From Microcaldota archaeon (GTDB lineage Archaea; Micrarchaeota; Micrarchaeia; Micrarchaeales; Micrarchaeaceae): a stretch of DNA of 64,000 nucleotides. Numbering within the stretch: position 1 is the first letter of the stretch; every line of letters starts with the position of its first letter. Below are positions 1 through 64,000 of this stretch, one piece after another. The notes under the pieces were generated by a model. The model saw only the letters and a list, made by a program, of their open reading frames with translations. It was not told where the DNA came from and ran no database searches. The stretch is taken from positions 408,505 to 472,504 of the forward strand of contig JAJZAB010000001.1 of assembly GCA_021799635.1 (NCBI GenBank). Reading direction: 5' to 3'. A program made the position numbers and the translations under genes.

Positions 1-1
1 A

Positions 2-925
2 TTTGATGTCGGCCAGGTATATGATGGCGGGGAGGCGATAAAGGCCATCAGAATGGCAAGGCCGGACCTTATAATACTGGATCTTATGCTGCCGCACAAG
101 GACGGGCTCGAGATATGCCAGGCAGTAAAAAGCGACCCGGAGACGGCCAACACCATAATCATACTCGTTAGTGCCATGAATCCTACCAACAACAGGTTCA
201 AGGGAATCAAGTACGGCGCGGACTACTATATAAAGAAACCTTTCGACCCCGCAGAGCTGAGAACCCTAGTAACCATTTTCCTAAAGAAAAAAGGGAAGAG
301 GTTCGACCCGCTGATAGACCTTCCGGATGAGGAGAGAATATCCAAAGAGGTCGAGAGGTACATAAAAGAAGGGGAGGCGTATTCTATAGGAACTCTCAAG
401 ATTGACGGGCTGGCTGCCTTTGCAAGAAGGTTTGGGGAACCCAGCGCCATAGTAATACTAAGGCTGATATCACAGCTGCTGCAGGACTCGATAGGTGCCA
501 GCCACCCCAGCCTTTTCGCAGGCTTCTTGAACAGCGACCAGTTTGTGCTAGCCGGAAAGAAAAATGACCTAGAATCTACAATAGAGCACATAAAGAAAGA
601 GTTCGTCGCAGTACTTCCATTCATAATGCAAGACTCTGGCTACAAGCTGATTGACAAGGACATCGATGCCCTGTTTGAATCCGAAGAGGTGCCGAAGCTA
701 TCGCTGGTATACGAGCAAAAGGAGAAAGACAAGATAAAGGAGATAAGGGAAGAGATACTGAAAAGCAGGGGCACCCCAGCAGATGACATAGGCTCCTACA
801 CCTACGAAGAGTTGCAGAAGCTTTTCGGTAGGGATGACCTTGACATAAAGATTACAAGGGGATCAGGCGGAGTCAGGCTGCACGTAGGGAAACTAGCCGA
901 AGACAATGATGATAAAAAGAGCTGA
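2..925 (+). CDS. response regulator with REC domain and degenerate GGDEF-like domain (5' end outside window)
   Basis: The frame is open from base 2, so the true start lies upstream. A receiver domain is visible: the phospho-acceptor Asp is in LIILDLMLPHKDG (about the 27th readable residue), followed by the switch Ser in IILVSAM and the conserved Lys in YIKKPF. After a linker comes an alpha/beta domain that resembles a GGDEF domain (IGTLKIDGLAAFARRFG, then LFAGFLNSDQFVLAG), but LNSDQF stands where the catalytic signature should be. Cyclase activity is therefore unlikely, and a binding or scaffold role is inferred. A charged helical tail ends the protein. A pilin-like gene starts 11 bases downstream, which may link it to surface appendages. 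REC is sure; the GGDEF relationship is moderately sure. Confidence 0.8.
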   Translation, partial: FDVGQVYDGGEAIKAIRMARPDLIILDLMLPHKDGLEICQAVKSDPETANTIIILVSAMNPTNNRFKGIKYGADYYIKKPFDPAELRTLVTIFLKKKGKRFDPLIDLPDEERISKEVERYIKEGEAYSIGTLKIDGLAAFARRFGEPSAIVILRLISQLLQDSIGASHPSLFAGFLNSDQFVLAGKKNDLESTIEHIKKEFVAVLPFIMQDSGYKLIDKDIDALFESEEVPKLSLVYEQKEKDKIKEIREEILKSRGTPADDIGSYTYEELQKLFGRDDLDIKITRGSGGVRLHVGKLAEDNDDKKS

Positions 926-936
926 CCAATGATTGC

Positions 937-1491
937 ATGCATTGCAATATAAAATCGAGGAGGCAGCAGGCAGCCCTTGATTTCATGATGTCCTACGGGA
1001 TTGTCCTGCTTGTCCTTGCGATAGCAATATACGTGATTTTCGAACTAGGAATATTTAATCCAAAGCTGGTGCCGAGCTACTGCACCCCGGCGCCGAACTT
1101 CGCCTGCGGCTCGTACACAATGAGCTCAAACGGAGTATTTACGTTCGTGCTATCCCAATCCCTCGGCGCCACCCTTAAAATAAAGTCGATAGCCTGCTCC
1201 AGCGCCATAAACGCAACAGGCAACGGACCAGCCTACGGCAACGTGCACGTTCTCAGCTATTCTGCCGTACCACAATTCTATCCTACAAATGACTTTAAGA
1301 ACGGCGTTATAATGGGAGGCGATCAGCCGAAAGAAATATCCGTGCTGTGCTATAACTCTGGAGGGACTGCCAACGGCACGCTGGGGGACACATACATAGG
1401 ATACGTATGGATCAACTATACATATCCCAACCTGCCCAGCAACTTTTATGTAATACAGCAGGCCGTTCAGTTTAGCTCCGTTTACACTTAG
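937..1491 (+). CDS. pilin-like secreted protein with class III signal peptide
   Basis: The 184-residue protein starts with a short basic stretch (KSRRQ) followed by QAALDFMMSYG and a hydrophobic helix. This is the archaeal class III (type IV prepilin) layout, in which a peptidase cleaves before the hydrophobic segment. The rest is an extracellular beta-rich domain with several N-glycosylation sequons and cysteines (SYCTPAP, FACGS, IACSS, LCYN). Two related proteins (about 52.2 and 53.2 kb) and a prepilin peptidase (about 56 kb) lie in the same window. It probably forms or decorates a pilus-like surface structure. The exact role is unknown. Confidence 0.75.
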   Translation: MHCNIKSRRQQAALDFMMSYGIVLLVLAIAIYVIFELGIFNPKLVPSYCTPAPNFACGSYTMSSNGVFTFVLSQSLGATLKIKSIACSSAINATGNGPAYGNVHVLSYSAVPQFYPTNDFKNGVIMGGDQPKEISVLCYNSGGTANGTLGDTYIGYVWINYTYPNLPSNFYVIQQAVQFSSVYT

Positions 1492-1512
1492 GGTGCTTCC
1501 ATAAGAATTATA

Positions 1513-2061
1513 GTGTGTTTGACAGGCAGGCCAGGTAGCGGGAAGTCTTCAGTTTCGTCAGTGCTCAAAAAGGAGGGATTTATGGAAGTCAACGTCGGGG
1601 ACATGGTAAGGGGAATGATGAAAAAAAGGGGCATAAAAATAAATACAGATTCGATAAGGGAATTCTCAATCTCGCTAAAGAAAAGGGAAGGGAGCATCAT
1701 GCTGGCAAAAGACATAAAAGATGAGTTGAAAAAGGGCAGGGGCAACGCAATAGTTGATAGCATAAGAAACATTGAGGAGGTGAACTACCTCAGGGAGAAG
1801 GTCAAAAACGCCAGGATAGTACTGGTTGCGGTAACCGCGCCATCCAAAAAAAGGTATTCAAGGATGATATCAAGGTCTAGGCCTGATGACATTAGGAACT
1901 ATGAGGAGTTCAAGTCCAGAGATAGAAAGGAGGAGAGGATGGGGCTGGAGAGGGCGATTTCAAACGCAGATTTTATAATCAGCAATTCAGCCAGCCAGAG
2001 CTCGCTGAAAGCTAGCGTATTGAAGCTCCTGGCCATAATAGAGTCCAAAGAAATGGTATAA
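1513..2061 (+). CDS. P-loop nucleotide kinase-like protein (UPF0200-like)
   Basis: A Walker A loop GRPGSGKSS sits at the very N terminus, with LID-type basic residues later (RMISRSRPDD) and a C-terminal SNADFIISN strand typical of dephospho-CoA kinase and adenylate-kinase folds. The length of about 182 residues fits the archaeal UPF0200 family of putative nucleotide kinases. The substrate is not known. The only canonical start after the previous stop is GTG 1513, which removes part of the first beta strand. ATA at 1501 gives the better N terminus (residues R-I-I-V-C-L-T-G follow) and has GGTG five bases upstream. Confidence 0.75.
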   Translation: MCLTGRPGSGKSSVSSVLKKEGFMEVNVGDMVRGMMKKRGIKINTDSIREFSISLKKREGSIMLAKDIKDELKKGRGNAIVDSIRNIEEVNYLREKVKNARIVLVAVTAPSKKRYSRMISRSRPDDIRNYEEFKSRDRKEERMGLERAISNADFIISNSASQSSLKASVLKLLAIIESKEMV

Positions 2062-2139
2062 ATAGCTGATGTTGCATATACTGAATGGCAACGAATAAAA
2101 TCAACGGGCACATACGCTGCGAATTGACATCGCAGCTGC

Positions 2140-2994
2140 GTGCAAGGTGAGCTCCTGTACAGGAAAATTATCATTTATATAATGCTGGCGTTTGCGCTCT
2201 CATTACCAATAAGCATGGCCGTAGCTGGCGCATCAACTGTGACTATGATAGAGCCTTACAACTACACCATATCAAACGGCGCAGCGGTGCACCTTGGTAA
2301 GGACGGCCCCGGGCAGACGTTCTTCGTTACCATCTCAGCTGCAACCACAAACGCAACAGGGGCACAGCTAAACCTGGGCTGGAATAAGCTGGTAGTGTCA
2401 GGATTGCCGCAAGGCTGGATAGCCCAGAACTCGTCGCTATATACCTCAGAGCTTTCAGTCAAGATAACTCCGGCCGCAGACGCAAGTAACGGAACGTACA
2501 AATTCAACATAACTGCAATAAACGTTGGCAATTATTCCAAGATTGGTGCGGTGGAGTTCACGGCTTATATAAATGTAACCCCGAATGTATTCAAGCTGTA
2601 TGTAAATCCTACCACGGTGTATGAAAGCACCGGTACCCCGGTAGACATTTACGTTTCCATAAACAATACCGGAGTTTCCGATACCCCATTCCTTGTGAAT
2701 ATAACAGGCATACCTGCGTTCAACCAGACAACCGAGGTTATAGCGCTGCACCACACAACCCAGGAGTTCACGTATCCGATTTCAGCGTACCAGCCCGGGG
2801 TTTATCATGTAAAACTGTCTGTGCAATCAATATTCAGCCCGCTGGTATACAAACAGAGCAATATAACTATGGTCTCGAAAGCAACAGTGCTAAACGATTA
2901 CGGCGCAATAGGCAGCGGAGTGGTAGCATTTCCTATAATATATGAGCCGGTCTACGCTGTAATGTACCTGATAAGCAGGCTATTCAATGGATGA
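2140..2994 (+). CDS. secreted or surface protein with Ig-like beta domains
   Basis: The 284-residue protein has an N-terminal hydrophobic signal (IIIYIMLAFALSLPISMAVAGA). Two beta-sandwich-like stretches follow, rich in NxS/T sequons, and the second resembles a CARDB/NEW3-type extracellular domain (VDIYVSINNTGVSDTPFLVNI). A weakly hydrophobic C-terminal segment (VVAFPIIYEPVYAVMYLIS) may anchor it. The start is GTG 2140. It follows the kinase-like gene in the same direction. No enzymatic motif is seen, so a cell-envelope role is inferred. Confidence 0.65.
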   Translation: MQGELLYRKIIIYIMLAFALSLPISMAVAGASTVTMIEPYNYTISNGAAVHLGKDGPGQTFFVTISAATTNATGAQLNLGWNKLVVSGLPQGWIAQNSSLYTSELSVKITPAADASNGTYKFNITAINVGNYSKIGAVEFTAYINVTPNVFKLYVNPTTVYESTGTPVDIYVSINNTGVSDTPFLVNITGIPAFNQTTEVIALHHTTQEFTYPISAYQPGVYHVKLSVQSIFSPLVYKQSNITMVSKATVLNDYGAIGSGVVAFPIIYEPVYAVMYLISRLFNG

Positions 2995-3024
2995 GGCCTC
3001 CCGCCCTTCCACCAGGTAGTTAAC

Positions 3025-3702
3025 ATGCCCAGCAAATCAAAAAATGAAATCAAAGTTAGGTATTTTGAGCTAAATAGCGAAATTGACATGGCGAGGTACG
3101 CCTGCACATTCGGCCTGTCGCACAGGCCGGTATACGCCATAAAGCGCGGCGGCAAATATATGCTGCTTGCCGAAGGCGAAACCATATCAAACACAAAGTC
3201 GTTCTACTGTACATATACTGATAGGATATCAAGGTTTTTGGTATACTATGTAAGCGAGAACGAAGAGAATATGAAGATGCAGGATATTCCAAGAGAAGAT
3301 GAGCACTATAAATCATACCGCGTGCCTATAATAGAACTCGAAAATATACCTCTCGTTGAACGTACCATTAAAAAAGAGGCCGTTGTGCTCATAAAGGCGA
3401 AGAGCCCCGAATATCTTGTTAAGGATATAATAAGCAACTCCGCAGAAGTAGAATCGGTACTAAATTCCTATTGTTTTGAATACAAAGGAACGATGTATGC
3501 CGGCGCCTTCAACCTGATACCAGATGAGAAACTTACAACATTCATGTATTCCAGGTGTGAGGCAAAAGGAAGATTCAGTTTCTTTAAGTACAGCTATACA
3601 AACGATTCTATCGAGATGGTCGACCACATATCCGGCAACTCCTTTATATTTGTTAAGGTAATAAATCTTAAGAATCCATTCCCATTTTTCAGGCCCGAAT
3701 AG
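3025..3702 (+). CDS. protein of unknown function overlapping tRNA-Asn
   Basis: The 225-residue protein has no signal or membrane segment and no family I recognise. It is rich in aromatic and charged residues (YAIKRGGKYMLLAEGE, FKYSYTNDSIEMVDHISG). Its last codons (Phe-Arg-Pro-Glu-stop) are read from the first ten bases of the downstream tRNA-Asn gene, so the mRNA and the tRNA cannot both be made intact from one primary transcript. Composition matches the neighbours. Real gene likely, function unknown. Confidence 0.7.
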   Translation: MPSKSKNEIKVRYFELNSEIDMARYACTFGLSHRPVYAIKRGGKYMLLAEGETISNTKSFYCTYTDRISRFLVYYVSENEENMKMQDIPREDEHYKSYRVPIIELENIPLVERTIKKEAVVLIKAKSPEYLVKDIISNSAEVESVLNSYCFEYKGTMYAGAFNLIPDEKLTTFMYSRCEAKGRFSFFKYSYTNDSIEMVDHISGNSFIFVKVINLKNPFPFFRPE

Positions 3703-3764
3703 CTCAGTGGTAGAGCGAGCGGCTGTTAACCGCTAGGTCGCAGGTTCAATCCCTGCTTCGGGCG
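3693..3764 (+). tRNA. tRNA-Asn (GTT)
   Basis: Acceptor stem GCCCGAA pairs with TTCGGGC. The D arm is GCTC/GAGC, the anticodon stem AGCGG/CCGCT holds loop CTGTTAA with anticodon GTT, and the T arm has GGTTCAATCC. There is no intron and CCA is not encoded. The first ten bases also encode the end of the preceding protein. Its 3' end (3755-3776) is repeated at 11777 and 14060, which suggests an integration site. Confidence 0.95.
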
Positions 3765-3776
3765 ATGCGCTTCAGG
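3755..3776 (+). repeat. att-like direct repeat, copy at tRNA-Asn 3' end
   Basis: The 22 bases GCTTCGGGCG plus ATGCGCTTCAGG include the tRNA-Asn 3' end and 12 bases beyond it. Near-copies occur at 14060-14081 (20 of 22 identical) and 11777-11798 (19 of 22). All are in the same orientation and bracket an accessory region, as expected for attL/attR of an element integrated at a tRNA gene. Confidence 0.6.
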
Positions 3777-3855
3777 GTCAACCCCCGTGCCACACTCTGT
3801 TCAATTATACTGCTAACTAGTAATACCATTCCAGTATAGCAACATAACATATTTA

Positions 3856-3878
3856 TATATATCATAATATGATATATA
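3856..3878 (+). promoter_or_regulatory. perfect palindrome over copper-operon promoter (probable operator)
   Basis: TATATATCAT and its exact reverse complement ATGATATATA are separated by AAT. The palindrome merges on its left with the TATA-like stretch ATTTATATAT (3851-3860) and ends ten bases before ATG 3888. The position fits autoregulation by the PadR-type protein encoded next. This is inference from symmetry and position. Confidence 0.6.
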
Positions 3879-3887
3879 GTGAATGCA

Positions 3888-4313
3888 ATGCCCGACATAG
3901 AGATAAAGAACATGGTGAAGTTGTTTACAGTTCTTCTGCTCAGTGAGAAAGGACAGCATGGCTATGAGATAATGAAAGAGGTGGAGAAAAAGACAGGCAA
4001 GAAGGTCAGCCCAGGACAGATATATCCATTCCTCAAGCAACTGAAAAAGTATCGTTATGTTGAAACAAAAGGCAGGGCAGAGAGGGACAGGCAGGCCTAT
4101 TATCTTACTCCGGAAGGCAGGAAGTTCGTGGCACGGCTCTCAGATAAGTTCGGAGACATGTTCGAGATTGCGATAAAGCCAAAGCTTACCGTGTGCGCAC
4201 ATTGTAACTGCGAGATATACAAGGGCGGATACAAGGAAAGGATTAACGGCAGGCTACTGAGCTTCTGCTGTGAGAACTGCGCTAAGGGCTACAGGACGCT
4301 GAATACTCAATAA
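3888..4313 (+). CDS. PadR-family regulator fused to a TRASH/YHS-type metal-binding domain
   Basis: Residues 1-95 form a PadR winged helix (LLSEKGQHGYEIMKEVEK, SPGQIYPFLKQLKKYRYVE). The last 45 residues carry CAHCNCEI and FCCENCAKGYR, the Cys pattern of a TRASH metal-sensing domain. It heads a copper operon ending in a CopA-type ATPase, so a copper-responsive repressor is inferred. The palindrome at 3856-3878 is the likely operator. ATG 3888 was chosen over GTG 3879 because the latter abuts the operator and would leave almost no room for a transcription start. Confidence 0.85.
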   Translation: MPDIEIKNMVKLFTVLLLSEKGQHGYEIMKEVEKKTGKKVSPGQIYPFLKQLKKYRYVETKGRAERDRQAYYLTPEGRKFVARLSDKFGDMFEIAIKPKLTVCAHCNCEIYKGGYKERINGRLLSFCCENCAKGYRTLNTQ

Positions 4314-4326
4314 TATTAGTGAGAAT

Positions 4327-4701
4327 ATGGCTAAGCAAACCTTTTCTGAGATAAGTGTGAAGGCAGCTGCGATAACAGGGGCAGTTATTGGGTTCCTTTG
4401 CTGGCTGTTGTTCATCTCTTTCAGTTTCTCTGGCTATGGGACAGTGGGTTACTTTGGTGGATACGGCATGATGAATGGGTACACAGGCTACATGATGGGT
4501 GGCGTATTCCATAACGCAACATTCGGCTACATGATGAACGGCATATTCTATCCATACAACGGAACCGGATACTATCCCAATGGAGACGCATTCCACAGCT
4601 ATGGCATTGCCTCTGTGATAATCGACATTGTGCTGGGTGCCTTGGCTGGGCTTGCAATTGCGCTGGTATACAATTGGGCGTTAAAGTTAGATAAAAGGTG
4701 A
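4327..4701 (+). CDS. small Met/Tyr/His-rich membrane protein of the copper operon
   Basis: The 124-residue protein has two transmembrane segments (AAAITGAVIGFLCWLLFISF and IIDIVLGALAGLAIALVYNW). They flank an outside loop full of Met, Tyr and Gly (YGMMNGYTGYMMGG, FGYMMNGIFY), a composition typical of copper-binding loops. It resembles the small DUF5676-like membrane proteins found beside copper ATPases. Start ATG 4327 lies 13 bases after the regulator. A role in copper handling at the membrane is inferred. Confidence 0.7.
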   Translation: MAKQTFSEISVKAAAITGAVIGFLCWLLFISFSFSGYGTVGYFGGYGMMNGYTGYMMGGVFHNATFGYMMNGIFYPYNGTGYYPNGDAFHSYGIASVIIDIVLGALAGLAIALVYNWALKLDKR

Positions 4702-4705
4702 AAAA

Positions 4706-4846
4706 ATGAAAGATCCTGTATGTAAAATGGATGTAGAAGAGAACTCCAAGTTCAGGAGCAGCTATAAGGGCAAAACCTATGTCTTTTGCTCCGCTAACTG
4801 CAAGCAGAACTTCGACAAGAAGCCAGAGAGCTATACAAAGAGTTAG
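4706..4846 (+). CDS. YHS-domain protein (46 aa)
   Basis: The protein begins MKDPVCKMDVEE and ends with YVFCSANCKQNFDKKP, so it is a complete stand-alone YHS/TRASH metal-binding domain with the DPVC-x-M and FC-x3-C signatures. A GGTGA ribosome-binding site lies five bases before ATG 4706. It probably acts as a soluble copper-binding or delivery protein for the ATPase, whose N terminus carries a similar domain. Confidence 0.8.
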   Translation: MKDPVCKMDVEENSKFRSSYKGKTYVFCSANCKQNFDKKPESYTKS

Positions 4847-4848
4847 CC

Positions 4849-4992
4849 ATGACAGAGTACAAATGCGCCATATGCGGTTTGCATTACAGGAGCAGAAGAT
4901 TGGCAACAGAGTGCCACAAATGGTGCTCTGCGCATGATAGCTGCAATCTGAGTGTTGCAAGGCACTCTATCGAAGCCAGCAAAAAGAGATGA
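4849..4992 (+). CDS. small zinc-finger-like protein (47 aa)
   Basis: Visible ligands are CAICG near the start, then [12 protein letters not shown]. The seven Cys/His residues in about 30 positions suggest one bound metal ion. ATG 4849 follows the YHS gene stop by two bases and the stop lies four bases before the ATPase start, so translation is probably coupled. The family is not named with confidence; small Cys/His proteins of this kind accompany archaeal heavy-metal operons. Confidence 0.65.
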
Positions 4993-4996
4993 TATT

Positions 4997-7069
4997 ATGG
5001 CAACAGACCCTGTATGCGGCATGTATGTTGATGAAAAAAACTCTACATTGGCTACTGAAAGGGAAGGCAAGAAGTACTATTTCTGCAGTACAAACTGCAA
5101 GCTTCAGTTCGAGAGGCCCGAGAGGGAACTCAGGAACCTGAGAATCGCATTGATGATTTCATGGCCCCTTACTATCATAGTTGCAATACTTACTTACGTT
5201 CTGCACCTTGGCTTTGGCAACTATATAATGCTGGTTCTGGCGAGTATAGTGCAGTTCTATGCTGGGCAGAGGTTCTATGCTGGGATAGCGGATGCAATAA
5301 AGAACAAGTCTGCCAACATGGATACGTTGATTGCGATAGGCACAAGCGCAGCATGGGTCTATAGCACTGCGGTTACGCTTTTGCCATCACTCTTCCCTGC
5401 TGGAGGTATATATTTCGACACCTCGACAATAATAATCTCCTTGATACTCACTGGAACATACATGCAGAGGCTCGCAGAATCAAGGGCGTCTACTGCTGTT
5501 TCTGCACTGATCGCCCTGCAGCCTAAGGTAGCGCACAGAATTGAAGGCGGCAAGGTTGTTGACACCGCCATAGAGCAAATCAAGAAGGGAGACATGCTCC
5601 TTGTGAAGCCTGGAGAGAAGATACCTACTGATTCTGTTGTTGTTGAAGGGGAAAGCTCAGTTGACGAGTCTATGATTACCGGCGAGAGCATGCCCGTTAC
5701 CAAGAGAGCGGGCGACAAGGTGATGGGCGGCACCATCAATGCCACAAGCTCCCTGAAAGTCAGGGCTGCCAAGGTTGGAGAGGATACTGCGCTATCGCAG
5801 ATAATAAAAATTGTTCAGGATGCGGCCTCAAGCAAAGTTCCCATACAGAAACTGGCAGACAGGGTCGCATCGTATTTTGTACCAATAGTCGTGCTTGTCG
5901 GAATCCTGGCTTCGCTGTCCTGGTACTTCATAGGAGGAGTAAGTGCGAATGTATCTATACTAATATTCGTAAGCGTTCTGATAATAGCATGCCCGTGCGC
6001 CCTTGGCATAGCAACGCCTGCAGCGCTGCTTGTCTCCTCTGGCAGAGCTGCGAAGGAAGGGATACTGGTAAAGAGCGGAGAAAGCCTGCAGAAAGCTAGC
6101 AAGATCAACGCATTGGTGTTGGATAAAACAGGTACGCTCACAAAGGGAAAGCCAGAGGTCATTGACATAGTTGCGATTTCTGGATACAAAGAGAAAGAGA
6201 TACTAAGATTTGCAGCCACAGCCGAGATGAACTCTGAGCACGTAATAGGGAAGGCGATAATAGCAAAGGCCGATAAGCTTGGCATAAAGGCGGAGTTTCC
6301 AAAGAAGTTCACCTACAAGCAGGGCAGCGGCATAACGGCACTTGACAAGAATGGCAGGAGGATAGTTATCGGGAACAGGGATCTATTCGATAATAAACAG
6401 ATTGGCAATGTAGAGAAACAACTGCAGAAGCTAGAATCTGAAGGCAAAACCACGCTCATTGTTGGCGTCAGTGGCAAGATTATAGGGCTGATAGCGCTGG
6501 CAGACGTCATCAAGGAAGACAGCAAGAAGGCGATAAACGCTTTCAAAAGCTCAGGCTACGAGATATGGCTGATAACCGGCGACAACGAAAGGGTGGCAAA
6601 TGCCGTAGCAAAGCAGCTAGGCATAAGCAACGTGATCCCACAGGCAAAGCCCAAGGACAAAATGGACAAGATAGCGCAGCTGCAGAAGGGGGGAAAGGTT
6701 GTTGCAATGGTCGGAGACGGCATAAACGACGCACCCGCGCTGACAAAGGCCGATGTAGGCATAGCGATTGGAGCAGGCACGGATGTTGCACTTCAGGCTG
6801 GCAGCATAGTCCTGATAAAGAATAGCATCTACGATGCATTCACCGCTATACAGCTGGGCAAGAGGACAATGGACAAGATAAGGCAGAACCTCTTCTGGGC
6901 ATTCGCATACAACATAGTCCTGATTCCTGTAGCTGCTGGTGTGCTAATACCGTTCTTCACGGTAAGTGTCTACAGCGTTTTACCGCTATTGGCTGCCTTT
7001 GCCATGGCCTTTAGCTCTGTGACCGTAGTTTCTAACTCCCTGTTGCTGGCGAGGTTCAAGGCATCGTAA
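4997..7069 (+). CDS. copA: Cu+-exporting P1B-type ATPase with N-terminal YHS domain
   Basis: The 690-residue protein starts with a YHS domain ([22 protein letters not shown]) in place of the usual HMA domain. Then come eight predicted membrane segments, TGES in the actuator domain (about residue 230), the CPC copper site in ACPCALG (about 331), DKTGTLTKG (about 375) and [10 protein letters not shown] (about 572). In the last helices the YN and MAFSS residues are those of Cu+ transporters. The nucleotide-domain SEHP signature reads SEHV here (codon GTA), which is unusual. ATG 4997 was chosen because the YHS domain begins there; the frame is open further upstream. Confidence 0.93.
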
Positions 7070-7077
7070 CAGCCACG

Positions 7078-7110
7078 CGCGCCCAGGCATCCACGCCCAT
7101 ATAATTTAAA
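7078..7110 (+). repeat. direct repeat, left copy, upstream of the 7132 gene
   Basis: Begins CGCGCCCAGGCATCCACGCC and ends in TAATTTAAA. A close copy lies at 7851-7882, just after the 7132-7827 gene. The AT-rich end may serve as the TATA box for the gene. About 28 of 33 positions match. Confidence 0.5.
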
Positions 7111-7131
7111 CATTCAGTGAGTAACAGTATC

Positions 7132-7827
7132 ATGGCAAAGAGAAGGAAGCCGCTACCACGCAAGTGGATTCTAGCAGTCATAGTCATCGCAGCCCTACTC
7201 ATCGCTGCGGCTGCCATATCTAATATCTATGGAATGCCCTACATAAAGCCCTCAAGCTTCAATTCAAGCAACGTATCCAACTCTATGAAGCTCATAATCA
7301 CGATACCTAACCAGACAGTGGCATACGGAAGCAACGTCTCAATAGAGGTCAGCCTCTTCAACACCGCATCGCAGGCATACAACATATCAATACATGGCTA
7401 CTATACGCAGCCGAACACGATAATGCTTGGCTCAACGTCTCCATGCGGGAACTGGGAGATGCCGCTTGGAATAGCCCTATTCAAAGGCCACTATAGTCTG
7501 AGCGAAATAAGCAACGGCACAGGAGAGCTGCAGCTTTCAGAGCCTGGTGTATATTACGGTTGTCCCGCAGAACTGATCGCCACATCATACTACTTCTGGC
7601 CTCACAGCGATAATGCAACTGTCTACATCCTCACAAGCGCAACGAACACATCCAAGTACGCAACTCTGCCAATACAAACCACTTTCGTAGTGGGCGGATA
7701 CTGGAGCAATTCTACCCTTTTCGGGAATCAATATGCCTTCAACAAATTCCCTGTAGGCAACTACACCGTAGTCGCTGGTAACGGCTATTGGAAGCGATAC
7801 GTAGTAGGATACTTTAGGGTCGAATAA
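7132..7827 (+). CDS. membrane-anchored extracellular protein of unknown function
   Basis: The protein of about 231 residues has a basic N terminus (MAKRRKPLPRKW), one membrane helix (LAVIVIAALLIAAAAISNIYG) and an extracellular beta-rich region with many NxS/T sequons and one Cys pair (PCGNWE, YGCPAE). GTG 7117 is in frame, but ATG 7132 sits correctly downstream of the TATA-like TAATTTAAA. It lies alone, flanked by direct repeats, inside the tRNA-Asn island. Confidence 0.6.
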   Translation: MAKRRKPLPRKWILAVIVIAALLIAAAAISNIYGMPYIKPSSFNSSNVSNSMKLIITIPNQTVAYGSNVSIEVSLFNTASQAYNISIHGYYTQPNTIMLGSTSPCGNWEMPLGIALFKGHYSLSEISNGTGELQLSEPGVYYGCPAELIATSYYFWPHSDNATVYILTSATNTSKYATLPIQTTFVVGGYWSNSTLFGNQYAFNKFPVGNYTVVAGNGYWKRYVVGYFRVE

Positions 7828-7850
7828 CTACGATAGCCTATGCGCTAGCA

Positions 7851-7882
7851 CACGCCCAGGCACCCACGCCCCTTAATTTAAA
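7851..7882 (+). repeat. direct repeat, right copy, after the 7132 gene
   Basis: CACGCCCAGGCACCCACGCC followed by CCTTAATTTAAA repeats the sequence at 7078-7110. The next 60 bases are nearly pure A/T with no gene behind them, so this looks like a duplicated promoter region or a trace of insertion. Confidence 0.5.
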
Positions 7883-7988
7883 TAATATAAATGAATTTAA
7901 ACAATTTATATATATAAATTCATTTAAATGAATGTATAAGTGGTATACACATTTATATGCGAAAAAAGGGTGGAAATCGACGGTATAA

Positions 7989-8038
7989 AAATCCTCCTTG
8001 TCGGAGATGCGCCTGACGCGCATCTTGTGCTTCGGGCG
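7989..8038 (+). repeat. 50-bp hairpin repeat, copy E1
   Basis: The copy begins AAATCCTCCTTGTCGGAG, has the stem GATGCGC/GCGCATC around loop CTGAC, and ends TTGTGCTTCGGGCG. It is 50 bases long like the four other copies (E2-E5). Read on the minus strand it is followed by ATTTTTATA, a TATA-like box, but no credible minus-strand gene follows. Confidence 0.85.
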
Positions 8039-8318
8039 CTTAAAAATTACGACGACAAACACAGGTTCGAAGCTATTCGGGCACTTCGCTTACGGGGGAC
8101 GGCGCTCCAATGAGCTCAAGCCAACAACTTGGCAGTCCAAGGAACCTGAGTCGCTTTTGAGTGGAGGCAAAAGCGACAGCCGAGCAGGAAGAAAACTACA
8201 GTCAAGTGACTTGAATTAAGAAAATTGAGTGTAGTGGATTAAAAGATAAGTTATAAGTATACAAACAATAAAAGACAAGTTATAAATATTAAAACAATAA
8301 TAATGAGTTTGTGATACT
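8039..8318. other. gene-free stretch with a strong inverted repeat (8150-8177)
   Basis: No convincing protein is encoded. GTCGCTTTTG (8150-8159) and CAAAAGCGAC (8168-8177) form a perfect 10-bp stem with an 8-base loop. CTTGG-CAGT-CCAAG and TCAAGT-G-ACTTGA are further short palindromes close by. The stretch could be a structured RNA or decayed DNA behind E1. An AT-rich promoter-like region (8221-8310) precedes the 8319 gene. Confidence 0.4.
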
Positions 8319-8705
8319 ATGGTAGAAAAATTATATCCATCTAAAATTGAAAGGCCGAATACACCTGTAGAGAAAAGTGTTCTTATACAATGGGTCGCTG
8401 GTATGAAGGTAGACGAAATGGCAGCGCAAGATTTTGCAGCCCGTTTGGAAAAAGATGGATTCAAACAGGAGGTGGGGGCCTTTCTTCAGCAAGGCTGGAG
8501 GATGTGGGAACAACTCAGGTTGCCTAGAATAATAATTAGCGATGGATATCATATTGTAACTTATGAATGCGATGATGCTACAAAGCTATTGAGAAGTTTT
8601 GTAGAAGCGCAGGAAGATACAGTAAAAACAGTAAACAACCATTTAGGAATCGTTGTTCCCGCGCCATTTACAGCACTATCATGGGCAGATTTGGAAAGAA
8701 AATAG
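8319..8705 (+). CDS. protein of unknown function (128 aa)
   Basis: A soluble, mixed alpha/beta-looking protein (VLIQWVAGMKVDEMAAQDFA, QQGWRMWEQLRLPR). No domain is recognised. ATG 8319 follows an AT-rich promoter-like region and a short GTGAT. Codon use is more AT-rich than in the housekeeping genes of this window, which fits its place in an acquired island. Confidence 0.55.
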   Translation: MVEKLYPSKIERPNTPVEKSVLIQWVAGMKVDEMAAQDFAARLEKDGFKQEVGAFLQQGWRMWEQLRLPRIIISDGYHIVTYECDDATKLLRSFVEAQEDTVKTVNNHLGIVVPAPFTALSWADLERK

Positions 8706-8829
8706 CAACCTTGTTCTATTGTTTCAAGATCGTTCACTTACGTGTTATTGGTATTTCAACTAGTTCGACTTTACCGTAACCGCACCTGCATGCTATATAA
8801 ATGCTAATTTTCAAAAGAGCATACAGATA

Positions 8830-9186
8830 TCAGGTTCGAATGATTGAATTAGCTTGGTGAAAAAGTGAGAACACAAAACCCTGTTTTGTATTCAGAGAGC
8901 GAGCAGCTGTCGGATAAGTCCTGTAAAATGTCATATGAATTTTCCTTTTAGTGTATTTTATCCTAAAGCAGTCGTTCAGTAGGTTGAAGAAAACGTCTCT
9001 CTTGTTGGCCACGCGTTGGACCCCCCATACCATCTTTCGCCCTCCAAATACGTTTGTGCCATTTGGTTTTGGCAGTGGCATATGAATGCCCTTCATCGAG
9101 GCCCTTCCATCCTGGATTGGAATCAAGCTTTTGGCATCATTTTCCGAAAATATGTGCAGTTTGTGGAGTTCGGCATTCAGCCTCAC
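8830..9186 (-). CDS. possible protein of unknown function (118 aa), or decayed sequence
   Basis: The frame lies 46 bases downstream of the HAD gene on the same strand and begins with GTG. The product is basic with no recognised domain. The surrounding 8706-9232 region holds nothing else I can identify beyond a TATA-like GCTATATAAA near 8793. It may be non-coding. Confidence 0.25.
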   Translation of the reverse strand: MRLNAELHKLHIFSENDAKSLIPIQDGRASMKGIHMPLPKPNGTNVFGGRKMVWGVQRVANKRDVFFNLLNDCFRIKYTKRKIHMTFYRTYPTAARSLNTKQGFVFSLFHQANSIIRT

Positions 9187-9232
9187 CAGCTTCCCCTCCG
9201 CCTCTCAGCACCTTTATTGTGCATTTGGTCAA

Positions 9233-9922
9233 CTACAGTATATCTGATCCAACAATCTTGGGCAGTTCGTTGAGCGTTTCTATCTTAAAGTCATAAGTAC
9301 TGCTGTCGTATTCCCTTGCCTTTCTAACAACTAAGCAGAATTTTATCCCAAGAGTCCTGCATTTTCCATCCTTCTCGATGCTGTCTCCGACCATGAGGCA
9401 TTCTTCAGCACGCAAGCCTGTTCTGCTCAGCGCGAGCGAAAACACACTGCCACTTTCCTTATCGGCATAGAGTTCTGCGGTCATAAAGACATGGCTGAAC
9501 ATATCAAGCACGCCAAATTCGTGCAGGGATTCTCTCACTTCTGAGAAGGTATCATCGCTTATCAATGACAACTTGTACTCTCCAGCCAACTCTTTCAGAA
9601 GTTTTTGCGCGTTATCATACAGCTTTACATTCTTTCTTCTGTAATCTTCAACCATCTGGTAAAGGTTAGTTGCCTGCGCAGCATTCAATCCGAGATTCAG
9701 CTCTTTTGGAATGTTCTTTACGAGAAACTCCAACCCTGTTTTGTAGCCCATGCGGTTCTTTGCATCATATTCTCCTGCCAGTTTTGTAAGAGCCGCATAG
9801 AACTCTTTGTCTGCGAAGCCGCCGAATGTCCTTAGTCTGGCCATTATCTGGGCATCTACAGCATCCTGCCAGCTGTTGTCGACAAGTGTGCCGTTCCCGT
9901 CAAAAAATATCCCCCTGAACAT
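9233..9922 (-). CDS. HAD-superfamily hydrolase-like protein, altered motif I
   Basis: Motif I reads FFDGNGTLVD at residues 6-15, motif II is LISDDT, the motif III Lys is in YADKESGS, and motif IV is LMVGDSIEKDG. A helical cap lies between motifs I and II. The usual DxDGT has become DGNGT: the second Asp, the general acid/base of phosphatases, is Asn. Reduced or altered phosphatase activity is inferred. The length of 229 residues is normal for the phosphoglycolate phosphatase-like branch. It lies in the tRNA-Asn island, 82 bases after the VOC gene. Confidence 0.8.
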   Translation of the reverse strand: MFRGIFFDGNGTLVDNSWQDAVDAQIMARLRTFGGFADKEFYAALTKLAGEYDAKNRMGYKTGLEFLVKNIPKELNLGLNAAQATNLYQMVEDYRRKNVKLYDNAQKLLKELAGEYKLSLISDDTFSEVRESLHEFGVLDMFSHVFMTAELYADKESGSVFSLALSRTGLRAEECLMVGDSIEKDGKCRTLGIKFCLVVRKAREYDSSTYDFKIETLNELPKIVGSDIL

Positions 9923-10004
9923 TGTTATCCACGCATTAGTTCTGATATTGAATTGTAATATGTTCTGGAAAACAGCACTCTGAGCTCAGCTAGCGCTTCT
10001 TTCT

Positions 10005-10448
10005 TCACTTTTGTGCAGAGTCAACCTTGTTATTATTTTTGGCGGCCACGAATATCCAGTGTCTGTGGAATTTATCATACATCTGCCCGTACATGCCAAA
10101 CGGCATTTGATGCAGTTCTTGAAACCTATCCTTTTCTGCTCCAACTGCAAGCCTGTCAAATACTGTCTTCACTTCATCATAGCTACCTGTAACAAATACG
10201 GCGTACATCTCTCCCAGTATAGGTTCATATTGCGGGGCTGCCATCCAGTCGGTGGCAGATATATCGATCGCCCCATTTTTTATGTGTGCATTGATGATCC
10301 TGTTATGCTTTTCTTGAGGGAACATGCTTTTCATAGGTGTGTCCGCAAGTTTTGTCAACGTCAGTTCTCCTCCAAAGCATTTGTGGTAAAAGGTCATCGC
10401 TTCGCCGCAGTCACCGTCAAATAAGAGAAATGGGGTGGTTTGTAGCAT
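10005..10448 (-). CDS. VOC-superfamily (PhnB/glyoxalase-like) protein
   Basis: The 147-residue protein shows the PhnB-type VOC pattern: TPFLLFDGDCGEAMTFYHKC at the start, GGELTLTKL, then IINAHIKNGAIDISATDW and a C-terminal MYGQMYDKFHRHWIF. Proteins of this family are often found with AHSA1/SRPBCC proteins, and one is encoded at 13.5 kb in the same island. The substrate is unknown. On the minus strand the gene is preceded by repeat E2 and a TTTAAATAA box. Confidence 0.85.
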   Translation of the reverse strand: MLQTTPFLLFDGDCGEAMTFYHKCFGGELTLTKLADTPMKSMFPQEKHNRIINAHIKNGAIDISATDWMAAPQYEPILGEMYAVFVTGSYDEVKTVFDRLAVGAEKDRFQELHQMPFGMYGQMYDKFHRHWIFVAAKNNNKVDSAQK

Positions 10449-10501
10449 ATTTTCACTTTTTTAGCTATATACTTTTTAGCTATATAAGATTCAAATTATT
10501 T

Positions 10502-10551
10502 AAATCCTCCTTGTCGGAGATGTGCCTGACGCACATCTTGTGCTTCGGGCG
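10502..10551 (+). repeat. 50-bp hairpin repeat, copy E2
   Basis: Begins AAATCCTCCTTGTCGGAG, with stem GATGTGC/GCACATC around loop CTGAC and end TTGTGCTTCGGGCG. Compared with E1, one stem pair changes from C-G to T-A on both arms, so pairing is kept. On the minus strand it lies 53 bases upstream of the VOC gene and next to GGAGGATTTAAATAA, which looks like a BRE/TATA box. Confidence 0.85.
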
Positions 10552-10640
10552 AAAATGGCTTATTTTGCTTAGTTTGTCGTCTAGAAGCTATGCTTAATTT
10601 ATACGCCATGAGAAGGCGTTAATATGACAGGTACGGTGCC

Positions 10641-11204
10641 TTACTTACTACTTAATTTCATTTTAACAAGCTTCCATTTCTGTTTCTTATTGCTTCTAGT
10701 ACCAGCATAAATGCAAGTTAACCTGATCTTAAATTTTATCTTATAGTTCTTGTAATTCTTTATTATCTTATAAAATTTTTCTTTATCTAAATCCGTTCTA
10801 GCAAGACTTATATGTGGTTTGAATGTTCTATACCTCCAATAATTATAATCTTCAATGCCTTTGTTAAAGATCCTATATAATCTAGTAAGCTCTTTACTAG
10901 GTTCAACACCGATGTATACAACATAATTTATTTTATTATCGCTTTTGTGTGCCTTTCTAAAATAGCCTATTCCATTAATTTGTAAATAAAATGGCTTAAC
11001 AAATTCGAGCCTTTTGTTATAATATTTGATTATCTCCTTAACCTCTTTATCTTCTAACTTTTCTTGAGGATAAAGAAATGAGATATGGGGTCCTTTTTGA
11101 TCTTTAAGGGCTTTGTACACTTTATATTTTCTAGCTACCTCCTTAGTTAAAGTGACCAACCTCTTATCTGGAATTAGAATGAATACTTCAAATTTGGTCT
11201 TCAT
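10641..11204 (-). CDS. 2H phosphoesterase-superfamily protein
   Basis: The two HxS/T motifs of 2H phosphoesterases are present: GPHISFLYP (about residue 39) and KPHISLAR (about 133), in a protein of 187 residues. Members hydrolyse cyclic phosphates in RNA or nucleotides; the substrate here is unknown. Composition is very rich in Lys, Ile and Tyr with AT-rich codons, clearly unlike the neighbouring core genes, and suggests horizontal transfer. It starts at ATG 11204. Confidence 0.75.
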   Translation of the reverse strand: MKTKFEVFILIPDKRLVTLTKEVARKYKVYKALKDQKGPHISFLYPQEKLEDKEVKEIIKYYNKRLEFVKPFYLQINGIGYFRKAHKSDNKINYVVYIGVEPSKELTRLYRIFNKGIEDYNYWRYRTFKPHISLARTDLDKEKFYKIIKNYKNYKIKFKIRLTCIYAGTRSNKKQKWKLVKMKLSSK

Positions 11205-11255
11205 AGGCCAATATCGAAACTCATTAATTAATTACTTCACCTAATCTATTATGCA

Positions 11256-11609
11256 ATAAATTATCCGAATTTAGAAGAAATTACAGAAGTAAACAAAAAG
11301 ATAGGATCAAACGGTGCATTCATCAATAAAAATAATCTTGAATTTACATTAGAAAAGACAAAGAACGCCAAAACTTTGTCTAAAGCAGCGTCAGTGCTAC
11401 TTTACGGAATTGTAACTGGTCATCCATTTGTGGATGGAAACAAGAGAACTGCTCTTATAGCTACTGAACTATTCTTGAAAATTAACGGCAAGGAATTGGA
11501 ATACAGCAAGGACGACGAGCACCTTATGGAAAGGGTTTTATATGACATCGCACAGAATAATATCAAGGAAGAATCCTTAGAAAAAATCATTTCTGAGTTG
11601 ATTAAATGA
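11256..11609 (+). CDS. Fic/Doc-family toxin-like protein without a canonical start codon
   Basis: The Fic signature HPFVDGNKRTA is intact. Upstream residues (NLEEITEVNKKIGSNGAF, NNLEFTLEKTKNAKTLSKAA) look like a normal Doc N terminus. The frame is open back to 11232, but contains no ATG, GTG or TTG before TTG 11376, which would cut off half the domain. ATA 11256 is the most plausible start, or the gene has lost its start. Fic/Doc proteins AMP-ylate or phosphorylate targets such as EF-Tu. No Phd-like antitoxin is seen upstream. Confidence 0.6.
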   Translation: MNYPNLEEITEVNKKIGSNGAFINKNNLEFTLEKTKNAKTLSKAASVLLYGIVTGHPFVDGNKRTALIATELFLKINGKELEYSKDDEHLMERVLYDIAQNNIKEESLEKIISELIK

Positions 11610-11719
11610 CAGAACATGAAGCAATGATTGATTCATTAATATTAAAGTGGAAGAGACTCATACAATGGCTAGCCGATGAGAGGCTTGCCAAGGAACGAAG
11701 AGACATTAAATCTAGATAA
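11606..11719 (+). CDS. possible small protein coupled to the Fic gene (37 aa)
   Basis: ATG 11606 overlaps the Fic stop in an ATGA arrangement, which suggests translational coupling. The product is helical and charged (MTEHEAMIDSLILKWKRLIQ). It could be an antitoxin-like partner, but there is no family match to support that. Confidence 0.35.
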   Translation: MTEHEAMIDSLILKWKRLIQWLADERLAKERRDIKSR

Positions 11720-11776
11720 ACCTGGTGAAAACTATGCCAAAAACAAATGGGCGTAGGACTTCTCATCCTGTGGCCT

Positions 11777-11798
11777 GCTTAGGGCGATGTGCTTCAAG
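11777..11798 (+). repeat. att-like direct repeat, internal copy
   Basis: GCTTAGGGCG plus ATGTGCTTCAAG matches the tRNA-Asn 3'-end repeat (3755-3776) at 19 of 22 positions. It may mark a junction between successive insertions within the island. Confidence 0.45.
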
Positions 11799-11943
11799 TG
11801 CGGCTCCTATTACCTTTCCGCGTCCTTCCCCTAAAAACGGGTCTCCAGAATAAGGTTACTAACCCTAAAGCTATCATGATAACGCCAACGGTAGCAAATG
11901 TACTAGCAAATGGCACTATATGCCCAATACCTAAGCTTTCCAT
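11794..11943 (-). CDS. small membrane protein (49 aa)
   Basis: ATG 11943 opens a 49-codon frame with one membrane helix (STFATVGVIMIALGLVTLFW) and a basic C-terminal tail (FRGRTRKGNRSR). Repeat E3 and a TTTAAATAA box lie about 28 bases upstream, a spacing typical of a leaderless archaeal promoter. The function is unknown. Its last codons overlap the internal att-like repeat. Confidence 0.5.
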   Translation of the reverse strand: MESLGIGHIVPFASTFATVGVIMIALGLVTLFWRPVFRGRTRKGNRSRT

Positions 11944-11970
11944 GTTATTACCCTCTTATTTAACTTATTT

Positions 11971-12020
11971 AAAGGTTCTTTGTCTGAGATGTGCCCGGCG
12001 CACATCTTGTGCATCGGGCG
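11971..12020 (+). repeat. 50-bp hairpin repeat, copy E3
   Basis: The 50 bases begin AAAGGTTCTTTGTCTGAG, have stem GATGTGC/GCACATC around loop CCGGC, and end TTGTGCATCGGGCG. On the minus strand it is followed by TTTAAATAA and then the 49-aa membrane protein. Confidence 0.8.
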
Positions 12021-12081
12021 CCTAATACTGACCAAATCTGTAAAGGGCCAAAGATATTTATATATTATCATCTCTATATAA

Positions 12082-12097
12082 CAATATAGTTATATTG
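12082..12097 (+). promoter_or_regulatory. palindrome upstream of the AbiE pair (probable operator)
   Basis: CAATATA-GT-TATATTG is a perfect inverted repeat. It lies between the TATA-like ATTTATATAT (near 12055-12064) and the antitoxin coding region. AbiEi proteins are known to repress their own operon by binding inverted repeats, so an operator is inferred. Confidence 0.55.
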
Positions 12098-12107
12098 GAG
12101 TGATATT

Positions 12108-12680
12108 ATAAAGGAACTACAGTTATACCAGATTAGGGATCGTGCAGTCGCTTCGGGCAGGGCGGTGTACTCTGTCCAACAACTCTCGAACCTAATAGGT
12201 AAATCTAAGGCTGTATCTACTGTATACTCATCTAGGCTGGTCAAGAAGGGGCTTGCAATCAGGGTCATGAAGGGCACAATCTCGTTTGTTGATGATCTTT
12301 TTGTGATTGCAACACAACTAGTCGAGCCGTCTTACATTTCGCTCAACTCCGCCCTTCTTTTTCACGAAGTACTACAGCAGATCCCTAAAGCAATAGAATG
12401 CGCTACAACCAAGAATTCACTAAAATACAATAATGTAAAGGCCATCTATCACAAGATTCCAAAGAGCTTGTTCTACGGCTACAAGAGGTACGGCAAGGCA
12501 AACAGCTATATATTCGTTGCCGAGCCGGAGAAGGCAATCATTGACGGAATCTATCTGAATTTATACGGAAAGAAGGATCTGGATGAGTTGGCACCCAAAG
12601 TAAGCAACACAAGGCTCCTGGAGCTGGCGGACAGGTTCGATGGCAGAGGTAGCAAAAAGATAAGGTCAATGATAAAATGA
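12108..12680 (+). CDS. abiEi: AbiEi-like antitoxin (type IV toxin-antitoxin)
   Basis: The N-terminal winged helix (SVQQLSNLIGKSKAVSTVYS, RLVKKGLAIRV) and the C-terminal region (YISLNSALLFHE, AEPEKAIIDGIYLNLYG) match the AbiEi antitoxin and regulator family. The only canonical start, GTG 12165, removes about 19 residues that read as normal protein (KELQLYQIRDRAVASGRAV). ATA 12108 or ATT 12105 is therefore preferred. The toxin gene follows with an ATGA overlap. Confidence 0.8.
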   Translation: MKELQLYQIRDRAVASGRAVYSVQQLSNLIGKSKAVSTVYSSRLVKKGLAIRVMKGTISFVDDLFVIATQLVEPSYISLNSALLFHEVLQQIPKAIECATTKNSLKYNNVKAIYHKIPKSLFYGYKRYGKANSYIFVAEPEKAIIDGIYLNLYGKKDLDELAPKVSNTRLLELADRFDGRGSKKIRSMIK

Positions 12681-13426
12681 TAAGCAAAAATGAACTGCTT
12701 GAGATAGCAAAACTGATGGGAATGAACCCATGGCAGCAGGAAAAGCATTACGTACAATATCTTGCCCTCAATGGCATTGCAGAAGAGCCCCTTGTTTTCA
12801 AGGGTGGCACCTATCTCTGGTTTGCCCATGGGCTTGGCAGGTTTTCCGAAGACCTTGATTTTACGGCTTCTGAGCCGCTCCCGAGTAACATAGCAGAAAA
12901 AGTATCTACCAATCTAGGGCTTTTTGGAGTTGAGAACCAAATCAAGCATATAACAAATAATGAAACAACGCTTTCATTCAGGATTAGTGCGAAGGGGCCG
13001 CTCAGCACAGCAAAAATAGATGAATGCATAGTCTACATAGAAATAAGCAAAAGAGAGCAGATACTAAAGAAGGTGTTGCCCGTGAAGCTTGATTATCCGG
13101 CTTATTCATCTCCTATAAAGACCATCTCAGGAATGGCCCTTGAGGAAGTTGGCGCAGAAAAGGTTCGAGCCATATTTACCAGGCAAAAGGCAAGAGACAT
13201 ATTTGATCTGCATTATTTGATATCAAAAAAGCGGATAAAATTTGATGAGAATCTAGTAAACTCAAAGCTGCAATATTATAAGATGAAGTTTTCTGCAAGC
13301 CTGTTTCTAAAGGCCATTGCTGATAAGCAGGACTACTATGTCAGGGAACTGAAAGGGCTTGTGTTCGGAGAATTACCGCAGTTCAGGGAAATCAAGAAAA
13401 GCCTATCGGATTGGATTAGCAGATAG
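12677..13426 (+). CDS. abiEii: AbiEii-like nucleotidyltransferase toxin
   Basis: The nucleotidyltransferase motifs are present: FKGGTYLW followed by RFSEDLDF (GG and S-x-D-x-D), then the conserved Lys region VRAIFTRQKARDIFDLHYL. The family transfers nucleotides to RNA targets such as tRNA and halts growth unless neutralised by AbiEi. The length of 249 residues is normal. ATG 12677 overlaps the antitoxin stop, so translation is coupled. Confidence 0.88.
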   Translation: MISKNELLEIAKLMGMNPWQQEKHYVQYLALNGIAEEPLVFKGGTYLWFAHGLGRFSEDLDFTASEPLPSNIAEKVSTNLGLFGVENQIKHITNNETTLSFRISAKGPLSTAKIDECIVYIEISKREQILKKVLPVKLDYPAYSSPIKTISGMALEEVGAEKVRAIFTRQKARDIFDLHYLISKKRIKFDENLVNSKLQYYKMKFSASLFLKAIADKQDYYVRELKGLVFGELPQFREIKKSLSDWISR

Positions 13427-13452
13427 CTCCCCCGAAAAGGCCAAAATTATAG

Positions 13453-13502
13453 CTCTGTACCTTGTCCGAGATATGCCTGACGTACATCTTATTCTTCGGG
13501 CG
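13453..13502 (+). repeat. 50-bp hairpin repeat, copy E4 (most diverged)
   Basis: The stem region reads GATATGC-CTGAC-GTACATC, which pairs less well than the other copies, and the end is TTATTCTTCGGGCG. It lies between the convergent 3' ends of the AbiEii and SRPBCC genes, so it is not in a promoter position. Together with E5 it brackets the SRPBCC gene. Confidence 0.75.
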
Positions 13503-13526
13503 ATGGCATCCAAGTTATACTTCCTC

Positions 13527-13985
13527 TCATTTTTCCTTCTTTTCTTTAGGATTTGGCTGGCCATCGCCTTTCATGATAAAGTTGCGCAAACTAGTTTTTA
13601 TGTAAAAACCCCATGCGTCCGAACAGGCATCGTAGCATTCGATTTTTGGAGCAAGGCCAACGTGCGTGAAACGCAGTTCTGTCTTGCTGCCTTTTTTGGT
13701 TATATCAAATACAATGTCCGTGCCGTTCCATTCTTCTTTATCTTTTATAAAGCTAAGATAACTGTCCACAACGTGCCATACTACTCTTTTGCCTGGGATA
13801 AGTTTTGTTATCTTTTGTTTTGAACGGTGCATGTCCTTGTAGTGGTACTCCCACACAGCACCAAGCCTATCTGTCCTACCCGTGATCTCTCCAGACCACC
13901 ACTTTCGAACATTGTTGATTGCCTTAAAAACCTCTTCTGGGCTTTTATCTACCAAAATCGTAATAGTATAATCCTGACCAGCCAT
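13527..13985 (-). CDS. SRPBCC/AHSA1-domain protein
   Basis: From ATG 13985 the 152-residue protein reads TITILVDKSPEEVFKAINNV, then WWSGEITG, VWHVVDSYLSF, WNGTDIVFDITKKG, and ends with a helix (ACSDAWGFYIKTSLRNFIM). This is the AHSA1 branch of the SRPBCC fold, which binds hydrophobic ligands in a deep cavity. The frame is open further upstream, but that part is repeat E5 and not protein. A TTTAAATAA box about 30 bases before the ATG fits a leaderless transcript. Confidence 0.85.
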   Translation of the reverse strand: MAGQDYTITILVDKSPEEVFKAINNVRKWWSGEITGRTDRLGAVWEYHYKDMHRSKQKITKLIPGKRVVWHVVDSYLSFIKDKEEWNGTDIVFDITKKGSKTELRFTHVGLAPKIECYDACSDAWGFYIKTSLRNFIMKGDGQPNPKEKKEK

Positions 13986-14019
13986 ATAGTCCAATTTAAC
14001 CGTGAATTTGAAGTTATTT

Positions 14020-14069
14020 AAATCTTTCTTGTCTGAGATGCGCCTTCGGCGCATCTTGTGCATCGGGCG
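14020..14069 (+). repeat. 50-bp hairpin repeat, copy E5
   Basis: Begins AAATCTTTCTTGTCTGAG, with stem GATGCGC/GCGCATC around loop CTTCG, and ends TTGTGCATCGGGCG. On the minus strand it lies 34 bases upstream of the SRPBCC start and abuts GATTTAAATAA. Its right end runs into the att-like repeat at 14060. Confidence 0.85.
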
Positions 14070-14081
14070 CTGCGCTTCAGG
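14060..14081 (+). repeat. att-like direct repeat, right end of the island
   Basis: GCATCGGGCG plus CTGCGCTTCAGG matches the tRNA-Asn 3'-end repeat at 3755-3776 in 20 of 22 positions, in the same orientation. It contains the stop codon of the large surface protein that begins the next region. Confidence 0.6.
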
Positions 14082-17000
14082 TACATTCGAAACCGCCGTA
14101 GTTGCATGATACAGATTTTGGGCATATTGGCGGGCAGGTAAATCCGGCTTCACTCACTAGGTAGCAATAATTGCATTCATAATAGCCTGATAGCACAGTT
14201 GTTGTGGTCGATGAGGAGCTTGCAGATGTAGTTGAGGATGTTGAGGTTGATGAGCTAGTTGATGTTGTTGCGGTTGTAATACCATAAATGTACATATCAA
14301 CGTATGTCACTTTTCCGGCGCTGACGTTCAGGTAGTTTGTGCTGTTGGTTATGTTGTCATAGGTGCCATCAACCTCGTAACTGCCTGGTGTTATTATGTA
14401 TCCTGTATTGTATTCGCCGTTGGCTCCGGTGTACCATCCGCTGTATATTTGTACACCTGGCGAGAATGCGCGTACTGCCGCCGCTGCCACAGGTGTCCCG
14501 TTGAAAAATACGGTTATGTTTAGGGCGCCATATCCAGAGGTGCTTGTCACTGTTGTAGTAGATGTATTTATCTGAGGTATCGTTGTTGTGGTCGTGCTGC
14601 CATTTGTAGACACGTATATCAGCAATGGCACAGTTGTATTATACGTTGCATTGGCAGTATGCATAACTGACGTTATCCTGGCTACATACAGGCCCTTTCG
14701 CACGCTGCGACCTAGAGACATATGCAGGGATGTCATGTCACTTAATGATTCTGAATTGGCAGGAGCTGGGTCCGGTACAAATATCGCAGTAGTATTAGCC
14801 GGCCTGTCATTAATATATGTCAAAGACATGTTTGCAGGATACGGCATCATAGGCATACAAGGCAATGTCTTGTTAAATCCAATCCCGAATGTCCTGCACA
14901 GCTTCACAGTAATGTTGTTCACCAACGTGCCGCCCTGAGCTGCATACACCGTGCCGTTTGCTAGGCTTATATTCAGTTCAGTCTTTGGATAGCTTCCGGA
15001 ATACAGGACCACAGGCATACTATATGTCCATCCGTACGTAGATCCATAAAGCGGGGGGAAAGGATACCCTGCCGATGTAACCAGCGGGGTGAGGTTCAGG
15101 TAGTATAAACCAGGTCTGCTCCCGGTGTGCCATACAAAGCTTGTAGTTGCAGTAGTCGGACTTGTTAAACCTAGTGCATAGCCTCTTACGCTACCGCAAG
15201 CAGTTTGGTCTCTGAAGCCATTGAAGAATGTCACGCATAGAGTCCCGTTGCTTGGTGATGGATAGCCGCCGCTTACTGCGCCTGAGCCTGCATCCGCACC
15301 AACAATAACATTACCTGCAAGCATGTTATGTGCTGTGTAAAGCAGAGTCAAGTTTATCTGCATTGTGCTACCCACTGGTGCCACTCCGTACGGGTATGCG
15401 CTAGGCCAAGAAACATTGTAAATCAGCGGGCTCCATGTCTGAACCATGACATCCATAGGGCCATTGACGCATACTGGATTAGGTCCCAGCACAAACACAT
15501 ACCCTGGTTTCTGCGCATTAACCTGATAGCATCCGCTGGCCAGAACAGGGGTGACAACCTGGCCGTTTACTCCAGTTGTGTTAGAGTAAACCTCCTTACC
15601 ATTTGGTCCAATCAATGATATCGTGACTCCGGGTATCGAGCAGTTCTCAATTGGCAGGCATCCTTCAATGGATGGTACAAAGCCAGCATATATGGTTATG
15701 CTGCCATTCTGCTGCGTCCCTGCGGTTGTGTATATTGCCTGTGCCTGCGTAGGGCCTATAAGCTGGAACGTCACATTTGAAGTGTTGTATCTGTTATAGT
15801 ACTGGTTTCCTGCCAGCTCCGAGTATACACTCCAATAGCTGAAGTAGTATGTCTTCGCAGATGTTCTCACAATCTTTGGCGTGGAGAGCGATACTGGCTC
15901 GAGCACAGGTGAATAATTAAGCTGCGGCGCAGGCGAGTATCCGTGTGGAGACGTAACAGATGCGCTGCGAGGTATCGTTGAGGATACATTCAGAAGTGCA
16001 TATATGGTGTAGTTGAACTTCATTCCACATATTTCATTGCCGCACGAGTATGTGTACGAAGAGTTTGTTGAGTTGTACACGGTGAAATTGCCCACGGGCG
16101 TTTCTCCTATCGGCGCCGAGAACATCTGTACGCCGGCATTGATGAGAATGGTCTTCTCTGATTCGTTCATAACCCCTGACATGCTTGACTGGAATCCTCC
16201 GGTGGATTCGCCATATGAGCTAGGCCCATAGACCCACCAGGTGATCGGGAGGCTGTCCGACACAGGGCCAAATGTGCCATCCATAGAAGGAGGAACAGGG
16301 CTTCCAGAAGAAGTGACTCCAAAGTAGACGCTTGGTATCTCGCTGTAGGGAAGCTGTGGGTTCAGCCCTGAAGCCGCCCATCCCTCGGCATCTATGCAAT
16401 CGTCTATGCCAAAGAAGTTGCAGTCTCCGGTATCATAGCTCCACTGCGGGCGCAAAGGAGGCGCGCTCCCCACCTGGAGCATTGGCATTGCTACATAGTC
16501 GCCGACGCAGATCGATGAGCCGCCTTCAGGAGGTGGAGGGGGCGGCACGCATACAGGAGCGAACATGGGCAGTCCTGTGCCTGAGCTGTTGCCTTCCACT
16601 CCAGGAACCGCCGATGTTATTATAGGCGCATAGTATATCAGGTACGCGAAGTTTTCATAATAGCTGTATGGATATTGAAGGGAGCTATCATGCGGGCTGA
16701 GCTCATAAGTGCCATCAAGGACCGCGTCCATTATTGGGTCGCCAGACGCCTTGCCGCTCTCATTCACGAATCTGGCGCTAAACTGCTTTGGGGCGTAGAC
16801 AGGGCTTTTAACAAAAAAACTCGACAGAGCTGAAGAAAGCGAGCTTGCGTTGTATCCTATTAACAGAAACACTGTCTGACCGCGCTCCCATACATTATCC
16901 TTGCTTATCATTGCGCCTTTTGTGTTATTGAGAGCATTGTCAAGCTCTGTGATATTAATGGCCTTCAGTGCAAGTTGTGCGTATGCATCATTACTGCTGT

Positions 17001-17301
17001 TTACTACAATTACTATGAAGGTGGAATTCTGGGCGTTTGTGAAATTAGCCGCGTCAGCATACCTGAAATCATATCTCTCACTTGCCAGTGACGCAAACTT
17101 GCCGTTGGCTGCCAAAACATTATATGGCGAGATCAAAGCGAATGAGGCATTGCCCAGATGGGCAAAGGGATCCAACGTGTTGAGATTTTCTGCCTGCGTA
17201 CCAAGCGATCTCATTGTTAGCAGGAGTACAGCAATTATGGATACTACTACCACAATAATTAGGATAATGACATAGTTTCGACTCTTCTTGGCTATGGTCA
17301 C
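14077..17301 (-). CDS. very large membrane-anchored surface protein with Thr/Ser-rich stalks and Cys-rich C terminus
   Basis: This is a 1074-residue protein from GTG 17301. One N-terminal membrane helix (YVIILIIVVVVSIIAVLLLT) is followed by an extracellular region with dozens of N-glycosylation sequons. Two carboxypeptidase-regulatory-like or SpaA-like beta domains are visible (GVTISLIGPNGKEVYSNTTG; ALNITVFFNGTPVAAAAVRA). Ser/Thr tracts (TTTTTIPQINTSTTTV; TSTSSSTSTSS) act as stalks. The last 35 residues carry eight Cys (CNYCYL, CPPICPKSVSCNYGGFEC). It is probably an S-layer-associated or adhesion protein; no catalytic motif is seen. Confidence 0.75.
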   Translation of the reverse strand: MTIAKKSRNYVIILIIVVVVSIIAVLLLTMRSLGTQAENLNTLDPFAHLGNASFALISPYNVLAANGKFASLASERYDFRYADAANFTNAQNSTFIVIVVNSSNDAYAQLALKAINITELDNALNNTKGAMISKDNVWERGQTVFLLIGYNASSLSSALSSFFVKSPVYAPKQFSARFVNESGKASGDPIMDAVLDGTYELSPHDSSLQYPYSYYENFAYLIYYAPIITSAVPGVEGNSSGTGLPMFAPVCVPPPPPPEGGSSICVGDYVAMPMLQVGSAPPLRPQWSYDTGDCNFFGIDDCIDAEGWAASGLNPQLPYSEIPSVYFGVTSSGSPVPPSMDGTFGPVSDSLPITWWVYGPSSYGESTGGFQSSMSGVMNESEKTILINAGVQMFSAPIGETPVGNFTVYNSTNSSYTYSCGNEICGMKFNYTIYALLNVSSTIPRSASVTSPHGYSPAPQLNYSPVLEPVSLSTPKIVRTSAKTYYFSYWSVYSELAGNQYYNRYNTSNVTFQLIGPTQAQAIYTTAGTQQNGSITIYAGFVPSIEGCLPIENCSIPGVTISLIGPNGKEVYSNTTGVNGQVVTPVLASGCYQVNAQKPGYVFVLGPNPVCVNGPMDVMVQTWSPLIYNVSWPSAYPYGVAPVGSTMQINLTLLYTAHNMLAGNVIVGADAGSGAVSGGYPSPSNGTLCVTFFNGFRDQTACGSVRGYALGLTSPTTATTSFVWHTGSRPGLYYLNLTPLVTSAGYPFPPLYGSTYGWTYSMPVVLYSGSYPKTELNISLANGTVYAAQGGTLVNNITVKLCRTFGIGFNKTLPCMPMMPYPANMSLTYINDRPANTTAIFVPDPAPANSESLSDMTSLHMSLGRSVRKGLYVARITSVMHTANATYNTTVPLLIYVSTNGSTTTTTIPQINTSTTTVTSTSGYGALNITVFFNGTPVAAAAVRAFSPGVQIYSGWYTGANGEYNTGYIITPGSYEVDGTYDNITNSTNYLNVSAGKVTYVDMYIYGITTATTSTSSSTSTSSTTSASSSSTTTTVLSGYYECNYCYLVSEAGFTCPPICPKSVSCNYGGFECT

Positions 17302-17416
17302 ACCAGAATACTAAAATGCAACCGAATTATTTAAATAATTATATGTTATTTACGCCAGTTGTATCTGCACATCCACGCCTTTATACTCATGCTCAGATAT
17401 GCGAATTTTACATTGT

Positions 17417-19036
17417 CTATGCATTTATCCCTTCTATCATGGTTATATCCTTTCTCTCATACGGCTGCTTGAGCCCCGACATTATTCCCCATGGATAGAA
17501 TAAGACAACAGATACAAATGCCACTATGCCTGATGACGCAATGAACGGTATTGTATTGAGTGCACCAGCGCTTCCTATGTAGGTCATAAAGAGCAGGAAC
17601 AGTATATAAACAATGTACCACAATGAGTTTGTAATGTGCTGCTTGACCCTAGATATCAAAGAGAATGCAACAACGGCAACTGCCAGTATCAGCACCGAAT
17701 AAGGTACAGAAGGCCAACCGCTCCAGAAGATTATCAACGACGCGGCTATGAAGGCTATCGGTGCTATGACCTGCCCTGCAGCCCCTAGCATCCCTTTTTT
17801 CGTTGTTCCCTGCCTCCTAGATACTATCATGGCAACCGGATTCACAGCAAAGCCTATGTAACCTGCTACTACAGCATCCGTTAGAAGGCTGTAAATTGAT
17901 GGCACCGGGGCTGATATAAACGCCACTATGGCACCAACAACCGCAAAAACTATTATTGACCAATATGGTACGGAGTATGTCTTGCTTATTGTCTTCATAG
18001 CAGAGCTTACTATCTTGGATCTTCCCATTGCGAACAATATTCTGGATCCACCACCTAGGTAGATATAACCGGTGACGAATGGGCCAATTATGCCAACTGC
18101 GGCGGCTAGTACGATCAGCCACACTGCGTTTTGATTCCCTGCAAGGAATATGAATGGGTTGCCGACAACCTTGCTGAGGTTTGCCCAGCTTCCTGCAGTT
18201 ATGCCAAGGCTTGTTATTCCGGTAGAAGACCAGTTTATTCCTCCAACGAATGCGATGTCAAAGAGAAGGTATAGCAGGGTCTGCCCTATAACAGTCAAAA
18301 TTATTGCCTTCCACATAAAGCTGTTTCTTTTCGTCTCTTTGGTCTCTTCTGAGTAGTCGGGGAGCACCCTTATGGACCCAAAGGCGAACATAGCCAGTGG
18401 TATGGCGGTGAATATGCCTGCGAACCCGAACGGGGCAAATGAGCCCTTATAAGCATAGAAGTTCTTCGCGCTGAAGAATACGATAATCAAACCGAACGCA
18501 ACCAGCAGATATAGAACGATCTTGGCCAGCCCAATCCAAAAAGTCGATTTCCCAAACCTCCTTACTCCAAAATAGTTGAATGGTATAAATAGCAGCAGTA
18601 TTATAACGCCAAGTATCGCACCTAGAAGCGTAGGGAATCCGCTTGAGTTAAGCAGCACAGGCCAAAAATAATCTATTCCTTCAACTACTGCCAGTGCTTC
18701 AATCGGTGGAATGAAAATGTACCATATAAGATCAGCGAATGCATTTATCATGTTTGTGAATCTTCCATGGGTATACAGGGAATACCTTGACGGGCCTCCT
18801 GCCTCCGGGTGCACCCTAGAAAGTTCAATGTAAGTAAGGGCAATGGAGGTGTAGAACAGGGCACCTATAATCCAAGACAAAACGCTGCCAGGTCCTGCGA
18901 CGGCAGTCATTCCCAGAGGAGAGAACAGCGCCCCTGTGCCAACCGCAGCAACTACCCCGATTATGAATAGCTGCACGAAGCTGAGCTCTTTTTTTAGGCC
19001 TTCCTTCCCCTTTTTGGTGCTACCAGCCAAATCCAC
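17417..19036 (-). CDS. APC-superfamily amino acid permease
   Basis: About 539 residues with 12 or more membrane segments. The first shows the APC signature (LFIIGVVAAVGTGALFSPLG), followed by ALTYIELSRVHPEAGGPSRY, typical of helices 2-3 of this family. It is expected to import amino acids by cation symport or exchange. GTG 19036 (reading VDLAGSTKKGKEG) is preferred; TTG 19054 is also possible. TTTTTATTATTA upstream may be the promoter. It stands alone between the surface protein and the rRNA gene. Confidence 0.88.
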   Translation of the reverse strand: MDLAGSTKKGKEGLKKELSFVQLFIIGVVAAVGTGALFSPLGMTAVAGPGSVLSWIIGALFYTSIALTYIELSRVHPEAGGPSRYSLYTHGRFTNMINAFADLIWYIFIPPIEALAVVEGIDYFWPVLLNSSGFPTLLGAILGVIILLLFIPFNYFGVRRFGKSTFWIGLAKIVLYLLVAFGLIIVFFSAKNFYAYKGSFAPFGFAGIFTAIPLAMFAFGSIRVLPDYSEETKETKRNSFMWKAIILTVIGQTLLYLLFDIAFVGGINWSSTGITSLGITAGSWANLSKVVGNPFIFLAGNQNAVWLIVLAAAVGIIGPFVTGYIYLGGGSRILFAMGRSKIVSSAMKTISKTYSVPYWSIIVFAVVGAIVAFISAPVPSIYSLLTDAVVAGYIGFAVNPVAMIVSRRQGTTKKGMLGAAGQVIAPIAFIAASLIIFWSGWPSVPYSVLILAVAVVAFSLISRVKQHITNSLWYIVYILFLLFMTYIGSAGALNTIPFIASSGIVAFVSVVLFYPWGIMSGLKQPYERKDITMIEGINA

Positions 19037-19054
19037 ACTAAATATAATCCACAA

Positions 19055-19447
19055 TAGTTAATAATAAAAACCTTTACTTTTGGCTGCCTGGCGCAGCTTT
19101 CATCAATGTGGGCCGGGATGGGGCTATTTATGGCCAGGGCCGAGGCGGATCTCCGAACAGCGGCGCAAATGCATGGGCTGAAAGTTGCAACCGTCCAAGC
19201 CAGCTGCACACATCCAAGGCCAACGAGCTCTGCCGCGGCACATCAAAACCTGTGCGTTTATAACCATACCAAAAAGGGTAAGGTATAAATACGTTGTCAT
19301 GTTAAATATCATTCGCTGTTTTTTTGACAGTGTTAGGCAATTTTCATTGCTTATTGTGAAAATTCCTGTTTGGAATTGGATGCAGTCTTGAGGAATGAAA
19401 GGAGGAACAACGTACAATTGTCTTTAATAGCGGCAATCCAGCGATCG
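19055..19447. other. intergenic region: GC-rich unassigned stretch, then 16S leader
   Basis: Bases 19085-19255 are GC-rich and lie between AT-rich flanks, as a structured RNA might. I could not match them to SRP RNA, RNase P RNA or a tRNA. The second half is AT-rich and holds the presumed rRNA promoter and leader. No protein gene is supported. Confidence 0.3.
19280..19292 (+). promoter_or_regulatory. probable 16S rRNA promoter (TATA box)
   Basis: AAGGTATAAATAC has a purine-rich BRE followed by a good archaeal TATA box, about 155 bases before the 16S gene. It is the only strong match in the leader. Confidence 0.5.
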
Positions 19448-20932
19448 ACTCCAGTCGATGCTGCTGGAGGGCACTGCTATCAGATTTCGACAGCCATGCA
19501 AGTCACCCCAACCACTTGGTTGGGGGGCGTACGGCTCAGTAACACGTAATCAATCTACCGCAAAGAGGCGAATAACGTCGGGAAACTGACGGCAATACGC
19601 CATAGGCTATGGCATCTGGAAGGAGCTGTAGCTAAAATAGTGGCGAATCGGAGCATTACTGCTTTGCGATGAGATTGCGGCGGATCAGGCAGATGGCGGG
19701 GTAACGGCCCACCATACCAATAACCCGTAGGGGATGTGAGAGCATGAGCCCCGAGAAGGGCACTGAGACAAGGGCCCTAGCGCTACGGCGTGCAGCAGGC
19801 GCGCAAACTCCACAATGTGCGAAAGCATGATGGGGGGAATCTGAGTGGTTCACTTCGGTGAACCTTTTGCCAAGTGCAGCAAGCTTGGCGAATAAGTGCT
19901 GGGCAAGACCGGTGGCAGCCGCCACGGTAATACCGGCAGCACTAGTGGTGTCCACGATTATTGGGCTTAAAGCGCTCGTAGCTGGCTGATGCCGTCTCAT
20001 GTGAAATATTGGCGCTCAACGTCAATGCGTGCATGAGATACCCATCAGCTAGGGAGCGGGTGAGGTTGAGGGTACTTATGGGGGAGGGGTAAAATCCTGT
20101 AATCCTATAAGGACCAACGGTGGCGAAGGCGCTCAACCAGAACGCATCCGACAGTGAGGAGCGAAGGCTAGGAGAACGAATCGGATCAGATACCCGAGTA
20201 GCCCTAGCAGTAAATTATGCAGACTCTGGTGTTGCAAATGCCTTGAGCGTTTGCAGTACCGTAGCGAAAGTGTTAAGTCTGCCGCCTGGGGAGTACGGCC
20301 GCAAGGTTGAAACTTAAAGCAATTGGCGGGGGAGCACACAAGGGGTGGATGCTGCGGTTTAATTGAACTCAACGTCGGAAATATTACCAGAAGCGACGGC
20401 AGGATGAAGGCCAGACTAAAGATCTTGCCTGACGAGCCGAGAGGTAGTGCATGGCGATCGTCAGCTCGTGGTGTGAACTGTCCGGTTAAGTCCGGGAACG
20501 AGCGAGACCGTTACCAACAGTTGCAACTGGGTTAGTGATAACCTGGGCACTCTGTCGGGACCGCCTCTGTTTAAAGAGGAGGAAGGAGACGGCGACGGTA
20601 CGTCAGTATGCTCTGAATCTTCTGGGCTACACGCGGCATACAAAGGTTGGCACAATGGGACGCAACTCCGAAAGGAGGAGCAAATCCCCTAAAACCATCC
20701 TAAGTTTGGATTGAGGGCTGAAACTCGCCCTCATGAAAATGGAATCCCTAGTAATCGCTTATCACTATTGAGCGGTGAATCTGTCCCAGCTCCTTGCACA
20801 CACCGCCTGCCAAGTCACCCAAGTAAGGCCCTAGTGAGGCAGCGTCTTCGGACGTTTTCGAGTTAGGGCTTTGTGAGGAGGGCTAAGGCATAACAAGGTA
20901 TCCGTAGGGGAACCTGCGGATAGATCACCTCG
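19448..20932 (+). rRNA. 16S ribosomal RNA
   Basis: The whole gene is recognisable. The 5' helix is CTCCAG/CTGGAG with GCCATGCAAGTC downstream. The 530 loop reads GTGGCAGCCGCCACGGTAA, then AGATACCCGAGTAGCCCTAG, TGCGGTTTAATTGAACTC, TTGCACACACCGCC, and the 3' end GGTATCCGTAGGGG with ATCACCTCGG. Several universally conserved positions differ: 518 and 527 in the 530 loop, and 1404/1497 and 1406/1495 in helix 44, where both sides change together. Length is about 1485 bases with no intron. No 23S gene follows; the next 120 bases lead into a protein gene. Ends are approximate. Confidence 0.95.
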
Positions 20933-21056
20933 GAAATCTTTTGATTTCAATGAGCTAGTGTGCGGGATTGCGCGAAGTCCTCCCATTTAACCTCAAGACT
21001 GCACCATTCTTTCCAATTGTATGGGTATTTATTAATTAAAGGCCCAAAAGCTTTCG

Positions 21057-21581
21057 ATGACTAGGAAGCTAAGCCTAACGCCGGACATCAGCTACATGCT
21101 CGGCATCTACAGCGCCAACAGGAAGGATTCGCAGCCGATACGCATAGACAGCCGGTCAAAAGACGTTGTTGAAAAATTTATAAAGATCGCAATAGGCGAC
21201 CTAGCCGTAGAGCCCCAAAAGATAATGACTGGAGAGCACTGGGCCTGCTTCTACAACTCAAAGATAAAGAAGCTGTTCGGCAGGGCCCTGGAAAGAAGGA
21301 TCAAGACATTCAAGTACTTTAACGAATATTCTGGGAGCTATGTCGCCGGCCTGTTCGATTGCAGCGGCGGCATGGATAGAAAAGGCATATTTATAAGGAA
21401 CCTAGATGCGCACGACGGTCTGCTTCTTGAGAATATAGGCATTCACACAAGGGTGCAGGGCAGCAAGTCGTACATAATAGACGAGAAAAGGCTTGTAAGC
21501 CTGATATCTGGGTACAGCTGCATAATGCGGGGACTTATGCCTGGGCGTCAGCAGAGACGGCGCCCTGCTACTTCATTATAA
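21057..21581 (+). CDS. LAGLIDADG-like protein downstream of 16S rRNA
   Basis: The 174-residue protein has one LAGLIDADG-like motif, SYVAGLFDCSGGMDRKG, at about residues 98-113, with the usual following strand (GIFIRNLDAHDGLLLENIGI). A second, weaker match near the N terminus (ISYMLGIYSANRKDS) may be the other half. It resembles a homing endonuclease or a domesticated relative that binds nucleic acid. It has its own AT-rich promoter (TATTTATTAATTAAAGG) and its 3' end overlaps the convergent NUDIX gene by 14 bases. Confidence 0.65.
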   Translation: MTRKLSLTPDISYMLGIYSANRKDSQPIRIDSRSKDVVEKFIKIAIGDLAVEPQKIMTGEHWACFYNSKIKKLFGRALERRIKTFKYFNEYSGSYVAGLFDCSGGMDRKGIFIRNLDAHDGLLLENIGIHTRVQGSKSYIIDEKRLVSLISGYSCIMRGLMPGRQQRRRPATSL

Positions 21582-22080
21582 TCTTTTTCATGTTGGCCTT
21601 GAGGTACTCGCAGCACTTGGTTATTATTTCCTTCTCGTTGGCGTGCTTTACCCTTTTTATGGCATCGCTGAAAGTGAGGATCTCGCATTTTTTGTGCTCC
21701 CTAGAAATCTTTATCTGCTTTGCCTTGTCCTCGTCAACAATGGCCAGGAAATATATAACGCTCTTGTCTATCCTCTCCATCTGACCAGCAGCGTTTTTCT
21801 CGTAGAAAGTATATTTCTTTGTGGCGCTGAAGCTTGTATCCAGGTACGGCCTTATCCCTATCTCTTCAAAGATCTCCCTCTCGGCAGCGGCCACAGCATC
21901 CTCCCCAGGTTCTATCCTGCCCTTGGGACCTATGTCAACCACGTCGCCAGTTGATTTTGGCCGTTTATAGAATTCGTTGTTTTGTGTCAGCAGCAATACC
22001 CTAGGCTCTTTTCCAGCCACGCACACTATTGCACCGGCAGAGAAGCTCTTTATCGCTTTTACGTTTTTATACTTTGGCAT
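21568..22080 (-). CDS. NUDIX hydrolase
   Basis: The Nudix box is complete: GRIEPGEDAVAAAEREIF followed by EEIG, at about residues 53-76 of 170. The enzyme hydrolyses a nucleoside diphosphate linked to another group with Mg2+; the substrate cannot be told from sequence. The N-terminal strand SFSAGAIVCVAG is typical. It lies 14 bases downstream of uS11 on the same strand and may be part of that transcript. Confidence 0.9.
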   Translation of the reverse strand: MPKYKNVKAIKSFSAGAIVCVAGKEPRVLLLTQNNEFYKRPKSTGDVVDIGPKGRIEPGEDAVAAAEREIFEEIGIRPYLDTSFSATKKYTFYEKNAAGQMERIDKSVIYFLAIVDEDKAKQIKISREHKKCEILTFSDAIKRVKHANEKEIITKCCEYLKANMKKIIMK

Positions 22081-22094
22081 AAAAAATTCCTAAG

Positions 22095-22595
22095 CTATAC
22101 TCTCCTCCCTCTCCTGCCTCCAGGCCTTTTTGTGGTATCGGTTGGTATCGGGGTCACGTCCTCTATCCTGTTTATCACCAATCCGCTCCTGGCTAGCACC
22201 CTAACAACCGCCTGCGCACCTGACCCCGGAGTCTTAGATCCGTGCCCTCCAGGCGCCCTTATCTCGATGTTTACGTTTGTTATGCCCTTCTCCTTGGCCG
22301 CCGCGGCAACCTTATAAGCTGCCTGCATTGCAGCGTATGGGGAGCCCTCCTGCGAATCGGCGCTAACCATCATGCCTCCGCTGCCAACGGCTATAGTCTC
22401 GGCGCCGCTCATATCAGTAAGGGTTATTATCGTGTCGTTCTTTGAAGAAAAAACGTGCGCAATCGCCACCCTTTCGCCCCTGGGCTTTATCTTGCTCTCC
22501 TCCATGGCCTTTGCTTCGTATGATATGTCCTTCGTCTTGGCCTCCTTCTTCTGCTCCGTAGGAGCTTGCTTCTTTGTGTCCGCTTTTTTAGCCAT
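22095..22595 (-). CDS. rps11: ribosomal protein uS11
   Basis: Family motifs include [40 protein letters not shown] and [15 protein letters not shown], ending in the basic GGRRGRRV tail. It binds the 30S platform with uS7. A Lys/Glu-rich N-terminal extension of about 40 residues ([18 protein letters not shown]) is longer than usual. It is third in the operon uS13-uS4-uS11; rpoD, eL18 and the rest of the normal alpha operon are at 48-51 kb instead. Confidence 0.96.
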
Positions 22596-22625
22596 GAAAA
22601 CACTTTTTTATGCAGCAATCAACTT

Positions 22626-23186
22626 TTACTGGTTCTGTGCACTCTCTGCCTGCTGTTCCTGCGGCCCATCTACAGGCGCCGCCGGCGCTTCTGCCACCTT
22701 CGATACCGTTATATCTATCGGCTTGTAGTAACCTATCATGCCCTCTTCACTGAGGCTTACCCTGTATCCCGGCCTATTTACCCTAACGCCGTTTATTGAT
22801 ATGAATCCGTGGACTATTAGCTGCCTTGACTGGGCCATGGTCCTGGCCAGCCCTTTCCTCATAACTACAGACTGGAGCCTCCTCTCCAAAAGGGATTTTT
22901 CATTAAGGTCCAGCAGGTCGTCAAGGGTTGCATTCTCCCTTGTTATGCCGAATTTAACAAGCCTTTTTATCATTTCATTCGCCTGCCTCTCGCTTCCGGC
23001 CGATCCAGACAGTAATTCTCTTGCATTCCTCCTTATCCTGCTTAGCTCTGTCTGCATCATCCAAAGCTCCTTCATATTCTTCAGGCCGTATTCCTTGACA
23101 AAAGCGCCATCAGAGCTAATCCTCTCGTTGCTCCACATCTCCTTTGGCTTCTCGTATTTTTTTTTGTTCCTTCTTGGCGCTCCCAT
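22626..23186 (-). CDS. rps4: ribosomal protein uS4
   Basis: The N-terminal part is the archaeal form (MGAPRRNKKKYEKPKEMW). The S4 RNA-binding domain follows (LLERRLQSVVMRKGLARTMA, QSRQLIVHGFISINGVRVN). The last 25 residues are an Ala/Pro/Gln-rich tail (APAAPVDGPQEQQAESAQNQ), a lineage-specific extension. It is an early-assembly 30S protein. Four bases separate it from uS13. Confidence 0.96.
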   Translation of the reverse strand: MGAPRRNKKKYEKPKEMWSNERISSDGAFVKEYGLKNMKELWMMQTELSRIRRNARELLSGSAGSERQANEMIKRLVKFGITRENATLDDLLDLNEKSLLERRLQSVVMRKGLARTMAQSRQLIVHGFISINGVRVNRPGYRVSLSEEGMIGYYKPIDITVSKVAEAPAAPVDGPQEQQAESAQNQ

Positions 23187-23190
23187 CTAA

Positions 23191-23793
23191 TCACTTCTTT
23201 GCAGGCGCGGCGGCCTCCTTCCCCTTCTCCTGAGCCGCAGCGGCCAGCTGCTGCTTTGCGGCTTTCTTCATTACACCTACGGTAGCACCAGTCCTTCCCG
23301 TGGACCTGGTTCTCTGTCCCCTGACCTTCTGCCCGTGCTGATGCCTGTATCCGCGCCAGTCCCTTATTGCTATGTCCCTGCTAACATCCTGCCTGGTTGA
23401 GAATTGCAGGTCATTGCCTATAAGATGAATATCCATTCCAGTCTCGGCGTCCTTGCGCCTGTTGAGCATAAATGCCGGTATCCCGTACTTCACAGGGTCC
23501 TTTATAACGGACTCTATAGATTCTATCTGGTTCTCGCTCAGTGATCCCAGTGTTGCATTCTTCTCTATTCCGAATTTTTGCTGTATTGCGTAAGATACCG
23601 CGTGCGACATATCGTGGCTTATCCCCTTTATGTGCAAAAGCGCCCTTTCTATGCCAAGCTCCCCATTGATGTCCCTGCCGCCTATCCTTATTATGGATGT
23701 TGCGTGCTGCTGCTTCTGATCTCTGTCCCTACCCTGCACTTTCTGCTTAGGACGTTCTTCTTTTTGGTTGTTAGGTAATTTTTCATCTGCCAT
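23191..23793 (-). CDS. rps13: ribosomal protein uS13
   Basis: Core motifs include IIRIGGRDINGELGIERALL, RDIAIRDWRGYRHQHGQKVR and GQRTRSTGRTGATVG. ATG 23793 is the true start: the open frame extends further but is the tRNA-Ser gene. The protein has a charged N-terminal extension (KLPNNQKEERPKQKVQGRD) and an Ala/Lys C-terminal tail, both longer than usual. It contacts tRNA in the 30S head. The tRNA-Ser 3' end lies 11 bases upstream of the start codon. Confidence 0.96.
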   Translation of the reverse strand: MADEKLPNNQKEERPKQKVQGRDRDQKQQHATSIIRIGGRDINGELGIERALLHIKGISHDMSHAVSYAIQQKFGIEKNATLGSLSENQIESIESVIKDPVKYGIPAFMLNRRKDAETGMDIHLIGNDLQFSTRQDVSRDIAIRDWRGYRHQHGQKVRGQRTRSTGRTGATVGVMKKAAKQQLAAAAQEKGKEAAAPAKK

Positions 23794-23804
23794 GAAAGCA
23801 CCAA

Positions 23805-23922
23805 CGCCAGGGCTGGGATATTCAGCTAAATGGCATTTGAACCCAGACGGCCCCGAAGGACCATACGCTAGCAGGATTATCGATTTCCAGGCGTACGCGT
23901 TACCGGTTTCTGCCACCCTGGC
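23805..23922 (-). tRNA. tRNA-Ser (GGA) with two introns
   Basis: Acceptor GCCAGGG pairs with CCCTGGC. Anticodon stem TACGC/GCGTA encloses CTGGAA, 15 extra bases, then A, so the anticodon is GGA and an intron lies at the canonical 37/38 site. The long variable arm GGTCC-TTCG-GGGCC fits a serine tRNA. The T stem CTGGG/CCCAG encloses TTCAAAT followed by 17 extra bases (GCCATTTAGCTGAATAT), a second intron near 59/60. Without both introns the tRNA is 86 bases, normal for type II. It lies directly upstream of uS13. Confidence 0.88.
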
Positions 23923-24028
23923 TTGCTTTATATTAGCGTTATTCACTTTTAAAAAGCTAATGGGTTAAGCATAGATATTGTATTGATAAGGTATTTAAAG
24001 GCTCTTTTATCGCAGCCCCAATTCTCCT

Positions 24029-24238
24029 TTACTCCTCAGAAAGGTATCCAATTACCGATATCACTGCGCCCAGCACGGTAAGGACCCATCCCATACCGCT
24101 GAATGAGCCAGATTCTATGCCAGTTTTGTTTGCAGCGGCGTCATGTGATACGATGCCAGAGGATATGGCGAATCCTGCTAGGATAAGTATGCCTATCACT
24201 ATAAACGCAAATCCAATCCTTGTTATGTCTCTGTTAAT
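24029..24238 (-). CDS. small two-helix membrane protein, apparent AUU start
   Basis: The frame encodes 69 residues with two membrane helices (IGFAFIVIGILILAGFAISS and GWVLTVLGAVISVIGYLSEE) and ends with Glu-Glu. A stop lies four codons upstream of ATT 24238 and there is no canonical start before the first helix. ATT is preceded by GGTGA with four bases between, just as GGTGA precedes ATG 4706 in the copper operon. The function is unknown. Confidence 0.6.
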   Translation of the reverse strand: MNRDITRIGFAFIVIGILILAGFAISSGIVSHDAAANKTGIESGSFSGMGWVLTVLGAVISVIGYLSEE

Positions 24239-24431
24239 AAAATCACCTTTTTATAAGGAAGGTAGTTAGCTTATCCAGATATTTAATTGTTACTTATGTG
24301 GTGGGTGTCCAACAATTCCAATGGCTCTAGTCCACTCGGCATTTTCTCGATACAAAAGAGTATTGGATGAAAACTTATCCTCTAGTAAAAAGAAAAACAT
24401 GGAGGAAGGGATTTTCGCAAAAGTGAACCCT

Positions 24432-24450
24432 GTTAAAAGCCTGCCACTCT
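24432..24450 (+). repeat. duplicated 19-bp piece of the tRNA-Lys anticodon arm
   Basis: GTTAAAAGCCTGCCACTCT is identical to tRNA-Lys bases 24512-24530, in the same orientation and 80 bases away. No other part of the tRNA is present. It could be an insertion scar or the result of a local duplication. Confidence 0.75.
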
Positions 24451-24477
24451 CTAGCATTTTTCGTAGCAAATTTTACT

Positions 24478-24552
24478 CGGGTCTGGGGGGATTTGAACCC
24501 CCGACTTACAGGTTAAAAGCCTGCCACTCTAGCCAAACTGAGTTACAGACCC
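24478..24552 (-). tRNA. tRNA-Lys (TTT)
   Basis: Acceptor GGGTCTG pairs with CAGACCC. The anticodon loop CTTTTAA (anticodon TTT) lies between GCAGG and CCTGT, and the T arm has GGGGGTTCAAATCCCCC. There is no intron and no encoded CCA. TTTAATATAT upstream (minus strand) may be its TATA box. Part of the anticodon arm is repeated at 24432-24450. Confidence 0.95.
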
Positions 24553-24801
24553 ACAGCAAGGATATCAGTGCAATATATTAAAAGGTTGCAGTTATTTATT
24601 TTTGCCGATGCGCCTTCAAAAAGGCTACGCAATGGAATAGAATAATCTGGCTGTAAAAATGCGTTTCCGGCTTATCAAAAAGGCCGCCGCAAAGGGCCAT
24701 TGACCATCAGATCCATATTCGGTTTTCATCCCTTAAAACCCTAGGAACTAGCAGAATTATTGGACAAGCCCAATTTGCTTCCGATCCTGCCACACACAAA
24801 A
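24553..24801. other. intergenic region without recognisable genes
   Basis: About 250 bases between tRNA-Lys and the PadR gene. Apart from the tRNA promoter-like bases next to 24553, I see no gene, repeat or clear hairpin. Confidence 0.5.
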
Positions 24802-25167
24802 TTAAACATTTTTTGCAGCAATGCGTTTGGCATGCTCCTTCCAGCTGCTCTCGCGCGACTCGAAAACATCGCCAAACGACCGGCAGAAATACTTCACCGC
24901 CCCAGCGAGGTGCCTTTCACCTGTACCGGTGAGTCTGTACACTATCATCTTGCCTTTCTTTGATCCGTCTATTAGCCCGTTAGATCTGAGTTCCTTGAGC
25001 GCAGGGTACAACGTGCCGGCTTTCGGCTTCTCTCCTCGCCTCTTGCCTATCTCTACCGCCAGAGCCTCCCCGTGCATTGGCTTCTTTGATAGCAGCCACA
25101 TTATCTGGAAGGAAAGCATTCCACGCATATCGCATCCGTATCTGTGGTGCACGGCAATCAAGTACAT
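24802..25167 (-). CDS. PadR-family transcriptional regulator
   Basis: The winged-helix core is typical: GMLSFQIMWLLSKKPMHGEA, AGTLYPALKELRSNGLI, then KKGKMIVYRLTGTGERHL. At 121 residues it is a short PadR protein with one C-terminal dimerisation helix. Both ATG 25167 and the Met in DMRGMLSF are possible starts. It is divergent from a small Cys-containing protein whose promoter lies in the shared 80-base AT-rich region, so it may control that gene and itself. Confidence 0.85.
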   Translation of the reverse strand: MYLIAVHHRYGCDMRGMLSFQIMWLLSKKPMHGEALAVEIGKRRGEKPKAGTLYPALKELRSNGLIDGSKKGKMIVYRLTGTGERHLAGAVKYFCRSFGDVFESRESSWKEHAKRIAAKNV

Positions 25168-25244
25168 ATAGGACTACCTACATATTTAAATATTTGCCGC
25201 GTGTAATATATATGACATCCTATATAAGGGTGCCGGTGTACAAC

Positions 25245-25415
25245 ATGTATGGATCTGGAAATAAAATGTGCGGATGCGGAATGAATCCTGAGGACTTCAG
25301 GAACTTCCTGACCAAAGAGGAAAAGGCAGCGATACTCAAGGAATACAAAGAGTCCCTCGAAAAGGAGCTCAAGGGAGTAGAAGAGAGGATCAAGGAAATC
25401 CAGAAAGGAAACTGA
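25245..25415 (+). CDS. small CxC/coiled-coil protein divergent from PadR (DUF5320-like)
   Basis: From ATG 25245 the product has 56 residues: a Cys-containing start (GNKMCGCGMNPEDF) and a long charged helix (LKEYKESLEKELKGVEERIK) likely to form a coiled coil. ATG 25212 is also in frame, but TATATAAGG at 25221-25229 sits about 20 bases before ATG 25245, which fits a leaderless transcript. Small Cys-rich proteins with coiled-coil tails are common PadR partners in archaea. A T-rich run after the stop (25430-25450) may terminate transcription. Confidence 0.65.
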   Translation: MYGSGNKMCGCGMNPEDFRNFLTKEEKAAILKEYKESLEKELKGVEERIKEIQKGN

Positions 25416-25487
25416 TCGGGCTGCCTTTATTTTTTTTAAATATTTTTTAAGCTTTGCACGACTTTAAATCCCGTTATTGGGTAATGT

Positions 25488-26096
25488 CTACTCCTGGTCG
25501 TCCTTGTGCTTCCAGAATTGCAATTTGTTTACAAAATTGACACCCTCCCAATAACGCTCCTCCTTCCAGTAGTCGCCTCTCATGTTGTAGCCCCTCAGTT
25601 CCCAAAAACCCGGCTTATCTACCTTCATCACCTCAATCCCGTCAAGCCACTTAGTGCTCTTCCATGCGTACAGGGTAGGCACGAAAGCCCTCACAGGGCC
25701 ACCGTGGTCAGGCTCCAGGGGTTTGCCGTTCCAGCCGAATGCAACCAGGCAGTTGTCATCTATATACGAAAGTGGGATGTTGGCAGAGTAATCAACGTAG
25801 GATGACCTAAGCATCAGGTAGTCGCCGCTCGGTCCTGCCATATCCAGCAGGCTTTTTATCTTAATACCTTCCCACTCATCACCAAGCCTTGACCACCTTG
25901 TAACGCAGTGCATATCCAGCACCAGCTTCGATTTCTGCATAGACATGAGGTCGTCCCATGATAAGGAGAGTTCCTTATCAACGCTGCCGTATATCCTAAG
26001 CCGATACTCGCCAAGATCTATTCTCGGGGTTTCTGTGGCGCTGAGAACTGGCCATATAAACTTAGTCACAACCTGACCGGGTGGAACTTTGCCCAA
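25488..26096 (-). CDS. sulfite oxidase-family molybdopterin protein
   Basis: The 202-residue protein shows the SUOX/YedY fold signatures: LVLDMHCVTRWSRLGDEWEG with the Mo-ligand Cys (about residue 63), YVDYSANIPL, and GPVRAFVPTLYAWKSTKWL near the end. No signal peptide is visible, so it is probably cytoplasmic. It would need molybdopterin cofactor, a surprising need for a reduced genome; no cofactor genes are in this window. It lies downstream of the MinD-like gene on the same strand. Confidence 0.85.
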   Translation of the reverse strand: MGKVPPGQVVTKFIWPVLSATETPRIDLGEYRLRIYGSVDKELSLSWDDLMSMQKSKLVLDMHCVTRWSRLGDEWEGIKIKSLLDMAGPSGDYLMLRSSYVDYSANIPLSYIDDNCLVAFGWNGKPLEPDHGGPVRAFVPTLYAWKSTKWLDGIEVMKVDKPGFWELRGYNMRGDYWKEERYWEGVNFVNKLQFWKHKDDQE

Positions 26097-26114
26097 AAAA
26101 TAACCATTTAAAGA

Positions 26115-26897
26115 CTAAAAGCCGAAGAACTTCCTAATCCTGCGCCTGAATCCAGCGCCTTCGCGTTTTCTATCAATCTCGGGCTCCCCGAGGCGCAGCT
26201 GGTATGCTCTTGACAGCTCGGCTATGGCCATCGAGAACTTCGAGTTCGGATTTAGCAGGTATGCCGGGGTTCTCTTTGAAATGCTCTGCTTTATTATAGG
26301 ATCGTCAGGCAGGATGGAATACACCACATCACCATATATCTTCTCTATGTTCTCCTTCGTGAGCTCGAAGGTGTCGTTCTGCACCCTGTTTATAACCAGC
26401 CTGTGCCTTATGTGGTATCTCTCATAAGTGGAGGCAAGGCTGGCGCTGCCCCTAGCCGAGGCCAGCTCCGGTATCGTAACTATCATGGCTTCGTTGAAAA
26501 ACCTAATTTCATCTTCTGAAAATGATCCGGGGGCGGAATCGACTATTACGACCTCGTAGCCCTCCTTCCTAACTTTCTTGTAGAACTCGCTGATTTTGTT
26601 TGGCGCAGGTTTGTACTGCGATACAGATATTGTGCCTGGTATAACATTTATGTCAATTGGGCCGTACGAAGAAAGCTCATTCCCGAGCTCGGCGCCGGTG
26701 TCAACTATCTCCTTGTATCCGGTCTCAACGCTGCCAAGACCCAGGTGCGTTGCCACGCTAGGGTTTGAGGTGTCCGCATCTATCAAAAGCACATCATAAT
26801 TGAGGGTTTTTAGCACTGCGGCGAGATTCACCGCTATTACAGTCTTTCCCACTCCTCCCTTCTGCGATGATATTCTTACTATATAGGATTCTGCCAT
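26115..26897 (-). CDS. MinD/ParA-family ATPase
   Basis: The deviant Walker A (QKGGVGKT) is near the start, with DVLLIDADTSNPSVATHLGL and EVVIVDSAPGSF as the further ATPase motifs. The basic C-terminal tail (FRRRIRKFFGF) resembles the membrane-targeting helix of MinD. A spatial-organisation role (division, chromosome or surface machinery) is inferred. ATG 26897 begins MAESYIVRISSQKGG; the frame upstream is not protein-like. It is divergent from the 27029 gene. Confidence 0.88.
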   Translation of the reverse strand: MAESYIVRISSQKGGVGKTVIAVNLAAVLKTLNYDVLLIDADTSNPSVATHLGLGSVETGYKEIVDTGAELGNELSSYGPIDINVIPGTISVSQYKPAPNKISEFYKKVRKEGYEVVIVDSAPGSFSEDEIRFFNEAMIVTIPELASARGSASLASTYERYHIRHRLVINRVQNDTFELTKENIEKIYGDVVYSILPDDPIIKQSISKRTPAYLLNPNSKFSMAIAELSRAYQLRLGEPEIDRKREGAGFRRRIRKFFGF

Positions 26898-27028
26898 CCA
26901 CACAACCTTTTTTCTACTCTGTTTAGGTTCTTGAAAGTTTAAATTAATATGCTTTAGTGCGCAAAAATAAAATAATGAACACATAATCAATCAAAAAGCT
27001 TTTTAAGGTGAGCTAAGAGTTAATACCG

Positions 27029-27754
27029 ATGATGGTAATAAGTGATTTCGGGAAGGGACTCGGCACGCTGTTAAGGCCGCAGAACATAACAAAGAACTTC
27101 ATGTACGTAGGTCAGTCTATAAAATACTACTACAGGCTGTCTGTGATACCAGCCCTAATATTCATTTTTGTTGGGCTCCTGTTCGGCACCAGCATACCTG
27201 CCTTTGGCATAAGTTCGTCCACGATATTCAACTACGGCTTCGGCGGCCTGCTCGGCCTTACCATAGCAATACTCATAACCCTGTGGATACTAACCCCTAT
27301 AAGGATAATAATATTCTCATCTCTGACTCACCTATTCGGCAAGCACATTTTCGGCCTTTTCAGAAATTCCTACGACAACACTTTTGCCGCAGAGGTATAC
27401 GGCATCACTCCAGCCCTGATGTTTTCATGGGCGCCCCTGCTCGGCGTGGCCGGCTTCTCCCTAGTATACGCATCAACCGCGATATATACCGCGCCGCACA
27501 CAAGCCTGGCGGTGCCAATAATATATTCGATGGTCGGGTTATTCCTTCTGTTCATAACAGACATATGGTCCATCGGCATAACCCTCATAGCGCTTGCCAA
27601 CCAGCAGGGAGTAAGCAAGCTGAAGGCCCTTTTTGCAGTAACTGTAGCCGGCTTTACCGGCATTATGATACTGCTGGGCGTAAGCTATGCATACAGCATT
27701 TTCTGGCACGCGCATTTCTTCAATGTATTCAACCTGCTATATCAATTCCTGTGA
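27029..27754 (+). CDS. polytopic membrane protein (Yip1-like)
   Basis: About 241 residues with five or six membrane segments (VIPALIFIFVGLLFG, GLLGLTIAILITLWIL, LLGVAGFSLVYAS, IIYSMVGLFLLFITD, TVAGFTGIMILLGVSYAYS). The arrangement resembles Yip1-domain proteins. The start may be ATG 27029 or 27032. The next gene starts four bases after the stop, so the two probably form an operon. The function is unknown. Confidence 0.65.
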   Translation: MMVISDFGKGLGTLLRPQNITKNFMYVGQSIKYYYRLSVIPALIFIFVGLLFGTSIPAFGISSSTIFNYGFGGLLGLTIAILITLWILTPIRIIIFSSLTHLFGKHIFGLFRNSYDNTFAAEVYGITPALMFSWAPLLGVAGFSLVYASTAIYTAPHTSLAVPIIYSMVGLFLLFITDIWSIGITLIALANQQGVSKLKALFAVTVAGFTGIMILLGVSYAYSIFWHAHFFNVFNLLYQFL

Positions 27755-27758
27755 TGCA

Positions 27759-29360
27759 ATGGTAAACTACAAGATAATGGCGCTTTTCACATTCATAGGC
27801 ATAGCGTTTGTTCTGTATTATCAGCAGCAACTCGGCCTCTCAGGGGTCTACTACCTGAACGGCCTGTCAGGAGAAGTCAGTGGCTCAAGCACCCTTTTCC
27901 GTTCGTTCCTGTCAAACTCCAATTCCTCAATAGGCATGGATTCCAGTATATACTACAATAGCACAGCATCTCTTATATACAATCCGTCATACATAGAGAG
28001 TTATTCTTATCTCAACGCACATTACCTCAATGTTACCGGGGCTCCGCAGCAACTGGTACCATACAGCCTGCTCAACAATCTAACTATAGCCGTAGTTGGT
28101 AGCATAGGGGGAGGCAATCCTCTCGAGACGGCCGCCTACGTAAGCACCACAAAAGCGCCCAGGATATTATCCTATTCCGAGTTGCTGCCGCTGTACGTCC
28201 TCACAATGCTAAACGTTATAGACCCCCTGGCTATGTCAATGCCAAGCACGGCAATGAAGCTAACCTCGCTGTCTGTAGGAAACTATTCTCTCGGATACAA
28301 GGATCCACTTTTCAGATACTCGACCATAGCCTATTTTTACGGTCTCGGCATCCCTGCATTCCAAAACTCATCCATAACCCTAAACCCGAGAACCGCGAGA
28401 ACGGCATCGATAATACCTTTCGACGCCACAGACGCGCTGTCAGTATACGAAATAGAGCTATCGAAATACTACATACAAAGCCAGTCAAAAATACTGTCAT
28501 CGCTATACTCTTGCGGCCTGTTCAACCAGCCCAGCCAGCCGAACACGAATTTAAACTCCCAGTTTTACGGAATAGCCATAGCGGCCGTTGGGGGCCCGTT
28601 CTCAAACATTACTACTGAATACACGGTCAGCGGCTTTACGGGCTACCAGCCTGGTATTTCATCCCAGAGCAGCGGCTGGCTCGCCCAAGCCGCCTTTGCA
28701 GACCCAGCGAGGCTGAACTACATACAGAACGGCACTGCAGACTGCACGCAGCCCGCAGCGCCAGGACAAAACCTGTCTATCCAGAAGCTTTTCTACCTGC
28801 TCTCATTCTCTCAGTACGAGAGCGGGATGCTGCAGCAGCTCCTCTACGACAAGAGCCCATCGCTTACCATACCTCTAGAGTGGTACTCTGACAACTCCAT
28901 AATGTTCGAAATAGGGAACCTGAACCTCAATTCTACATCACGCATAATAGTCAATGTGGACAACTCCACCCTTAACTACAGCAGGTACTACAACTTCATA
29001 ATAGCCCGGGTTCACCTGAACCCTGGTTTCCATTCCGTATCGCTGATAATCGGCAATCAGACTTTGGCCAGCACCATATTTGTCCAGCCATACATACCGG
29101 TGTATATATCAAGATCTAATGATAGTTTCACCATCACGCTACAAAATGAAACTTTTTCAAACGTCAACATTACCGATTTATCTATATCTGACAGCAGCGG
29201 GCACATACTAACGTACCCGCAGTTCTTCCTAAACAAAAAGGAGACTATCTACCTGCAGGCGCTGCAGAACTGCAGCGTAGGCGAACGCGAACAGTATACC
29301 ATAGACTTCAACACGCAGTACGGAAAGGAACACATCGTAAGCACCATCCAGTGCACATGA
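27759..29360 (+). CDS. large membrane-anchored extracellular protein of unknown function
   Basis: From ATG 27759 the 533-residue protein has one N-terminal helix (IMALFTFIGIAFVLYYQQQL) and a long extracellular part with more than a dozen NxS/T sequons. The last third is beta-rich and Ig-like (STSRIIVNVDNSTLNYSRYY, NPGFHSVSLIIGNQTL). The in-frame extension to 27687 overlaps the previous gene and is rejected. It probably works with the upstream membrane protein. No catalytic motif is recognised. Confidence 0.65.
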   Translation: MVNYKIMALFTFIGIAFVLYYQQQLGLSGVYYLNGLSGEVSGSSTLFRSFLSNSNSSIGMDSSIYYNSTASLIYNPSYIESYSYLNAHYLNVTGAPQQLVPYSLLNNLTIAVVGSIGGGNPLETAAYVSTTKAPRILSYSELLPLYVLTMLNVIDPLAMSMPSTAMKLTSLSVGNYSLGYKDPLFRYSTIAYFYGLGIPAFQNSSITLNPRTARTASIIPFDATDALSVYEIELSKYYIQSQSKILSSLYSCGLFNQPSQPNTNLNSQFYGIAIAAVGGPFSNITTEYTVSGFTGYQPGISSQSSGWLAQAAFADPARLNYIQNGTADCTQPAAPGQNLSIQKLFYLLSFSQYESGMLQQLLYDKSPSLTIPLEWYSDNSIMFEIGNLNLNSTSRIIVNVDNSTLNYSRYYNFIIARVHLNPGFHSVSLIIGNQTLASTIFVQPYIPVYISRSNDSFTITLQNETFSNVNITDLSISDSSGHILTYPQFFLNKKETIYLQALQNCSVGEREQYTIDFNTQYGKEHIVSTIQCT

Positions 29361-29379
29361 AGCAAAGCGTGCGTTTCAT

Positions 29380-30552
29380 TCAGCCTCGGCTGACAAAACC
29401 CCTTCCGCTGTACAGCACTATGCAGCCAGCAGCTATAGATACGATTCCAGCGTAAGCGTACGAGTAAAAGGGGCTTATAACGTAAAGCAACCCCATTATC
29501 AGGTTTGCGAGGAATATACCTATGCTCCTGGACGCGGATAGAGAGCCCATCCCGCTCCCGACCTCCCTGATGCTCTTTATGAATGATATTATGGTAGGCT
29601 CAAGTGTTTCTATCGCCCCGAGCGAGAACCCCAGCACAGCTACAGAAGCGTAGAGAAGAATTATGTTATGCCCCAAAAGGTAAGCAAAGGCAAGCCCAAA
29701 CGTGCCAATTCCTGAAAGTATGTATCCAGTCTTTGCAAGAGAAGAAACCCTGTTCACGACCCGCGACCCTATAATATAGCCAGACACCGCAGACACCCCC
29801 AGATATACGGCGTAAGAGCCTATGCCCAAAAGGCTGTTAGAGGACTGGGCGATTGTCAGTATAGGGAAACCTAGGCTGTAGGAGCTGAAGCCGTATAGCG
29901 AAGTGGCCAGTATTATCCCCTTATACGTCCTCCGGTCAACGTCGGTCTGCTTAGCCGCGCTCTTTTCAGGTGCTTCTTTCCCATGTAAGCCTGTGTGCCT
30001 AGTGAAGAGGAGCAGCACCGTAGATATAGTTATTGGTATGGCGGTTATAAGAAAAATTACCCTATAGTCCAGCCCGTGTATGAGGAAAACAAGCAGCAGC
30101 ACGATTGAAAACATTCCACCCCCTATGTCGAGCGCGTGGAGGAATCCGAAGACCCTGCCCCTATTCTTCCTGTTTGTGCTTTCGACCAGCATCTTCCTCC
30201 TAGAGGGCGACCTGAAGTTTCTAGCCCACCAGCCGCTTGCAAAAAGTATCACGGCGACAGTGGGGCTGATTGCAAGTCCTGTCAGAGACAGTATAGGTAT
30301 CAGGGCGTTGCCAAGCACCGCTATCCACTTGTCGTTGAACCTGTCTCCCAGCACACCCCCGGCATAGCCGAAGATGGAACCCACCCCGAAAGCTACCGCA
30401 TTCGCTATTCCGAACTCGTATACTGGGGCCTTAAGGAAAAGCACCAGGAATACCGGGAAAAGGGCTACGGCAGTCTGGTAGCCAAGGTCAGCAAAAAACG
30501 CTGAAAAGGATATGAGCAACACATTTGAATTTATCCATTTTTTACTTTCCAT
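29380..30552 (-). CDS. major facilitator superfamily transporter
   Basis: The 390-residue protein has about 12 membrane segments. The MFS loop 2-3 signature is recognisable (GYAGGVLGDRFNDKWIAVLG), and NRKNRGRVFGFLHALDIGGG lies in the central part of the first half. The substrate cannot be predicted; drug or small-solute efflux is common for this branch. It is convergent with the 27759 gene. Confidence 0.88.
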   Translation of the reverse strand: MESKKWINSNVLLISFSAFFADLGYQTAVALFPVFLVLFLKAPVYEFGIANAVAFGVGSIFGYAGGVLGDRFNDKWIAVLGNALIPILSLTGLAISPTVAVILFASGWWARNFRSPSRRKMLVESTNRKNRGRVFGFLHALDIGGGMFSIVLLLVFLIHGLDYRVIFLITAIPITISTVLLLFTRHTGLHGKEAPEKSAAKQTDVDRRTYKGIILATSLYGFSSYSLGFPILTIAQSSNSLLGIGSYAVYLGVSAVSGYIIGSRVVNRVSSLAKTGYILSGIGTFGLAFAYLLGHNIILLYASVAVLGFSLGAIETLEPTIISFIKSIREVGSGMGSLSASRSIGIFLANLIMGLLYVISPFYSYAYAGIVSIAAGCIVLYSGRGFVSRG

Positions 30553-30589
30553 GATTATGAATAAAATCGCATATTTAAAATTTTATGCC

Positions 30590-30627
30590 CTGCCAGGCCC
30601 AAGCCCGCACAGCCCCATGCCTGGCAG
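30590..30627 (+). repeat. inverted repeat (9-bp stem)
   Basis: CTGCCAGGC (30590-30598) and GCCTGGCAG (30619-30627) pair perfectly around a 20-base loop. It lies in the GC-rich spacer between the MFS gene start and the small zinc-ribbon gene. The role is unknown. Confidence 0.45.
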
Positions 30628-30711
30628 TAAAGCCGGTAATGCCAGCATAGCTGCCCAGCCTGTGCCAACTATATATTTTATAATAGTTTACCATAAATAC
30701 TTGGTGATAAA

Positions 30712-30852
30712 ATGGAAGCGTATTGTTTTAAATGTAAGCAAAAAAGGGAGATGAAGGACGCAAAAGAGATTTCAATGAAAAATGGTAGGAAGGCTCTGAC
30801 AGGCTTCTGTTCGGTATGCAAGACAAAAATGTTCAAGATCGGCGGCAAGTAG
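30712..30852 (+). CDS. small zinc-ribbon protein (DUF5679-like)
   Basis: The 46-residue protein has CFKCK at residues 5-9 and CSVCK near the C terminus, with basic residues between and after (KMFKIGGK). This fits the small archaeal DUF5679 zinc-ribbon family, possibly nucleic-acid binding. GGTGAT lies three bases before ATG 30712 and ATATATTTTATAATA upstream gives a promoter. A short hairpin CGCCAG-CATAC-CTGGCG follows at 30882-30898. Confidence 0.8.
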   Translation: MEAYCFKCKQKREMKDAKEISMKNGRKALTGFCSVCKTKMFKIGGK

Positions 30853-30980
30853 CCAGCCGCCAGCCCATCTGGAAACACCCGCGCCAGCATACCTGGCGTG
30901 CCGTTAAAGACCGGCTGCGACCAGCATAACATTTTTAAATCTTTAATTTCAAATGCATTTGTTTGTTTTGAGGGGTCAAT

Positions 30981-32966
30981 TTGAGTTTTTACTTTTATAC
31001 CATAGCTGCAGGAGCCGTAGCTCTGCTATTCTCTTTATGGGCTGCTTATTCGACCATCGGCAAGCCGGATGGTAACAAGAAGATGCAGGAGATATCCGCA
31101 GCAATACGAGATGGTTCAAGGGCGTATCTGAACAGGCAGCTCAAGACAATACTTGTGTTTGGGGTGGTGCTGGCGATTCTCTTCCTGTTCTTAAAAAACG
31201 GGATTCAGCTTGACATCGCCTTCGCAACAGGGGCAATATCATCATATCTAACTGCGTACATAGGCATGAACGTGGCAGTCAGGGCAAACGTTAGAACAGC
31301 CAAGAGCGCAGAGAAAGGCATAAGAAATGCATTTGAAACGGCCGTGATCGGAGGATCAGTAACCGGATTTGCTGCCGTAGGCTTTGGATTGATAGGGATA
31401 AGCCTGCTGCTCATATATCTCACAATATCGAAGGTTGCGCTGCTGATAGGATTTGGATTCGGGGCATCCCTAATATCCCTTTTCGCAAGGGTCGGGGGAG
31501 GTATCTACACAAAAGCCGCGGATGTAGGCGCCGACCTGGTTGGCAAGACTGAACTTAACCTGCCTGAAGACGATCCAAGAAACCCAGCAGTGATAGCTGA
31601 CAACGTAGGTGATAACGTGGGCGACTGCGCCGGGATGTCAGCAGACGTGTTCGAGAGCTACGCGGTTACGCTCGTGGCTGCGCTTCTGATAGCGTCAAGC
31701 ATAAGCGGAGCTTCCCTGTCGCTTTTTTCATACCCGCTTCTCGTTGCAGCGGTGGGCATAATAGGAAGCCTTGTAGCGATGTTCTTCATGAAAGCACGCG
31801 GCGGCAGCGCAATCAGGGCGCTATATTCCGGCATAATATCTGCAGTAATAATATCTGCGCTGCTTGACTTTGCGCTAACCGCAGCCATGCGTCTGCCGTT
31901 CAGCTACTTCGTTGCAGTGCTGTCAGGCCTAGTCATAGCAATATTAATATTCTGGATAACCGACTATTTCACAGGGAACAAGAGCAAGTCGGTTATAAAG
32001 ATTGCAACTGCGGCGAAGGGCGGCGCAGGGACCAACGTGATCATGGGATTGGCCGTCGGGCTAAGGAGCACATGGCTCCCAGTGCTTGTAATCATAGCAG
32101 CAATATTTGTAAGCTACTTTTCAGTTGGGAGCGTTTACGGGATAGGCATAGCCGCAGTTGGCATGCTCTCCCTAACAGCCACGATACTTACCATAGATTC
32201 ATTTGGGCCAATAACAGACAACGCCGGCGGCATAGCTGAAATGAGCGGGATGCCAGGGAGCGTCAGGAAGGTTACAGACCACCTCGATGCGATAGGGAAT
32301 ACTACAAAGGCTACGACAAAGGGATACGCAATAGGCGGCGCCGCCCTATCTGCCGTCGCTCTTTTCGTTGCATTCTCAAATGCTGTCGGGCTAACCACGC
32401 TCAACGTGCTCAACCCTCTAGTTACAATAGGCATTTTCATAGGTGCGCTCATGCCATTCATCTTTTCATCCTTCCTAATGGAGGCGGTAGGTCACGCAGC
32501 AAACATGATGGTGGAGGAGGTGAGGAGGCAGGTGAAGACCATCAAGGGGCTTATGAACGGCACCGCAAAGCCGGATTACGCCAGGGCTGTTGACATAGCC
32601 ACCATAAACGCGCTTAGGTCACTTGTAGTCCCTGAACTTATTGCCATAGCTACCCCTATAGCAGTTGGGATTCTTCTCGGCAAGGCGGCTTTGGGCGGCC
32701 TTATAGTAGGCATGATTCCAACCAGCTTCGTCATGGCTTTGTTCATGTCAAACGCAGGTGGAGCCATGGACAACGCGAAGAAGTACATAGAGGGAGGCAA
32801 CTTCGGAGGCAAGGGCAGCGATGCACACAAGGCAGCTGTGGTCGGAGATACGCTAGGCGATCCGCTGAAGGACACGGCTGGGCCTTCGCTGAATTCCATG
32901 ATAAAGGTGATAAGCACAATATCAATACTACTCGCGCCAGTTTTTGTGGCCTATGCCATACTGTGA
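30981..32966 (+). CDS. hppA: membrane-bound proton-pumping pyrophosphatase, K+-independent type
   Basis: The 661-residue protein with about 16 membrane helices carries all substrate-site motifs: GADLVGKTELNLPEDDPRN, ADNVGDNVGDCAGMSADVFE, DSFGPITDNAGGIAEM and GDTLGDPLKDTAGPSLN. The residues GNTTKATTKG have Lys and Thr where K+-dependent enzymes have Ala and Gly, so the K+-independent H+-pumping subtype is predicted. It couples pyrophosphate hydrolysis to proton export. The start codon is TTG 30981, with GAGGGG seven to eight bases upstream and a TTTTTAAAT box near 30930. Confidence 0.95.
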   Translation: MSFYFYTIAAGAVALLFSLWAAYSTIGKPDGNKKMQEISAAIRDGSRAYLNRQLKTILVFGVVLAILFLFLKNGIQLDIAFATGAISSYLTAYIGMNVAVRANVRTAKSAEKGIRNAFETAVIGGSVTGFAAVGFGLIGISLLLIYLTISKVALLIGFGFGASLISLFARVGGGIYTKAADVGADLVGKTELNLPEDDPRNPAVIADNVGDNVGDCAGMSADVFESYAVTLVAALLIASSISGASLSLFSYPLLVAAVGIIGSLVAMFFMKARGGSAIRALYSGIISAVIISALLDFALTAAMRLPFSYFVAVLSGLVIAILIFWITDYFTGNKSKSVIKIATAAKGGAGTNVIMGLAVGLRSTWLPVLVIIAAIFVSYFSVGSVYGIGIAAVGMLSLTATILTIDSFGPITDNAGGIAEMSGMPGSVRKVTDHLDAIGNTTKATTKGYAIGGAALSAVALFVAFSNAVGLTTLNVLNPLVTIGIFIGALMPFIFSSFLMEAVGHAANMMVEEVRRQVKTIKGLMNGTAKPDYARAVDIATINALRSLVVPELIAIATPIAVGILLGKAALGGLIVGMIPTSFVMALFMSNAGGAMDNAKKYIEGGNFGGKGSDAHKAAVVGDTLGDPLKDTAGPSLNSMIKVISTISILLAPVFVAYAIL

Positions 32967-33023
32967 GCATCTGTTATTAAATATTGGCTGTTTAAGTATA
33001 CTGCACTCCGCTGAAGTGAATGT

Positions 33024-33305
33024 ATGAAGCCGGAAAAAATCAGTACAATATCCGTATTGTTCCTTTACATAATATCCATAATACTGCTGATATCAATATT
33101 CACTACAAGCTACACATCAGCAATAGCTGTTTCGCTTTTTGATGGCATAATAGCATACATCCTATTCTTAGTGCTTGGCACGCTAAGCTTTTTCAACCAA
33201 AAGAAGCCGGCGATGAGCAAGAGGCTTTTCATAGCCTTATCTGTGATTCTGGGGATTTTCGTAGCCTACATATTATTCATAATCTGGGTAATCTACCTAA
33301 TTTAG
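33024..33305 (+). CDS. small membrane protein of unknown function (93 aa)
   Basis: Three membrane helices are visible (ISVLFLYIISIILLISIF, AIAVSLFDGIIAYILFLVLG, LFIALSVILGIFVAYILFII). It starts at ATG 33024, 57 bases after the pyrophosphatase. A dispersed 59-base repeat begins directly after its stop codon. Confidence 0.6.
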   Translation: MKPEKISTISVLFLYIISIILLISIFTTSYTSAIAVSLFDGIIAYILFLVLGTLSFFNQKKPAMSKRLFIALSVILGIFVAYILFIIWVIYLI

Positions 33306-33364
33306 CAACGTGAGCTGGAAATCCCGCGCTCTTTGGCGTTGGGATGAGAGCTGCCGCAATAAAG
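33306..33364 (+). repeat. 59-bp dispersed repeat, copy A
   Basis: The core AATCCCGCGCTCTTTGGCG, followed by GATGAGAGCTGCCGCA, is shared with 44941-44999. Both copies begin at the first base after a TAG stop of a membrane protein gene. About 50 of 59 bases match with two single-base indels. It could be a decayed IS200/IS605 right end or a structured RNA. Confidence 0.7.
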
Positions 33365-33473
33365 TATATAAAAACTGAACCGCAATGGCACAGAAATTCA
33401 GGCTCTACCAAGATTTTAAAAGGCACGGCGGAGATAGGCCTGCATTCGATTCCCTCAAAATTCCTATAACAAA

Positions 33474-34040
33474 CTATATTCTTCCTCTTGATTCCCCAAC
33501 AGACACCCCGCTCGCAATCATGTGTGACAGCCTCAGCAGTTTGGCCGCGTATGGCACGATCAGCTCTGTTTCCTTCCAGCTGAAGCTGCTCCACGCGTAG
33601 AAACCAGCCGTGCGCCTATACCTGCCCTGTGCAGCTATGATTTTCAGCTTCCCGGACGCATCCACGCCTGCAGCATCCGCAAACTTGCGAACAGATTCAG
33701 ACAGCAGCGCCGAACGCGGCCTGTGCCTTGTTACGATTAGGATCTCTGCACCCAACCTTTTTCCCAGTCCGTTCACATCTACTATGTTTAGGCCTGCGAC
33801 AGCTATGCCGTTAAGTGCTATCACCCTTACCTGATCCATGAACCTGGATTTAGCCATCATTCCAGCTATCCTTTTTGTCGAATCGGCTCCGTCAACCTCC
33901 ACGTAGGTTGAGAGGACACCTTCCACGCCCTTAGAGTTTCCCACAATGCAGACTAGGAGCGCCCTGGCGTGAGGCCTGCCCCTCCTTATAGGGCCGCTGG
34001 CCAACGCAGCTATCCTGATTCCCTCCTTCAAGAAAACCAC
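33474..34040 (-). CDS. DUF99 (UPF0215) family protein
   Basis: The N terminus FLKEGIRIAALASGPI and the central LNGIAVAGLNIVDVNGL match the archaeal DUF99 family, related to endonuclease V in fold. A role in DNA or RNA repair is only suggested. The start is GTG 34040. It lies downstream of rpoL at the end of the ribosomal-protein operon, 57 bases away, and may be co-transcribed. Confidence 0.75.
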   Translation of the reverse strand: MVFLKEGIRIAALASGPIRRGRPHARALLVCIVGNSKGVEGVLSTYVEVDGADSTKRIAGMMAKSRFMDQVRVIALNGIAVAGLNIVDVNGLGKRLGAEILIVTRHRPRSALLSESVRKFADAAGVDASGKLKIIAAQGRYRRTAGFYAWSSFSWKETELIVPYAAKLLRLSHMIASGVSVGESRGRI

Positions 34041-34097
34041 CTACTGCATACGATGAAGCCGTATGAAACCACGCAAAAGGTTTTGGCGGTCAGCAGT

Positions 34098-34370
34098 TTA
34101 TTTTTTCTTTGCAATCCCAGCCCTCATCTCCTGAATGTTCTCTTTTATCCGGCCAATAGCGCTGGAAACGGCGTCGGCCGCCTTTTTCCTATTCGTCTTA
34201 ACAACTAGGATGGGCTTGCCAACGTCTGGGTGATCCTTATTCACACCCGCAAAGGTGACATCATTGTCGTTCTGCAGCTCATGGGCTATGAAGTCTGGTA
34301 TGGTCAAGTCGCCAGTATCAAATTCTATCATAAGCTCCTTGCTCTCCTCTTTTATCGCTTTGATATCCAT
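34098..34370 (-). CDS. rpoL: DNA-directed RNA polymerase subunit L
   Basis: The 90-residue protein has the Rpb11-type motif LMIEFDTGDLTIPDFIAHEL followed by the TFAGVNKDHPDVGKP segment. It pairs with RpoD (encoded at 48.1 kb) in the assembly platform of the enzyme. It follows csl4 by 16 bases in the spc-type operon. Confidence 0.95.
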   Translation of the reverse strand: MDIKAIKEESKELMIEFDTGDLTIPDFIAHELQNDNDVTFAGVNKDHPDVGKPILVVKTNRKKAADAVSSAIGRIKENIQEMRAGIAKKK

Positions 34371-34386
34371 GTGACCACTTATGTAG

Positions 34387-35022
34387 TTAATCGTTAAACA
34401 GCTTTTTTATCTCTTCCGGCTTGCCGTAGTAAGAGCTTATCTTCCTGCTCTCGCTTCTCTTGCACCCGACGCAGCGCAGCACCATGCTCCCTCCGCTGGG
34501 CTCCATGAAGTTTCCGCATTCGCTGCATCTGGCGTATACCACTCCGGCTTCTGGGGTAGCAAGGCTCAGTATGTATATGTCATCGTCCTCGCCAACAACC
34601 CTGGCGATTATAGTATCCCCAACCTTGCACGGTTTTTCCTCGACTTGGCCTCCGCGGTCCCTCGGGTTGTCGTGCATCCTTCCCCTTCCTCCTCTGTCAA
34701 AATGCCCCCTGGATTTGGTTATTATCTTGCCGTCTTTGATGGCCAGCGTCTCCCTGTTTTTGCTGCGTATGCTGTCTATGCTTACAAAAGCCACGCTCCT
34801 CATCTCGTTGGACACCGTGCCGAGAACCATCATCCCCCTTCCAATCTTAATCACGTGCTTTATCGGCTCTACAGACACGGCGTTTTCCCTGATCTTTACC
34901 TCGCCGGAAGAGGCGGCGTAGACGATTCCATCTTCAGAATAGGTGTTGTCTGAGGGAGCCAATTCCTCCTCAACAGATAGCCTTTCTCCAGGAATCACAA
35001 ACCTTCTATTTTCGGTGTCCAT
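34387..35022 (-). CDS. csl4: exosome subunit Csl4
   Basis: Three parts are visible: an N-terminal domain (FVIPGERLSVEEELAPSDN, GIVYAASSGEV), an S1-like domain interrupted by a Gly/Arg-rich insert (RGHFDRGGRGRMHDNPRDRG), and a C-terminal zinc ribbon (CSECGNF, LRCVGCKR). It forms the cap of the archaeal RNA exosome. ATG 35022 is preferred, with AGGAGG a few bases upstream, because the longer frame runs into uS5. The RGG-like insert is unusual. Confidence 0.92.
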   Translation of the reverse strand: MDTENRRFVIPGERLSVEEELAPSDNTYSEDGIVYAASSGEVKIRENAVSVEPIKHVIKIGRGMMVLGTVSNEMRSVAFVSIDSIRSKNRETLAIKDGKIITKSRGHFDRGGRGRMHDNPRDRGGQVEEKPCKVGDTIIARVVGEDDDIYILSLATPEAGVVYARCSECGNFMEPSGGSMVLRCVGCKRSESRKISSYYGKPEEIKKLFND

Positions 35023-35032
35023 GCGAATCCTC

Positions 35033-35698
35033 CTATCGTTTCGCCTCAAGCAGCGATGAATTCTTCATCGAGTTTTCGCTCTTCAGCGCTTTGAATACGG
35101 CAATTAGTGTGTTGTACTTTGTCCTTGTCCTTCCCCTTGAAAAGCTCCAGAGATCCTTGACGCCTGCAAGCTCCAGCATCTTCTTCACCGGCTCGCTGGC
35201 GACGATTCCGAGCCCCCTAGGCGCAGGCTTCAGCGTTATATCCACGCTGCCGCACTTGCCCTTGACTATTACAGGCAAACTGTGCGCCGTACCGCACGCG
35301 CACTGCCAGGATCCGCATCCGAATATAACAGGTATTACGTTCGCCTTTGCGTTTTTTACTGCCCGCTCTATTGCTGCTTTGACCTCTGCCTCCTTGCCGC
35401 TTCCAACTCCGACGTGGCCCCTGCCGTCTCCTACGATTGCCGTTACGCGGTATTTCGCCTTCCTGTTGTTCTTTGTCATCCTCTGAACGCTTGAAATCTC
35501 GATGACCTCATTCTTTATGTCAGGTATGAGCGCGTCAACTATCTCGGTTTCCTGTATGTGCCTTCCTTCATGGAAAATCTGCTCTATTGAGGTTATCTCC
35601 TTGCTCTTCACCCTCCTTCCGACATCCGTCCTCGGTTGCCATGAATCTATATTGAATGTGCTTTCTGATTCATACCTTCTATTTTGCGGCCTCAACAA
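35033..35698 (-). CDS. rps5: ribosomal protein uS5
   Basis: Core sequences are DIKNEVIEISSVQRMTKNNR, VGDGRGHVGVGSGKEAEV and PAPRGLGIVASEPVKKMLEL, in 221 residues. It helps mRNA entry and decoding accuracy in the 30S body. In most archaea uL30, uL15 and SecY follow; here csl4 follows directly. Confidence 0.96.
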   Translation of the reverse strand: MLRPQNRRYESESTFNIDSWQPRTDVGRRVKSKEITSIEQIFHEGRHIQETEIVDALIPDIKNEVIEISSVQRMTKNNRKAKYRVTAIVGDGRGHVGVGSGKEAEVKAAIERAVKNAKANVIPVIFGCGSWQCACGTAHSLPVIVKGKCGSVDITLKPAPRGLGIVASEPVKKMLELAGVKDLWSFSRGRTRTKYNTLIAVFKALKSENSMKNSSLLEAKR

Positions 35699-35699
35699 A

Positions 35700-36242
35700 T
35701 CACGTTAGTATCTTTTTCTTCACTTCATCAAACAGCGCTCTGATCTCCTTCACTTCCACCTTCTCCTTCCCGTAAGCGGAGAATTGGACCGAGCCTTCTT
35801 TCATCGACCTGGCGTAATCCTCAATGTGCTTCCCTGATATCCTATCCTGGTCAACCTCTATGCTGTTTATGACTCCCATTCCGCCATCCACGGCGCCCCT
35901 TGCCCCCGCGAAGACTACAGAGGATTTTACCGGCTTGTACAAGCCGATGTCCAGAACTACATTGCCTTGATACTTACCCTTTGCTTTCTTTGCCAGCAGC
36001 ATCCCCGTGAGATACGCCGTCGGTATGTTGGCCCTAGGCAGCCATCCCTGTGCTTCCAGTTCCTTGGAGCTGGCGGATGACACCACTATATCACCCTTTG
36101 GATTGTAAGATACAAGCTGCGCTATTATCCCCCTATTGCTTTTCCTTATGATTATCCGCGGCAGCCCGCTCTTCAGCAGCGCTATCCTCTTCTTGTAGTT
36201 CGTTTTTGAACTCCTTCTCCTCGCTCTTATGTGCCTGTACAT
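35700..36242 (-). CDS. rpl18: ribosomal protein uL18
   Basis: Family features are YRHIRARRRSSKTNYKKRIA, the RNA-binding RIIIRKSNRGIIAQLVSY and a C-terminal helix (DEVKKKIL). It binds 5S rRNA. One base separates it from uS5. Length is 180 residues, normal for archaea. Confidence 0.95.
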   Translation of the reverse strand: MYRHIRARRRSSKTNYKKRIALLKSGLPRIIIRKSNRGIIAQLVSYNPKGDIVVSSASSKELEAQGWLPRANIPTAYLTGMLLAKKAKGKYQGNVVLDIGLYKPVKSSVVFAGARGAVDGGMGVINSIEVDQDRISGKHIEDYARSMKEGSVQFSAYGKEKVEVKEIRALFDEVKKKILT

Positions 36243-36249
36243 TGTATCA

Positions 36250-36723
36250 TCATATATGCTTAAGCTCCGCCGCCTTCTCGTCGCTTATCGCCACTCCCCT
36301 GCTCTTCATGTGGCTTATCAGCGAAGCCTTGTTTTCGAACGTTCCGCCTTTGACAAGCGCGTAGAACCTCTTGAACGATTCATTGTCTATCACTTTTTCG
36401 GACTTGAGCTTCCTGAGCACCCTCCTCTGGGCCCTAACCTTTTTCTTATATTCTATGCCCCTCCTGGCCTTTGGCGTTCCTCTCCTGCTTCCGATGCCCC
36501 TCTTTCTGCCCTTCATCTTCTTGAGCCTTGTAATCTTTGACCTGATGCTGATGTTGTGCTTCTCTTTTATGGCGTATATCTTCCCGTCCTTTATCATGGT
36601 TCTTACGTCCTCTGCAGTTATGGCCTTTGACGCATCTTCATACGCATCCTTCTTTATCCTTATCTTGCTGGTTCCCCTGCCCATCAGCCTTGAAGCTATT
36701 CTATTCGTAAGTTTTATGCTCAT
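36250..36723 (-). CDS. rpl19e: ribosomal protein eL19
   Basis: The 157-residue basic protein has RIASRLMGRGTSKIRIKKD at the start and RKRGIGSRRGTPKARRG in the middle, both typical of eL19. It forms an archaeal/eukaryotic intersubunit contact. It overlaps the eL32 stop by four bases, so the pair is translationally coupled. Confidence 0.95.
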   Translation of the reverse strand: MSIKLTNRIASRLMGRGTSKIRIKKDAYEDASKAITAEDVRTMIKDGKIYAIKEKHNISIRSKITRLKKMKGRKRGIGSRRGTPKARRGIEYKKKVRAQRRVLRKLKSEKVIDNESFKRFYALVKGGTFENKASLISHMKSRGVAISDEKAAELKHI

Positions 36724-37094
36724 ACTGAACCACCGTTTGCAATCCTTATTCCGTTGCTGTTCGCGATCTTGATGATTGTTGACCTTTTCCTTTTCGAGAC
36801 TGCGTGAGCTATTATCACGTCAAAATTCTGCCTGTCCAGCTTTCCTGCCAGGGCGAGCATCTCGCCCGCGTTGTGCACGACAACGCCGACCCTGCCAGAC
36901 CCCCTGAGGCCGCGTATGGCCTCCGGATTCCTGTAGCCGATTGAAGGGACCGCCCCCATAAAATCCTTCTTTATTCTTTTCTTGTTGTCTATACCTCTCT
37001 GCTTGCGCCACCTCGCTTTGACCCTTTTCCTATGTTTTGCCCCAAAGTTTGGCACGTTGAATTTTGGGTGGCTCTTTTTTTTCAGCATGTTCAT
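36720..37094 (-). CDS. rpl32e: ribosomal protein eL32
   Basis: Shows FNVPNFGAKHRKRVKARWRK, MGAVPSIGYRNPEAIRGL and the closing helix, all characteristic of eL32. Length is 124 residues. It overlaps the uL6 stop by four bases and the eL19 start by four bases in the operon. Confidence 0.95.
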   Translation of the reverse strand: MNMLKKKSHPKFNVPNFGAKHRKRVKARWRKQRGIDNKKRIKKDFMGAVPSIGYRNPEAIRGLRGSGRVGVVVHNAGEMLALAGKLDRQNFDVIIAHAVSKRKRSTIIKIANSNGIRIANGGSV

Positions 37095-37624
37095 TCCTCT
37101 ATGGCGTAGTACACTCCGTCCTGAAAGACTCTATCGTCCTTCTTCCTTATCTTGCTCGCCTTCCTTATATTCGCCGCGGTCTGCGACACATCATCAAGGC
37201 TCGTGCCGTATATCCTGGCGTTCTGCCCACTTATCTCAACCTTGGTATTTCCAACAATCTTGGCTGACCTGGCTGCTCTTTCGCCTATCATATTCTTTAG
37301 CATAAATGAGCCGCCCTTGACCTCCATGGTGAGCGGGAAGTGTGCGTGTATGCTTTTCATGTTTATCTCAAAATACCTAGTCACTCCGTCGATGTCGTTC
37401 TGTATCTCCTTGCGCAGCGCCTTGGCCGCCTTCTCTCCATTCTTAGCCAGGGGCTTTACTTCAGTAGGGGATATGGATACCTCGTTGCCATTAACCGAGA
37501 TGTTGAGGAGCGACGTGTTGAAAATCCTCCTGTTCTTGCCAAGGCTACCCTTGACCGTTATGCAGTTGCCTCCGTCAACTGAAACTTTTATGCCGCTCGG
37601 TATTTTTACAGATATCATAAGCAC
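37091..37624 (-). CDS. rpl6: ribosomal protein uL6
   Basis: Starts with VKIPSGIKVSVDGGNCITVK, and the middle has VTRYFEINMKSIHAHFPLTM and VKGGSFMLKNMIGE. Two similar alpha/beta domains of uL6 are evident in 177 residues. It lies near the GTPase centre of the 50S subunit. Confidence 0.96.
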   Translation of the reverse strand: MLMISVKIPSGIKVSVDGGNCITVKGSLGKNRRIFNTSLLNISVNGNEVSISPTEVKPLAKNGEKAAKALRKEIQNDIDGVTRYFEINMKSIHAHFPLTMEVKGGSFMLKNMIGERAARSAKIVGNTKVEISGQNARIYGTSLDDVSQTAANIRKASKIRKKDDRVFQDGVYYAIEE

Positions 37625-37627
37625 CAG

Positions 37628-38008
37628 CTAGTATACGTAGGCTATAAGCCTTCCGCCTATATTCCTCTCCTTTACCTCCTTGTTTGTCAGCATCCCTTCA
37701 GGAGTTGATATTATTAGTATGCCGAAATCTTTGCTCGGTATGTACCTTGACTCGTATCTCTGTATGTCATCCTTAGTTATTGGATACCTAGGCTTTATAA
37801 CCCCTATCCCGTTTATCTTGTTCGACAGCCTTACCCTTATCATGCTCACGTGCCTTTCCTTAAACTCCTCGTATCCGTCAATGTAGGTCTCTTTCTTCAT
37901 GACATCAAGCACAGCCCTGATGAGCTTTGTCGAATAGAGGTTGCACTCACGCCTTCCTATCCTCTCATTTGTCTTTATAGTGTTTATAGCGTCGGCAAAC
38001 CTATCCAT
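37628..38008 (-). CDS. rps8: ribosomal protein uS8
   Basis: Begins MDRFADAINTIKTNERIGRR and ends with PEGMLTNKEVKERNIGG, the family's C-terminal signature. Length is 126 residues. It binds 16S helix 21 and in many organisms represses its own operon. Confidence 0.96.
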   Translation of the reverse strand: MDRFADAINTIKTNERIGRRECNLYSTKLIRAVLDVMKKETYIDGYEEFKERHVSMIRVRLSNKINGIGVIKPRYPITKDDIQRYESRYIPSKDFGILIISTPEGMLTNKEVKERNIGGRLIAYVY

Positions 38009-38012
38009 TCAA

Positions 38013-38177
38013 TCAACCATATTTCTTGAATCCGAGATTCTTGGCAGTTTCCCTAAAGCACCTCCTGCATATGTAAAGCCTGTGCGACCTTATCAGGCCA
38101 CGCGCCGTACCGCACAGCCTGCACCTTCGTGCTCCCTTACCTTTGAATTTTTCCTCTATTTTTACCTTCATCAGCAT
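38013..38177 (-). CDS. rps14: ribosomal protein uS14 (zinc form)
   Basis: The 54-residue protein has two CxxC pairs, RRCRLCG and YICRRCF, and the C-terminal [14 protein letters not shown] typical of uS14. ATG 38177 overlaps the uL5 stop (TGATG), so coupling is likely; ATG 38171 is the alternative. Its position between uL5 and uS8 is the standard one. Confidence 0.93.
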
Positions 38178-38710
38178 CAACCTTCAGCTACATTCACTCC
38201 GAACTCCTTCTCCATAAATGATTTTATTGCATCCCTGTCTATTATCCTGTGGTGATCCGGTATCCTTGCAGCACCCCTCTTTCTGTACTCGACCCTTGCC
38301 CCCATTCTTCTGAACGAGAGGTTGACGTTCATGCCAAGCATGCCTATCGCAGGGTCGTACTTTATTCCCCTTATGTCTATGTACTCCTTTATGCCGAAGC
38401 TCAGCGAATTCGGAGTTATTGAGGAATCCTTGATCCTGTTGTCGGTGGCATCGAGCAGCCTCGGAAGCAGCTTCTTGATCTCCTCTCCTCTCACCGTTAC
38501 CATCGCGCCTATCTTCTGCCCCTTCGTTATCTTGAATGAGGGATTCCTTTTTCTGGATAGCTCATCCACCGGCGTCCTTGAGGTAATAAGCGTTATCAAT
38601 TTCTTGGCGGCGTCGGTATGCCTCTCTTCGTTGCCCGTGCCTATGTTTATCACCAGCTTGCTTATCCTTATTGCCTGCATTGGGTTTTGATCTTTCGCCA
38701 TCCTAACCAA
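38177..38710 (-). CDS. rpl5: ribosomal protein uL5
   Basis: Recognisable by [40 protein letters not shown] and [20 protein letters not shown]. Length is 177 residues. It binds 5S rRNA and contacts the P-site tRNA. It overlaps eS4 by eight bases and uS14 by one. Confidence 0.96.
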
Positions 38711-39389
38711 CTACCATTATGTTCTTGAGAAGAGTCTCAAACGGCTCTCCGACCTCGCCAGAGACGGTTACTGAAGGCGAAGCCTTCGCGTTTCCAGGCT
38801 TTATGCCTTTTATACTTCCAGACGTTCCCACGTGGACTCCTGCGATTACCATGCACCTGCTTCCCTCAGCCAGCTTCATAACTTTTTTTATCCTGTTTTT
38901 TGAATCTATGACAACCGAATCGTTAACAGCCACTTCTTTCTGTGCAGCCACAGAGCTTCCGTCGTGCAGCCCCACCATTACCGCGCCTTTCCTTCCTATA
39001 TACTTGTGCACCACCTTGCAAAGCCTTTCGTCTGCGCTTCCTGGGTCCACCCTGCTCACGTCGGCCTGCCCCCTGGCGTTTATGCCTATCCTGTAAGCGT
39101 CACCTGAGCCTTTTATTTGTATTACATCGTTCAGTCCCACCGGGTACTTCAGGTCCCTGACAGCCCTGCCGTTCACCACAATAAGCTCAGCAGTAACTAA
39201 TTTTCTGGCGTCGCGCCTTGATTGAACTATTCCTACTTTTCTTACGAATTGAAGGAGTGATATGCTGCTAAGGAGCGAATGCCTGCCGCACTTAGGTTTT
39301 GTCACGTATCTGGTTGTCTTCTTGCCCACCGCCATGTAGCGAGTGGAAGCCAAACCCTTCATGTGCCTGCTGTTTCCCCTTCCAGCCAT
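38703..39389 (-). CDS. rps4e: ribosomal protein eS4
   Basis: From ATG 39389 the protein starts MAGRGNSRHMKGLASTRYM. It contains an S4-like RNA-binding domain (LLQFVRKVGIVQSRRDARKL), a central domain and a C-terminal KOW motif. The in-frame extension to 39449 overlaps uL24 and is rejected. Length is 228 residues, normal for archaea. Confidence 0.95.
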   Translation of the reverse strand: MAGRGNSRHMKGLASTRYMAVGKKTTRYVTKPKCGRHSLLSSISLLQFVRKVGIVQSRRDARKLVTAELIVVNGRAVRDLKYPVGLNDVIQIKGSGDAYRIGINARGQADVSRVDPGSADERLCKVVHKYIGRKGAVMVGLHDGSSVAAQKEVAVNDSVVIDSKNRIKKVMKLAEGSRCMVIAGVHVGTSGSIKGIKPGNAKASPSVTVSGEVGEPFETLLKNIMVVG

Positions 39390-39393
39390 AGTC

Positions 39394-39867
39394 TCAGCCT
39401 CTTGCCTCGTTCTTCGCAGGTCCGCCGTCTGCTTTCTTTTCCAGCGCACCAGCTGTAGTCTTTGCCGCGGTTTCTTGGATGTTCTTCTCCTGCCTTTTTA
39501 CCTCTTGCTTGAGCCCGAGCCTCGAAGCCCTTACCTTGTCTGACAGGTTCAGGTCGGTGATGTAGACGCAGCCGCTGCTCACTCCCACGTTAAACTCCTT
39601 GCCCTTCGCATTCTTCTTCATCAGCGAATCCATGAAGATTCTGCCTGTCCTAAGGTTAACCCTTGTAACCTTTCCTATGGTGCCCCTCTTCGAGCCGCTC
39701 ATGACCTTAACAGTATCCCCGGTTGCCAGCTGTATGGCCCTCCTTTTCAGCTGCATCTTCTCTCTGAGTGCCTTGTCAACGTGCGCGTGCACAAAGTGCT
39801 GCCTTGTGTGCATAGGCGCGTTGTACCTAAAGAGCCTCTGCTTCCTTGGTTTGCTGCTTTTAATCAT
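39394..39867 (-). CDS. rpl24: ribosomal protein uL24
   Basis: The KOW motif region reads IQLATGDTVKVMSGSKRGTI and the N terminus is basic (SSKPRKQRLFRYNAPMHTRQ). The last 40 residues form a Lys/Glu/Ala-rich tail (QEKNIQETAAKTTAGALEKK), longer than usual. It is an early-assembly protein at the tunnel exit. Confidence 0.95.
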   Translation of the reverse strand: MIKSSKPRKQRLFRYNAPMHTRQHFVHAHVDKALREKMQLKRRAIQLATGDTVKVMSGSKRGTIGKVTRVNLRTGRIFMDSLMKKNAKGKEFNVGVSSGCVYITDLNLSDKVRASRLGLKQEVKRQEKNIQETAAKTTAGALEKKADGGPAKNEARG

Positions 39868-39871
39868 AAAA

Positions 39872-40270
39872 TCACACCACCCTAGAGGCTATGCCAGCCA
39901 GCTTTATGTACCTTTCAATTACCTCCCTGGCCATGGCACCCTTCACCTCGGTGCCGACAGGCAGGTTGGTCTCGGTTATCAGTATCCCAGCGTTGTCCTC
40001 GAACCTGATGCGCATGCCGTTCTTCCTCCTTATCGGCTGCTTCTGCCTTATTATGACAACGCGCACCTTCTTCTTGATGTACTGCGGGTTTCCGCTCTTT
40101 ACGCTGGCCATCACTATATCGCCTATGCCTGAAGCGGCCAGCCTTCCGTGCCTGCCGGCCTTGCCTATCTTGTTTATTATCATCAGCGTTTTGGCGCCGC
40201 TGTTGTCGGCGCAGGCGAGCACGCTTCCAGGCACCAGGGTCTTTGACACGGTTGCAGATATGCTCTTCAT
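39872..40270 (-). CDS. rpl14: ribosomal protein uL14
   Basis: Shows [20 protein letters not shown], then [20 protein letters not shown] and [20 protein letters not shown], all strong uL14 signatures. Length is 132 residues. It forms part of the factor-binding and intersubunit face. It overlaps the uS17 stop by four bases. Confidence 0.97.
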
Positions 40271-40563
40271 TTAGATGCCCTCTTCAATACCTTTGTTACC
40301 ACAAACGATTTTGTCTTGCTAAGCCTCCTTGTGCCCTCTATCAGGACCTCATCCCCCTGCCTCGCATTTATGCATTCCGGGTTGTAGGCCGGTATCTTTG
40401 AGGTGTTCCTCAGGGACCTTTCGTACTTTTTCAGGAATGTGTTGTATTCGCGTTTCACTATCACTGTCTTCGCCGCCTTGTCGCTGATTACCATTCCCTC
40501 CATCTGGTATCCGTGCGTCTTCAGGTTCCCGTGCACCGGGCACTTCGAATCTTTGCATTCCAA
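40267..40563 (-). CDS. rps17: ribosomal protein uS17
   Basis: Has the archaeal N terminus with [16 protein letters not shown], the OB-fold start [18 protein letters not shown] and [20 protein letters not shown]. Length is 98 residues. The extra Cys pair near the start could bind zinc. Confidence 0.96.
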
Positions 40564-40605
40564 ACAATCATCTTCTAAGCTTAAAGCTCAATTACCGATA
40601 TTCGC

Positions 40606-40941
40606 TCAAAGGCGCCTCCTCCTGTAGAATTTAAAGCCCTTCTCAAGGCGCTCATACGGCCTGAAATTTATCTCGCTGCCATCTACAGTAAATTTACTTT
40701 TGCCGAAAACAAATTTAAAGGTTGAGGCAGCCTTTGGCACCCTTACTCTTCCCTTTTTTGTTTCTATGAGCAGCGTGTTCTTCGTCTCCTCTATTATTCT
40801 GCCTTTTATTCCCTTCTTGAAAATGTCCCTGCTGTCCGCAACTTCTGCGCGCAAGCCTACAAGCTCGTGCAGAACGATGTTTTTATTATTATAATTAGGC
40901 ATATTTAAATCTTTCTTTACGTGTACGCAATCACCATCCAT
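40606..40941 (-). CDS. rnp1: ribonuclease P protein component 1 (p29)
   Basis: The Rpp29/Pop4 Sm-like core is clear: LHELVGLRAEVADSRD, GIKGRIIEETKNTLLIETKK, KFVFGKSKFTVDGSEI. It binds RNase P RNA and assists tRNA 5' maturation. ATG 40941 is listed; ATG 40902 (MPNYNNKNIVLHE) would also give a full domain. It opens the visible spc-type operon, in its normal place before uS17. uL29 and SUI1 are not upstream. Confidence 0.9.
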   Translation of the reverse strand: MDGDCVHVKKDLNMPNYNNKNIVLHELVGLRAEVADSRDIFKKGIKGRIIEETKNTLLIETKKGRVRVPKAASTFKFVFGKSKFTVDGSEINFRPYERLEKGFKFYRRRRL

Positions 40942-40973
40942 AAAAGAATCAAATCAGTGTAGCCAGGCTGGGT

Positions 40974-42194
40974 CTACCTAACTATTATTCGGTCTGATAC
41001 GCTTGTAATCCTGTCAATGTCATACTTTATAGTATTCCCGTAGTCTGTCTTGACCAGCATTTCGCCCCTTCTGGAATCAACGGCTATGACCTTGCCCACG
41101 TACGCTCCTATGTCATTTATAACATGCTTGTCCTTTATCTTGACCTTTCTTATCGCCCTGCCCCTGAGGACCGAGCTGGTTTTTGATATCAGATATCCGA
41201 ATATTACAGCAAAGCCGCTGTACAGCAGGAACTGCCAGAAGTAGAGCTGTGCAAGTATCCAGGCAGCGGTAAAATAGATCACAAGTATGGTTATTATGCC
41301 ATAGCCAACATATGTGCCCTGCGCTATCGCTTTGTAGTGCATGCGTTTGTTCTCAAAGTCCATCACCCTGCCTATCAGGTACAGGACCATGCTCATAGGG
41401 AACAGCAGTATAAATCCTTCCACTGTATCGGCGCTTATCGTCAGCGGGTTCTTTGTTATCGAAAGCGCACTGGTGTAAGAACCATACCCTATTATCAGAC
41501 TTATCACTAAAAAGACTATCGATATGGTGTAGAAAACAAAGCTCAGCTTCTCCACGCTGAAGCCCAGCCCCTTGAAGGAGTTTACTAGAGATTCCTCCAC
41601 GCCGAAGCCCTTTGACAGAAGGTAGATGCCAATCAGTGCAACAGGAAGCTGCCATCCATAGTTGAAGTAGTAGCTCAGCGCGAATAGCAGAAGCAGTACC
41701 GCAGGTATACCAAACACTATTCTTGCGTAGTGCGGCTCCTTCAGCTTCTCTATGATTGCAAAATATGTGTTTTCAAACCTCTCCGCCTGCTTCATCCTCA
41801 CAAGATCCACGCTATTTACCTTTATTCTTGTCTTGAGTATCGGCAGAACCCTTGTGTCGCTGGCGCCGTCAGTCACAAGCACACAGGCGTCAGACTTGAA
41901 CCTGTCCAGCACCACATCCAGCTGCTTGGCCAAAGCGGCATCGGCTACATACCCCTCTTTCTCCGCGCCGGTGATTGTGGCTACCGATACGGGAAGGCCG
42001 TTCCCCTTAAGCTCGTCATATTTTCTAACCGCTTCGAACATTGTGTTTGCATCGGTTTCCTGAGGATCGGCCAGGGCCAGCTTGGCAGCTGCGTTAAGGT
42101 TGTCCGACCTTCCTATTACAGGTCCGCTGATTTTTGCTTTCCTGTAAAGATCGTTGTCGATATCTACGGCCAGGACCAGGATTCTTTCGGGCAT
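40974..42194 (-). CDS. DUF373-family membrane protein
   Basis: The 406-residue protein has an N-terminal cytoplasmic alpha/beta domain (ILVLAVDIDNDLYRKAKISG, SDACVLVTDGASDTRVLPIL) and a C-terminal half with eight or so membrane helices, then a short soluble end (IGAYVGKVIAVDSRRGEMLV). This is the archaeal DUF373 layout. The function is unknown. It is directly upstream of the p29 gene on the same strand. Confidence 0.88.
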   Translation of the reverse strand: MPERILVLAVDIDNDLYRKAKISGPVIGRSDNLNAAAKLALADPQETDANTMFEAVRKYDELKGNGLPVSVATITGAEKEGYVADAALAKQLDVVLDRFKSDACVLVTDGASDTRVLPILKTRIKVNSVDLVRMKQAERFENTYFAIIEKLKEPHYARIVFGIPAVLLLLFALSYYFNYGWQLPVALIGIYLLSKGFGVEESLVNSFKGLGFSVEKLSFVFYTISIVFLVISLIIGYGSYTSALSITKNPLTISADTVEGFILLFPMSMVLYLIGRVMDFENKRMHYKAIAQGTYVGYGIITILVIYFTAAWILAQLYFWQFLLYSGFAVIFGYLISKTSSVLRGRAIRKVKIKDKHVINDIGAYVGKVIAVDSRRGEMLVKTDYGNTIKYDIDRITSVSDRIIVR

Positions 42195-42332
42195 CAGATT
42201 CCCCTTGTATTGTAGTATAAATGCTGCAGAACAGAATAAAAACCTTTTTATTACTTTTGGTAATGTGGAATACTAGGAACCTGACAAATTAAAAACTCTC
42301 CTTTTTATAAAGACCTTACTGCAGGGTTCTCC

Positions 42333-42572
42333 TTGATTGCGCGGGACAGTACGGGCAATCGAAAGAACCTTTTCCAGACCAAAGGAGGTATTTGGTCTTT
42401 CGAAAAACAGGCTTGTCAGTATAAACAGGGTGCAATCCAATTGCTGCATAAGGATAAAGATATAAATGCATCAATAAATATACTCAAAAGAGCTGCGGGA
42501 TGGCACCCTGGAGCTAGAAAACGCCTGCCGGCAAGCCAGGGAGTGTCCTTCAGCCACCTAGGATTGCCTTAA
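42333..42572 (+). pseudogene. relic of an IS200/IS605-type tnpB C terminus
   Basis: The translated segment around 42448-42500 reads LLHKDKDINASINILKRAAG, which matches the end of TnpB/OrfB proteins (usually D-x-N-A-x-x-N-I-L), followed by GARKRLPASQGVSF. Upstream, the zinc-finger and RuvC parts are missing. A hairpin AGACCAAA-GGAGGTA-TTTGGTCT lies at 42376-42398. The fragment fills the 447-base gap between the DUF373 and glycosyltransferase genes. It is inferred to be a dead insertion remnant. Confidence 0.6.
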
Positions 42573-42640
42573 AAAGCAGGCCATGGAGCCTCACTCCAGT
42601 TTGAATACTATGACAAAGCAGAAATGTCAAAACTGATCCA

Positions 42641-43342
42641 ATGGCAGATTACTCTGATACAACAGTAATAATACCAACGCTCAACGAAGAGGGCAGCATA
42701 GGCAAGCTGTTGAAGCAGCTCCTTAAGATGTACGCCGGCATACACATCATAGTCGCAGATGACGGCTCCACAGACTCTACAATCGTGGTGGTCCGCAGAA
42801 TCATGGCAAGGCACTCGAGGGTGAAATTCCTGGACAGGTCAGCTGAGAAAAAGCACGGAATCACGGCCAGCGTGATAGATGCATCGCTCATAGTAAATAC
42901 AAAAAAGATAGTGGTTATGGACGGCGATATGCAGCATCCTCCAGAGAAGGTAGGTAAATTGATCAAGGCACTGGATCAGAGCGACATAGCGATAGGATGC
43001 AGGACGAGGATTAGGAAGTGGGGGTTTCACAGAAAGATACTTTCAAAGGGTATAACATTAATAGCCGTGGCCTCATTCAAGCTCAGGGGCAAAAGGACAA
43101 CCAGCGATATGATGTCGGGATTTTTCGGGATAAGGACAAGGTTGCTAGGGAGCATAGTCGCCGGCAGAAGAAGCGAGTTCGTAGATACCGGATACAAGGT
43201 GCTTCTCGACATACTAAGGGTTGCAGGCAACGATGTAAAGATATCCGAGGTGCCGTACTCCACATTCCATGACAGGACAAAGGGAAGGTCGAAGTTCAAG
43301 CCGAGGCACATGGTGACTACGCTCGTTTCCGCGCTAAGGTAG
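42641..43342 (+). CDS. family 2 glycosyltransferase (dolichol-phosphate mannosyltransferase-like)
   Basis: The GT-A fold motifs are TVIIPTLNEEGSIGKLL, ADDGSTDST and the DxD-type VMDGDMQHPPEK, then GCRTRIRKWGFHRKILSKG and TSDMMSGFFGIR, all close to DPM1-type enzymes. The 233 residues hold no membrane anchor. It probably charges a polyprenyl phosphate with a sugar for surface glycans or N-glycosylation, which fits the many sequon-rich surface proteins here. The flippase gene follows 11 bases later. Confidence 0.9.
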   Translation: MADYSDTTVIIPTLNEEGSIGKLLKQLLKMYAGIHIIVADDGSTDSTIVVVRRIMARHSRVKFLDRSAEKKHGITASVIDASLIVNTKKIVVMDGDMQHPPEKVGKLIKALDQSDIAIGCRTRIRKWGFHRKILSKGITLIAVASFKLRGKRTTSDMMSGFFGIRTRLLGSIVAGRRSEFVDTGYKVLLDILRVAGNDVKISEVPYSTFHDRTKGRSKFKPRHMVTTLVSALR

Positions 43343-43353
43343 CTGATGATTAT

Positions 43354-44940
43354 ATGGCACCGAACTACGATAGCACTGTAGAGACGGAAGCCTACGTTTC
43401 TGAGATAGGTTCCAGGACTGCGAACACAATAAGCTACGTGCTGTTGGGCAAGTTTGCATCCCTAATATTTGCCGGCATAGCTTTCATAGTAGTGGCCAGG
43501 GTCCTCGGGCCAAGCACTTACGGGATATACACCCTGGCTCTCGCAGTGTCAGGCTTTTTCGGCAGCGTTGGGAACCTTGGGGTCAGCACAGCGCTGAATA
43601 AATTCATACCGGAATACATATTAAGGAAGGACAAAAAGTCCCTGGAGGCAATCCTGGCCAACGGCTACTTCATAACTATAACGTTCGGAGTCGTCCTGGC
43701 CGTAATTACCGTGGCGTTCGGACCCGCAATAGCCAACTACGTATTCCACAATCCATCATATACGTACTTCATAGACATTGCAGCCCTGTCCATAATATCG
43801 TCGATGCTTTTCGGCGCCTCATACTCCGTTCTTCTCGGATTCAATAACGGATCCAGGGTAGCTGCAATAAACATAGTTCAGGCCATCATCCAGTCCGGGG
43901 TAGGAATAACCCTGGTGCTTCTCGGCCTTGGGGCCGCGGCCCCGATATTCGGGATTGTCATAGGCCAGATGTCCGGATTCTTCTATTCGCTGTATCTAAT
44001 ATACGGGAAAAATAGGATAAGGATGCTGGTGAGTCCCTCGGTAAAGGAGATAAGAAGGATATTCAAGTTCTCCCTGCCGATAGCAGGGTCTAACTTACTC
44101 CAGTCCATTTCAAGCAACCTTTCCTTCATAGTCCTAGGTGCATTCGCTGCCACAATAATAATCGGCAACGTCGGCATAGCAACGAAGTTCAACTCCCTAA
44201 TAGATGTCGTATCAGGATCCATAAGCGTTTCGTTGCTTGCACTTTTCTCAACCACCATTGCCGGCTCAAAGATGAAGGACAAGATGGGGAAGCTGTACAG
44301 CTATACGCTTTATTATACATTCATACTACTGAGCCCGATGCTATTATTCATCGCAATCCTGGCAAAGCCGTTCTCGTACGTCGCCTTCAGCAGCATATAC
44401 CAGAGCGCCCCGCTTTTCATATCGGTCATGTGCATAGGCACCCTTATCGGCATAGCAGGCACCTACGCCAGCACCCTTCTCACCAGCGCCAACATGGTCA
44501 AGTACATTTTGAAGTACAACGCCATAATAGCTGTAGTACAGCTGGCCGCCCTGCCGTTCATAATACCAATATTCAAAGGCATAGGCCTCATAGTCCTAGT
44601 GTATGTCATAACCCCGATACTGACTGACGCCCTTTTCATATGGAAGAGCAGCAGGCTCTACAGCCTGAAGTTCGACTTCAATAAGCTATACAGGATCTCT
44701 GCCGCAAACGCGGTGCCAATGCTGCTGCTGGTTCCTCTGGTGGTACTATGGGGCGGGAACTACATACCGCTGCTGATCACAGGATTTGTGGAGGTTGTGA
44801 TCGTGTACCCAATTACTCTAGCGAGGTTCCGCGGCATAGATAAAAAGGACGTTGCAAGGATAAGAAGCATGTCGCACGGCATACCTGTAGTAGGGTACGT
44901 GATGGGCGCGCTGCTCAAATACGCGACAATTTTCTTTTAG
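43354..44940 (+). CDS. polysaccharide flippase (Wzx/MOP superfamily)
   Basis: The 528-residue protein has about 14 membrane helices. The N-terminal TISYVLLGKFASLIFAGIAF, then VVARVLGPSTYGIYTLALAV, is the usual start of Wzx-type flippases. It is expected to move lipid-linked sugars across the membrane and pairs with the upstream glycosyltransferase. The start is ATG 43354. Confidence 0.9.
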   Translation: MAPNYDSTVETEAYVSEIGSRTANTISYVLLGKFASLIFAGIAFIVVARVLGPSTYGIYTLALAVSGFFGSVGNLGVSTALNKFIPEYILRKDKKSLEAILANGYFITITFGVVLAVITVAFGPAIANYVFHNPSYTYFIDIAALSIISSMLFGASYSVLLGFNNGSRVAAINIVQAIIQSGVGITLVLLGLGAAAPIFGIVIGQMSGFFYSLYLIYGKNRIRMLVSPSVKEIRRIFKFSLPIAGSNLLQSISSNLSFIVLGAFAATIIIGNVGIATKFNSLIDVVSGSISVSLLALFSTTIAGSKMKDKMGKLYSYTLYYTFILLSPMLLFIAILAKPFSYVAFSSIYQSAPLFISVMCIGTLIGIAGTYASTLLTSANMVKYILKYNAIIAVVQLAALPFIIPIFKGIGLIVLVYVITPILTDALFIWKSSRLYSLKFDFNKLYRISAANAVPMLLLVPLVVLWGGNYIPLLITGFVEVVIVYPITLARFRGIDKKDVARIRSMSHGIPVVGYVMGALLKYATIFF

Positions 44941-44999
44941 CAAACGCGGGCTGGGAATCCCGCGCTCTTTGGCGCTGTGATGAGAGCTGCCGCAGAAAG
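44941..44999 (+). repeat. 59-bp dispersed repeat, copy B
   Basis: Starts directly after the flippase TAG stop and shares its core with copy A at 33306-33364. GGGAATCCC near the start is self-complementary. The following TATA-like GGTATAAGC mirrors the TATATAAAA after copy A. Confidence 0.7.
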
Positions 45000-45115
45000 T
45001 GGTATAAGCACGGATGGCAATACAAATAACATAAATCCAGCTCAATTGATGCAGAGGAAGCCCGCGCCATCTATGGGCGGGAAGATGTCACCAAAGCGGA
45101 CATGAACTCATCATA

Positions 45116-46726
45116 TCAATGTTTTTCCTGCCTGCTTCCCAGCGCAGCCCTGACAAAAGCCATGAACAGCGGCGCTGGTGACTCCAACCTAGACTTCAAT
45201 TCCGGGTGCGCTTGAGTACCTATCCCAAAATGGCTCTTCCATTCCACAATTTCCACCACGTTGCCTCCCGCCGTAGTCCCGCTCACCACAAGCCCTTTTT
45301 CCTCCAAGATTTCCCTATAGGTGCTGTTGAATTCATACCTGTGCCTGTGCCTTTCGCTGGCCGACAGTCTGCCGTAGGCGGCGTGAGCCATTGTACCTTC
45401 CCTTATGGCCGCGTCCCACGCGCCAAGCCTCATGGTCCCTCCCTTTGCATCTATCCATTTCTGCGAATCCATGATGTCTATGACCTTGTACGCCGAGTCG
45501 TCGCTGAACTCCGAGGAATTTGCGCCGTCCATTCCGCACACATTCCTGGCGTATTCGATTACCATTAGCTGCATGCCTAGGCACAGTCCGAGATACGGTA
45601 CACCATTCTCCCTGGCAAACTTTATGGCTGCTATCATCCCTTCGATTCCTCTCTCGCCGAATCCGCCCGGCACCAGTACGCCGTCTGCGTCAGCCAGCCT
45701 CCTCTTCACAGAGCCGTCTTCAAGTTCTTCAGACTCTACCCAGTTTATCTTAAGGTTTGCGTTGTTGGCTGCCGCGCTGTGCACCAGCGCCTCCCTCACG
45801 CTAACGTAGGAGTCCTTGAGGTCCATGTACTTTCCCACAATGGCTATCGAGACTTCCTTATCGGCAGAGCGTATGCGGTCTACCAAGCTCTTCCACTTCT
45901 GCACCTTTTCCTTGTTTATGGGCCTGCCGTCGAATTTCAGGTCTGCCATCAGCATGCGGTCAAACCCCTGGCTTATGAAATGCAGCGGCAGCTCGTAGAC
46001 GCTGCCCATGTCAGAGTCGTCCACTATCCGCTCCTTTTTTGTGCTGCTGTGCAGCGCTATTTTTTCCTTTGTTTTTTCAAGAAGCGGCGTGCTGGTCCTG
46101 CATATTATGAAGTTGGGCATTATCCCAAGCTGCATCAGCAGCCTAAGGCCAATCTGCGCTGGTTTGGTCTTCTGCTCTCCAACAACGTCAATTTTTGGTA
46201 TGTAGGTAAGGTTTATGAATACAACTTCGTTCCTGAGGGAGAGCTGCCTCATGGCTTCGATGAAATAGCTGTTCTCTATGTCACCGACAGTCCCGCCTAC
46301 CTCAACCACCACCACATCCGGGCCCTCAGCCTCGGCTATGCCCTCTATATTGCTTATTATCTCATTTGTAAGGTGGGGTATTATCTGCACGTCCTCGCCA
46401 AGGTAGTCGCCCCTCCTCTCCTTTGCTATGACCTTGCTGAAGAGCTTGCCTCCTGTTATGGACTGTATCCCTTTCATGTTGATACCGGAGAAGCGCTCGT
46501 ACATTCCGAAATCCATATCCACTTCGCTTTTGTCATCGAGCACAAATACCTCGCCGTGCCTGTACGGGTTCATAGTTCCGCAGTCGTAGTTTAGGTAACC
46601 GTCGAACTTCACCGGGACTGCCCTGTAATCATAAAAATCGAGTATCTTTAATAAAGAAGAGGTTATTCCGCCCTTGCCCAGGCCGCTGAGCAGCGAGCCA
46701 AATATTACGATGTATTTAGTCTGCAC
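45116..46726 (-). CDS. pyrG: CTP synthase
   Basis: The synthetase half shows SGLGKGGITSSLLKILDF, DCGTMNPYRHGEVFVLDD and GGTVGDIENSYFIEAMRQ. The glutaminase half shows VPGGFGERGIEGMIAAIK, LGLCLGMQLMVIEYARN with the catalytic Cys, and AHPELKSRL with the His/Glu pair. It makes CTP from UTP, ATP and glutamine. The phosphate-binding loop has GLGKGGITS where most enzymes have one Gly fewer. Length is 536 residues, normal. Confidence 0.96.
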   Translation of the reverse strand: MQTKYIVIFGSLLSGLGKGGITSSLLKILDFYDYRAVPVKFDGYLNYDCGTMNPYRHGEVFVLDDKSEVDMDFGMYERFSGINMKGIQSITGGKLFSKVIAKERRGDYLGEDVQIIPHLTNEIISNIEGIAEAEGPDVVVVEVGGTVGDIENSYFIEAMRQLSLRNEVVFINLTYIPKIDVVGEQKTKPAQIGLRLLMQLGIMPNFIICRTSTPLLEKTKEKIALHSSTKKERIVDDSDMGSVYELPLHFISQGFDRMLMADLKFDGRPINKEKVQKWKSLVDRIRSADKEVSIAIVGKYMDLKDSYVSVREALVHSAAANNANLKINWVESEELEDGSVKRRLADADGVLVPGGFGERGIEGMIAAIKFARENGVPYLGLCLGMQLMVIEYARNVCGMDGANSSEFSDDSAYKVIDIMDSQKWIDAKGGTMRLGAWDAAIREGTMAHAAYGRLSASERHRHRYEFNSTYREILEEKGLVVSGTTAGGNVVEIVEWKSHFGIGTQAHPELKSRLESPAPLFMAFVRAALGSRQEKH

Positions 46727-46834
46727 ATACCATTTTTATACAACAAATTAAAAAGCCTTCTGCTAAAAAAAAGGCAGCGCGTAGAAAAGCCATCGGCCAA
46801 CAAATATTTTAATCTTCTTCAATAGTATAAAAGC

Positions 46835-47395
46835 ATGGAAACATCAGCGCGCAAAAGGGCTTTCATAGCCGTAGACGTGCCAGACGAGGTAAGCCTAAAA
46901 GTTGTCAAAAGGATGGATGAGCTTACCAGCGGCGCAATTCACTTCGGTACAGAAATGCACATAACAATCTTGTTCCTTGGGGACATAAGCAGCGAGAAGG
47001 CATCGCGTGTATCGTATCTGCTTTCCAAGCTCCAGGCCAGCCAGTTCCCAGTGTCCTTCAGCGGCGTAGGGGAGTTTAGGAACAACGGCAGGATAGTGCT
47101 GTTTGCAAAAATATCAGACGGGGCGGATAGGATAGATGCCCTTCGCGCCGCAATCATTCCAGGCATAATTGCTGCAGGGATAAAGATTGAAGGCAGGGAG
47201 TATGTCCCCCACATGACGCTCTGCAGAATAAAGGAAGGCACAGATGCAGCTGAGGCTGCAGCAATGGTTGCGGCAAGAAGCTCAACCGAGTGCATCGGGA
47301 GCTTTGTGTGCAGGCAGGTAAAGCTGAAGCATAGCTCTGCCATAAACGGCCGGTTTGTGCACGACGATATATTCGTTAAGGAGCTTATCCCATGA
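46835..47395 (+). CDS. thpR: RNA 2',3'-cyclic phosphodiesterase
   Basis: The two 2H motifs are TEMHITILFLGDI (about residue 46) and VPHMTLCRIKEG (about 129). The start RKRAFIAVDVPDEVSLKVVK is typical of ThpR/LigT proteins, which open 2',3'-cyclic phosphates and may act in tRNA processing. This is the housekeeping type, unlike the AT-rich 2H protein at 10.6 kb. It overlaps the next, convergent gene by 11 bases. Confidence 0.9.
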   Translation: METSARKRAFIAVDVPDEVSLKVVKRMDELTSGAIHFGTEMHITILFLGDISSEKASRVSYLLSKLQASQFPVSFSGVGEFRNNGRIVLFAKISDGADRIDALRAAIIPGIIAAGIKIEGREYVPHMTLCRIKEGTDAAEAAAMVAARSSTECIGSFVCRQVKLKHSSAINGRFVHDDIFVKELIP

Positions 47396-47972
47396 TGCTC
47401 TTCTCATACTGCTCAATCGTAGTGCTGTTTAACAGCTCTCCAGGCCTGTACAACCTGTCAAGCATTAGTATGTTGTAGCTCATTCCGGTGTGCAGGTCTA
47501 TAGCTATGTTTCGCACCTCCTTCCCGAAAAGGTCTATCTCGGTTGCCTGGAGCTTTGTGCTCGATATGAAGTCCGATATCGAATACAGCTGCATGTGGTC
47601 CTGCCCATCCTGCATGCCGAAGAGCCTTAGCTCGAAGTTTGGCCTTTTTATGGATCCCACGTACTTCCTGAGCTGCGCCCTTATGGCGTCCGTAAAATAT
47701 GCGAATCGCGCGGCCATGCAGCTGCTGGAATTGAAGTCGTATATGCTTAGGAAAATGTCGTATGTCAGGTTCGTGCATGCCATGTATCTTCTCTTCAGCT
47801 TATTGTATCCAATCTCAGATTCCAGCTTTCCTACATCAAGGTATTTTACATTGTCGAAAGCATCTATCTTTGACTTTGAGACGTGCGGCCTTTTCTTGAA
47901 CGCCCTAAGGTAGTGCTGCGAGCCGAAGCCTCTGGTGTGAAGCTCCTCAAGAAACAATACCTCAAAACTCAA
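47385..47972 (-). CDS. protein of unknown function (195 aa)
   Basis: A soluble protein with mixed helices and strands (LFLEELHTRGFGSQHYLRAF, NLTYDIFLSIYDFNSSSCMA, RPNFELRLFGMQDGQDHMQL). No domain is recognised. It is convergent with thpR and divergent from rpoD. Confidence 0.6.
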   Translation of the reverse strand: MSFEVLFLEELHTRGFGSQHYLRAFKKRPHVSKSKIDAFDNVKYLDVGKLESEIGYNKLKRRYMACTNLTYDIFLSIYDFNSSSCMAARFAYFTDAIRAQLRKYVGSIKRPNFELRLFGMQDGQDHMQLYSISDFISSTKLQATEIDLFGKEVRNIAIDLHTGMSYNILMLDRLYRPGELLNSTTIEQYEKSIMG

Positions 47973-48093
47973 TACAACACCAACGATATCAAGGAAATGC
48001 AGTACAAAATAGTCTCTCTACTAAAGTTATATAAATATTGTTGTGTATAATTCTGTTATCTGATTGCTCTTACGGCTAGATCAAGTGAGGATT

Positions 48094-48669
48094 ATGAAAA
48101 TTGACGTTCTAGAGGATAGTAAGGCCAGCATGAGCTTTACAATAAAGGATTGCACCAACGGATACGCCAACGCACTCAGAAGGATATCCATGAACAGCAT
48201 CCCAACCTTTGCGATAGACAGGGTCACATTTTACGAGAACTCCAGTGCAATATTCGATGAGTACATAGCGCACAGGATAGGCCTTGTGCCTATAACAACG
48301 CCGCAGAAGGGATACGGCGAAAAGGATGAGATACTTTTCACCCTTGAGGCTACCGGTCCAAAAACAGTATATTCAAGCGAGCTGGTCACGTCGGACAACG
48401 ATGTTAAAGTTGCCAATGACAAGATACCAATAATAAAGCTTGGAGATGACCAGAGGCTCAGGATAGAGGCGAAGGCCGTCATGGGGACCGCCCTGAAGCA
48501 CGCAAAATTCCAGCCAGGCCTAGCTACCTTCGACCAGAAGGACGCCAGCACGTTCCAATTTTACATCGAATCCTTTGGCCAGATGCCGCCCAGGCAAATA
48601 CTTAATAAGGCTTTTGATGTAATAGAAGAGGAAATCAGCGATATAGAAAAGAAGGTTAAGAAATTATGA
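48094..48669 (+). CDS. rpoD: DNA-directed RNA polymerase subunit D
   Basis: The Rpb3/alpha-type motif reads CTNGYANALRRISMNSIPTF at residues 23-42, followed by IAHRIGLVPITTP. It dimerises with RpoL to nucleate polymerase assembly. ATG 48094 is chosen; the longer frame from 48064 is not conserved-looking. No FeS-cluster domain is present (191 residues). It opens the operon that continues to uS2. TGA is one base before tRNA-Leu. Confidence 0.96.
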   Translation: MKIDVLEDSKASMSFTIKDCTNGYANALRRISMNSIPTFAIDRVTFYENSSAIFDEYIAHRIGLVPITTPQKGYGEKDEILFTLEATGPKTVYSSELVTSDNDVKVANDKIPIIKLGDDQRLRIEAKAVMGTALKHAKFQPGLATFDQKDASTFQFYIESFGQMPPRQILNKAFDVIEEEISDIEKKVKKL

Positions 48670-48670
48670 G

Positions 48671-48776
48671 GCGGGGGTGGCAGAGCTTGGCCAAATGCGC
48701 AGGACTGAGGTGCATAACTTTGCTTGGAACTCCTGTGTCTTTAGTGACTGCGTGAGTTCAAATCTCACCCCCCGCA
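48671..48776 (+). tRNA. tRNA-Leu (GAG) with intron, inside a ribosomal-protein operon
   Basis: Acceptor GCGGGGG pairs with CCCCCGC. The anticodon stem CAGGA/TCCTG encloses CTGAGG, 19 extra bases, then C, giving anticodon GAG and a canonical 37/38 intron. A variable arm (GTC/GAC) and T arm GTGAG-TTCAAAT-CTCAC complete it. Without the intron it is 87 bases. It starts two bases after the rpoD stop and ends nine bases before the eL18 ATG. Confidence 0.92.
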
Positions 48777-48785
48777 TGTGATTGC

Positions 48786-49136
48786 ATGAAAGTTAATGTT
48801 GAAAGAGCAGATGTAAAGGAATGGATCGACCTGATCAGCGCCAGCCGCGCTGCCGGAAAGTCTGCCAAGGTGTGGGATAGGGTTTATCACCTGGTCAACG
48901 TCCCATCTAGGAGGAGAGTAAGCGTGAACCTGTACAAAATAAACAAATTCACAAATGAGGGCGACAACGTGGCGGTCCCTGGAAAGGTGCTGTCGGTGGG
49001 CTCAATGGACCACAAGGTAAACATAACGGCCATAGAGTTTTCCCAGGAGGCGCTCACAAGGCTCAGGGAAGCAGGCTGTACTATAGTGGACATAAGGGAG
49101 ATGCTGGCTTCAAAAAAGGTAAGCGTTATAATATAG
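48786..49136 (+). CDS. rpl18e: ribosomal protein eL18
   Basis: Recognised by ERADVKEWIDLISASRAAGK, VWDRVYHLVNVPSRRRVSVN and NVAVPGKVLSVGSMDHKVNI. Length is 116 residues. It is in its normal position between rpoD and uL13, apart from the tRNA inserted in front. Confidence 0.95.
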   Translation: MKVNVERADVKEWIDLISASRAAGKSAKVWDRVYHLVNVPSRRRVSVNLYKINKFTNEGDNVAVPGKVLSVGSMDHKVNITAIEFSQEALTRLREAGCTIVDIREMLASKKVSVII

Positions 49137-49175
49137 CGATTGTGTAGCTTATGGAAAAATGCAGCGTGTGTTTTT

Positions 49176-49622
49176 ATGGATGCGCAGAACGGTACAATAG
49201 TGTTTGACGCTGAAAACAAGGTGCTTGGAAGGATTGCAAGCGCAGTAGCCAAGAGGCTGCTTGAAGGAGATACCGTGGCCGTTGTCAATGCAGAAAAGGC
49301 AATAATAAGCGGGAGAAAGAAGGTTATACTAGAAAGGTACAAGACCAGGATAGACCTGAAGGAAAAGGCAAACCCGGAGCACTCGCCGTACTGGTCCAGG
49401 AGGTCGGACCTGCTTGTGAAAAGGATAATAAGAGGCATGCTGCCTTACCGCATGCCGCGCGGAAAGGCCGCGTACCGAAGGCTCAGGGTCTTCATCGGAG
49501 TGCCGGAATCACTCTCAAAGCTGAAACTGGTTGAGATAGAATCAAAGAATCCGGCCAATATGTATGTTGAACACATCACAATAGCCGAGCTCTCAAGGCT
49601 GCTGGGCTATGAAAAGGCATAA
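49176..49622 (+). CDS. rpl13: ribosomal protein uL13
   Basis: From ATG 49176 it begins MDAQNGTIVFDAENKVLGRI and continues VVNAEKAIISGRKKVILERY and IIRGMLPYRMPRGKAAYRRL, the uL13 core. The extension to 49140 is rejected as not protein-like. Length is 148 residues. Confidence 0.96.
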   Translation: MDAQNGTIVFDAENKVLGRIASAVAKRLLEGDTVAVVNAEKAIISGRKKVILERYKTRIDLKEKANPEHSPYWSRRSDLLVKRIIRGMLPYRMPRGKAAYRRLRVFIGVPESLSKLKLVEIESKNPANMYVEHITIAELSRLLGYEKA

Positions 49623-49659
49623 ATGCATCATGTACTAATATTTTAAAATAATGATTATC

Positions 49660-50217
49660 ATGGCTGAAATTGTGCAGGAAGCAGGTGCGACCGCGGCTGC
49701 AGCGCAGCAGGGGGAGCTGCAACCAGCGCCCGAAGCCATTGCGCCGGCCTCTCCAAAACAGCCACCCAAGCCAAAAGCCGCCCCAAGAAAAAGGCCGCAG
49801 AAGAAGGAGCACAGGGTAGTCGTTGTAAAAAGCAAAAGGAAGAGGACGGTCGCCAGGGCCTACCTATACGACGGTACCGGCATAATAAGGATAAACGGCA
49901 GAAGCATAGATTCGATAGAAAATCCTGTAGAGCGCAGCATAATGCTTGAACCAATAAGCGTTTCGGGCGCAGCCAGGGAGCTGGCTGGCAAGGTTGACAT
50001 AACAATAAACGTATACGGCGGAGGGAGGAGTTCGATAGCCCAGGCGGTAAGGAGCACAATCGCGAAGGGGCTATCGACGTTCTCAGGAGGAGACGCCCTG
50101 AAGAGGGAATACATTGATTATGACAGGAGCCTGATTGTGGATGACTACAGGAGGGCGGAGCCGAAGAAGTTCAAGGGCCCAAAGGCTCGTGCCAGGTTCC
50201 AGAAATCGTACAGATAA
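49660..50217 (+). CDS. rps9: ribosomal protein uS9 with long Ala/Pro/Lys N-terminal extension
   Basis: The uS9 core starts at about residue 50 (KSKRKRTVARAYLYDGTGII) and ends KFKGPKARARFQKSYR, whose last Arg reaches the P site. The first 50 residues are a low-complexity extension (PKQPPKPKAAPRKRPQKKEH). ATG 49660 is chosen; ATG 49651 is also in frame. Confidence 0.95.
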   Translation: MAEIVQEAGATAAAAQQGELQPAPEAIAPASPKQPPKPKAAPRKRPQKKEHRVVVVKSKRKRTVARAYLYDGTGIIRINGRSIDSIENPVERSIMLEPISVSGAARELAGKVDITINVYGGGRSSIAQAVRSTIAKGLSTFSGGDALKREYIDYDRSLIVDDYRRAEPKKFKGPKARARFQKSYR

Positions 50218-50238
50218 ATTTTGGATGCGGTGATATAA

Positions 50239-50442
50239 ATGATGATGCCTGTAAGGTGTTTTACATGCGGCGCAGTTGTAGCAGACAAGTGGAGCGAGTA
50301 TGAAAGAAGAGTGAACAAGGAGAAGGAGGATCCATCCAAAGTGCTTGACGAGCTCGGTGTCAAAAGGTACTGCTGCAGGCGTATGTTCATAAGCAACGTG
50401 GAGCTTATAGACAGCTTCATAAAGTTCGGTAAGAAGTTATAG
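50239..50442 (+). CDS. rpoN: DNA-directed RNA polymerase subunit N
   Basis: The 67-residue protein has [20 protein letters not shown] and [20 protein letters not shown], the CxxC...CC zinc motif of Rpb10/RpoN. It lies after uS9 as usual. The normally adjacent rpoK is not present before uS2. Confidence 0.96.
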
Positions 50443-50472
50443 TTTATCTATGTTGGTGTAAAATATATTTGA

Positions 50473-50561
50473 GGGGCCGTATGCTAGCTTGGTAGGCTTC
50501 CACCTTGGGGTGGTGGCGACCCGAGTTCAAAAGCAAGCGCATGAAAATCTCGGCGGCCCCA
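50473..50561 (+). tRNA. tRNA-Pro (GGG) with T-loop intron
   Basis: Acceptor GGGGCCG pairs with CGGCCCC. Anticodon stem CCACC/GGTGG encloses TTGGGGT, giving anticodon GGG with no intron there. The T stem CCGAG/CTCGG encloses 23 bases instead of 7 (50526-50548), beginning TTCAA and ending AAT, so a 16-base intron interrupts the T loop. Spliced length is 73 bases. It sits between rpoN and uS2, with AAATATATTTG just upstream as a possible promoter. Confidence 0.88.
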
Positions 50562-50575
50562 TAAAGTTGATTCAA

Positions 50576-51226
50576 ATGAGCGAAGAAAAAAACCTGCTTG
50601 CGAATCAGAACGATTACCTTGAGGCAGGGATACACATTGCCACGAAGACCAAAAGCCCTGGCATGAAAAGGTTCATATACAAGGTGAGGGAGGACGGGCT
50701 TTATCTCCTGGATCTCGGCACCATAGACTCAAGGATAAAGGTGGCCGCCAGCATGATAGCCATGTACGACAGGAAGGAGGTGGTGGTCACGGCATCAAGG
50801 ATCTACGCTATAGTAGCAGCAGAAAAGTTCTCGGAGATCATAGGCGCCAAATTCATAAGAGGGAGGGTTACGCCCGGGGTGTTCACAAATCCGAACAGGG
50901 AGGACTACATGGAGCCAAAGGTCATAGTAATTAGCGATTCAAGGAACGAGAAGCAGGCGATAAACGAGGCCAGCAAGGTCAACATGCCGATAATAGCACT
51001 GAGCGACACAGACAACTCCACCAAGTTCATAGACCTGATTGTACCATCGAACAACCGCGGAAGGAAATCTTTGGCGTTCCTATACTACATAATGGCAAGG
51101 GAGGTGCTCAAAAGCAGGGGTGAGATAAAAGGGAACGAGGAGTTCAAGTACAGCATCTCGGAATTCGAGGCCAAAGCGGACTCTAAGGCCGCCGTCCAGG
51201 GGGCCGGCCTGCCCCAGCAGTACTGA
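50576..51226 (+). CDS. rps2: ribosomal protein uS2
   Basis: From ATG 50576 it reads LEAGIHIATKTKSPGMKRFI, then RVTPGVFTNPNREDYMEPKV and DTDNSTKFIDLIVPSNNRGR, the archaeal uS2/Sa family. The open frame back to 50489 is the tRNA-Pro gene. Length is 216 residues, and it closes the operon. Confidence 0.96.
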   Translation: MSEEKNLLANQNDYLEAGIHIATKTKSPGMKRFIYKVREDGLYLLDLGTIDSRIKVAASMIAMYDRKEVVVTASRIYAIVAAEKFSEIIGAKFIRGRVTPGVFTNPNREDYMEPKVIVISDSRNEKQAINEASKVNMPIIALSDTDNSTKFIDLIVPSNNRGRKSLAFLYYIMAREVLKSRGEIKGNEEFKYSISEFEAKADSKAAVQGAGLPQQY

Positions 51227-51290
51227 TAGTCATAGCCGGCAGCATGGTCGGCTCAAGCGCCTCAGGAGCCATTTGAAGCGCATCAACGCA

Positions 51291-52163
51291 TTATACTATT
51301 ACACTGACGAGCGGCGACAGAAGGAAGGCTAGCAGCGCTATCCCCATAGCGGCCAGGCTTATGTCCCTGGACAACCTGTAAAGGCCAGCCGAGCCGCCCT
51401 TCGCGTACACCAATGAAACATACACCAGCATTAGATCTGTGGCAAGTATCGGCAACAGGTATACCGCGTTGTATCTGAAAGGCGGCGTGAAGAAGAAGAG
51501 GAAGAGGCTCAGGATTACAGCCTCAAGGTAGAGAACGAAAGCGAACATCGCAGCGGTGCGGCTTCCGATGTACCTGATGAGATTTTTGGTCTTCCTGGCT
51601 TTCGAATCGCCCCTGTAGTCCCTTATCATGCCATGGATCTCCCTGGCCAGCCCGCTAAGAAATATTATGAAGAATATAATTATTATGCTCGGCTCCAGCG
51701 TCCTTGTGTAAACAAAATTACCAAATACGAATGGTATGGCCATGGAGAAGGCTATGTAAACATTGCCGAGCAGCATCACGTCTTTCAACCTGTAGCTGTA
51801 TAGCATGGCAAGGGCGCCGAACGCCAGGGCTATGGCGAAGGCGTAGGAATTTATGAGCGCGCCAGCTCCCACCCCTGCAACTAGGGTAAACGCAGCAATC
51901 CACAGCGCGGTCCCCCTACTGATCTCTCCAGAAACCAATGGTCTATCAAATCTCCTATTAATAGTGTCAGATTTCACGTCAAAATAATCGTTTATCGCGA
52001 AGGATGACATGCTTATCAATATCGGCGCAACTAAGCTGAGGAGCAGCACCGGAGCAGGCGGCAGGCCTCCTGATATAAGCTCCGCGGCGAGCACAGCTAC
52101 GACCAGCATGATGCTGTGCTCAATCCTGGTGAGCCTCAAGAATGCCCCAACCTTCCCCATCAA
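51291..52163 (-). CDS. UbiA-family prenyltransferase, probably digeranylgeranylglyceryl phosphate synthase
   Basis: The two Asp-rich motifs are SFAINDYFDVKSDTINRRFD and GMIRDYRGDSKARKTKN, within nine membrane helices (290 residues). In archaea this branch adds the second geranylgeranyl chain to make the ether-lipid precursor, and RPLVSGEIS after motif 1 fits. Assignment to lipid rather than quinone synthesis is inference. The start is ATG 52163 or 52160. Confidence 0.88.
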   Translation of the reverse strand: MMGKVGAFLRLTRIEHSIMLVVAVLAAELISGGLPPAPVLLLSLVAPILISMSSFAINDYFDVKSDTINRRFDRPLVSGEISRGTALWIAAFTLVAGVGAGALINSYAFAIALAFGALAMLYSYRLKDVMLLGNVYIAFSMAIPFVFGNFVYTRTLEPSIIIIFFIIFLSGLAREIHGMIRDYRGDSKARKTKNLIRYIGSRTAAMFAFVLYLEAVILSLFLFFFTPPFRYNAVYLLPILATDLMLVYVSLVYAKGGSAGLYRLSRDISLAAMGIALLAFLLSPLVSVIV

Positions 52164-52220
52164 AACACCATAGGCTTTAAATAATTACACATGAATCCTT
52201 TTAGATAGTTAGGTTTGAAA

Positions 52221-53036
52221 ATGATGATGTCTCTGGTGAAAAGGCCAAAAAACGATGAAAAGGCTCAGTCAGCAGTGGAGATGCTCATTGTATATTCCTG
52301 GGCTTTTATAATTATAGCGGTAGTTGTCTCATTCGTCTTCATAGTTTCAGGCTCATCAAGGCAGCCGTACGACTACCTGTCGCCGCAGTGCAACCTGCAG
52401 CCCCTCCTTCCGTGCCCCGAGACAGTACTCAATGCACCATCCTCTAATTCCCCAATGGAATACAGGGCGCTGCTTGAGAACGAGCTGGCCCCTGCCATGG
52501 CTTTCCAGAGCAACGGATTCATTGTCAGCACGACTGATATAGGGGTGTCCGGAGTAAACAACTTCACCGGCAACTGCACCCCAGCCTTTGCTCTGAAGGG
52601 AGACGAGATAACCTGCGTAGCGGCAATTCCCGGCAGCCTAGTGCCGCCGATAGGATCCCAGGTAAGCGTAGTTTTTACGATATCGTACAGAATATGCCCA
52701 AGCTTCAGCCTGAGCAACTGCCCCACGGCAATCTACAAATCAAGCGGGTATGCACTTCAGAGCATATCAACATCAAAAAGCAATCAGTACCAGGTCGCGC
52801 TTTCCTCCACTCCAAACTCTATATTTGTAATAAACAATCAGAGGCTGGTCACAGGGCAGAACGCCCTGCTCAACCTCGGCACCTATCCAATATACGTTTC
52901 TGTGCCAAGCGGGTACGCATTCCAGAAATGGAGCTCCACAGCAAATATAACCGTTGCATCCCCATCATCTATAAATACAACCGCAACGATAATCGGCAAT
53001 TCGACCCTCACAGCCAATTTCATAGCCGTTCCATAA
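52221..53036 (+). CDS. pilin-like secreted protein with class III signal peptide
   Basis: After a short basic start comes EKAQSAVEMLIVYSWAF and a hydrophobic helix (IIIAVVVSFVFIVSG), the class III signal layout. The exterior is beta-rich with Cys pairs (PQCNLQPLLPCPE) and ends in a repeat-like domain (VPSGYAFQKWSSTANITVAS) seen in surface adhesins. ATG 52221 is chosen among several starts. It forms a tandem with the next gene. Confidence 0.75.
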   Translation: MMMSLVKRPKNDEKAQSAVEMLIVYSWAFIIIAVVVSFVFIVSGSSRQPYDYLSPQCNLQPLLPCPETVLNAPSSNSPMEYRALLENELAPAMAFQSNGFIVSTTDIGVSGVNNFTGNCTPAFALKGDEITCVAAIPGSLVPPIGSQVSVVFTISYRICPSFSLSNCPTAIYKSSGYALQSISTSKSNQYQVALSSTPNSIFVINNQRLVTGQNALLNLGTYPIYVSVPSGYAFQKWSSTANITVASPSSINTTATIIGNSTLTANFIAVP

Positions 53037-53175
53037 CCATGCATCTACCGCAATTACCCGCGCCATCAAAAGGAGTAATTCAAAGCAGCTGCCGCGATAA
53101 CAAAAATTGTCAGAGCAGTATAAAAAAGTATAAATATCTAACTATTGATGTATAAACGGCAATAGGGGTAAGTTT

Positions 53176-54231
53176 GTGGATGAAGGCGGCATATCCAGGT
53201 ATCATAAAATTGACAGTAGGAAGAGTGTGCGCGGGCAGGCCGCACTTGAGTATCTAATAACGTACAGCTGGGCAATACTGCTTCTTGTTATGCTTGTTTC
53301 ATTTCTATACTTCTATGTCGTTGTCCCAAAGGCGATAACGCCATCATCATGCAACTTTGCGATAGGCCTTTACTGCGATGACATAATCCTAGGATCAAAC
53401 CTTACAACCCACGCTACCACGCTGGCGCTACTGCTTACAAACGAGCAGCCGTATCCAATAGAGAATCCCTTCATATTCGCCAACGTTAACGGTACCAACA
53501 CATCATACTCCAGGTGCAATCCGCAGTTTGTAGCTGCCGGAGGTGAGATAACCTGCGAGCTCCCGCTGAATACCCAAACAAGGCTCGGCGACTTTATGGG
53601 CGGCAGGCTTTACATAAACGCATCGTACTGCGGGTTTGCCCAGAACCAGACATCCCCACTAGAATGCAGCGCGGTGCCTTTCGAAACTTACGTTGGCCAG
53701 TTCAGTTCGCACGCGCAGGCCCAGGTAAAACTTGGCACATCCATAAACCTTACCGGCAGCAACATAGGCTCCGTACCTGTAAACACAAGCGTAACACTCT
53801 ACGCCACAGTAGACCTTATGGGATATCCTCTCAAGGGCGCCACCGTAAACTTTACCGAGAATTCTACAACATCGAAGCTCAGCCAGAGGTTTGTCACTAC
53901 CAATCCTTCCGGAGTGGCGGAAGACTTTATAACAAGTACCTCCCCGCTCACCGTGAACGTTATAGCAGAATATGCAGGCTACAACGCCAGCTACTTAATA
54001 AACTTCATCGCCCCCACAGTCTCCTCCACAACCTCTACAACAACCACAATCACCGGCTCCTCCTCGTCTTCTACAATAGGGCCTCCATCTACAACCAGCA
54101 CAATCCCCCAGTGCGGAGTTAAGTACTGCAACGTGGTGCCGCTATGCATAGTTAACCCAAAATGCCCGAACACTGAGAGTGGAGCAACCCCAGGCGTAGC
54201 ATGCGTTTGGTACGAATGCGTGCCACCGTAG
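53176..54231 (+). CDS. pilin-like secreted protein with Thr-rich stalk and Cys-rich tail
   Basis: From GTG 53176, a basic segment (SRKSVRG) precedes QAALEYLITYSWAILLLVML, the consensus archaeal class III signal. An extracellular part follows with a Big-1-like Ig domain (TLYATVDLMGYPLKGATVNF), then a Thr/Ser stalk (TTSTTTTITGSSSSSTIG). The Cys-rich end (CGVKYCNVVPLCIVNPKCP) is laid out like the tail of the 1074-residue surface protein at 14-17 kb. An adhesive pilus-tip or surface role is inferred. Confidence 0.78.
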   Translation: MDEGGISRYHKIDSRKSVRGQAALEYLITYSWAILLLVMLVSFLYFYVVVPKAITPSSCNFAIGLYCDDIILGSNLTTHATTLALLLTNEQPYPIENPFIFANVNGTNTSYSRCNPQFVAAGGEITCELPLNTQTRLGDFMGGRLYINASYCGFAQNQTSPLECSAVPFETYVGQFSSHAQAQVKLGTSINLTGSNIGSVPVNTSVTLYATVDLMGYPLKGATVNFTENSTTSKLSQRFVTTNPSGVAEDFITSTSPLTVNVIAEYAGYNASYLINFIAPTVSSTTSTTTTITGSSSSSTIGPPSTTSTIPQCGVKYCNVVPLCIVNPKCPNTESGATPGVACVWYECVPP

Positions 54232-54247
54232 CTATACCTAATTTTAA

Positions 54248-54302
54248 CAACGCGGTCCGGGAATCTCACGCCATTTATTAGTGGGTGGGTGTCGCCCTGC
54301 GA
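54248..54302 (+). repeat. possible third, diverged copy of the 59-bp repeat
   Basis: CAACGCGGTCCGGGAATCTC, then ACGCC and GTGGGTGGGTGTC, follow the pilin-like gene by 16 bases. The first half resembles copies A and B; the second half looks like an IS200/IS605 right-end sequence. The similarity is partial. Confidence 0.3.
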
Positions 54303-54414
54303 TCAGCCCCTGCTTTTCCTAACAAAGCAGCGACCCGGTTGATCAGGCTCTGCAATACAGGAACGCCCGAGCTACCAAAAATAATAAATATGATGCATCT
54401 GCAGATATATCATA

Positions 54415-55317
54415 ATGGACAGGCAACACTATATCCGAACAATAGTCAGCATACTTGAAAGAAACTGCTTCAGCGTGGCGTACGTAGAGAGGCTTAGGTC
54501 GTGCTTTGATATAATGGCAGAAAAGGGAGGAAGGATACTGATTATAAAGTTCGTAAAGAACATAGACGCGGTTACCGCCGCGGAAGCGAACGCACTGAAA
54601 AAACTGGCAGGATTCTTCGGCGCAGAGACGTTCATAGTTGGCGTATTCCGGAAGTCGCTCAAGCTGGAAAGCGGAGTTAGGTTCTCCAGGCACGGCATAC
54701 CGTGTATGTCGATTGACTCTATTGATACTGTAATATTCAGGAAGAGACTGGCAATCGCCGAAAGGTTCATAGGCGCCAAGTACATGGTAGACAGGGATGT
54801 TATAAGGAAGCTCAGGCAGATATCTGGGCTGAGCATAAAAAGGTTTGCTGCCGAGACTAAAATATCAAAGGACAGCATATACAGGTACGAAAAAGGCGGC
54901 GCGTACGCAACGTACTCCAACCTGCACAAGCTGGAAAACTTCTTTTACGAGGCCGTTTCTGAAAAGAGCCGGATAGAACCGGTTTGGACCGATGACCAAA
55001 AAACAGAAGTCATAATGGACCATGTTGGGCATTCGCTGCTATTCATGCGCATAGAGGCTGCTCCATTCGAGATGGTAGGCAAGGGAAGGTTTAGATACGA
55101 GGCCGGGAGGCAAACGAACCAGCGAACCATGGTGAAATGGTCAATACTATACTCAGAAATTGCCGATATACTAAAAAACGACTACCCTTTCTTCATTGCA
55201 GAAGGCAAAAACTCCCCAAAGAGAGTAGGAAGGATACCGTCGGTGAGCAGATCCGAACTGGGAAGCGTAGGCAACGAAGAGGAACTCATAGCACTAGTGT
55301 CAGCGAATATGAAGTGA
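54415..55317 (+). CDS. archaeal transcriptional regulator (COG1395-like)
   Basis: The N-terminal 115 residues look like a nuclease-fold domain (GGRILIIKFVKNIDAVTAAE). An XRE-type helix-turn-helix follows (LRQISGLSIKRFAAETKISK, DSIYRYEKGGAYATY at about 140-175), then a C-terminal domain. This layout is that of the archaeal COG1395 regulators. Targets are unknown. The promoter is an AT-rich stretch (AAAATAATAAATATGATG) just before ATG 54415. Confidence 0.8.
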   Translation: MDRQHYIRTIVSILERNCFSVAYVERLRSCFDIMAEKGGRILIIKFVKNIDAVTAAEANALKKLAGFFGAETFIVGVFRKSLKLESGVRFSRHGIPCMSIDSIDTVIFRKRLAIAERFIGAKYMVDRDVIRKLRQISGLSIKRFAAETKISKDSIYRYEKGGAYATYSNLHKLENFFYEAVSEKSRIEPVWTDDQKTEVIMDHVGHSLLFMRIEAAPFEMVGKGRFRYEAGRQTNQRTMVKWSILYSEIADILKNDYPFFIAEGKNSPKRVGRIPSVSRSELGSVGNEEELIALVSANMK

Positions 55318-55325
55318 GGAAAAGT

Positions 55326-56024
55326 CTACCTCTTCTTTCTTCGCCTGGGGCCGCGCTTGATGTCCCCTATGTCCAAATATTTTGATATCTCTTCATTGAA
55401 CCTGTTGCTTGAATTGACCAGCAGGGTCATGCCAGTTACTCCGAATATTGCTATCAGCGTAACCGAAGAGACCAGGAGCGCCAGCGATCCATTGCTCAGC
55501 AGGTAGTTGACCCTGCTTTCAAACAGGCCTATGAAGAAAACAGCCCACAGGGCCAAAGCGCCCGCAGCTACCTCGCTGTACCTTTCTGCGAACAGCATAT
55601 CAATTGATATATAGATTATCCAGAAGACCCCGCCAAAGCTGAAAAGAAGGACCAGCGGCTCTATGGGAGAGTTGATGTAGAGTATGGACATCACGCAGAC
55701 TATTACCCCTATTATTATGGTGGTTATCCAGGCCGCCTTGTACTTGCTAAGTTCGTTATGAAGCTGCTCCTCCAGATATCTTATAGATGAGACATGTGCG
55801 TAGGAGAAACTGCTTATGATTATGATGACTGTAGCGGCTATGAGAACAGACCAAATCTGTATCGGGCTCAGTGTGCTGGTTGCCGCGAACGTGCTTACTG
55901 CAGTGGTTATGCTGACACCTATGGAAAGAGCTATAGCAAAAGTTATCATCGATATGCCCATGGCTTTGCTGTAAGTATACGTATAAAACTTCTTCTTGTA
56001 ATCAACGCTTCCTTTAGCCGCCAA
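55326..56024 (-). CDS. polytopic membrane protein of unknown function (232 aa)
   Basis: Six membrane helices are visible (MITFAIALSIGVSITTAVST, IWSVLIAATVIIIISSFSYA, ITTIIIGVIVCVMSILY, LVLLFSFGGVFWIIYISIDM, ALALWAVFFIGLFES, LALLVSSVTLIAIFGVTGMT) with a basic C terminus (GPRRRKKR). No family is recognised. It lies downstream of the prepilin peptidase on the same strand. Confidence 0.6.
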   Translation of the reverse strand: MAAKGSVDYKKKFYTYTYSKAMGISMITFAIALSIGVSITTAVSTFAATSTLSPIQIWSVLIAATVIIIISSFSYAHVSSIRYLEEQLHNELSKYKAAWITTIIIGVIVCVMSILYINSPIEPLVLLFSFGGVFWIIYISIDMLFAERYSEVAAGALALWAVFFIGLFESRVNYLLSNGSLALLVSSVTLIAIFGVTGMTLLVNSSNRFNEEISKYLDIGDIKRGPRRRKKR

Positions 56025-56082
56025 CTAACCAACCCATTCCTAACATATTTAATTCGAATGACAATATTAAAAACCTTTCTGA

Positions 56083-56961
56083 TTATACCGGCAGCAGGAG
56101 CAGCATCAGGTTGCCAAAGAGGATAGATATTACCAGGCCGATAAATATTGGAGCCGCAAGCGGTATTGCTTTCTTGTAAACCGGCACCTTGTCACGTATA
56201 TTCCGCCTCTTCATTTCCTTTATCGTATGCCCTGTGACCAGCCTGTCAAAACCTCCAAATCTTTTCTTTATCGAGTCTATCTGCCTTTTATCCATTATGT
56301 TGAACGCTATTATATCCCCTTCCTCAAATCTGCTTACGCCTACGAAGTCCACCATAGCAAACGTCATCGGTTTCTCGTACACGACCGCAGCCACCGAGCC
56401 GAAAATGAGCGCCGCCACAATAATTATGCCTCCAGCGCCTATCCTAGCAAAGACTATGAGAAAAGCGGCGAATACAACCCACGCGGCTCCTACAAAACCA
56501 GCCTTGAAAATGTCCTTTCTCCCAACAAGTCCTGATATGCTTCCCCCAAGGACTTTTTTTGCCCTTGGTATGTAGTAGAGCGGAACGACGACGAGGGCGA
56601 CCACCCCAGTCGCTATAAAAACCGATATTATAAATGGTATGCCTAGCTGCGTAATGCCGTAGAGCACCGGGATTCCCTGGAACGGCATTATCAGGGATAG
56701 GGCTGCAAACTCGATCACGTCGCCAGCGCCAAGCTGCCCTATCCTGTACACAACATAGCCCAGCCCAAGGACCGCAACCGCTATGCCGATGCTTGCAACA
56801 ATAGTCCTTATATTAAGGTAAAGCACAGTGAGCGCAACGCCGTATGCCAGCGATGAATAGGCGAATACTGTTGGTACGTTCCTGTTGTTTAGGACATCGA
56901 ACAGCATGTACGCAAAAGCTATCGCAACAAGGCTCGCCAATCTAATTATCAGAAGTTCCAT
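56083..56961 (-). CDS. archaeal prepilin (class III signal) peptidase
   Basis: The A24 aspartyl protease layout is present: the first Asp in YMLFDVLNNRNVP near residue 22, and the GxGD motif as LGAGDVIEF at about residue 78, both next to membrane helices. The C-terminal half has further helices and a soluble loop. It should cleave the class III signals of the three pilin-like proteins in this window. Length is 292 residues, as for archaeal EppA/PibD-like enzymes with a C-terminal extension. Confidence 0.85.
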   Translation of the reverse strand: MELLIIRLASLVAIAFAYMLFDVLNNRNVPTVFAYSSLAYGVALTVLYLNIRTIVASIGIAVAVLGLGYVVYRIGQLGAGDVIEFAALSLIMPFQGIPVLYGITQLGIPFIISVFIATGVVALVVVPLYYIPRAKKVLGGSISGLVGRKDIFKAGFVGAAWVVFAAFLIVFARIGAGGIIIVAALIFGSVAAVVYEKPMTFAMVDFVGVSRFEEGDIIAFNIMDKRQIDSIKKRFGGFDRLVTGHTIKEMKRRNIRDKVPVYKKAIPLAAPIFIGLVISILFGNLMLLLLPV

Positions 56962-57086
56962 TCCATCCCATCGTTGTGATGCACGCCAAACCCGCCGCGC
57001 AGCGATACATTAAAATCTATCAAGAGAATAAATAAAAATGCATATAAACATAAAACTTCATATTACTACATAAATCAGGTGTACTA

Positions 57087-59954
57087 ATGATAAACCACAG
57101 GGAGATAGAAAAGAAATGGCAGGCGGCCTGGGAAGCGGCCAAGGTATACGAAATGGAGCCTGATGAGAGAAAGCCCCTGCTGGTCACGGCGGCCTTCCCG
57201 TACGTTAACACACCGCTGCACATAGGTCACCTCAGAACCTACTGCACCGCCGACCTTTACGCGAGGTATATGCGGATGAATGGCATGAATGTGCTGTTTC
57301 CGTTCGCGCTGCACGCCTCAGGCACGCCGGTCCTGGCCATGTCAAAAAGGATAAGGAGCAAGGACAAGGAGATAATAGAGAACTTGAAAAATTTCAACGT
57401 GCCTGACGAGGAAATAGCCAGGATGGAGGACCCTTTATACATAATCAAATTTTTCTCTAACAGGATAGAAGAGGGGATGAAGGCAGCCGGCGTTGGGGTT
57501 GACTGGCGCAGGAAGTTCGTGTCCACAGACCCCATTTTTAGCAAGATGGTGGAATGGCAGTTTGGGAAGCTCAAGGAGCTGGGCTACCTGGAGAAGGGGG
57601 TACACCCGGTTGGCTGGTGCACAAACGACAACGGCGCAGTAGGGCAGCACGACACGCTACACGACGCGCACCCCACAATAGACACCATAACAGTAATAAA
57701 TTTCAAGGACCAGGATTCAGACGCCACGTTCCCCTGCGCCACGTACAGGCCTGAGACCATATACGCAGTTACAAACGTATTCATAAATCAGAATCACAGG
57801 TATGTCATTGCGGAGATAAGCGGCAAGAGGTTTTACGTTTCCAAGGACGCTGCTGAGGCACTGTCGCTGCAGCTGGATGTAAAGGTCATTTCAGAAGTGC
57901 AGCCAAGCGAGCTGCTCTCAAAGAAAGCGATAAACCCGGTAACAAAGGAGGTGGTGCCAGTCCTCCCTGGTTTCTTCGTGAAGCCAGACTTTGGCACCGG
58001 AGTGGTCATGTCAGTTCCAAGCCACGCGCCGTTTGATTACGCGGCGCTCGAGAGGCTGTCGGCCAGCGGCTATCCAATGCCTAAAATGGAATACAGAAAG
58101 ATAATAGGATTGGATAAGAAGGACGCCCAAGCAAAAAGCGCTACGGCCAAGCCAGAGGATCAGGAGCAGGCAGGCATAGACGTGCCATCGCTGGCGTACC
58201 TGAAGGTTCTGGATATAGATGCAAACGCGGATGAGGACCTGCTTGAAGAAGCCACCAAGCTGATTTACAGGGAAGAATCCCGCTGGGGAGTCATGCTGGT
58301 GGGGGAGCACAAGGGTATGGAGGAATCCAAGGCGCGTGAGCTAATAAAGAAGGAGCTCCAGGAAAGGGGCGATGCGTTCAGCATTTACATATTATCCAAC
58401 CCGGAGCCCATATACTGCAGGTGCGGATACAGGGTGGTGGTAAAGGTTGTAGACCAGTGGTTTATAAACTACGGAAATGCAAATTGGAAGGAGAGCGTGA
58501 GATCCTACCTGCCATCTATTCTAGTATATCCAAAAAAACTAAGGGCCGCCCTTGAATCCGCTTCGGAATGGATAGACCTCAGGGCCACAGAGCGCGCACA
58601 GGGGCTGGGCACCAAATTCCCATTTGACAAAAGCCACATAATAGAATCACTGTCAGATTCAACAATATACCCTACCCTGTACACCTACATCCACATACTA
58701 TATTCCAACGGAGTTAAGCCAGAGCAGCTGCTGCCCCAGTTCTTCGATTTTGTGCTGCTCGGCCTTTCAGACGCGGAGAGCGTATCTAAGGCCACTGGCA
58801 TTGATACACTGGTATTGAAAAAATGCAGGGAGTCTGCGCAGTACTGGTACCAGAACACCTCGAGGCACTCAGGCGCTGACCTCATATACAACCACTATAT
58901 AATGTACATATACAATCACGTGGCAATATTTCCGAAGGATTTCTGGCCCAAGAAGATTATTGTGAATGCGATGGTGAATTACGAAGGGGAAAAAATGAGC
59001 AAGAGCCTTGGAAACACCGTACCTTTCAACGAGGCGATTGAAAGGTTCGGAGCCGATCACCTGAGGTTTATAGAGGTAACAGGCAGCGAGCTTGACACCA
59101 ATACCGAATTCTCCCAAAGTGCCCTGTCCAGCATTATATCAAAGAACCAGTTCCTGCTAGACGCCGTGCTGAAGCTAGAGAGCATGGAAAGCGCAGAGCT
59201 TGCGCACATAGACTACTGGCTCTATTCAAGGCTGAACTCCAAGATAAGGGCGGCCAAGGAGGCGCTCGACGAGCTTCTGCTAAGGGTGGCGTACACTGAA
59301 ATATACTATAATTCCATATCAGAGCTTAAGTGGTATGCCGAAAGAGGGGGGGCAAACCTGCTGGCGGTCAGGGAGTTCCTTGACAAGGTGGCCTTGATGC
59401 TGGCCCCAGCAATGCCGCACTTTGCAGAGGAGCTGTGGCACGCAATGGGCAACACCACGCTGGTGGTCAAGGAACAGTGGCCGCAGTTCAACGAAAAAGA
59501 CATCAGCCAGGACGCAGAGGAGGCGGAGAAAATAATAAAGGCTACGATAGATGACATTTCCAAGGCGGTGTCCATTACCTCGAATATCAGCTCAAACAAG
59601 GGGAAAAAGGAAAAGTTAGTCAAGATAATAATAGCTGACGAATGGAAGACACCGGCGTATAACCTACTGGCCGAAAAGAAGAGCATATCCGAAGTGATTA
59701 ATGCTCAGGGCATATGCGATGATAAGGAAAAGCTGTCCGGATTCGCATCCCAGTTCTCCAAGAGGCTTATGGCGCTGGAGCCAATAATCCCGGTCAGCGC
59801 AGCCTATCTGACCAACGCGTTCAACCAGGCGAAAGACTGGATAGCCGGTAAAGTAGATGCTAGGGTAGAGGTGGAGGCGGAATCCCAGTCAAAGTCCGCA
59901 AGGGCATCCAGGGCGCTGCCAAACAGGCCCAGCATAGACGTGGTATGGTCATGA
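57087..59954 (+). CDS. leuS: leucyl-tRNA synthetase
   Basis: The HIGH motif is PLHIGHLRTYCTADLYARYM at about residue 45 and KMSKS is GEKMSKSLGNTVPF at about 635. The CP1 editing domain contains TYRPETIYAVTNVFINQNHR and GTGVVMSVPSHAPFD. It is the archaeal/eukaryotic type (955 residues). A short alpha-helical insert rich in Lys, Ala and Gln (DAQAKSATAKPEDQEQAG) lies in the editing region. The phosphatase gene overlaps its end. Confidence 0.97.
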   Translation: MINHREIEKKWQAAWEAAKVYEMEPDERKPLLVTAAFPYVNTPLHIGHLRTYCTADLYARYMRMNGMNVLFPFALHASGTPVLAMSKRIRSKDKEIIENLKNFNVPDEEIARMEDPLYIIKFFSNRIEEGMKAAGVGVDWRRKFVSTDPIFSKMVEWQFGKLKELGYLEKGVHPVGWCTNDNGAVGQHDTLHDAHPTIDTITVINFKDQDSDATFPCATYRPETIYAVTNVFINQNHRYVIAEISGKRFYVSKDAAEALSLQLDVKVISEVQPSELLSKKAINPVTKEVVPVLPGFFVKPDFGTGVVMSVPSHAPFDYAALERLSASGYPMPKMEYRKIIGLDKKDAQAKSATAKPEDQEQAGIDVPSLAYLKVLDIDANADEDLLEEATKLIYREESRWGVMLVGEHKGMEESKARELIKKELQERGDAFSIYILSNPEPIYCRCGYRVVVKVVDQWFINYGNANWKESVRSYLPSILVYPKKLRAALESASEWIDLRATERAQGLGTKFPFDKSHIIESLSDSTIYPTLYTYIHILYSNGVKPEQLLPQFFDFVLLGLSDAESVSKATGIDTLVLKKCRESAQYWYQNTSRHSGADLIYNHYIMYIYNHVAIFPKDFWPKKIIVNAMVNYEGEKMSKSLGNTVPFNEAIERFGADHLRFIEVTGSELDTNTEFSQSALSSIISKNQFLLDAVLKLESMESAELAHIDYWLYSRLNSKIRAAKEALDELLLRVAYTEIYYNSISELKWYAERGGANLLAVREFLDKVALMLAPAMPHFAEELWHAMGNTTLVVKEQWPQFNEKDISQDAEEAEKIIKATIDDISKAVSITSNISSNKGKKEKLVKIIIADEWKTPAYNLLAEKKSISEVINAQGICDDKEKLSGFASQFSKRLMALEPIIPVSAAYLTNAFNQAKDWIAGKVDARVEVEAESQSKSARASRALPNRPSIDVVWS

Positions 59955-60718
59955 GCTACGAAAAAGGGATGCTTGAGGACTTCGATACCTTCATATTCGA
60001 CTGGGACGGCACTATAACTACCGGAACGTTCCTGCGCAAGCTCAACGAGAGGATCAATCCGATATGGAACTACAGGAAGAAGAGGGGCAAGGAAAGCGTG
60101 GACAATTTCGCCGAGAACATACCAAAGAACATGAATACGGTAAGGGGGAAGGAGATAAGGAGTCACATAATGAATAAGGAGAGGGAGAGCAGCTTCATAA
60201 CATCGTTGATCGACCTTTCAATATACTTCATGAAACCAAGGCTGCACAGCTGCGCCAGGGACCTGATATCAAAGCTGGATGGCAGCGGCAAGGACCTGGC
60301 CCTATTCACAAACGGAGCCCTATACAGGATAATGAAAGAGGTTTCATACCTGAATCTTGAGAAGTACTTCACTATAATAATAAGCGCCCAGGACATAAAG
60401 TCCCTGAAGCCCAGCCCCCTAGGGCTGCAGCTTATAATGAAGGCTCTGGGCGCGAAGAAGAGCAGCACTTTGTATATAGGTGACATGGTTGGGGACATCG
60501 AGGCCGCAAAATATGCTGGGATAAGTTCCTGTGCAATATCCAACGGGTTCAGCAGCATAGAGTCGCTTAGGGCGGCCTTTCCGGATTACCTTTTCGGGAG
60601 CATTGAGGAGCTGGACAGGGCGCTGTACGGCCACGCCAAAGCAGGTCAAAATGGCGCAAAAAGGCTGCGAAAGGCTTATAAATACAGACAGCGTAAATTT
60701 TATGAATATACGAAGTAA
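59951..60718 (+). CDS. HAD-superfamily phosphatase (phosphoglycolate phosphatase-like)
   Basis: Motif I is intact (FIFDWDGTITTG), motif II is ALFTNGA, the Lys is in DIKSLKPSPLGLQLI and motif IV is YIGDMVGDIEAAKYAG. A helical cap lies between motifs I and II. Unlike the HAD protein at 9.2 kb, all catalytic residues are present. ATG 59951 overlaps the LeuRS stop as ATGA. The basic C-terminal tail (KAYKYRQRKFYEY) is unusual. The substrate is unknown. Confidence 0.88.
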   Translation: MSYEKGMLEDFDTFIFDWDGTITTGTFLRKLNERINPIWNYRKKRGKESVDNFAENIPKNMNTVRGKEIRSHIMNKERESSFITSLIDLSIYFMKPRLHSCARDLISKLDGSGKDLALFTNGALYRIMKEVSYLNLEKYFTIIISAQDIKSLKPSPLGLQLIMKALGAKKSSTLYIGDMVGDIEAAKYAGISSCAISNGFSSIESLRAAFPDYLFGSIEELDRALYGHAKAGQNGAKRLRKAYKYRQRKFYEYTK

Positions 60719-60764
60719 GGCGAGGTGTCAAAACTGAGCTAATTCTGCGTATGAGACAGATACA

Positions 60765-61049
60765 ATGGAAGACGAAAATGAAGAAAATCGCAGCGGCTTT
60801 AGGGAAGACCGCAGGGAAGGAAGAGAAAGGAGAGGCATGAACATAAAATCGAACTACTTTCTGCCGAAGCCTGTAAAGGTGGGCGACGAAGTAGATGTCA
60901 GCGTTGAGGCCGTCGCTTCGAAAGGGGACGGCATAGCAAAGAAGGACGGATTCGTCATCTTCATAAAGGGCGCCAAGCAGGGCGACCAGATAAAAGTGAA
61001 GATAACTGACGTCAAGGCAAGGTTTGCAATAGGAGAAATTGTATCTTAA
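60765..61049 (+). CDS. TRAM-domain protein
   Basis: After a 25-residue Arg/Glu-rich N terminus (RSGFREDRREGRERRGMN) comes the TRAM fold: VGDEVDVSVEAVASKGDGIA, then KDGFVIFIKGAKQGDQIKVK. Small TRAM proteins are archaeal RNA chaperones. Length is 94 residues; Met25 would give the more usual length of about 70. Confidence 0.9.
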   Translation: MEDENEENRSGFREDRREGRERRGMNIKSNYFLPKPVKVGDEVDVSVEAVASKGDGIAKKDGFVIFIKGAKQGDQIKVKITDVKARFAIGEIVS

Positions 61050-61121
61050 CCTGGCAGAACTTTTATTTTTTTTGCCGGGCCTGAACAATCGAGCTAGCCT
61101 GCACATTTCAGGGGCGTTTGC

Positions 61122-63569
61122 GTGCTTAGTGATATCTATAAACCAGGTATGTATAAGAAGTGGCAATCGTACTGGAAGGATCACAAGCTGTTCGAGTTTG
61201 ACGAGGATTCGGACAGGCCCTCATACGTGATAGATACCCCTCCGCCATTCACAAATGGCGACCTGCACATGGGGCAGGTATTTTGGATATGCTATATAGA
61301 CGCGGTAGCGAAGTACAGGAGAATGCGAGGGTTCAATGTCCTGCATCCCTCTGGCTGGGACGCCCACGGTTTTCCTACAGAAATGGCTGTCGAGAAAAAA
61401 TTCGGCAAATCAGTGAAGAGGGAGGAGTTCTATCAAAGATGCGTGGAGCTATCAGCCGAGAACATCAAAAAGATGAGGGAAGCGATGTCGCAGCTCGGCG
61501 TCAGCTTCGATGAAAAAAGGGAGTATGTAACCTCCTCCAAAGAATATATGTCCAAGGTTCAGCAATCCATGCTCACAATGCACGAGAAGGGCATGCTGTA
61601 CATAGGCACGCACCCCGTGGAATGGTGCGTCAAATGCGGCACTGGGATATCAAGGGAGGAGACAGAGGAAAGGGAGGAGGATACCTACCTCAACTACGTA
61701 GAATTCGGCTTGACCGCAGGACAGGCTGGCGAATCAATCACCATAGCTACAACAAGGCCGGAGCTGCTGCACGCGTGCGTGGCAATAGCAGTCAATCCAA
61801 ATGACAAAAGATACAAGAAATTCATAGGCAGCAGGGCTACGGTCCCAATATTCAACAATTCCGTAGAGATAATAGGATCAGAGGTCGTGGACAAGGAGTA
61901 CGGCACCGGGGCAGAGATGGTATGCACGTTCGGCGACAAAAGGGACATACTCCTCTTCTACAGGCACGGGCTGAAGATGATAGAGGCTATCGACAGGGAG
62001 GGGAGGCTGCTCAACGCAGGAGATTTTACTGGAAGGAAGATATCGGAAGCGAGGGCCGCCATACTGGGTGCCCTTGAGAAGGGCAAATTCCTGAAGAAGA
62101 AGGAGAAGATAAGGCACGCGATCAAGGTCCACGACAGGGATTCAACCCCGGTAGAATTCCTTTCATCGAAGCAGTGGTTCATAAAAATCAAGGAGTACGC
62201 CGATAGGATAAAGCGGACATCCAGGGAGATAAAATGGTTTCCAGAGTCTGCGGCCCAGAGGCTGGAAGACTGGGCCGACTTTATAGAGTGGGACTGGAAC
62301 GTATCAAGGAACAGGATCTTTGGCACCCCCATACCATTCTGGCACTGCCAGCAGTGCGACTACATAGTGGCGCCAAGCGCCAAGGATCTTCCGGTAGATA
62401 CCTATTCGGCAAAGCCTCCTGTAGAAAAATGCCCCAAGTGCTCTGGGCGTATAGTCGGGACTGAGGAGACCCTTGATGTGTGGGTCGACTCCTCCATCAC
62501 GCCGCTCTTCATTTCCGGCTGGCCTAACAACAAGAAGCTGTTCAGGAAGGCCTTCCCTGCCGCCGTTAGGATACAGGGCACCGACATAGTCAGGACCTGG
62601 GCTTTCTATACCATCTTCAGGGTTCCAGCCATAGCCGGAGACAAGCCTTTCGAGAACATACTGGTGAACAACATGATCCTCGGCAGCGATGGCAAGGAAA
62701 TGCACAAGAGCCTTGGAAACGGAGTGTCGCTAGAGGACCTGACCTCAAAATATTCGATAGACGCGATAAGGTTGTGGGCGGCGCTGAGCGGCCTGATAGG
62801 CAAGGACAAGGTATTCTCCCATATGGATTTTGAATATGCGGAGAGCTTCCTTACCAAGCTCTACAACACCGCCAGGTTCATGCGCGAAGCCGAGAAGGGA
62901 ACCAGGGTGCAGAAGAAGGAGCCGCACGAGCACCTCGGCGTGTTTGATATATGGATACTAAACAGGCTGAATTCGGTCATAGGAGAGGTCACCAAGGACT
63001 ATGATAGCTTTGCGCTGCACGAAGCTGCCAGGAAAGTGATAAACTTCTACTGGCACGAGTTTGCGGATTACTACATAGAAAACGTGAAGCACAGGGTGTA
63101 TTCAAAGGAGCCTGACAGGGAAGGGAGCAGGGGGGCCGCGCTTTTCACCATAAAGCACGTTATAGACCGTTCGATAATGATGCTTGCTCCCATAATTCCG
63201 TTCATGTGCGAGGAGATAAGCGAGATGCTGGGCTACGGAAGCGTCTTCGAAAGGGGCTTCCCGGAATACAAGGAGAGGGCGGAGCGGAGGAGCTACGTGA
63301 TAAACGGAGTCATTTTTGCCAGCGACCTGGTCGAGATAGATCCGGAGAGTGTAGGGGCGCTGCTCAACAACATTATAAGCGAAGTCAGAAAAGAGAAGGC
63401 CAGGAGCAGGCTGGCTCTCAACAAGACGATAACATCAATTAATATAAATGTTCCTGAAGAATACTATAGTGCCGTCCTTTCATCAACGGGCGAGCTCAAG
63501 CAGATACTGAAATCGAAGGAAATAGAAGTTGAAAAGGGGAAGCAGTTCTCCGTCTCCATAAAGGCATGA
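61122..63569 (+). CDS. valS: valyl-tRNA synthetase, archaeal type
   Basis: The HIGH region reads DTPPPFTNGDLHMGQVFW (about residue 48). The editing domain has ATTRPELLHACVAIAVNPND and GTGAEMVCTFGDKRD, and the catalytic core has QGTDIVRTWAFYTIFR. All are typical of archaeal ValRS, in 815 residues. The KMSKS loop reads DGKEMHKSLGN at about residue 525, with Glu and His replacing the first Lys and the Ser. The start at 61122 is a GTG; it gives the normal N terminus. Confidence 0.93.
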   Translation: MLSDIYKPGMYKKWQSYWKDHKLFEFDEDSDRPSYVIDTPPPFTNGDLHMGQVFWICYIDAVAKYRRMRGFNVLHPSGWDAHGFPTEMAVEKKFGKSVKREEFYQRCVELSAENIKKMREAMSQLGVSFDEKREYVTSSKEYMSKVQQSMLTMHEKGMLYIGTHPVEWCVKCGTGISREETEEREEDTYLNYVEFGLTAGQAGESITIATTRPELLHACVAIAVNPNDKRYKKFIGSRATVPIFNNSVEIIGSEVVDKEYGTGAEMVCTFGDKRDILLFYRHGLKMIEAIDREGRLLNAGDFTGRKISEARAAILGALEKGKFLKKKEKIRHAIKVHDRDSTPVEFLSSKQWFIKIKEYADRIKRTSREIKWFPESAAQRLEDWADFIEWDWNVSRNRIFGTPIPFWHCQQCDYIVAPSAKDLPVDTYSAKPPVEKCPKCSGRIVGTEETLDVWVDSSITPLFISGWPNNKKLFRKAFPAAVRIQGTDIVRTWAFYTIFRVPAIAGDKPFENILVNNMILGSDGKEMHKSLGNGVSLEDLTSKYSIDAIRLWAALSGLIGKDKVFSHMDFEYAESFLTKLYNTARFMREAEKGTRVQKKEPHEHLGVFDIWILNRLNSVIGEVTKDYDSFALHEAARKVINFYWHEFADYYIENVKHRVYSKEPDREGSRGAALFTIKHVIDRSIMMLAPIIPFMCEEISEMLGYGSVFERGFPEYKERAERRSYVINGVIFASDLVEIDPESVGALLNNIISEVRKEKARSRLALNKTITSININVPEEYYSAVLSSTGELKQILKSKEIEVEKGKQFSVSIKA

Positions 63570-63598
63570 CAAATCCTTTGAGCTATGTGATGGTTTTA

Positions 63599-64000
63599 AT
63601 GGCGCGAATGCACACTAAAATGCACGGCAAGTCGAAATCCAGGAAGCCGATGATGTCAGAGGCAACGGACAGCAGCGGCCTCGGCAAGGAGCAGATAGAG
63701 CAGCTGATAGTGGAGCTGGCCAAGCAGGGCGTCCCACCGGCGCTTATCGGAGAAAAGCTGAAGACAGAGCACAAGGTGCAGTACATTAGGAAGGCAACAG
63801 GCAAGAGGCTGATGGAAATACTCAAGGATAAAAAGATGGACGGGGAGATACCGCCGGACATGATGCAGCTGATGCGCAAGGCTGTAAACATCCGCGAGCA
63901 CATGGCTGCCAACAAAAGGGATATCCACGGCAGGATAAGGCTGAACAGGGTAGAATCAAAGATATGGAGGCTCACAAAGTACTACATAAGGGAAGGCAAG
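63599..64000 (+). CDS. rps15: ribosomal protein uS15 (3' end outside window)
   Basis: The start MARMHTKMHGKSKSRKP is the archaeal uS15 N terminus, and the core has GVPPALIGEKLKTEHKVQYI, then HGRIRLNRVESKIWRLTKYY. The frame is open to the last base. ATG 63599 is preferred over ATG 63590 in the same frame. It follows valS by 29 bases. Confidence 0.94.
   Translation, partial: MARMHTKMHGKSKSRKPMMSEATDSSGLGKEQIEQLIVELAKQGVPPALIGEKLKTEHKVQYIRKATGKRLMEILKDKKMDGEIPPDMMQLMRKAVNIREHMAANKRDIHGRIRLNRVESKIWRLTKYYIREGK

What the first reader, a model, noticed from the sequence alone, without database searches (positions are those of the whole stretch)
7989..14069. Five copies of an exactly 50-bp hairpin repeat, all in one orientation, in an accessory island
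Copies lie at 7989, 10502, 11971, 13453 and 14020, each 50 bases from the AAAT-like start to the GGGCG end. The central stem changes on both sides (GATGCGC/GCGCATC, GATGTGC/GCACATC), so pairing is conserved while sequence drifts. Three copies (E2, E3, E5) sit directly upstream of minus-strand genes and are followed on that strand by TTTAAATAA boxes, in E3 and E5 at a spacing fit for leaderless promoters. E4 and E5 bracket one gene like a cassette. Two readings: a recombination site of a gene-cassette array (attC-like), or a shared operator upstream of the core promoter that spreads with cargo genes. The right end (GCTTCGGGCG) is identical to the 3' end of tRNA-Asn in three copies, which favours a mobile origin. 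I know of no named element of this form.
Basis: partly seen in the sequence, partly recalled or inferred. Interest (0 to 1): 0.85.

Follow-up and report, generated by a model that had tools for sequence, protein, structure and literature searches.

The report
tRNA-anchored gene-cassette array in Micrarchaeota
In tiny acid-mine archaea (Micrarchaeota), single genes and small operons are stacked one after another behind a tRNA-Asn gene, each ending in the same 50-bp hairpin-shaped recombination site, and the same units turn up nearly unchanged at other array positions in distant relatives, so this looks like an archaeal counterpart of the bacterial integron that uses a tRNA gene as its docking point.

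Summary
The five 50-bp repeats are real and far beyond chance. They belong to a large family: about 130 copies in 61 of 164 genomes of one Micrarchaeota order, none seen in the rest of the phylum. In all 43 loci that hold both features, all 79 repeats lie downstream of tRNA-Asn(GTT) in the tRNA's orientation. Each repeat ends in that tRNA's 3' acceptor strand (WTCGGGCG). Most sites are followed by an arm, GATGCGCTTCAGG, complementary to the repeat's left arm. The intervals behave as discrete gene cassettes: whole units recur with edges at the sites, at different array positions, in different genera and families (up to 98% DNA identity while neighbouring core genes are 57-65% alike). Two filled/empty-site pairs show insertion at the tRNA-Asn 3' end. 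A tyrosine recombinase (about 410 aa, C-terminal zinc ribbon) starts 67-68 nt after such a site in nine of ten loci and is the likely enzyme, though absent from the window's own, 88% complete genome. Repeats near the tRNA are better preserved than distal ones. It works like an integron but fails its tested hallmarks (attC cores, IntI insert). Best filed as a new, archaeal, hairpin-ended variant of tRNA-targeted cassette islands. Recombination itself is inferred, not observed.

The parts
3693..3764 (+). tRNA-Asn(GTT), the anchor (proposed primary attachment site); its last 8 bases TTCGGGCG are the tail shared with the repeats
   Evidence: ARAGORN and Rfam; upstream of arrays in 43 of 43 loci that hold both
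3764..3776 (+). right arm GATGCGCTTCAGG of the proposed site, left end of the first cassette
   Evidence: sequence; arm follows 33 of 53 tRNA sites and 71 of 123 repeats, background 0.3%
3765..8038 (+). cassette 1 (4274 bp): PadR/TRASH regulator 3879-4313, small membrane protein 4327-4701, copper-type P-type ATPase 4952-7069, 236-aa protein 7117-7827, ending in repeat E1
   Evidence: first 1.5 kb 97.7% identical to the cassette after repeat 3 in G108, other family; Pfam
7989..8038 (+). repeat E1
8039..10551 (+). cassette 2 (2513 bp): 128-aa ORF 8319-8705 (+), HAD hydrolase 9233-9922 (-), glyoxalase/3-dmu-like protein 10005-10448 (-), ending in E2; may be more than one unit with a lost repeat, since its last gene is a cassette of its own in L083 and L084
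10502..10551 (+). repeat E2
10552..12020 (+). cassette 3 (1469 bp): 2'-5' RNA ligase-like protein 10641-11204 (-), Fic/Doc-like coding stretch about 11240-11607 (+, by eye), small minus-strand ORF beside E3
   Evidence: left end shared with cassettes of L036 and L044
11971..12020 (+). repeat E3
12021..13502 (+). cassette 4 (1482 bp): AbiEi 12165-12680 and AbiEii 12677-13426 toxin-antitoxin pair (+)
   Evidence: Pfam and PADLOC
13453..13502 (+). repeat E4
13503..14069 (+). cassette 5 (567 bp): AHSA1/SRPBCC protein 13527-14006 (-), ending in E5
   Evidence: same unit in five other cassettes in other genomes at 563-574 bp or 556 bp, 93-94% identical in L047 and L084
14020..14069 (+). repeat E5, followed by the right arm CTGCGCTTCAGG
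14070..17301 (-). probable sixth cassette whose end repeat is lost: 1074-aa protein of a recurrent cassette family
   Evidence: same gene family is a whole cassette in L034, L042, L081, L088, L099; site-anchored homology window|H5 to L088|H1, 86%; no repeat found to its right

Best explanation
Window 3765 to about 17300 is a gene-cassette array built by site-specific recombination at the 3' end of tRNA-Asn. Each cassette is a short DNA unit (median 1.5 kb, usually 1-3 genes, at least some with their own promoters). Its right end is the 50-bp repeat, whose last 8 bases are the tRNA-Asn 3' acceptor strand plus discriminator base. Its left end is usually the arm (G)ATGCGCTTCAGG. Joined in a circle, the two ends would form one site, CCTGACGCRCATC-TTGTGCWTCGGGC-GATGCGCTTCAGG, inverted 13-bp arms around a spacer that holds the tRNA sequence. 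Recombination of that site with tRNA-Asn inserts the cassette beside the tRNA, leaves a complete tRNA, and pushes older cassettes outward; repetition builds the array. The likely enzyme is the tyrosine recombinase carried by integrase-bearing members of the same element family; plain cassettes are non-autonomous passengers. Shown: array anatomy, anchoring, whole-unit exchange, filled/empty sites, integrase position. Inferred: circular intermediate, action of the enzyme on these sites, route between cells.
For: All 79 repeats in 43 loci downstream of and co-oriented with tRNA-Asn; no mixed orientation in 70 loci. 127 site-anchored pairs of homologous cassettes, many with tRNA-Asn at one and a repeat at the other left edge; up to 98% identical while core genes beside the tRNA are 57-65% alike. 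Filled/empty: G052 versus G051, 11,175-bp insert with integrase; G038 versus G115, 2,957-bp insert. Integrase start 67-68 nt after a site in 9 of 10 loci, two of them after a repeat. Inverted arms 12/13 complementary in consensus. Repeats nearer the tRNA score higher in 61 of 75 pairs, p 5e-5. Rare tRNA 3' variants with G matched by the nearest repeat in 3 of 3 genomes.
Against: The own genome has no tyrosine recombinase hit, though it is 88% complete. About 40% of sites, including those after E1-E3, lack the consensus right arm. Seven loci with longer upstream sequence have repeats without tRNA-Asn. Common TT/AT tail variants do not follow the host tRNA. No circular form was found. All evidence is from metagenome-assembled genomes; misjoined contigs at repeats are possible in single cases but not across the whole set.
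Confidence: 0.85

Rival explanations
1. A true integron (CALIN type): the repeats are attC sites recombined as folded single strands by an IntI integrase at an attI site.
For: Array of short units, one orientation, a palindromic site at the end of each unit, a tyrosine recombinase at one end in some genomes.
Against: RYYYAAC/GTTRRRY core pair found in 0 of 124 repeats; recombinase lacks the IntI-specific insert (36 residues where IntI4 has 73) and is nearer to Xer; platform is a tRNA gene; genes lie on both strands about equally.
Confidence: 0.04
2. Ordinary tandem accretion of independent integrative elements (viruses, plasmids, islands) at a tRNA hot spot; the small units are their decayed remains rather than mobile cassettes in their own right.
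For: Integrase-bearing units of 5-13 kb sit at the tRNA and carry restriction-modification cargo; broken integrases and N-terminal remnants occur.
Against: Small units recur intact, with exact lengths (567, 1457, 1513, 1804 bp) and 93-98% identity in different genera and families and at different positions: they move as units without an integrase of their own.
Confidence: 0.1
3. A shared operator or RNA element upstream of minus-strand promoters that spreads with cargo genes.
For: TATA-like boxes beside the repeat accompany minus-strand starts (27/42 versus 12/72).
Against: Most repeats have no adjacent minus-strand start; orientation follows the tRNA and not the genes; no Rfam match; little covariation; tail is tRNA-derived.
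Confidence: 0.02
4. Transposition with target duplication at the tRNA 3' end (casposon-like Cas1 or a similar enzyme).
For: Unit ends have inverted-repeat character and a copy of the tRNA 3' end follows each unit.
Against: Cas1 is absent from the own genome and from most array-bearing relatives (9 of 60 genomes have it), while a tyrosine recombinase sits at the insertion end. HUH/Y1 transposases were not searched for directly.
Confidence: 0.02

Closest known systems
tRNA-targeted gene cassettes of additive flexible genomic islands (Ca. Actinomarinales, PMC7771536; Methylophilaceae fGI-2, PMC10872708)
   Same: Small gene cassettes inserted at tRNA genes, each followed by a direct repeat of the tRNA end; variable islands; transfer between genera reported.
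   Different: Those repeats are described as tRNA fragments only (20 bp of tRNA-Lys in one case). Here each unit ends in a dedicated 50-bp palindromic site of which only 8 bases (11 with the preceding TGC) match the tRNA, plus a right arm and a resident recombinase; archaea instead of bacteria.
Integrons and CALINs, including archaeal integrons (PMC9668308)
   Same: Cassette arrays in one orientation with a palindromic site per cassette, insertion at one end, arrays without integrase are common.
   Different: No attC cores, recombinase without the IntI insert, tRNA gene as platform, cassette genes on both strands.
Tandem tRNA genomic islands (Islander, PMC4383910)
   Same: Tyrosine recombinase, attB in a tRNA gene, the displaced fragment marks each end.
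   Different: [quoted passage not shown] here most units have none and arrays reach 6-8 sites.
Tycheposons (Prochlorococcus; described second-hand in PMC10872708)
   Same: tRNA-bordered cargo elements with a tyrosine recombinase.
   Different: [quoted passage not shown] here units are mostly 0.3-4 kb with a common palindromic end.
Archaeal Xer recombinases (XerA 5hxy, XerC-like 4a8e) and integrases of archaeal pleomorphic viruses
   Same: Nearest solved relatives of the candidate enzyme and nearest annotated viral ones (28-31% identity).
   Different: About 410 aa with an added C-terminal zinc ribbon and encoded right beside tRNA-Asn.

Membership tests
Integron / CALIN | attC sites with RYYYAAC and GTTRRRY cores | tested here: not met
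   core pair in 0 of 124 repeats on either strand
Integron / CALIN | IntI-type tyrosine recombinase with its extra insert | tested here: not met
   query gap of 36 residues faces 73 in IntI4; closer to XerA and XerC-like proteins
Integron / CALIN | array of gene cassettes, each ending in one co-oriented palindromic site | tested here: met
Integron / CALIN | cassettes recombined as a folded single strand | not testable with these tools
   needs an assay with single-stranded substrates
tRNA-targeted integrative elements / additive cassette islands | insertion at a tRNA 3' end with the tRNA kept intact and a copy of its end at the far edge | tested here: met
   filled/empty pairs G052/G051 and G038/G115; tails WTCGGGCG
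tRNA-targeted integrative elements / additive cassette islands | tyrosine recombinase encoded by the element | tested here: inconclusive
   present at the site in some members; absent from most cassettes and from the own genome
Islander-type tandem array | each island has its own integrase | tested here: not met
   most units have none
Casposon | Cas1 encoded by or with the element | tested here: not met
   no Cas1 in own genome; 9 of 60 relatives, mostly not array-bearing
Structured RNA family | match to a curated RNA family, compensatory changes in stems | tested here: not met
   no Rfam match to the repeats; one covarying pair only

The most novel reading that the evidence does not exclude
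An integron-like gene-capture system that arose independently in DPANN archaea: an essential tRNA-Asn gene is the capture platform, a mobile zinc-ribbon tyrosine recombinase is the capturing enzyme, and a pool of cassettes (defence, toxin-antitoxin, copper resistance, small enzymes) is shared across families of acid-mine Micrarchaeota, each capture swapping the tRNA's own 3' end.
Probability: 0.55. Interest if true: 0.88.

Novelty: new variant of a known kind. Interest (0 to 1): 0.78.

Why it matters
How streamlined DPANN archaea with genomes of about 1 Mb gain genes is poorly known. This gives a concrete, testable route: a hot spot with a defined site, a candidate enzyme and a readable insertion history, spreading type I restriction-modification, AbiE and other toxin-antitoxin genes, candidate defence ATPases and copper ATPases among genera and families. 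It is a second example of integron logic (one platform, one enzyme family, many passive cassettes) on a different platform, and may show what that logic needs at minimum. The site is also a search handle for archaeal cassettes that tools looking for attC/IntI, or for one integrase per island, would probably miss (inference).

Tried and rejected
Regulatory operator: orientation follows the tRNA, not the genes. Structured RNA: no Rfam match, little covariation in either stem. A tRNA-like minihelix (acceptor plus T-stem mimic) was considered because GCCTGA..TCGGGC and GCACA..TGTGC can pair; no covariation above shuffles. attC: cores absent. Casposon: Cas1 mostly absent. A second hairpin at the left end of cassettes: not supported (mean z -0.3). 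Free forms: no repeat in IMG/VR; the only integrase relative there is remote (22%); phage records give 28-31% relatives at best. A clean chromosomal empty site for the window's own array was not found: same-genus genomes without detectable repeats have other genes behind tRNA-Asn. The AlphaFold model of the integrase was of modest quality (pLDDT 66) and served only as a weak check.
Full report
Check of the observation. The five 50-bp copies are at 7989, 10502, 11971, 13453 and 14020, all on the + strand. A 35-nt core pattern finds four with at most 3 mismatches against none in 100 shuffles, and an unfiltered covariance scan of the region finds the five and nothing else credible. tRNA-Asn 3693-3764 ends TGCTTCGGGCG, as E1 and E2 do. 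The own genome (748,639 b, 4 contigs, 88% complete) has no further credible copy.

A family, and where it lives. A covariance model of the five copies finds about 130 copies in 61 of 164 genomes of the order. In a phylum-wide sample every hit was in the same two families of that order (59 of 301 genomes). An exact-pattern scan of GTDB genomes hits 29 stretches, nearly all titled Candidatus Micrarchaeota; two titled Marsarchaeota and one titled bacterium coincide in contig coordinates with genomes of the same order in the other collection (inference).

Anchoring. I fetched 80 loci. Seventy loci, window included, hold 124 repeats; none mixes orientations. In all 43 loci with tRNA-Asn on the stretch, all 79 repeats lie downstream of it in its orientation. 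The 5' side of the tRNA is a conserved gene block; the 3' side is highly variable. Most loci without the tRNA are cut by contig ends; seven have longer upstream sequence without it. In two of these a unit starts at a TGCTTCGGGCG site outside a recognised tRNA gene, possible secondary sites.

Cassettes. The 97 intervals between successive sites have a median of 1482 bp and usually 1-3 genes, equally on both strands (113 versus 115 ORFs). The same units recur whole: a 1457-bp AAA_14/DUF4143 ATPase cassette, an 1804-bp hemerythrin/DUF488 cassette, the 567-bp AHSA1 cassette of E4-E5, a 536-bp one, and one of about 3.4 kb for a roughly 1050-aa protein. In 127 pairs the homology starts within a few bases of the site, often with tRNA-Asn on one side and a repeat on the other. 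The window's first cassette is 97.7% identical over its first 1.45 kb to the one after repeat 3 of G108, a genome of the other family, while core genes beside tRNA-Asn are 57-60% alike. The 1804-bp cassette is 97.7% alike in genomes with 65% core identity, the 1513-bp one 97.1% versus 60-63%. These are recent transfers of single units.

Filled and empty sites. In G051 one cassette follows tRNA-Asn directly. In its congener G052 the same cassette is preceded by 11,175 bp that begin at the tRNA, carry an intact recombinase and a type I restriction-modification system, and end in the repeat. G038 carries a 2,957-bp insert relative to its congener G115.

The recombinase. The proteins right behind tRNA-Asn in G109, G052, G027 and G050 are tyrosine recombinases of one clade (79-95% identical to the G109 protein) with the catalytic residues R, K, HxxR, W and Y and a C-terminal zinc ribbon; G097 also encodes one beside its tRNA-Asn. 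The G027 and G050 copies are cut by contig ends, and G039 holds a broken one. In ten loci with the clade's N-terminus the start codon lies 67 or 68 nt after a site in nine, seven behind tRNA-Asn and two behind a repeat, so integrase-bearing elements are cassettes with the same left edge. The own genome has no hit. Nearest solved structures are archaeal Xer proteins; the IntI-specific insert is missing.

Anatomy of the site. Across 124 copies the repeat is conserved mainly in sequence. A right arm ATGCGCTTCAGG follows 33 of 53 tRNA sites and 71 of 123 repeats (background 0.3%). The repeat's left arm CCTGACGCGCATC and the complement of the right arm CCTGAAGCGCATC match at 12 of 13 positions. They flank a 13-nt spacer TTGTGCWTCGGGC that ends in the tRNA acceptor strand. 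This is the geometry of a recombinase site (inference). About 40% of sites lack this arm, including those after E1, E2 and E3.

Direction and crossover. Repeats near the tRNA score higher than distal ones in 61 of 75 within-array pairs (permutation p 5e-5; first above last in 15 of 16 arrays). The model was built from the window, but the trend spans 16 arrays. It fits insertion at the tRNA and decay outward. In the window the outermost unit (the 1074-aa gene after E5) has lost its end repeat. In three genomes tRNA-Asn has a rare G as second base of the 3' strand (AG, AG, TG); in all three the nearest repeat has it too, and the only other repeats with it lie in one of these genomes or on a contig without the tRNA. 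A crossover 5' of these bases would do this. The common TT/AT variants show no such link, so this stays suggestive.

Cargo. Copper-type ATPase with a PadR/TRASH regulator, AbiEi/AbiEii, PemK/MazF, Fic, type I restriction-modification, AHSA1, hemerythrin, UDG, RibD_C, DUF488, and an AAA_14 ATPase matching a PADLOC candidate family. TATA-like boxes next to the repeat go with a minus-strand gene starting there (27/42 versus 12/72), so at least some cassettes carry their own promoters.

Comparison with the known. Text searches found no paper on Micrarchaeota cassettes; the library lacks most subscription papers. Integrons were reported in nine archaeal phyla (PMC9668308; the stem 'Micrarchae' does not occur in its main text). 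tRNA-targeted cassettes with tRNA-fragment repeats are described in bacteria (PMC7771536, PMC10872708), and tandem tRNA islands in Islander (PMC4383910). The present system shares the insertion principle with these and the array logic with integrons, and differs in its dedicated 50-bp end, the resident recombinase and the host group. Hence 'new variant of a known kind'.

What is shown and what is not. Shown by sequence: family, anchoring, unit exchange, insertion points, placement of the recombinase. Inferred: circles, the enzyme acting on the sites, transfer route. Not explained: extra variation of a few bases beside the site, and how arrays grow in genomes without the recombinase.

Noticed in passing
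first 18 nt after sites in L034-L123 and the window; repeat positions 26-29 and 43-44: Between cassettes with at least 90% identical bodies, bases 4-6 and 13-18 after the site are only 68-77% alike, and the repeat's loop (26-29) and tail (43-44) 69-74%, against about 94% in the body; bases 7-9 (CTT) are invariant. Either site segments are exchanged during recombination or they mutate fast.
   Followed up: partly
right arm after sites, e.g. window 3765-3785: The right-arm consensus CAGGTTCTACCCC matches the tRNA-Asn T-arm CAGGTTCAATCCC at 11 of 13 positions, so the left end of cassettes may itself be tRNA-derived.
   Followed up: no
L040 10427-10800 (G047): A 374-bp mini-cassette joins the first about 157 bp of the 1804-bp cassette to the last about 190 bp of the integrase-type element: a hybrid with little or no cargo.
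   Followed up: no
about 190 bp before E1 (window 7849-8038) and L037, L043, L046, L079, L089, L094, L121: A shared right end (...CGAAAATCGACGGTATAAAAATCCTCC plus repeat) marks integrase-bearing elements and some relatives; the window's first cassette has it without an integrase, so it may descend from an autonomous element.
   Followed up: partly
L064 (G007), L078 (G127): Other tyrosine recombinases, only 29-36% identical to the main clade, also start right behind tRNA-Asn, so this tRNA is a target for more than one integrase lineage.
   Followed up: partly
L094 12764-13798 (+): Protein in the G109 integrase-bearing element with an N-terminal winged helix and a weak C-terminal PCNA-like match.
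   Followed up: no
window 48671-48776 (+): tRNA found by Rfam (106 nt) but not by ARAGORN in its default mode: possibly an intron-containing tRNA.
   Followed up: no
window 11240-11607 (+): Fic/Doc-like coding stretch in cassette 3 that begins without a clear start codon, resembling the Fic gene of L113; possibly truncated.
   Followed up: no
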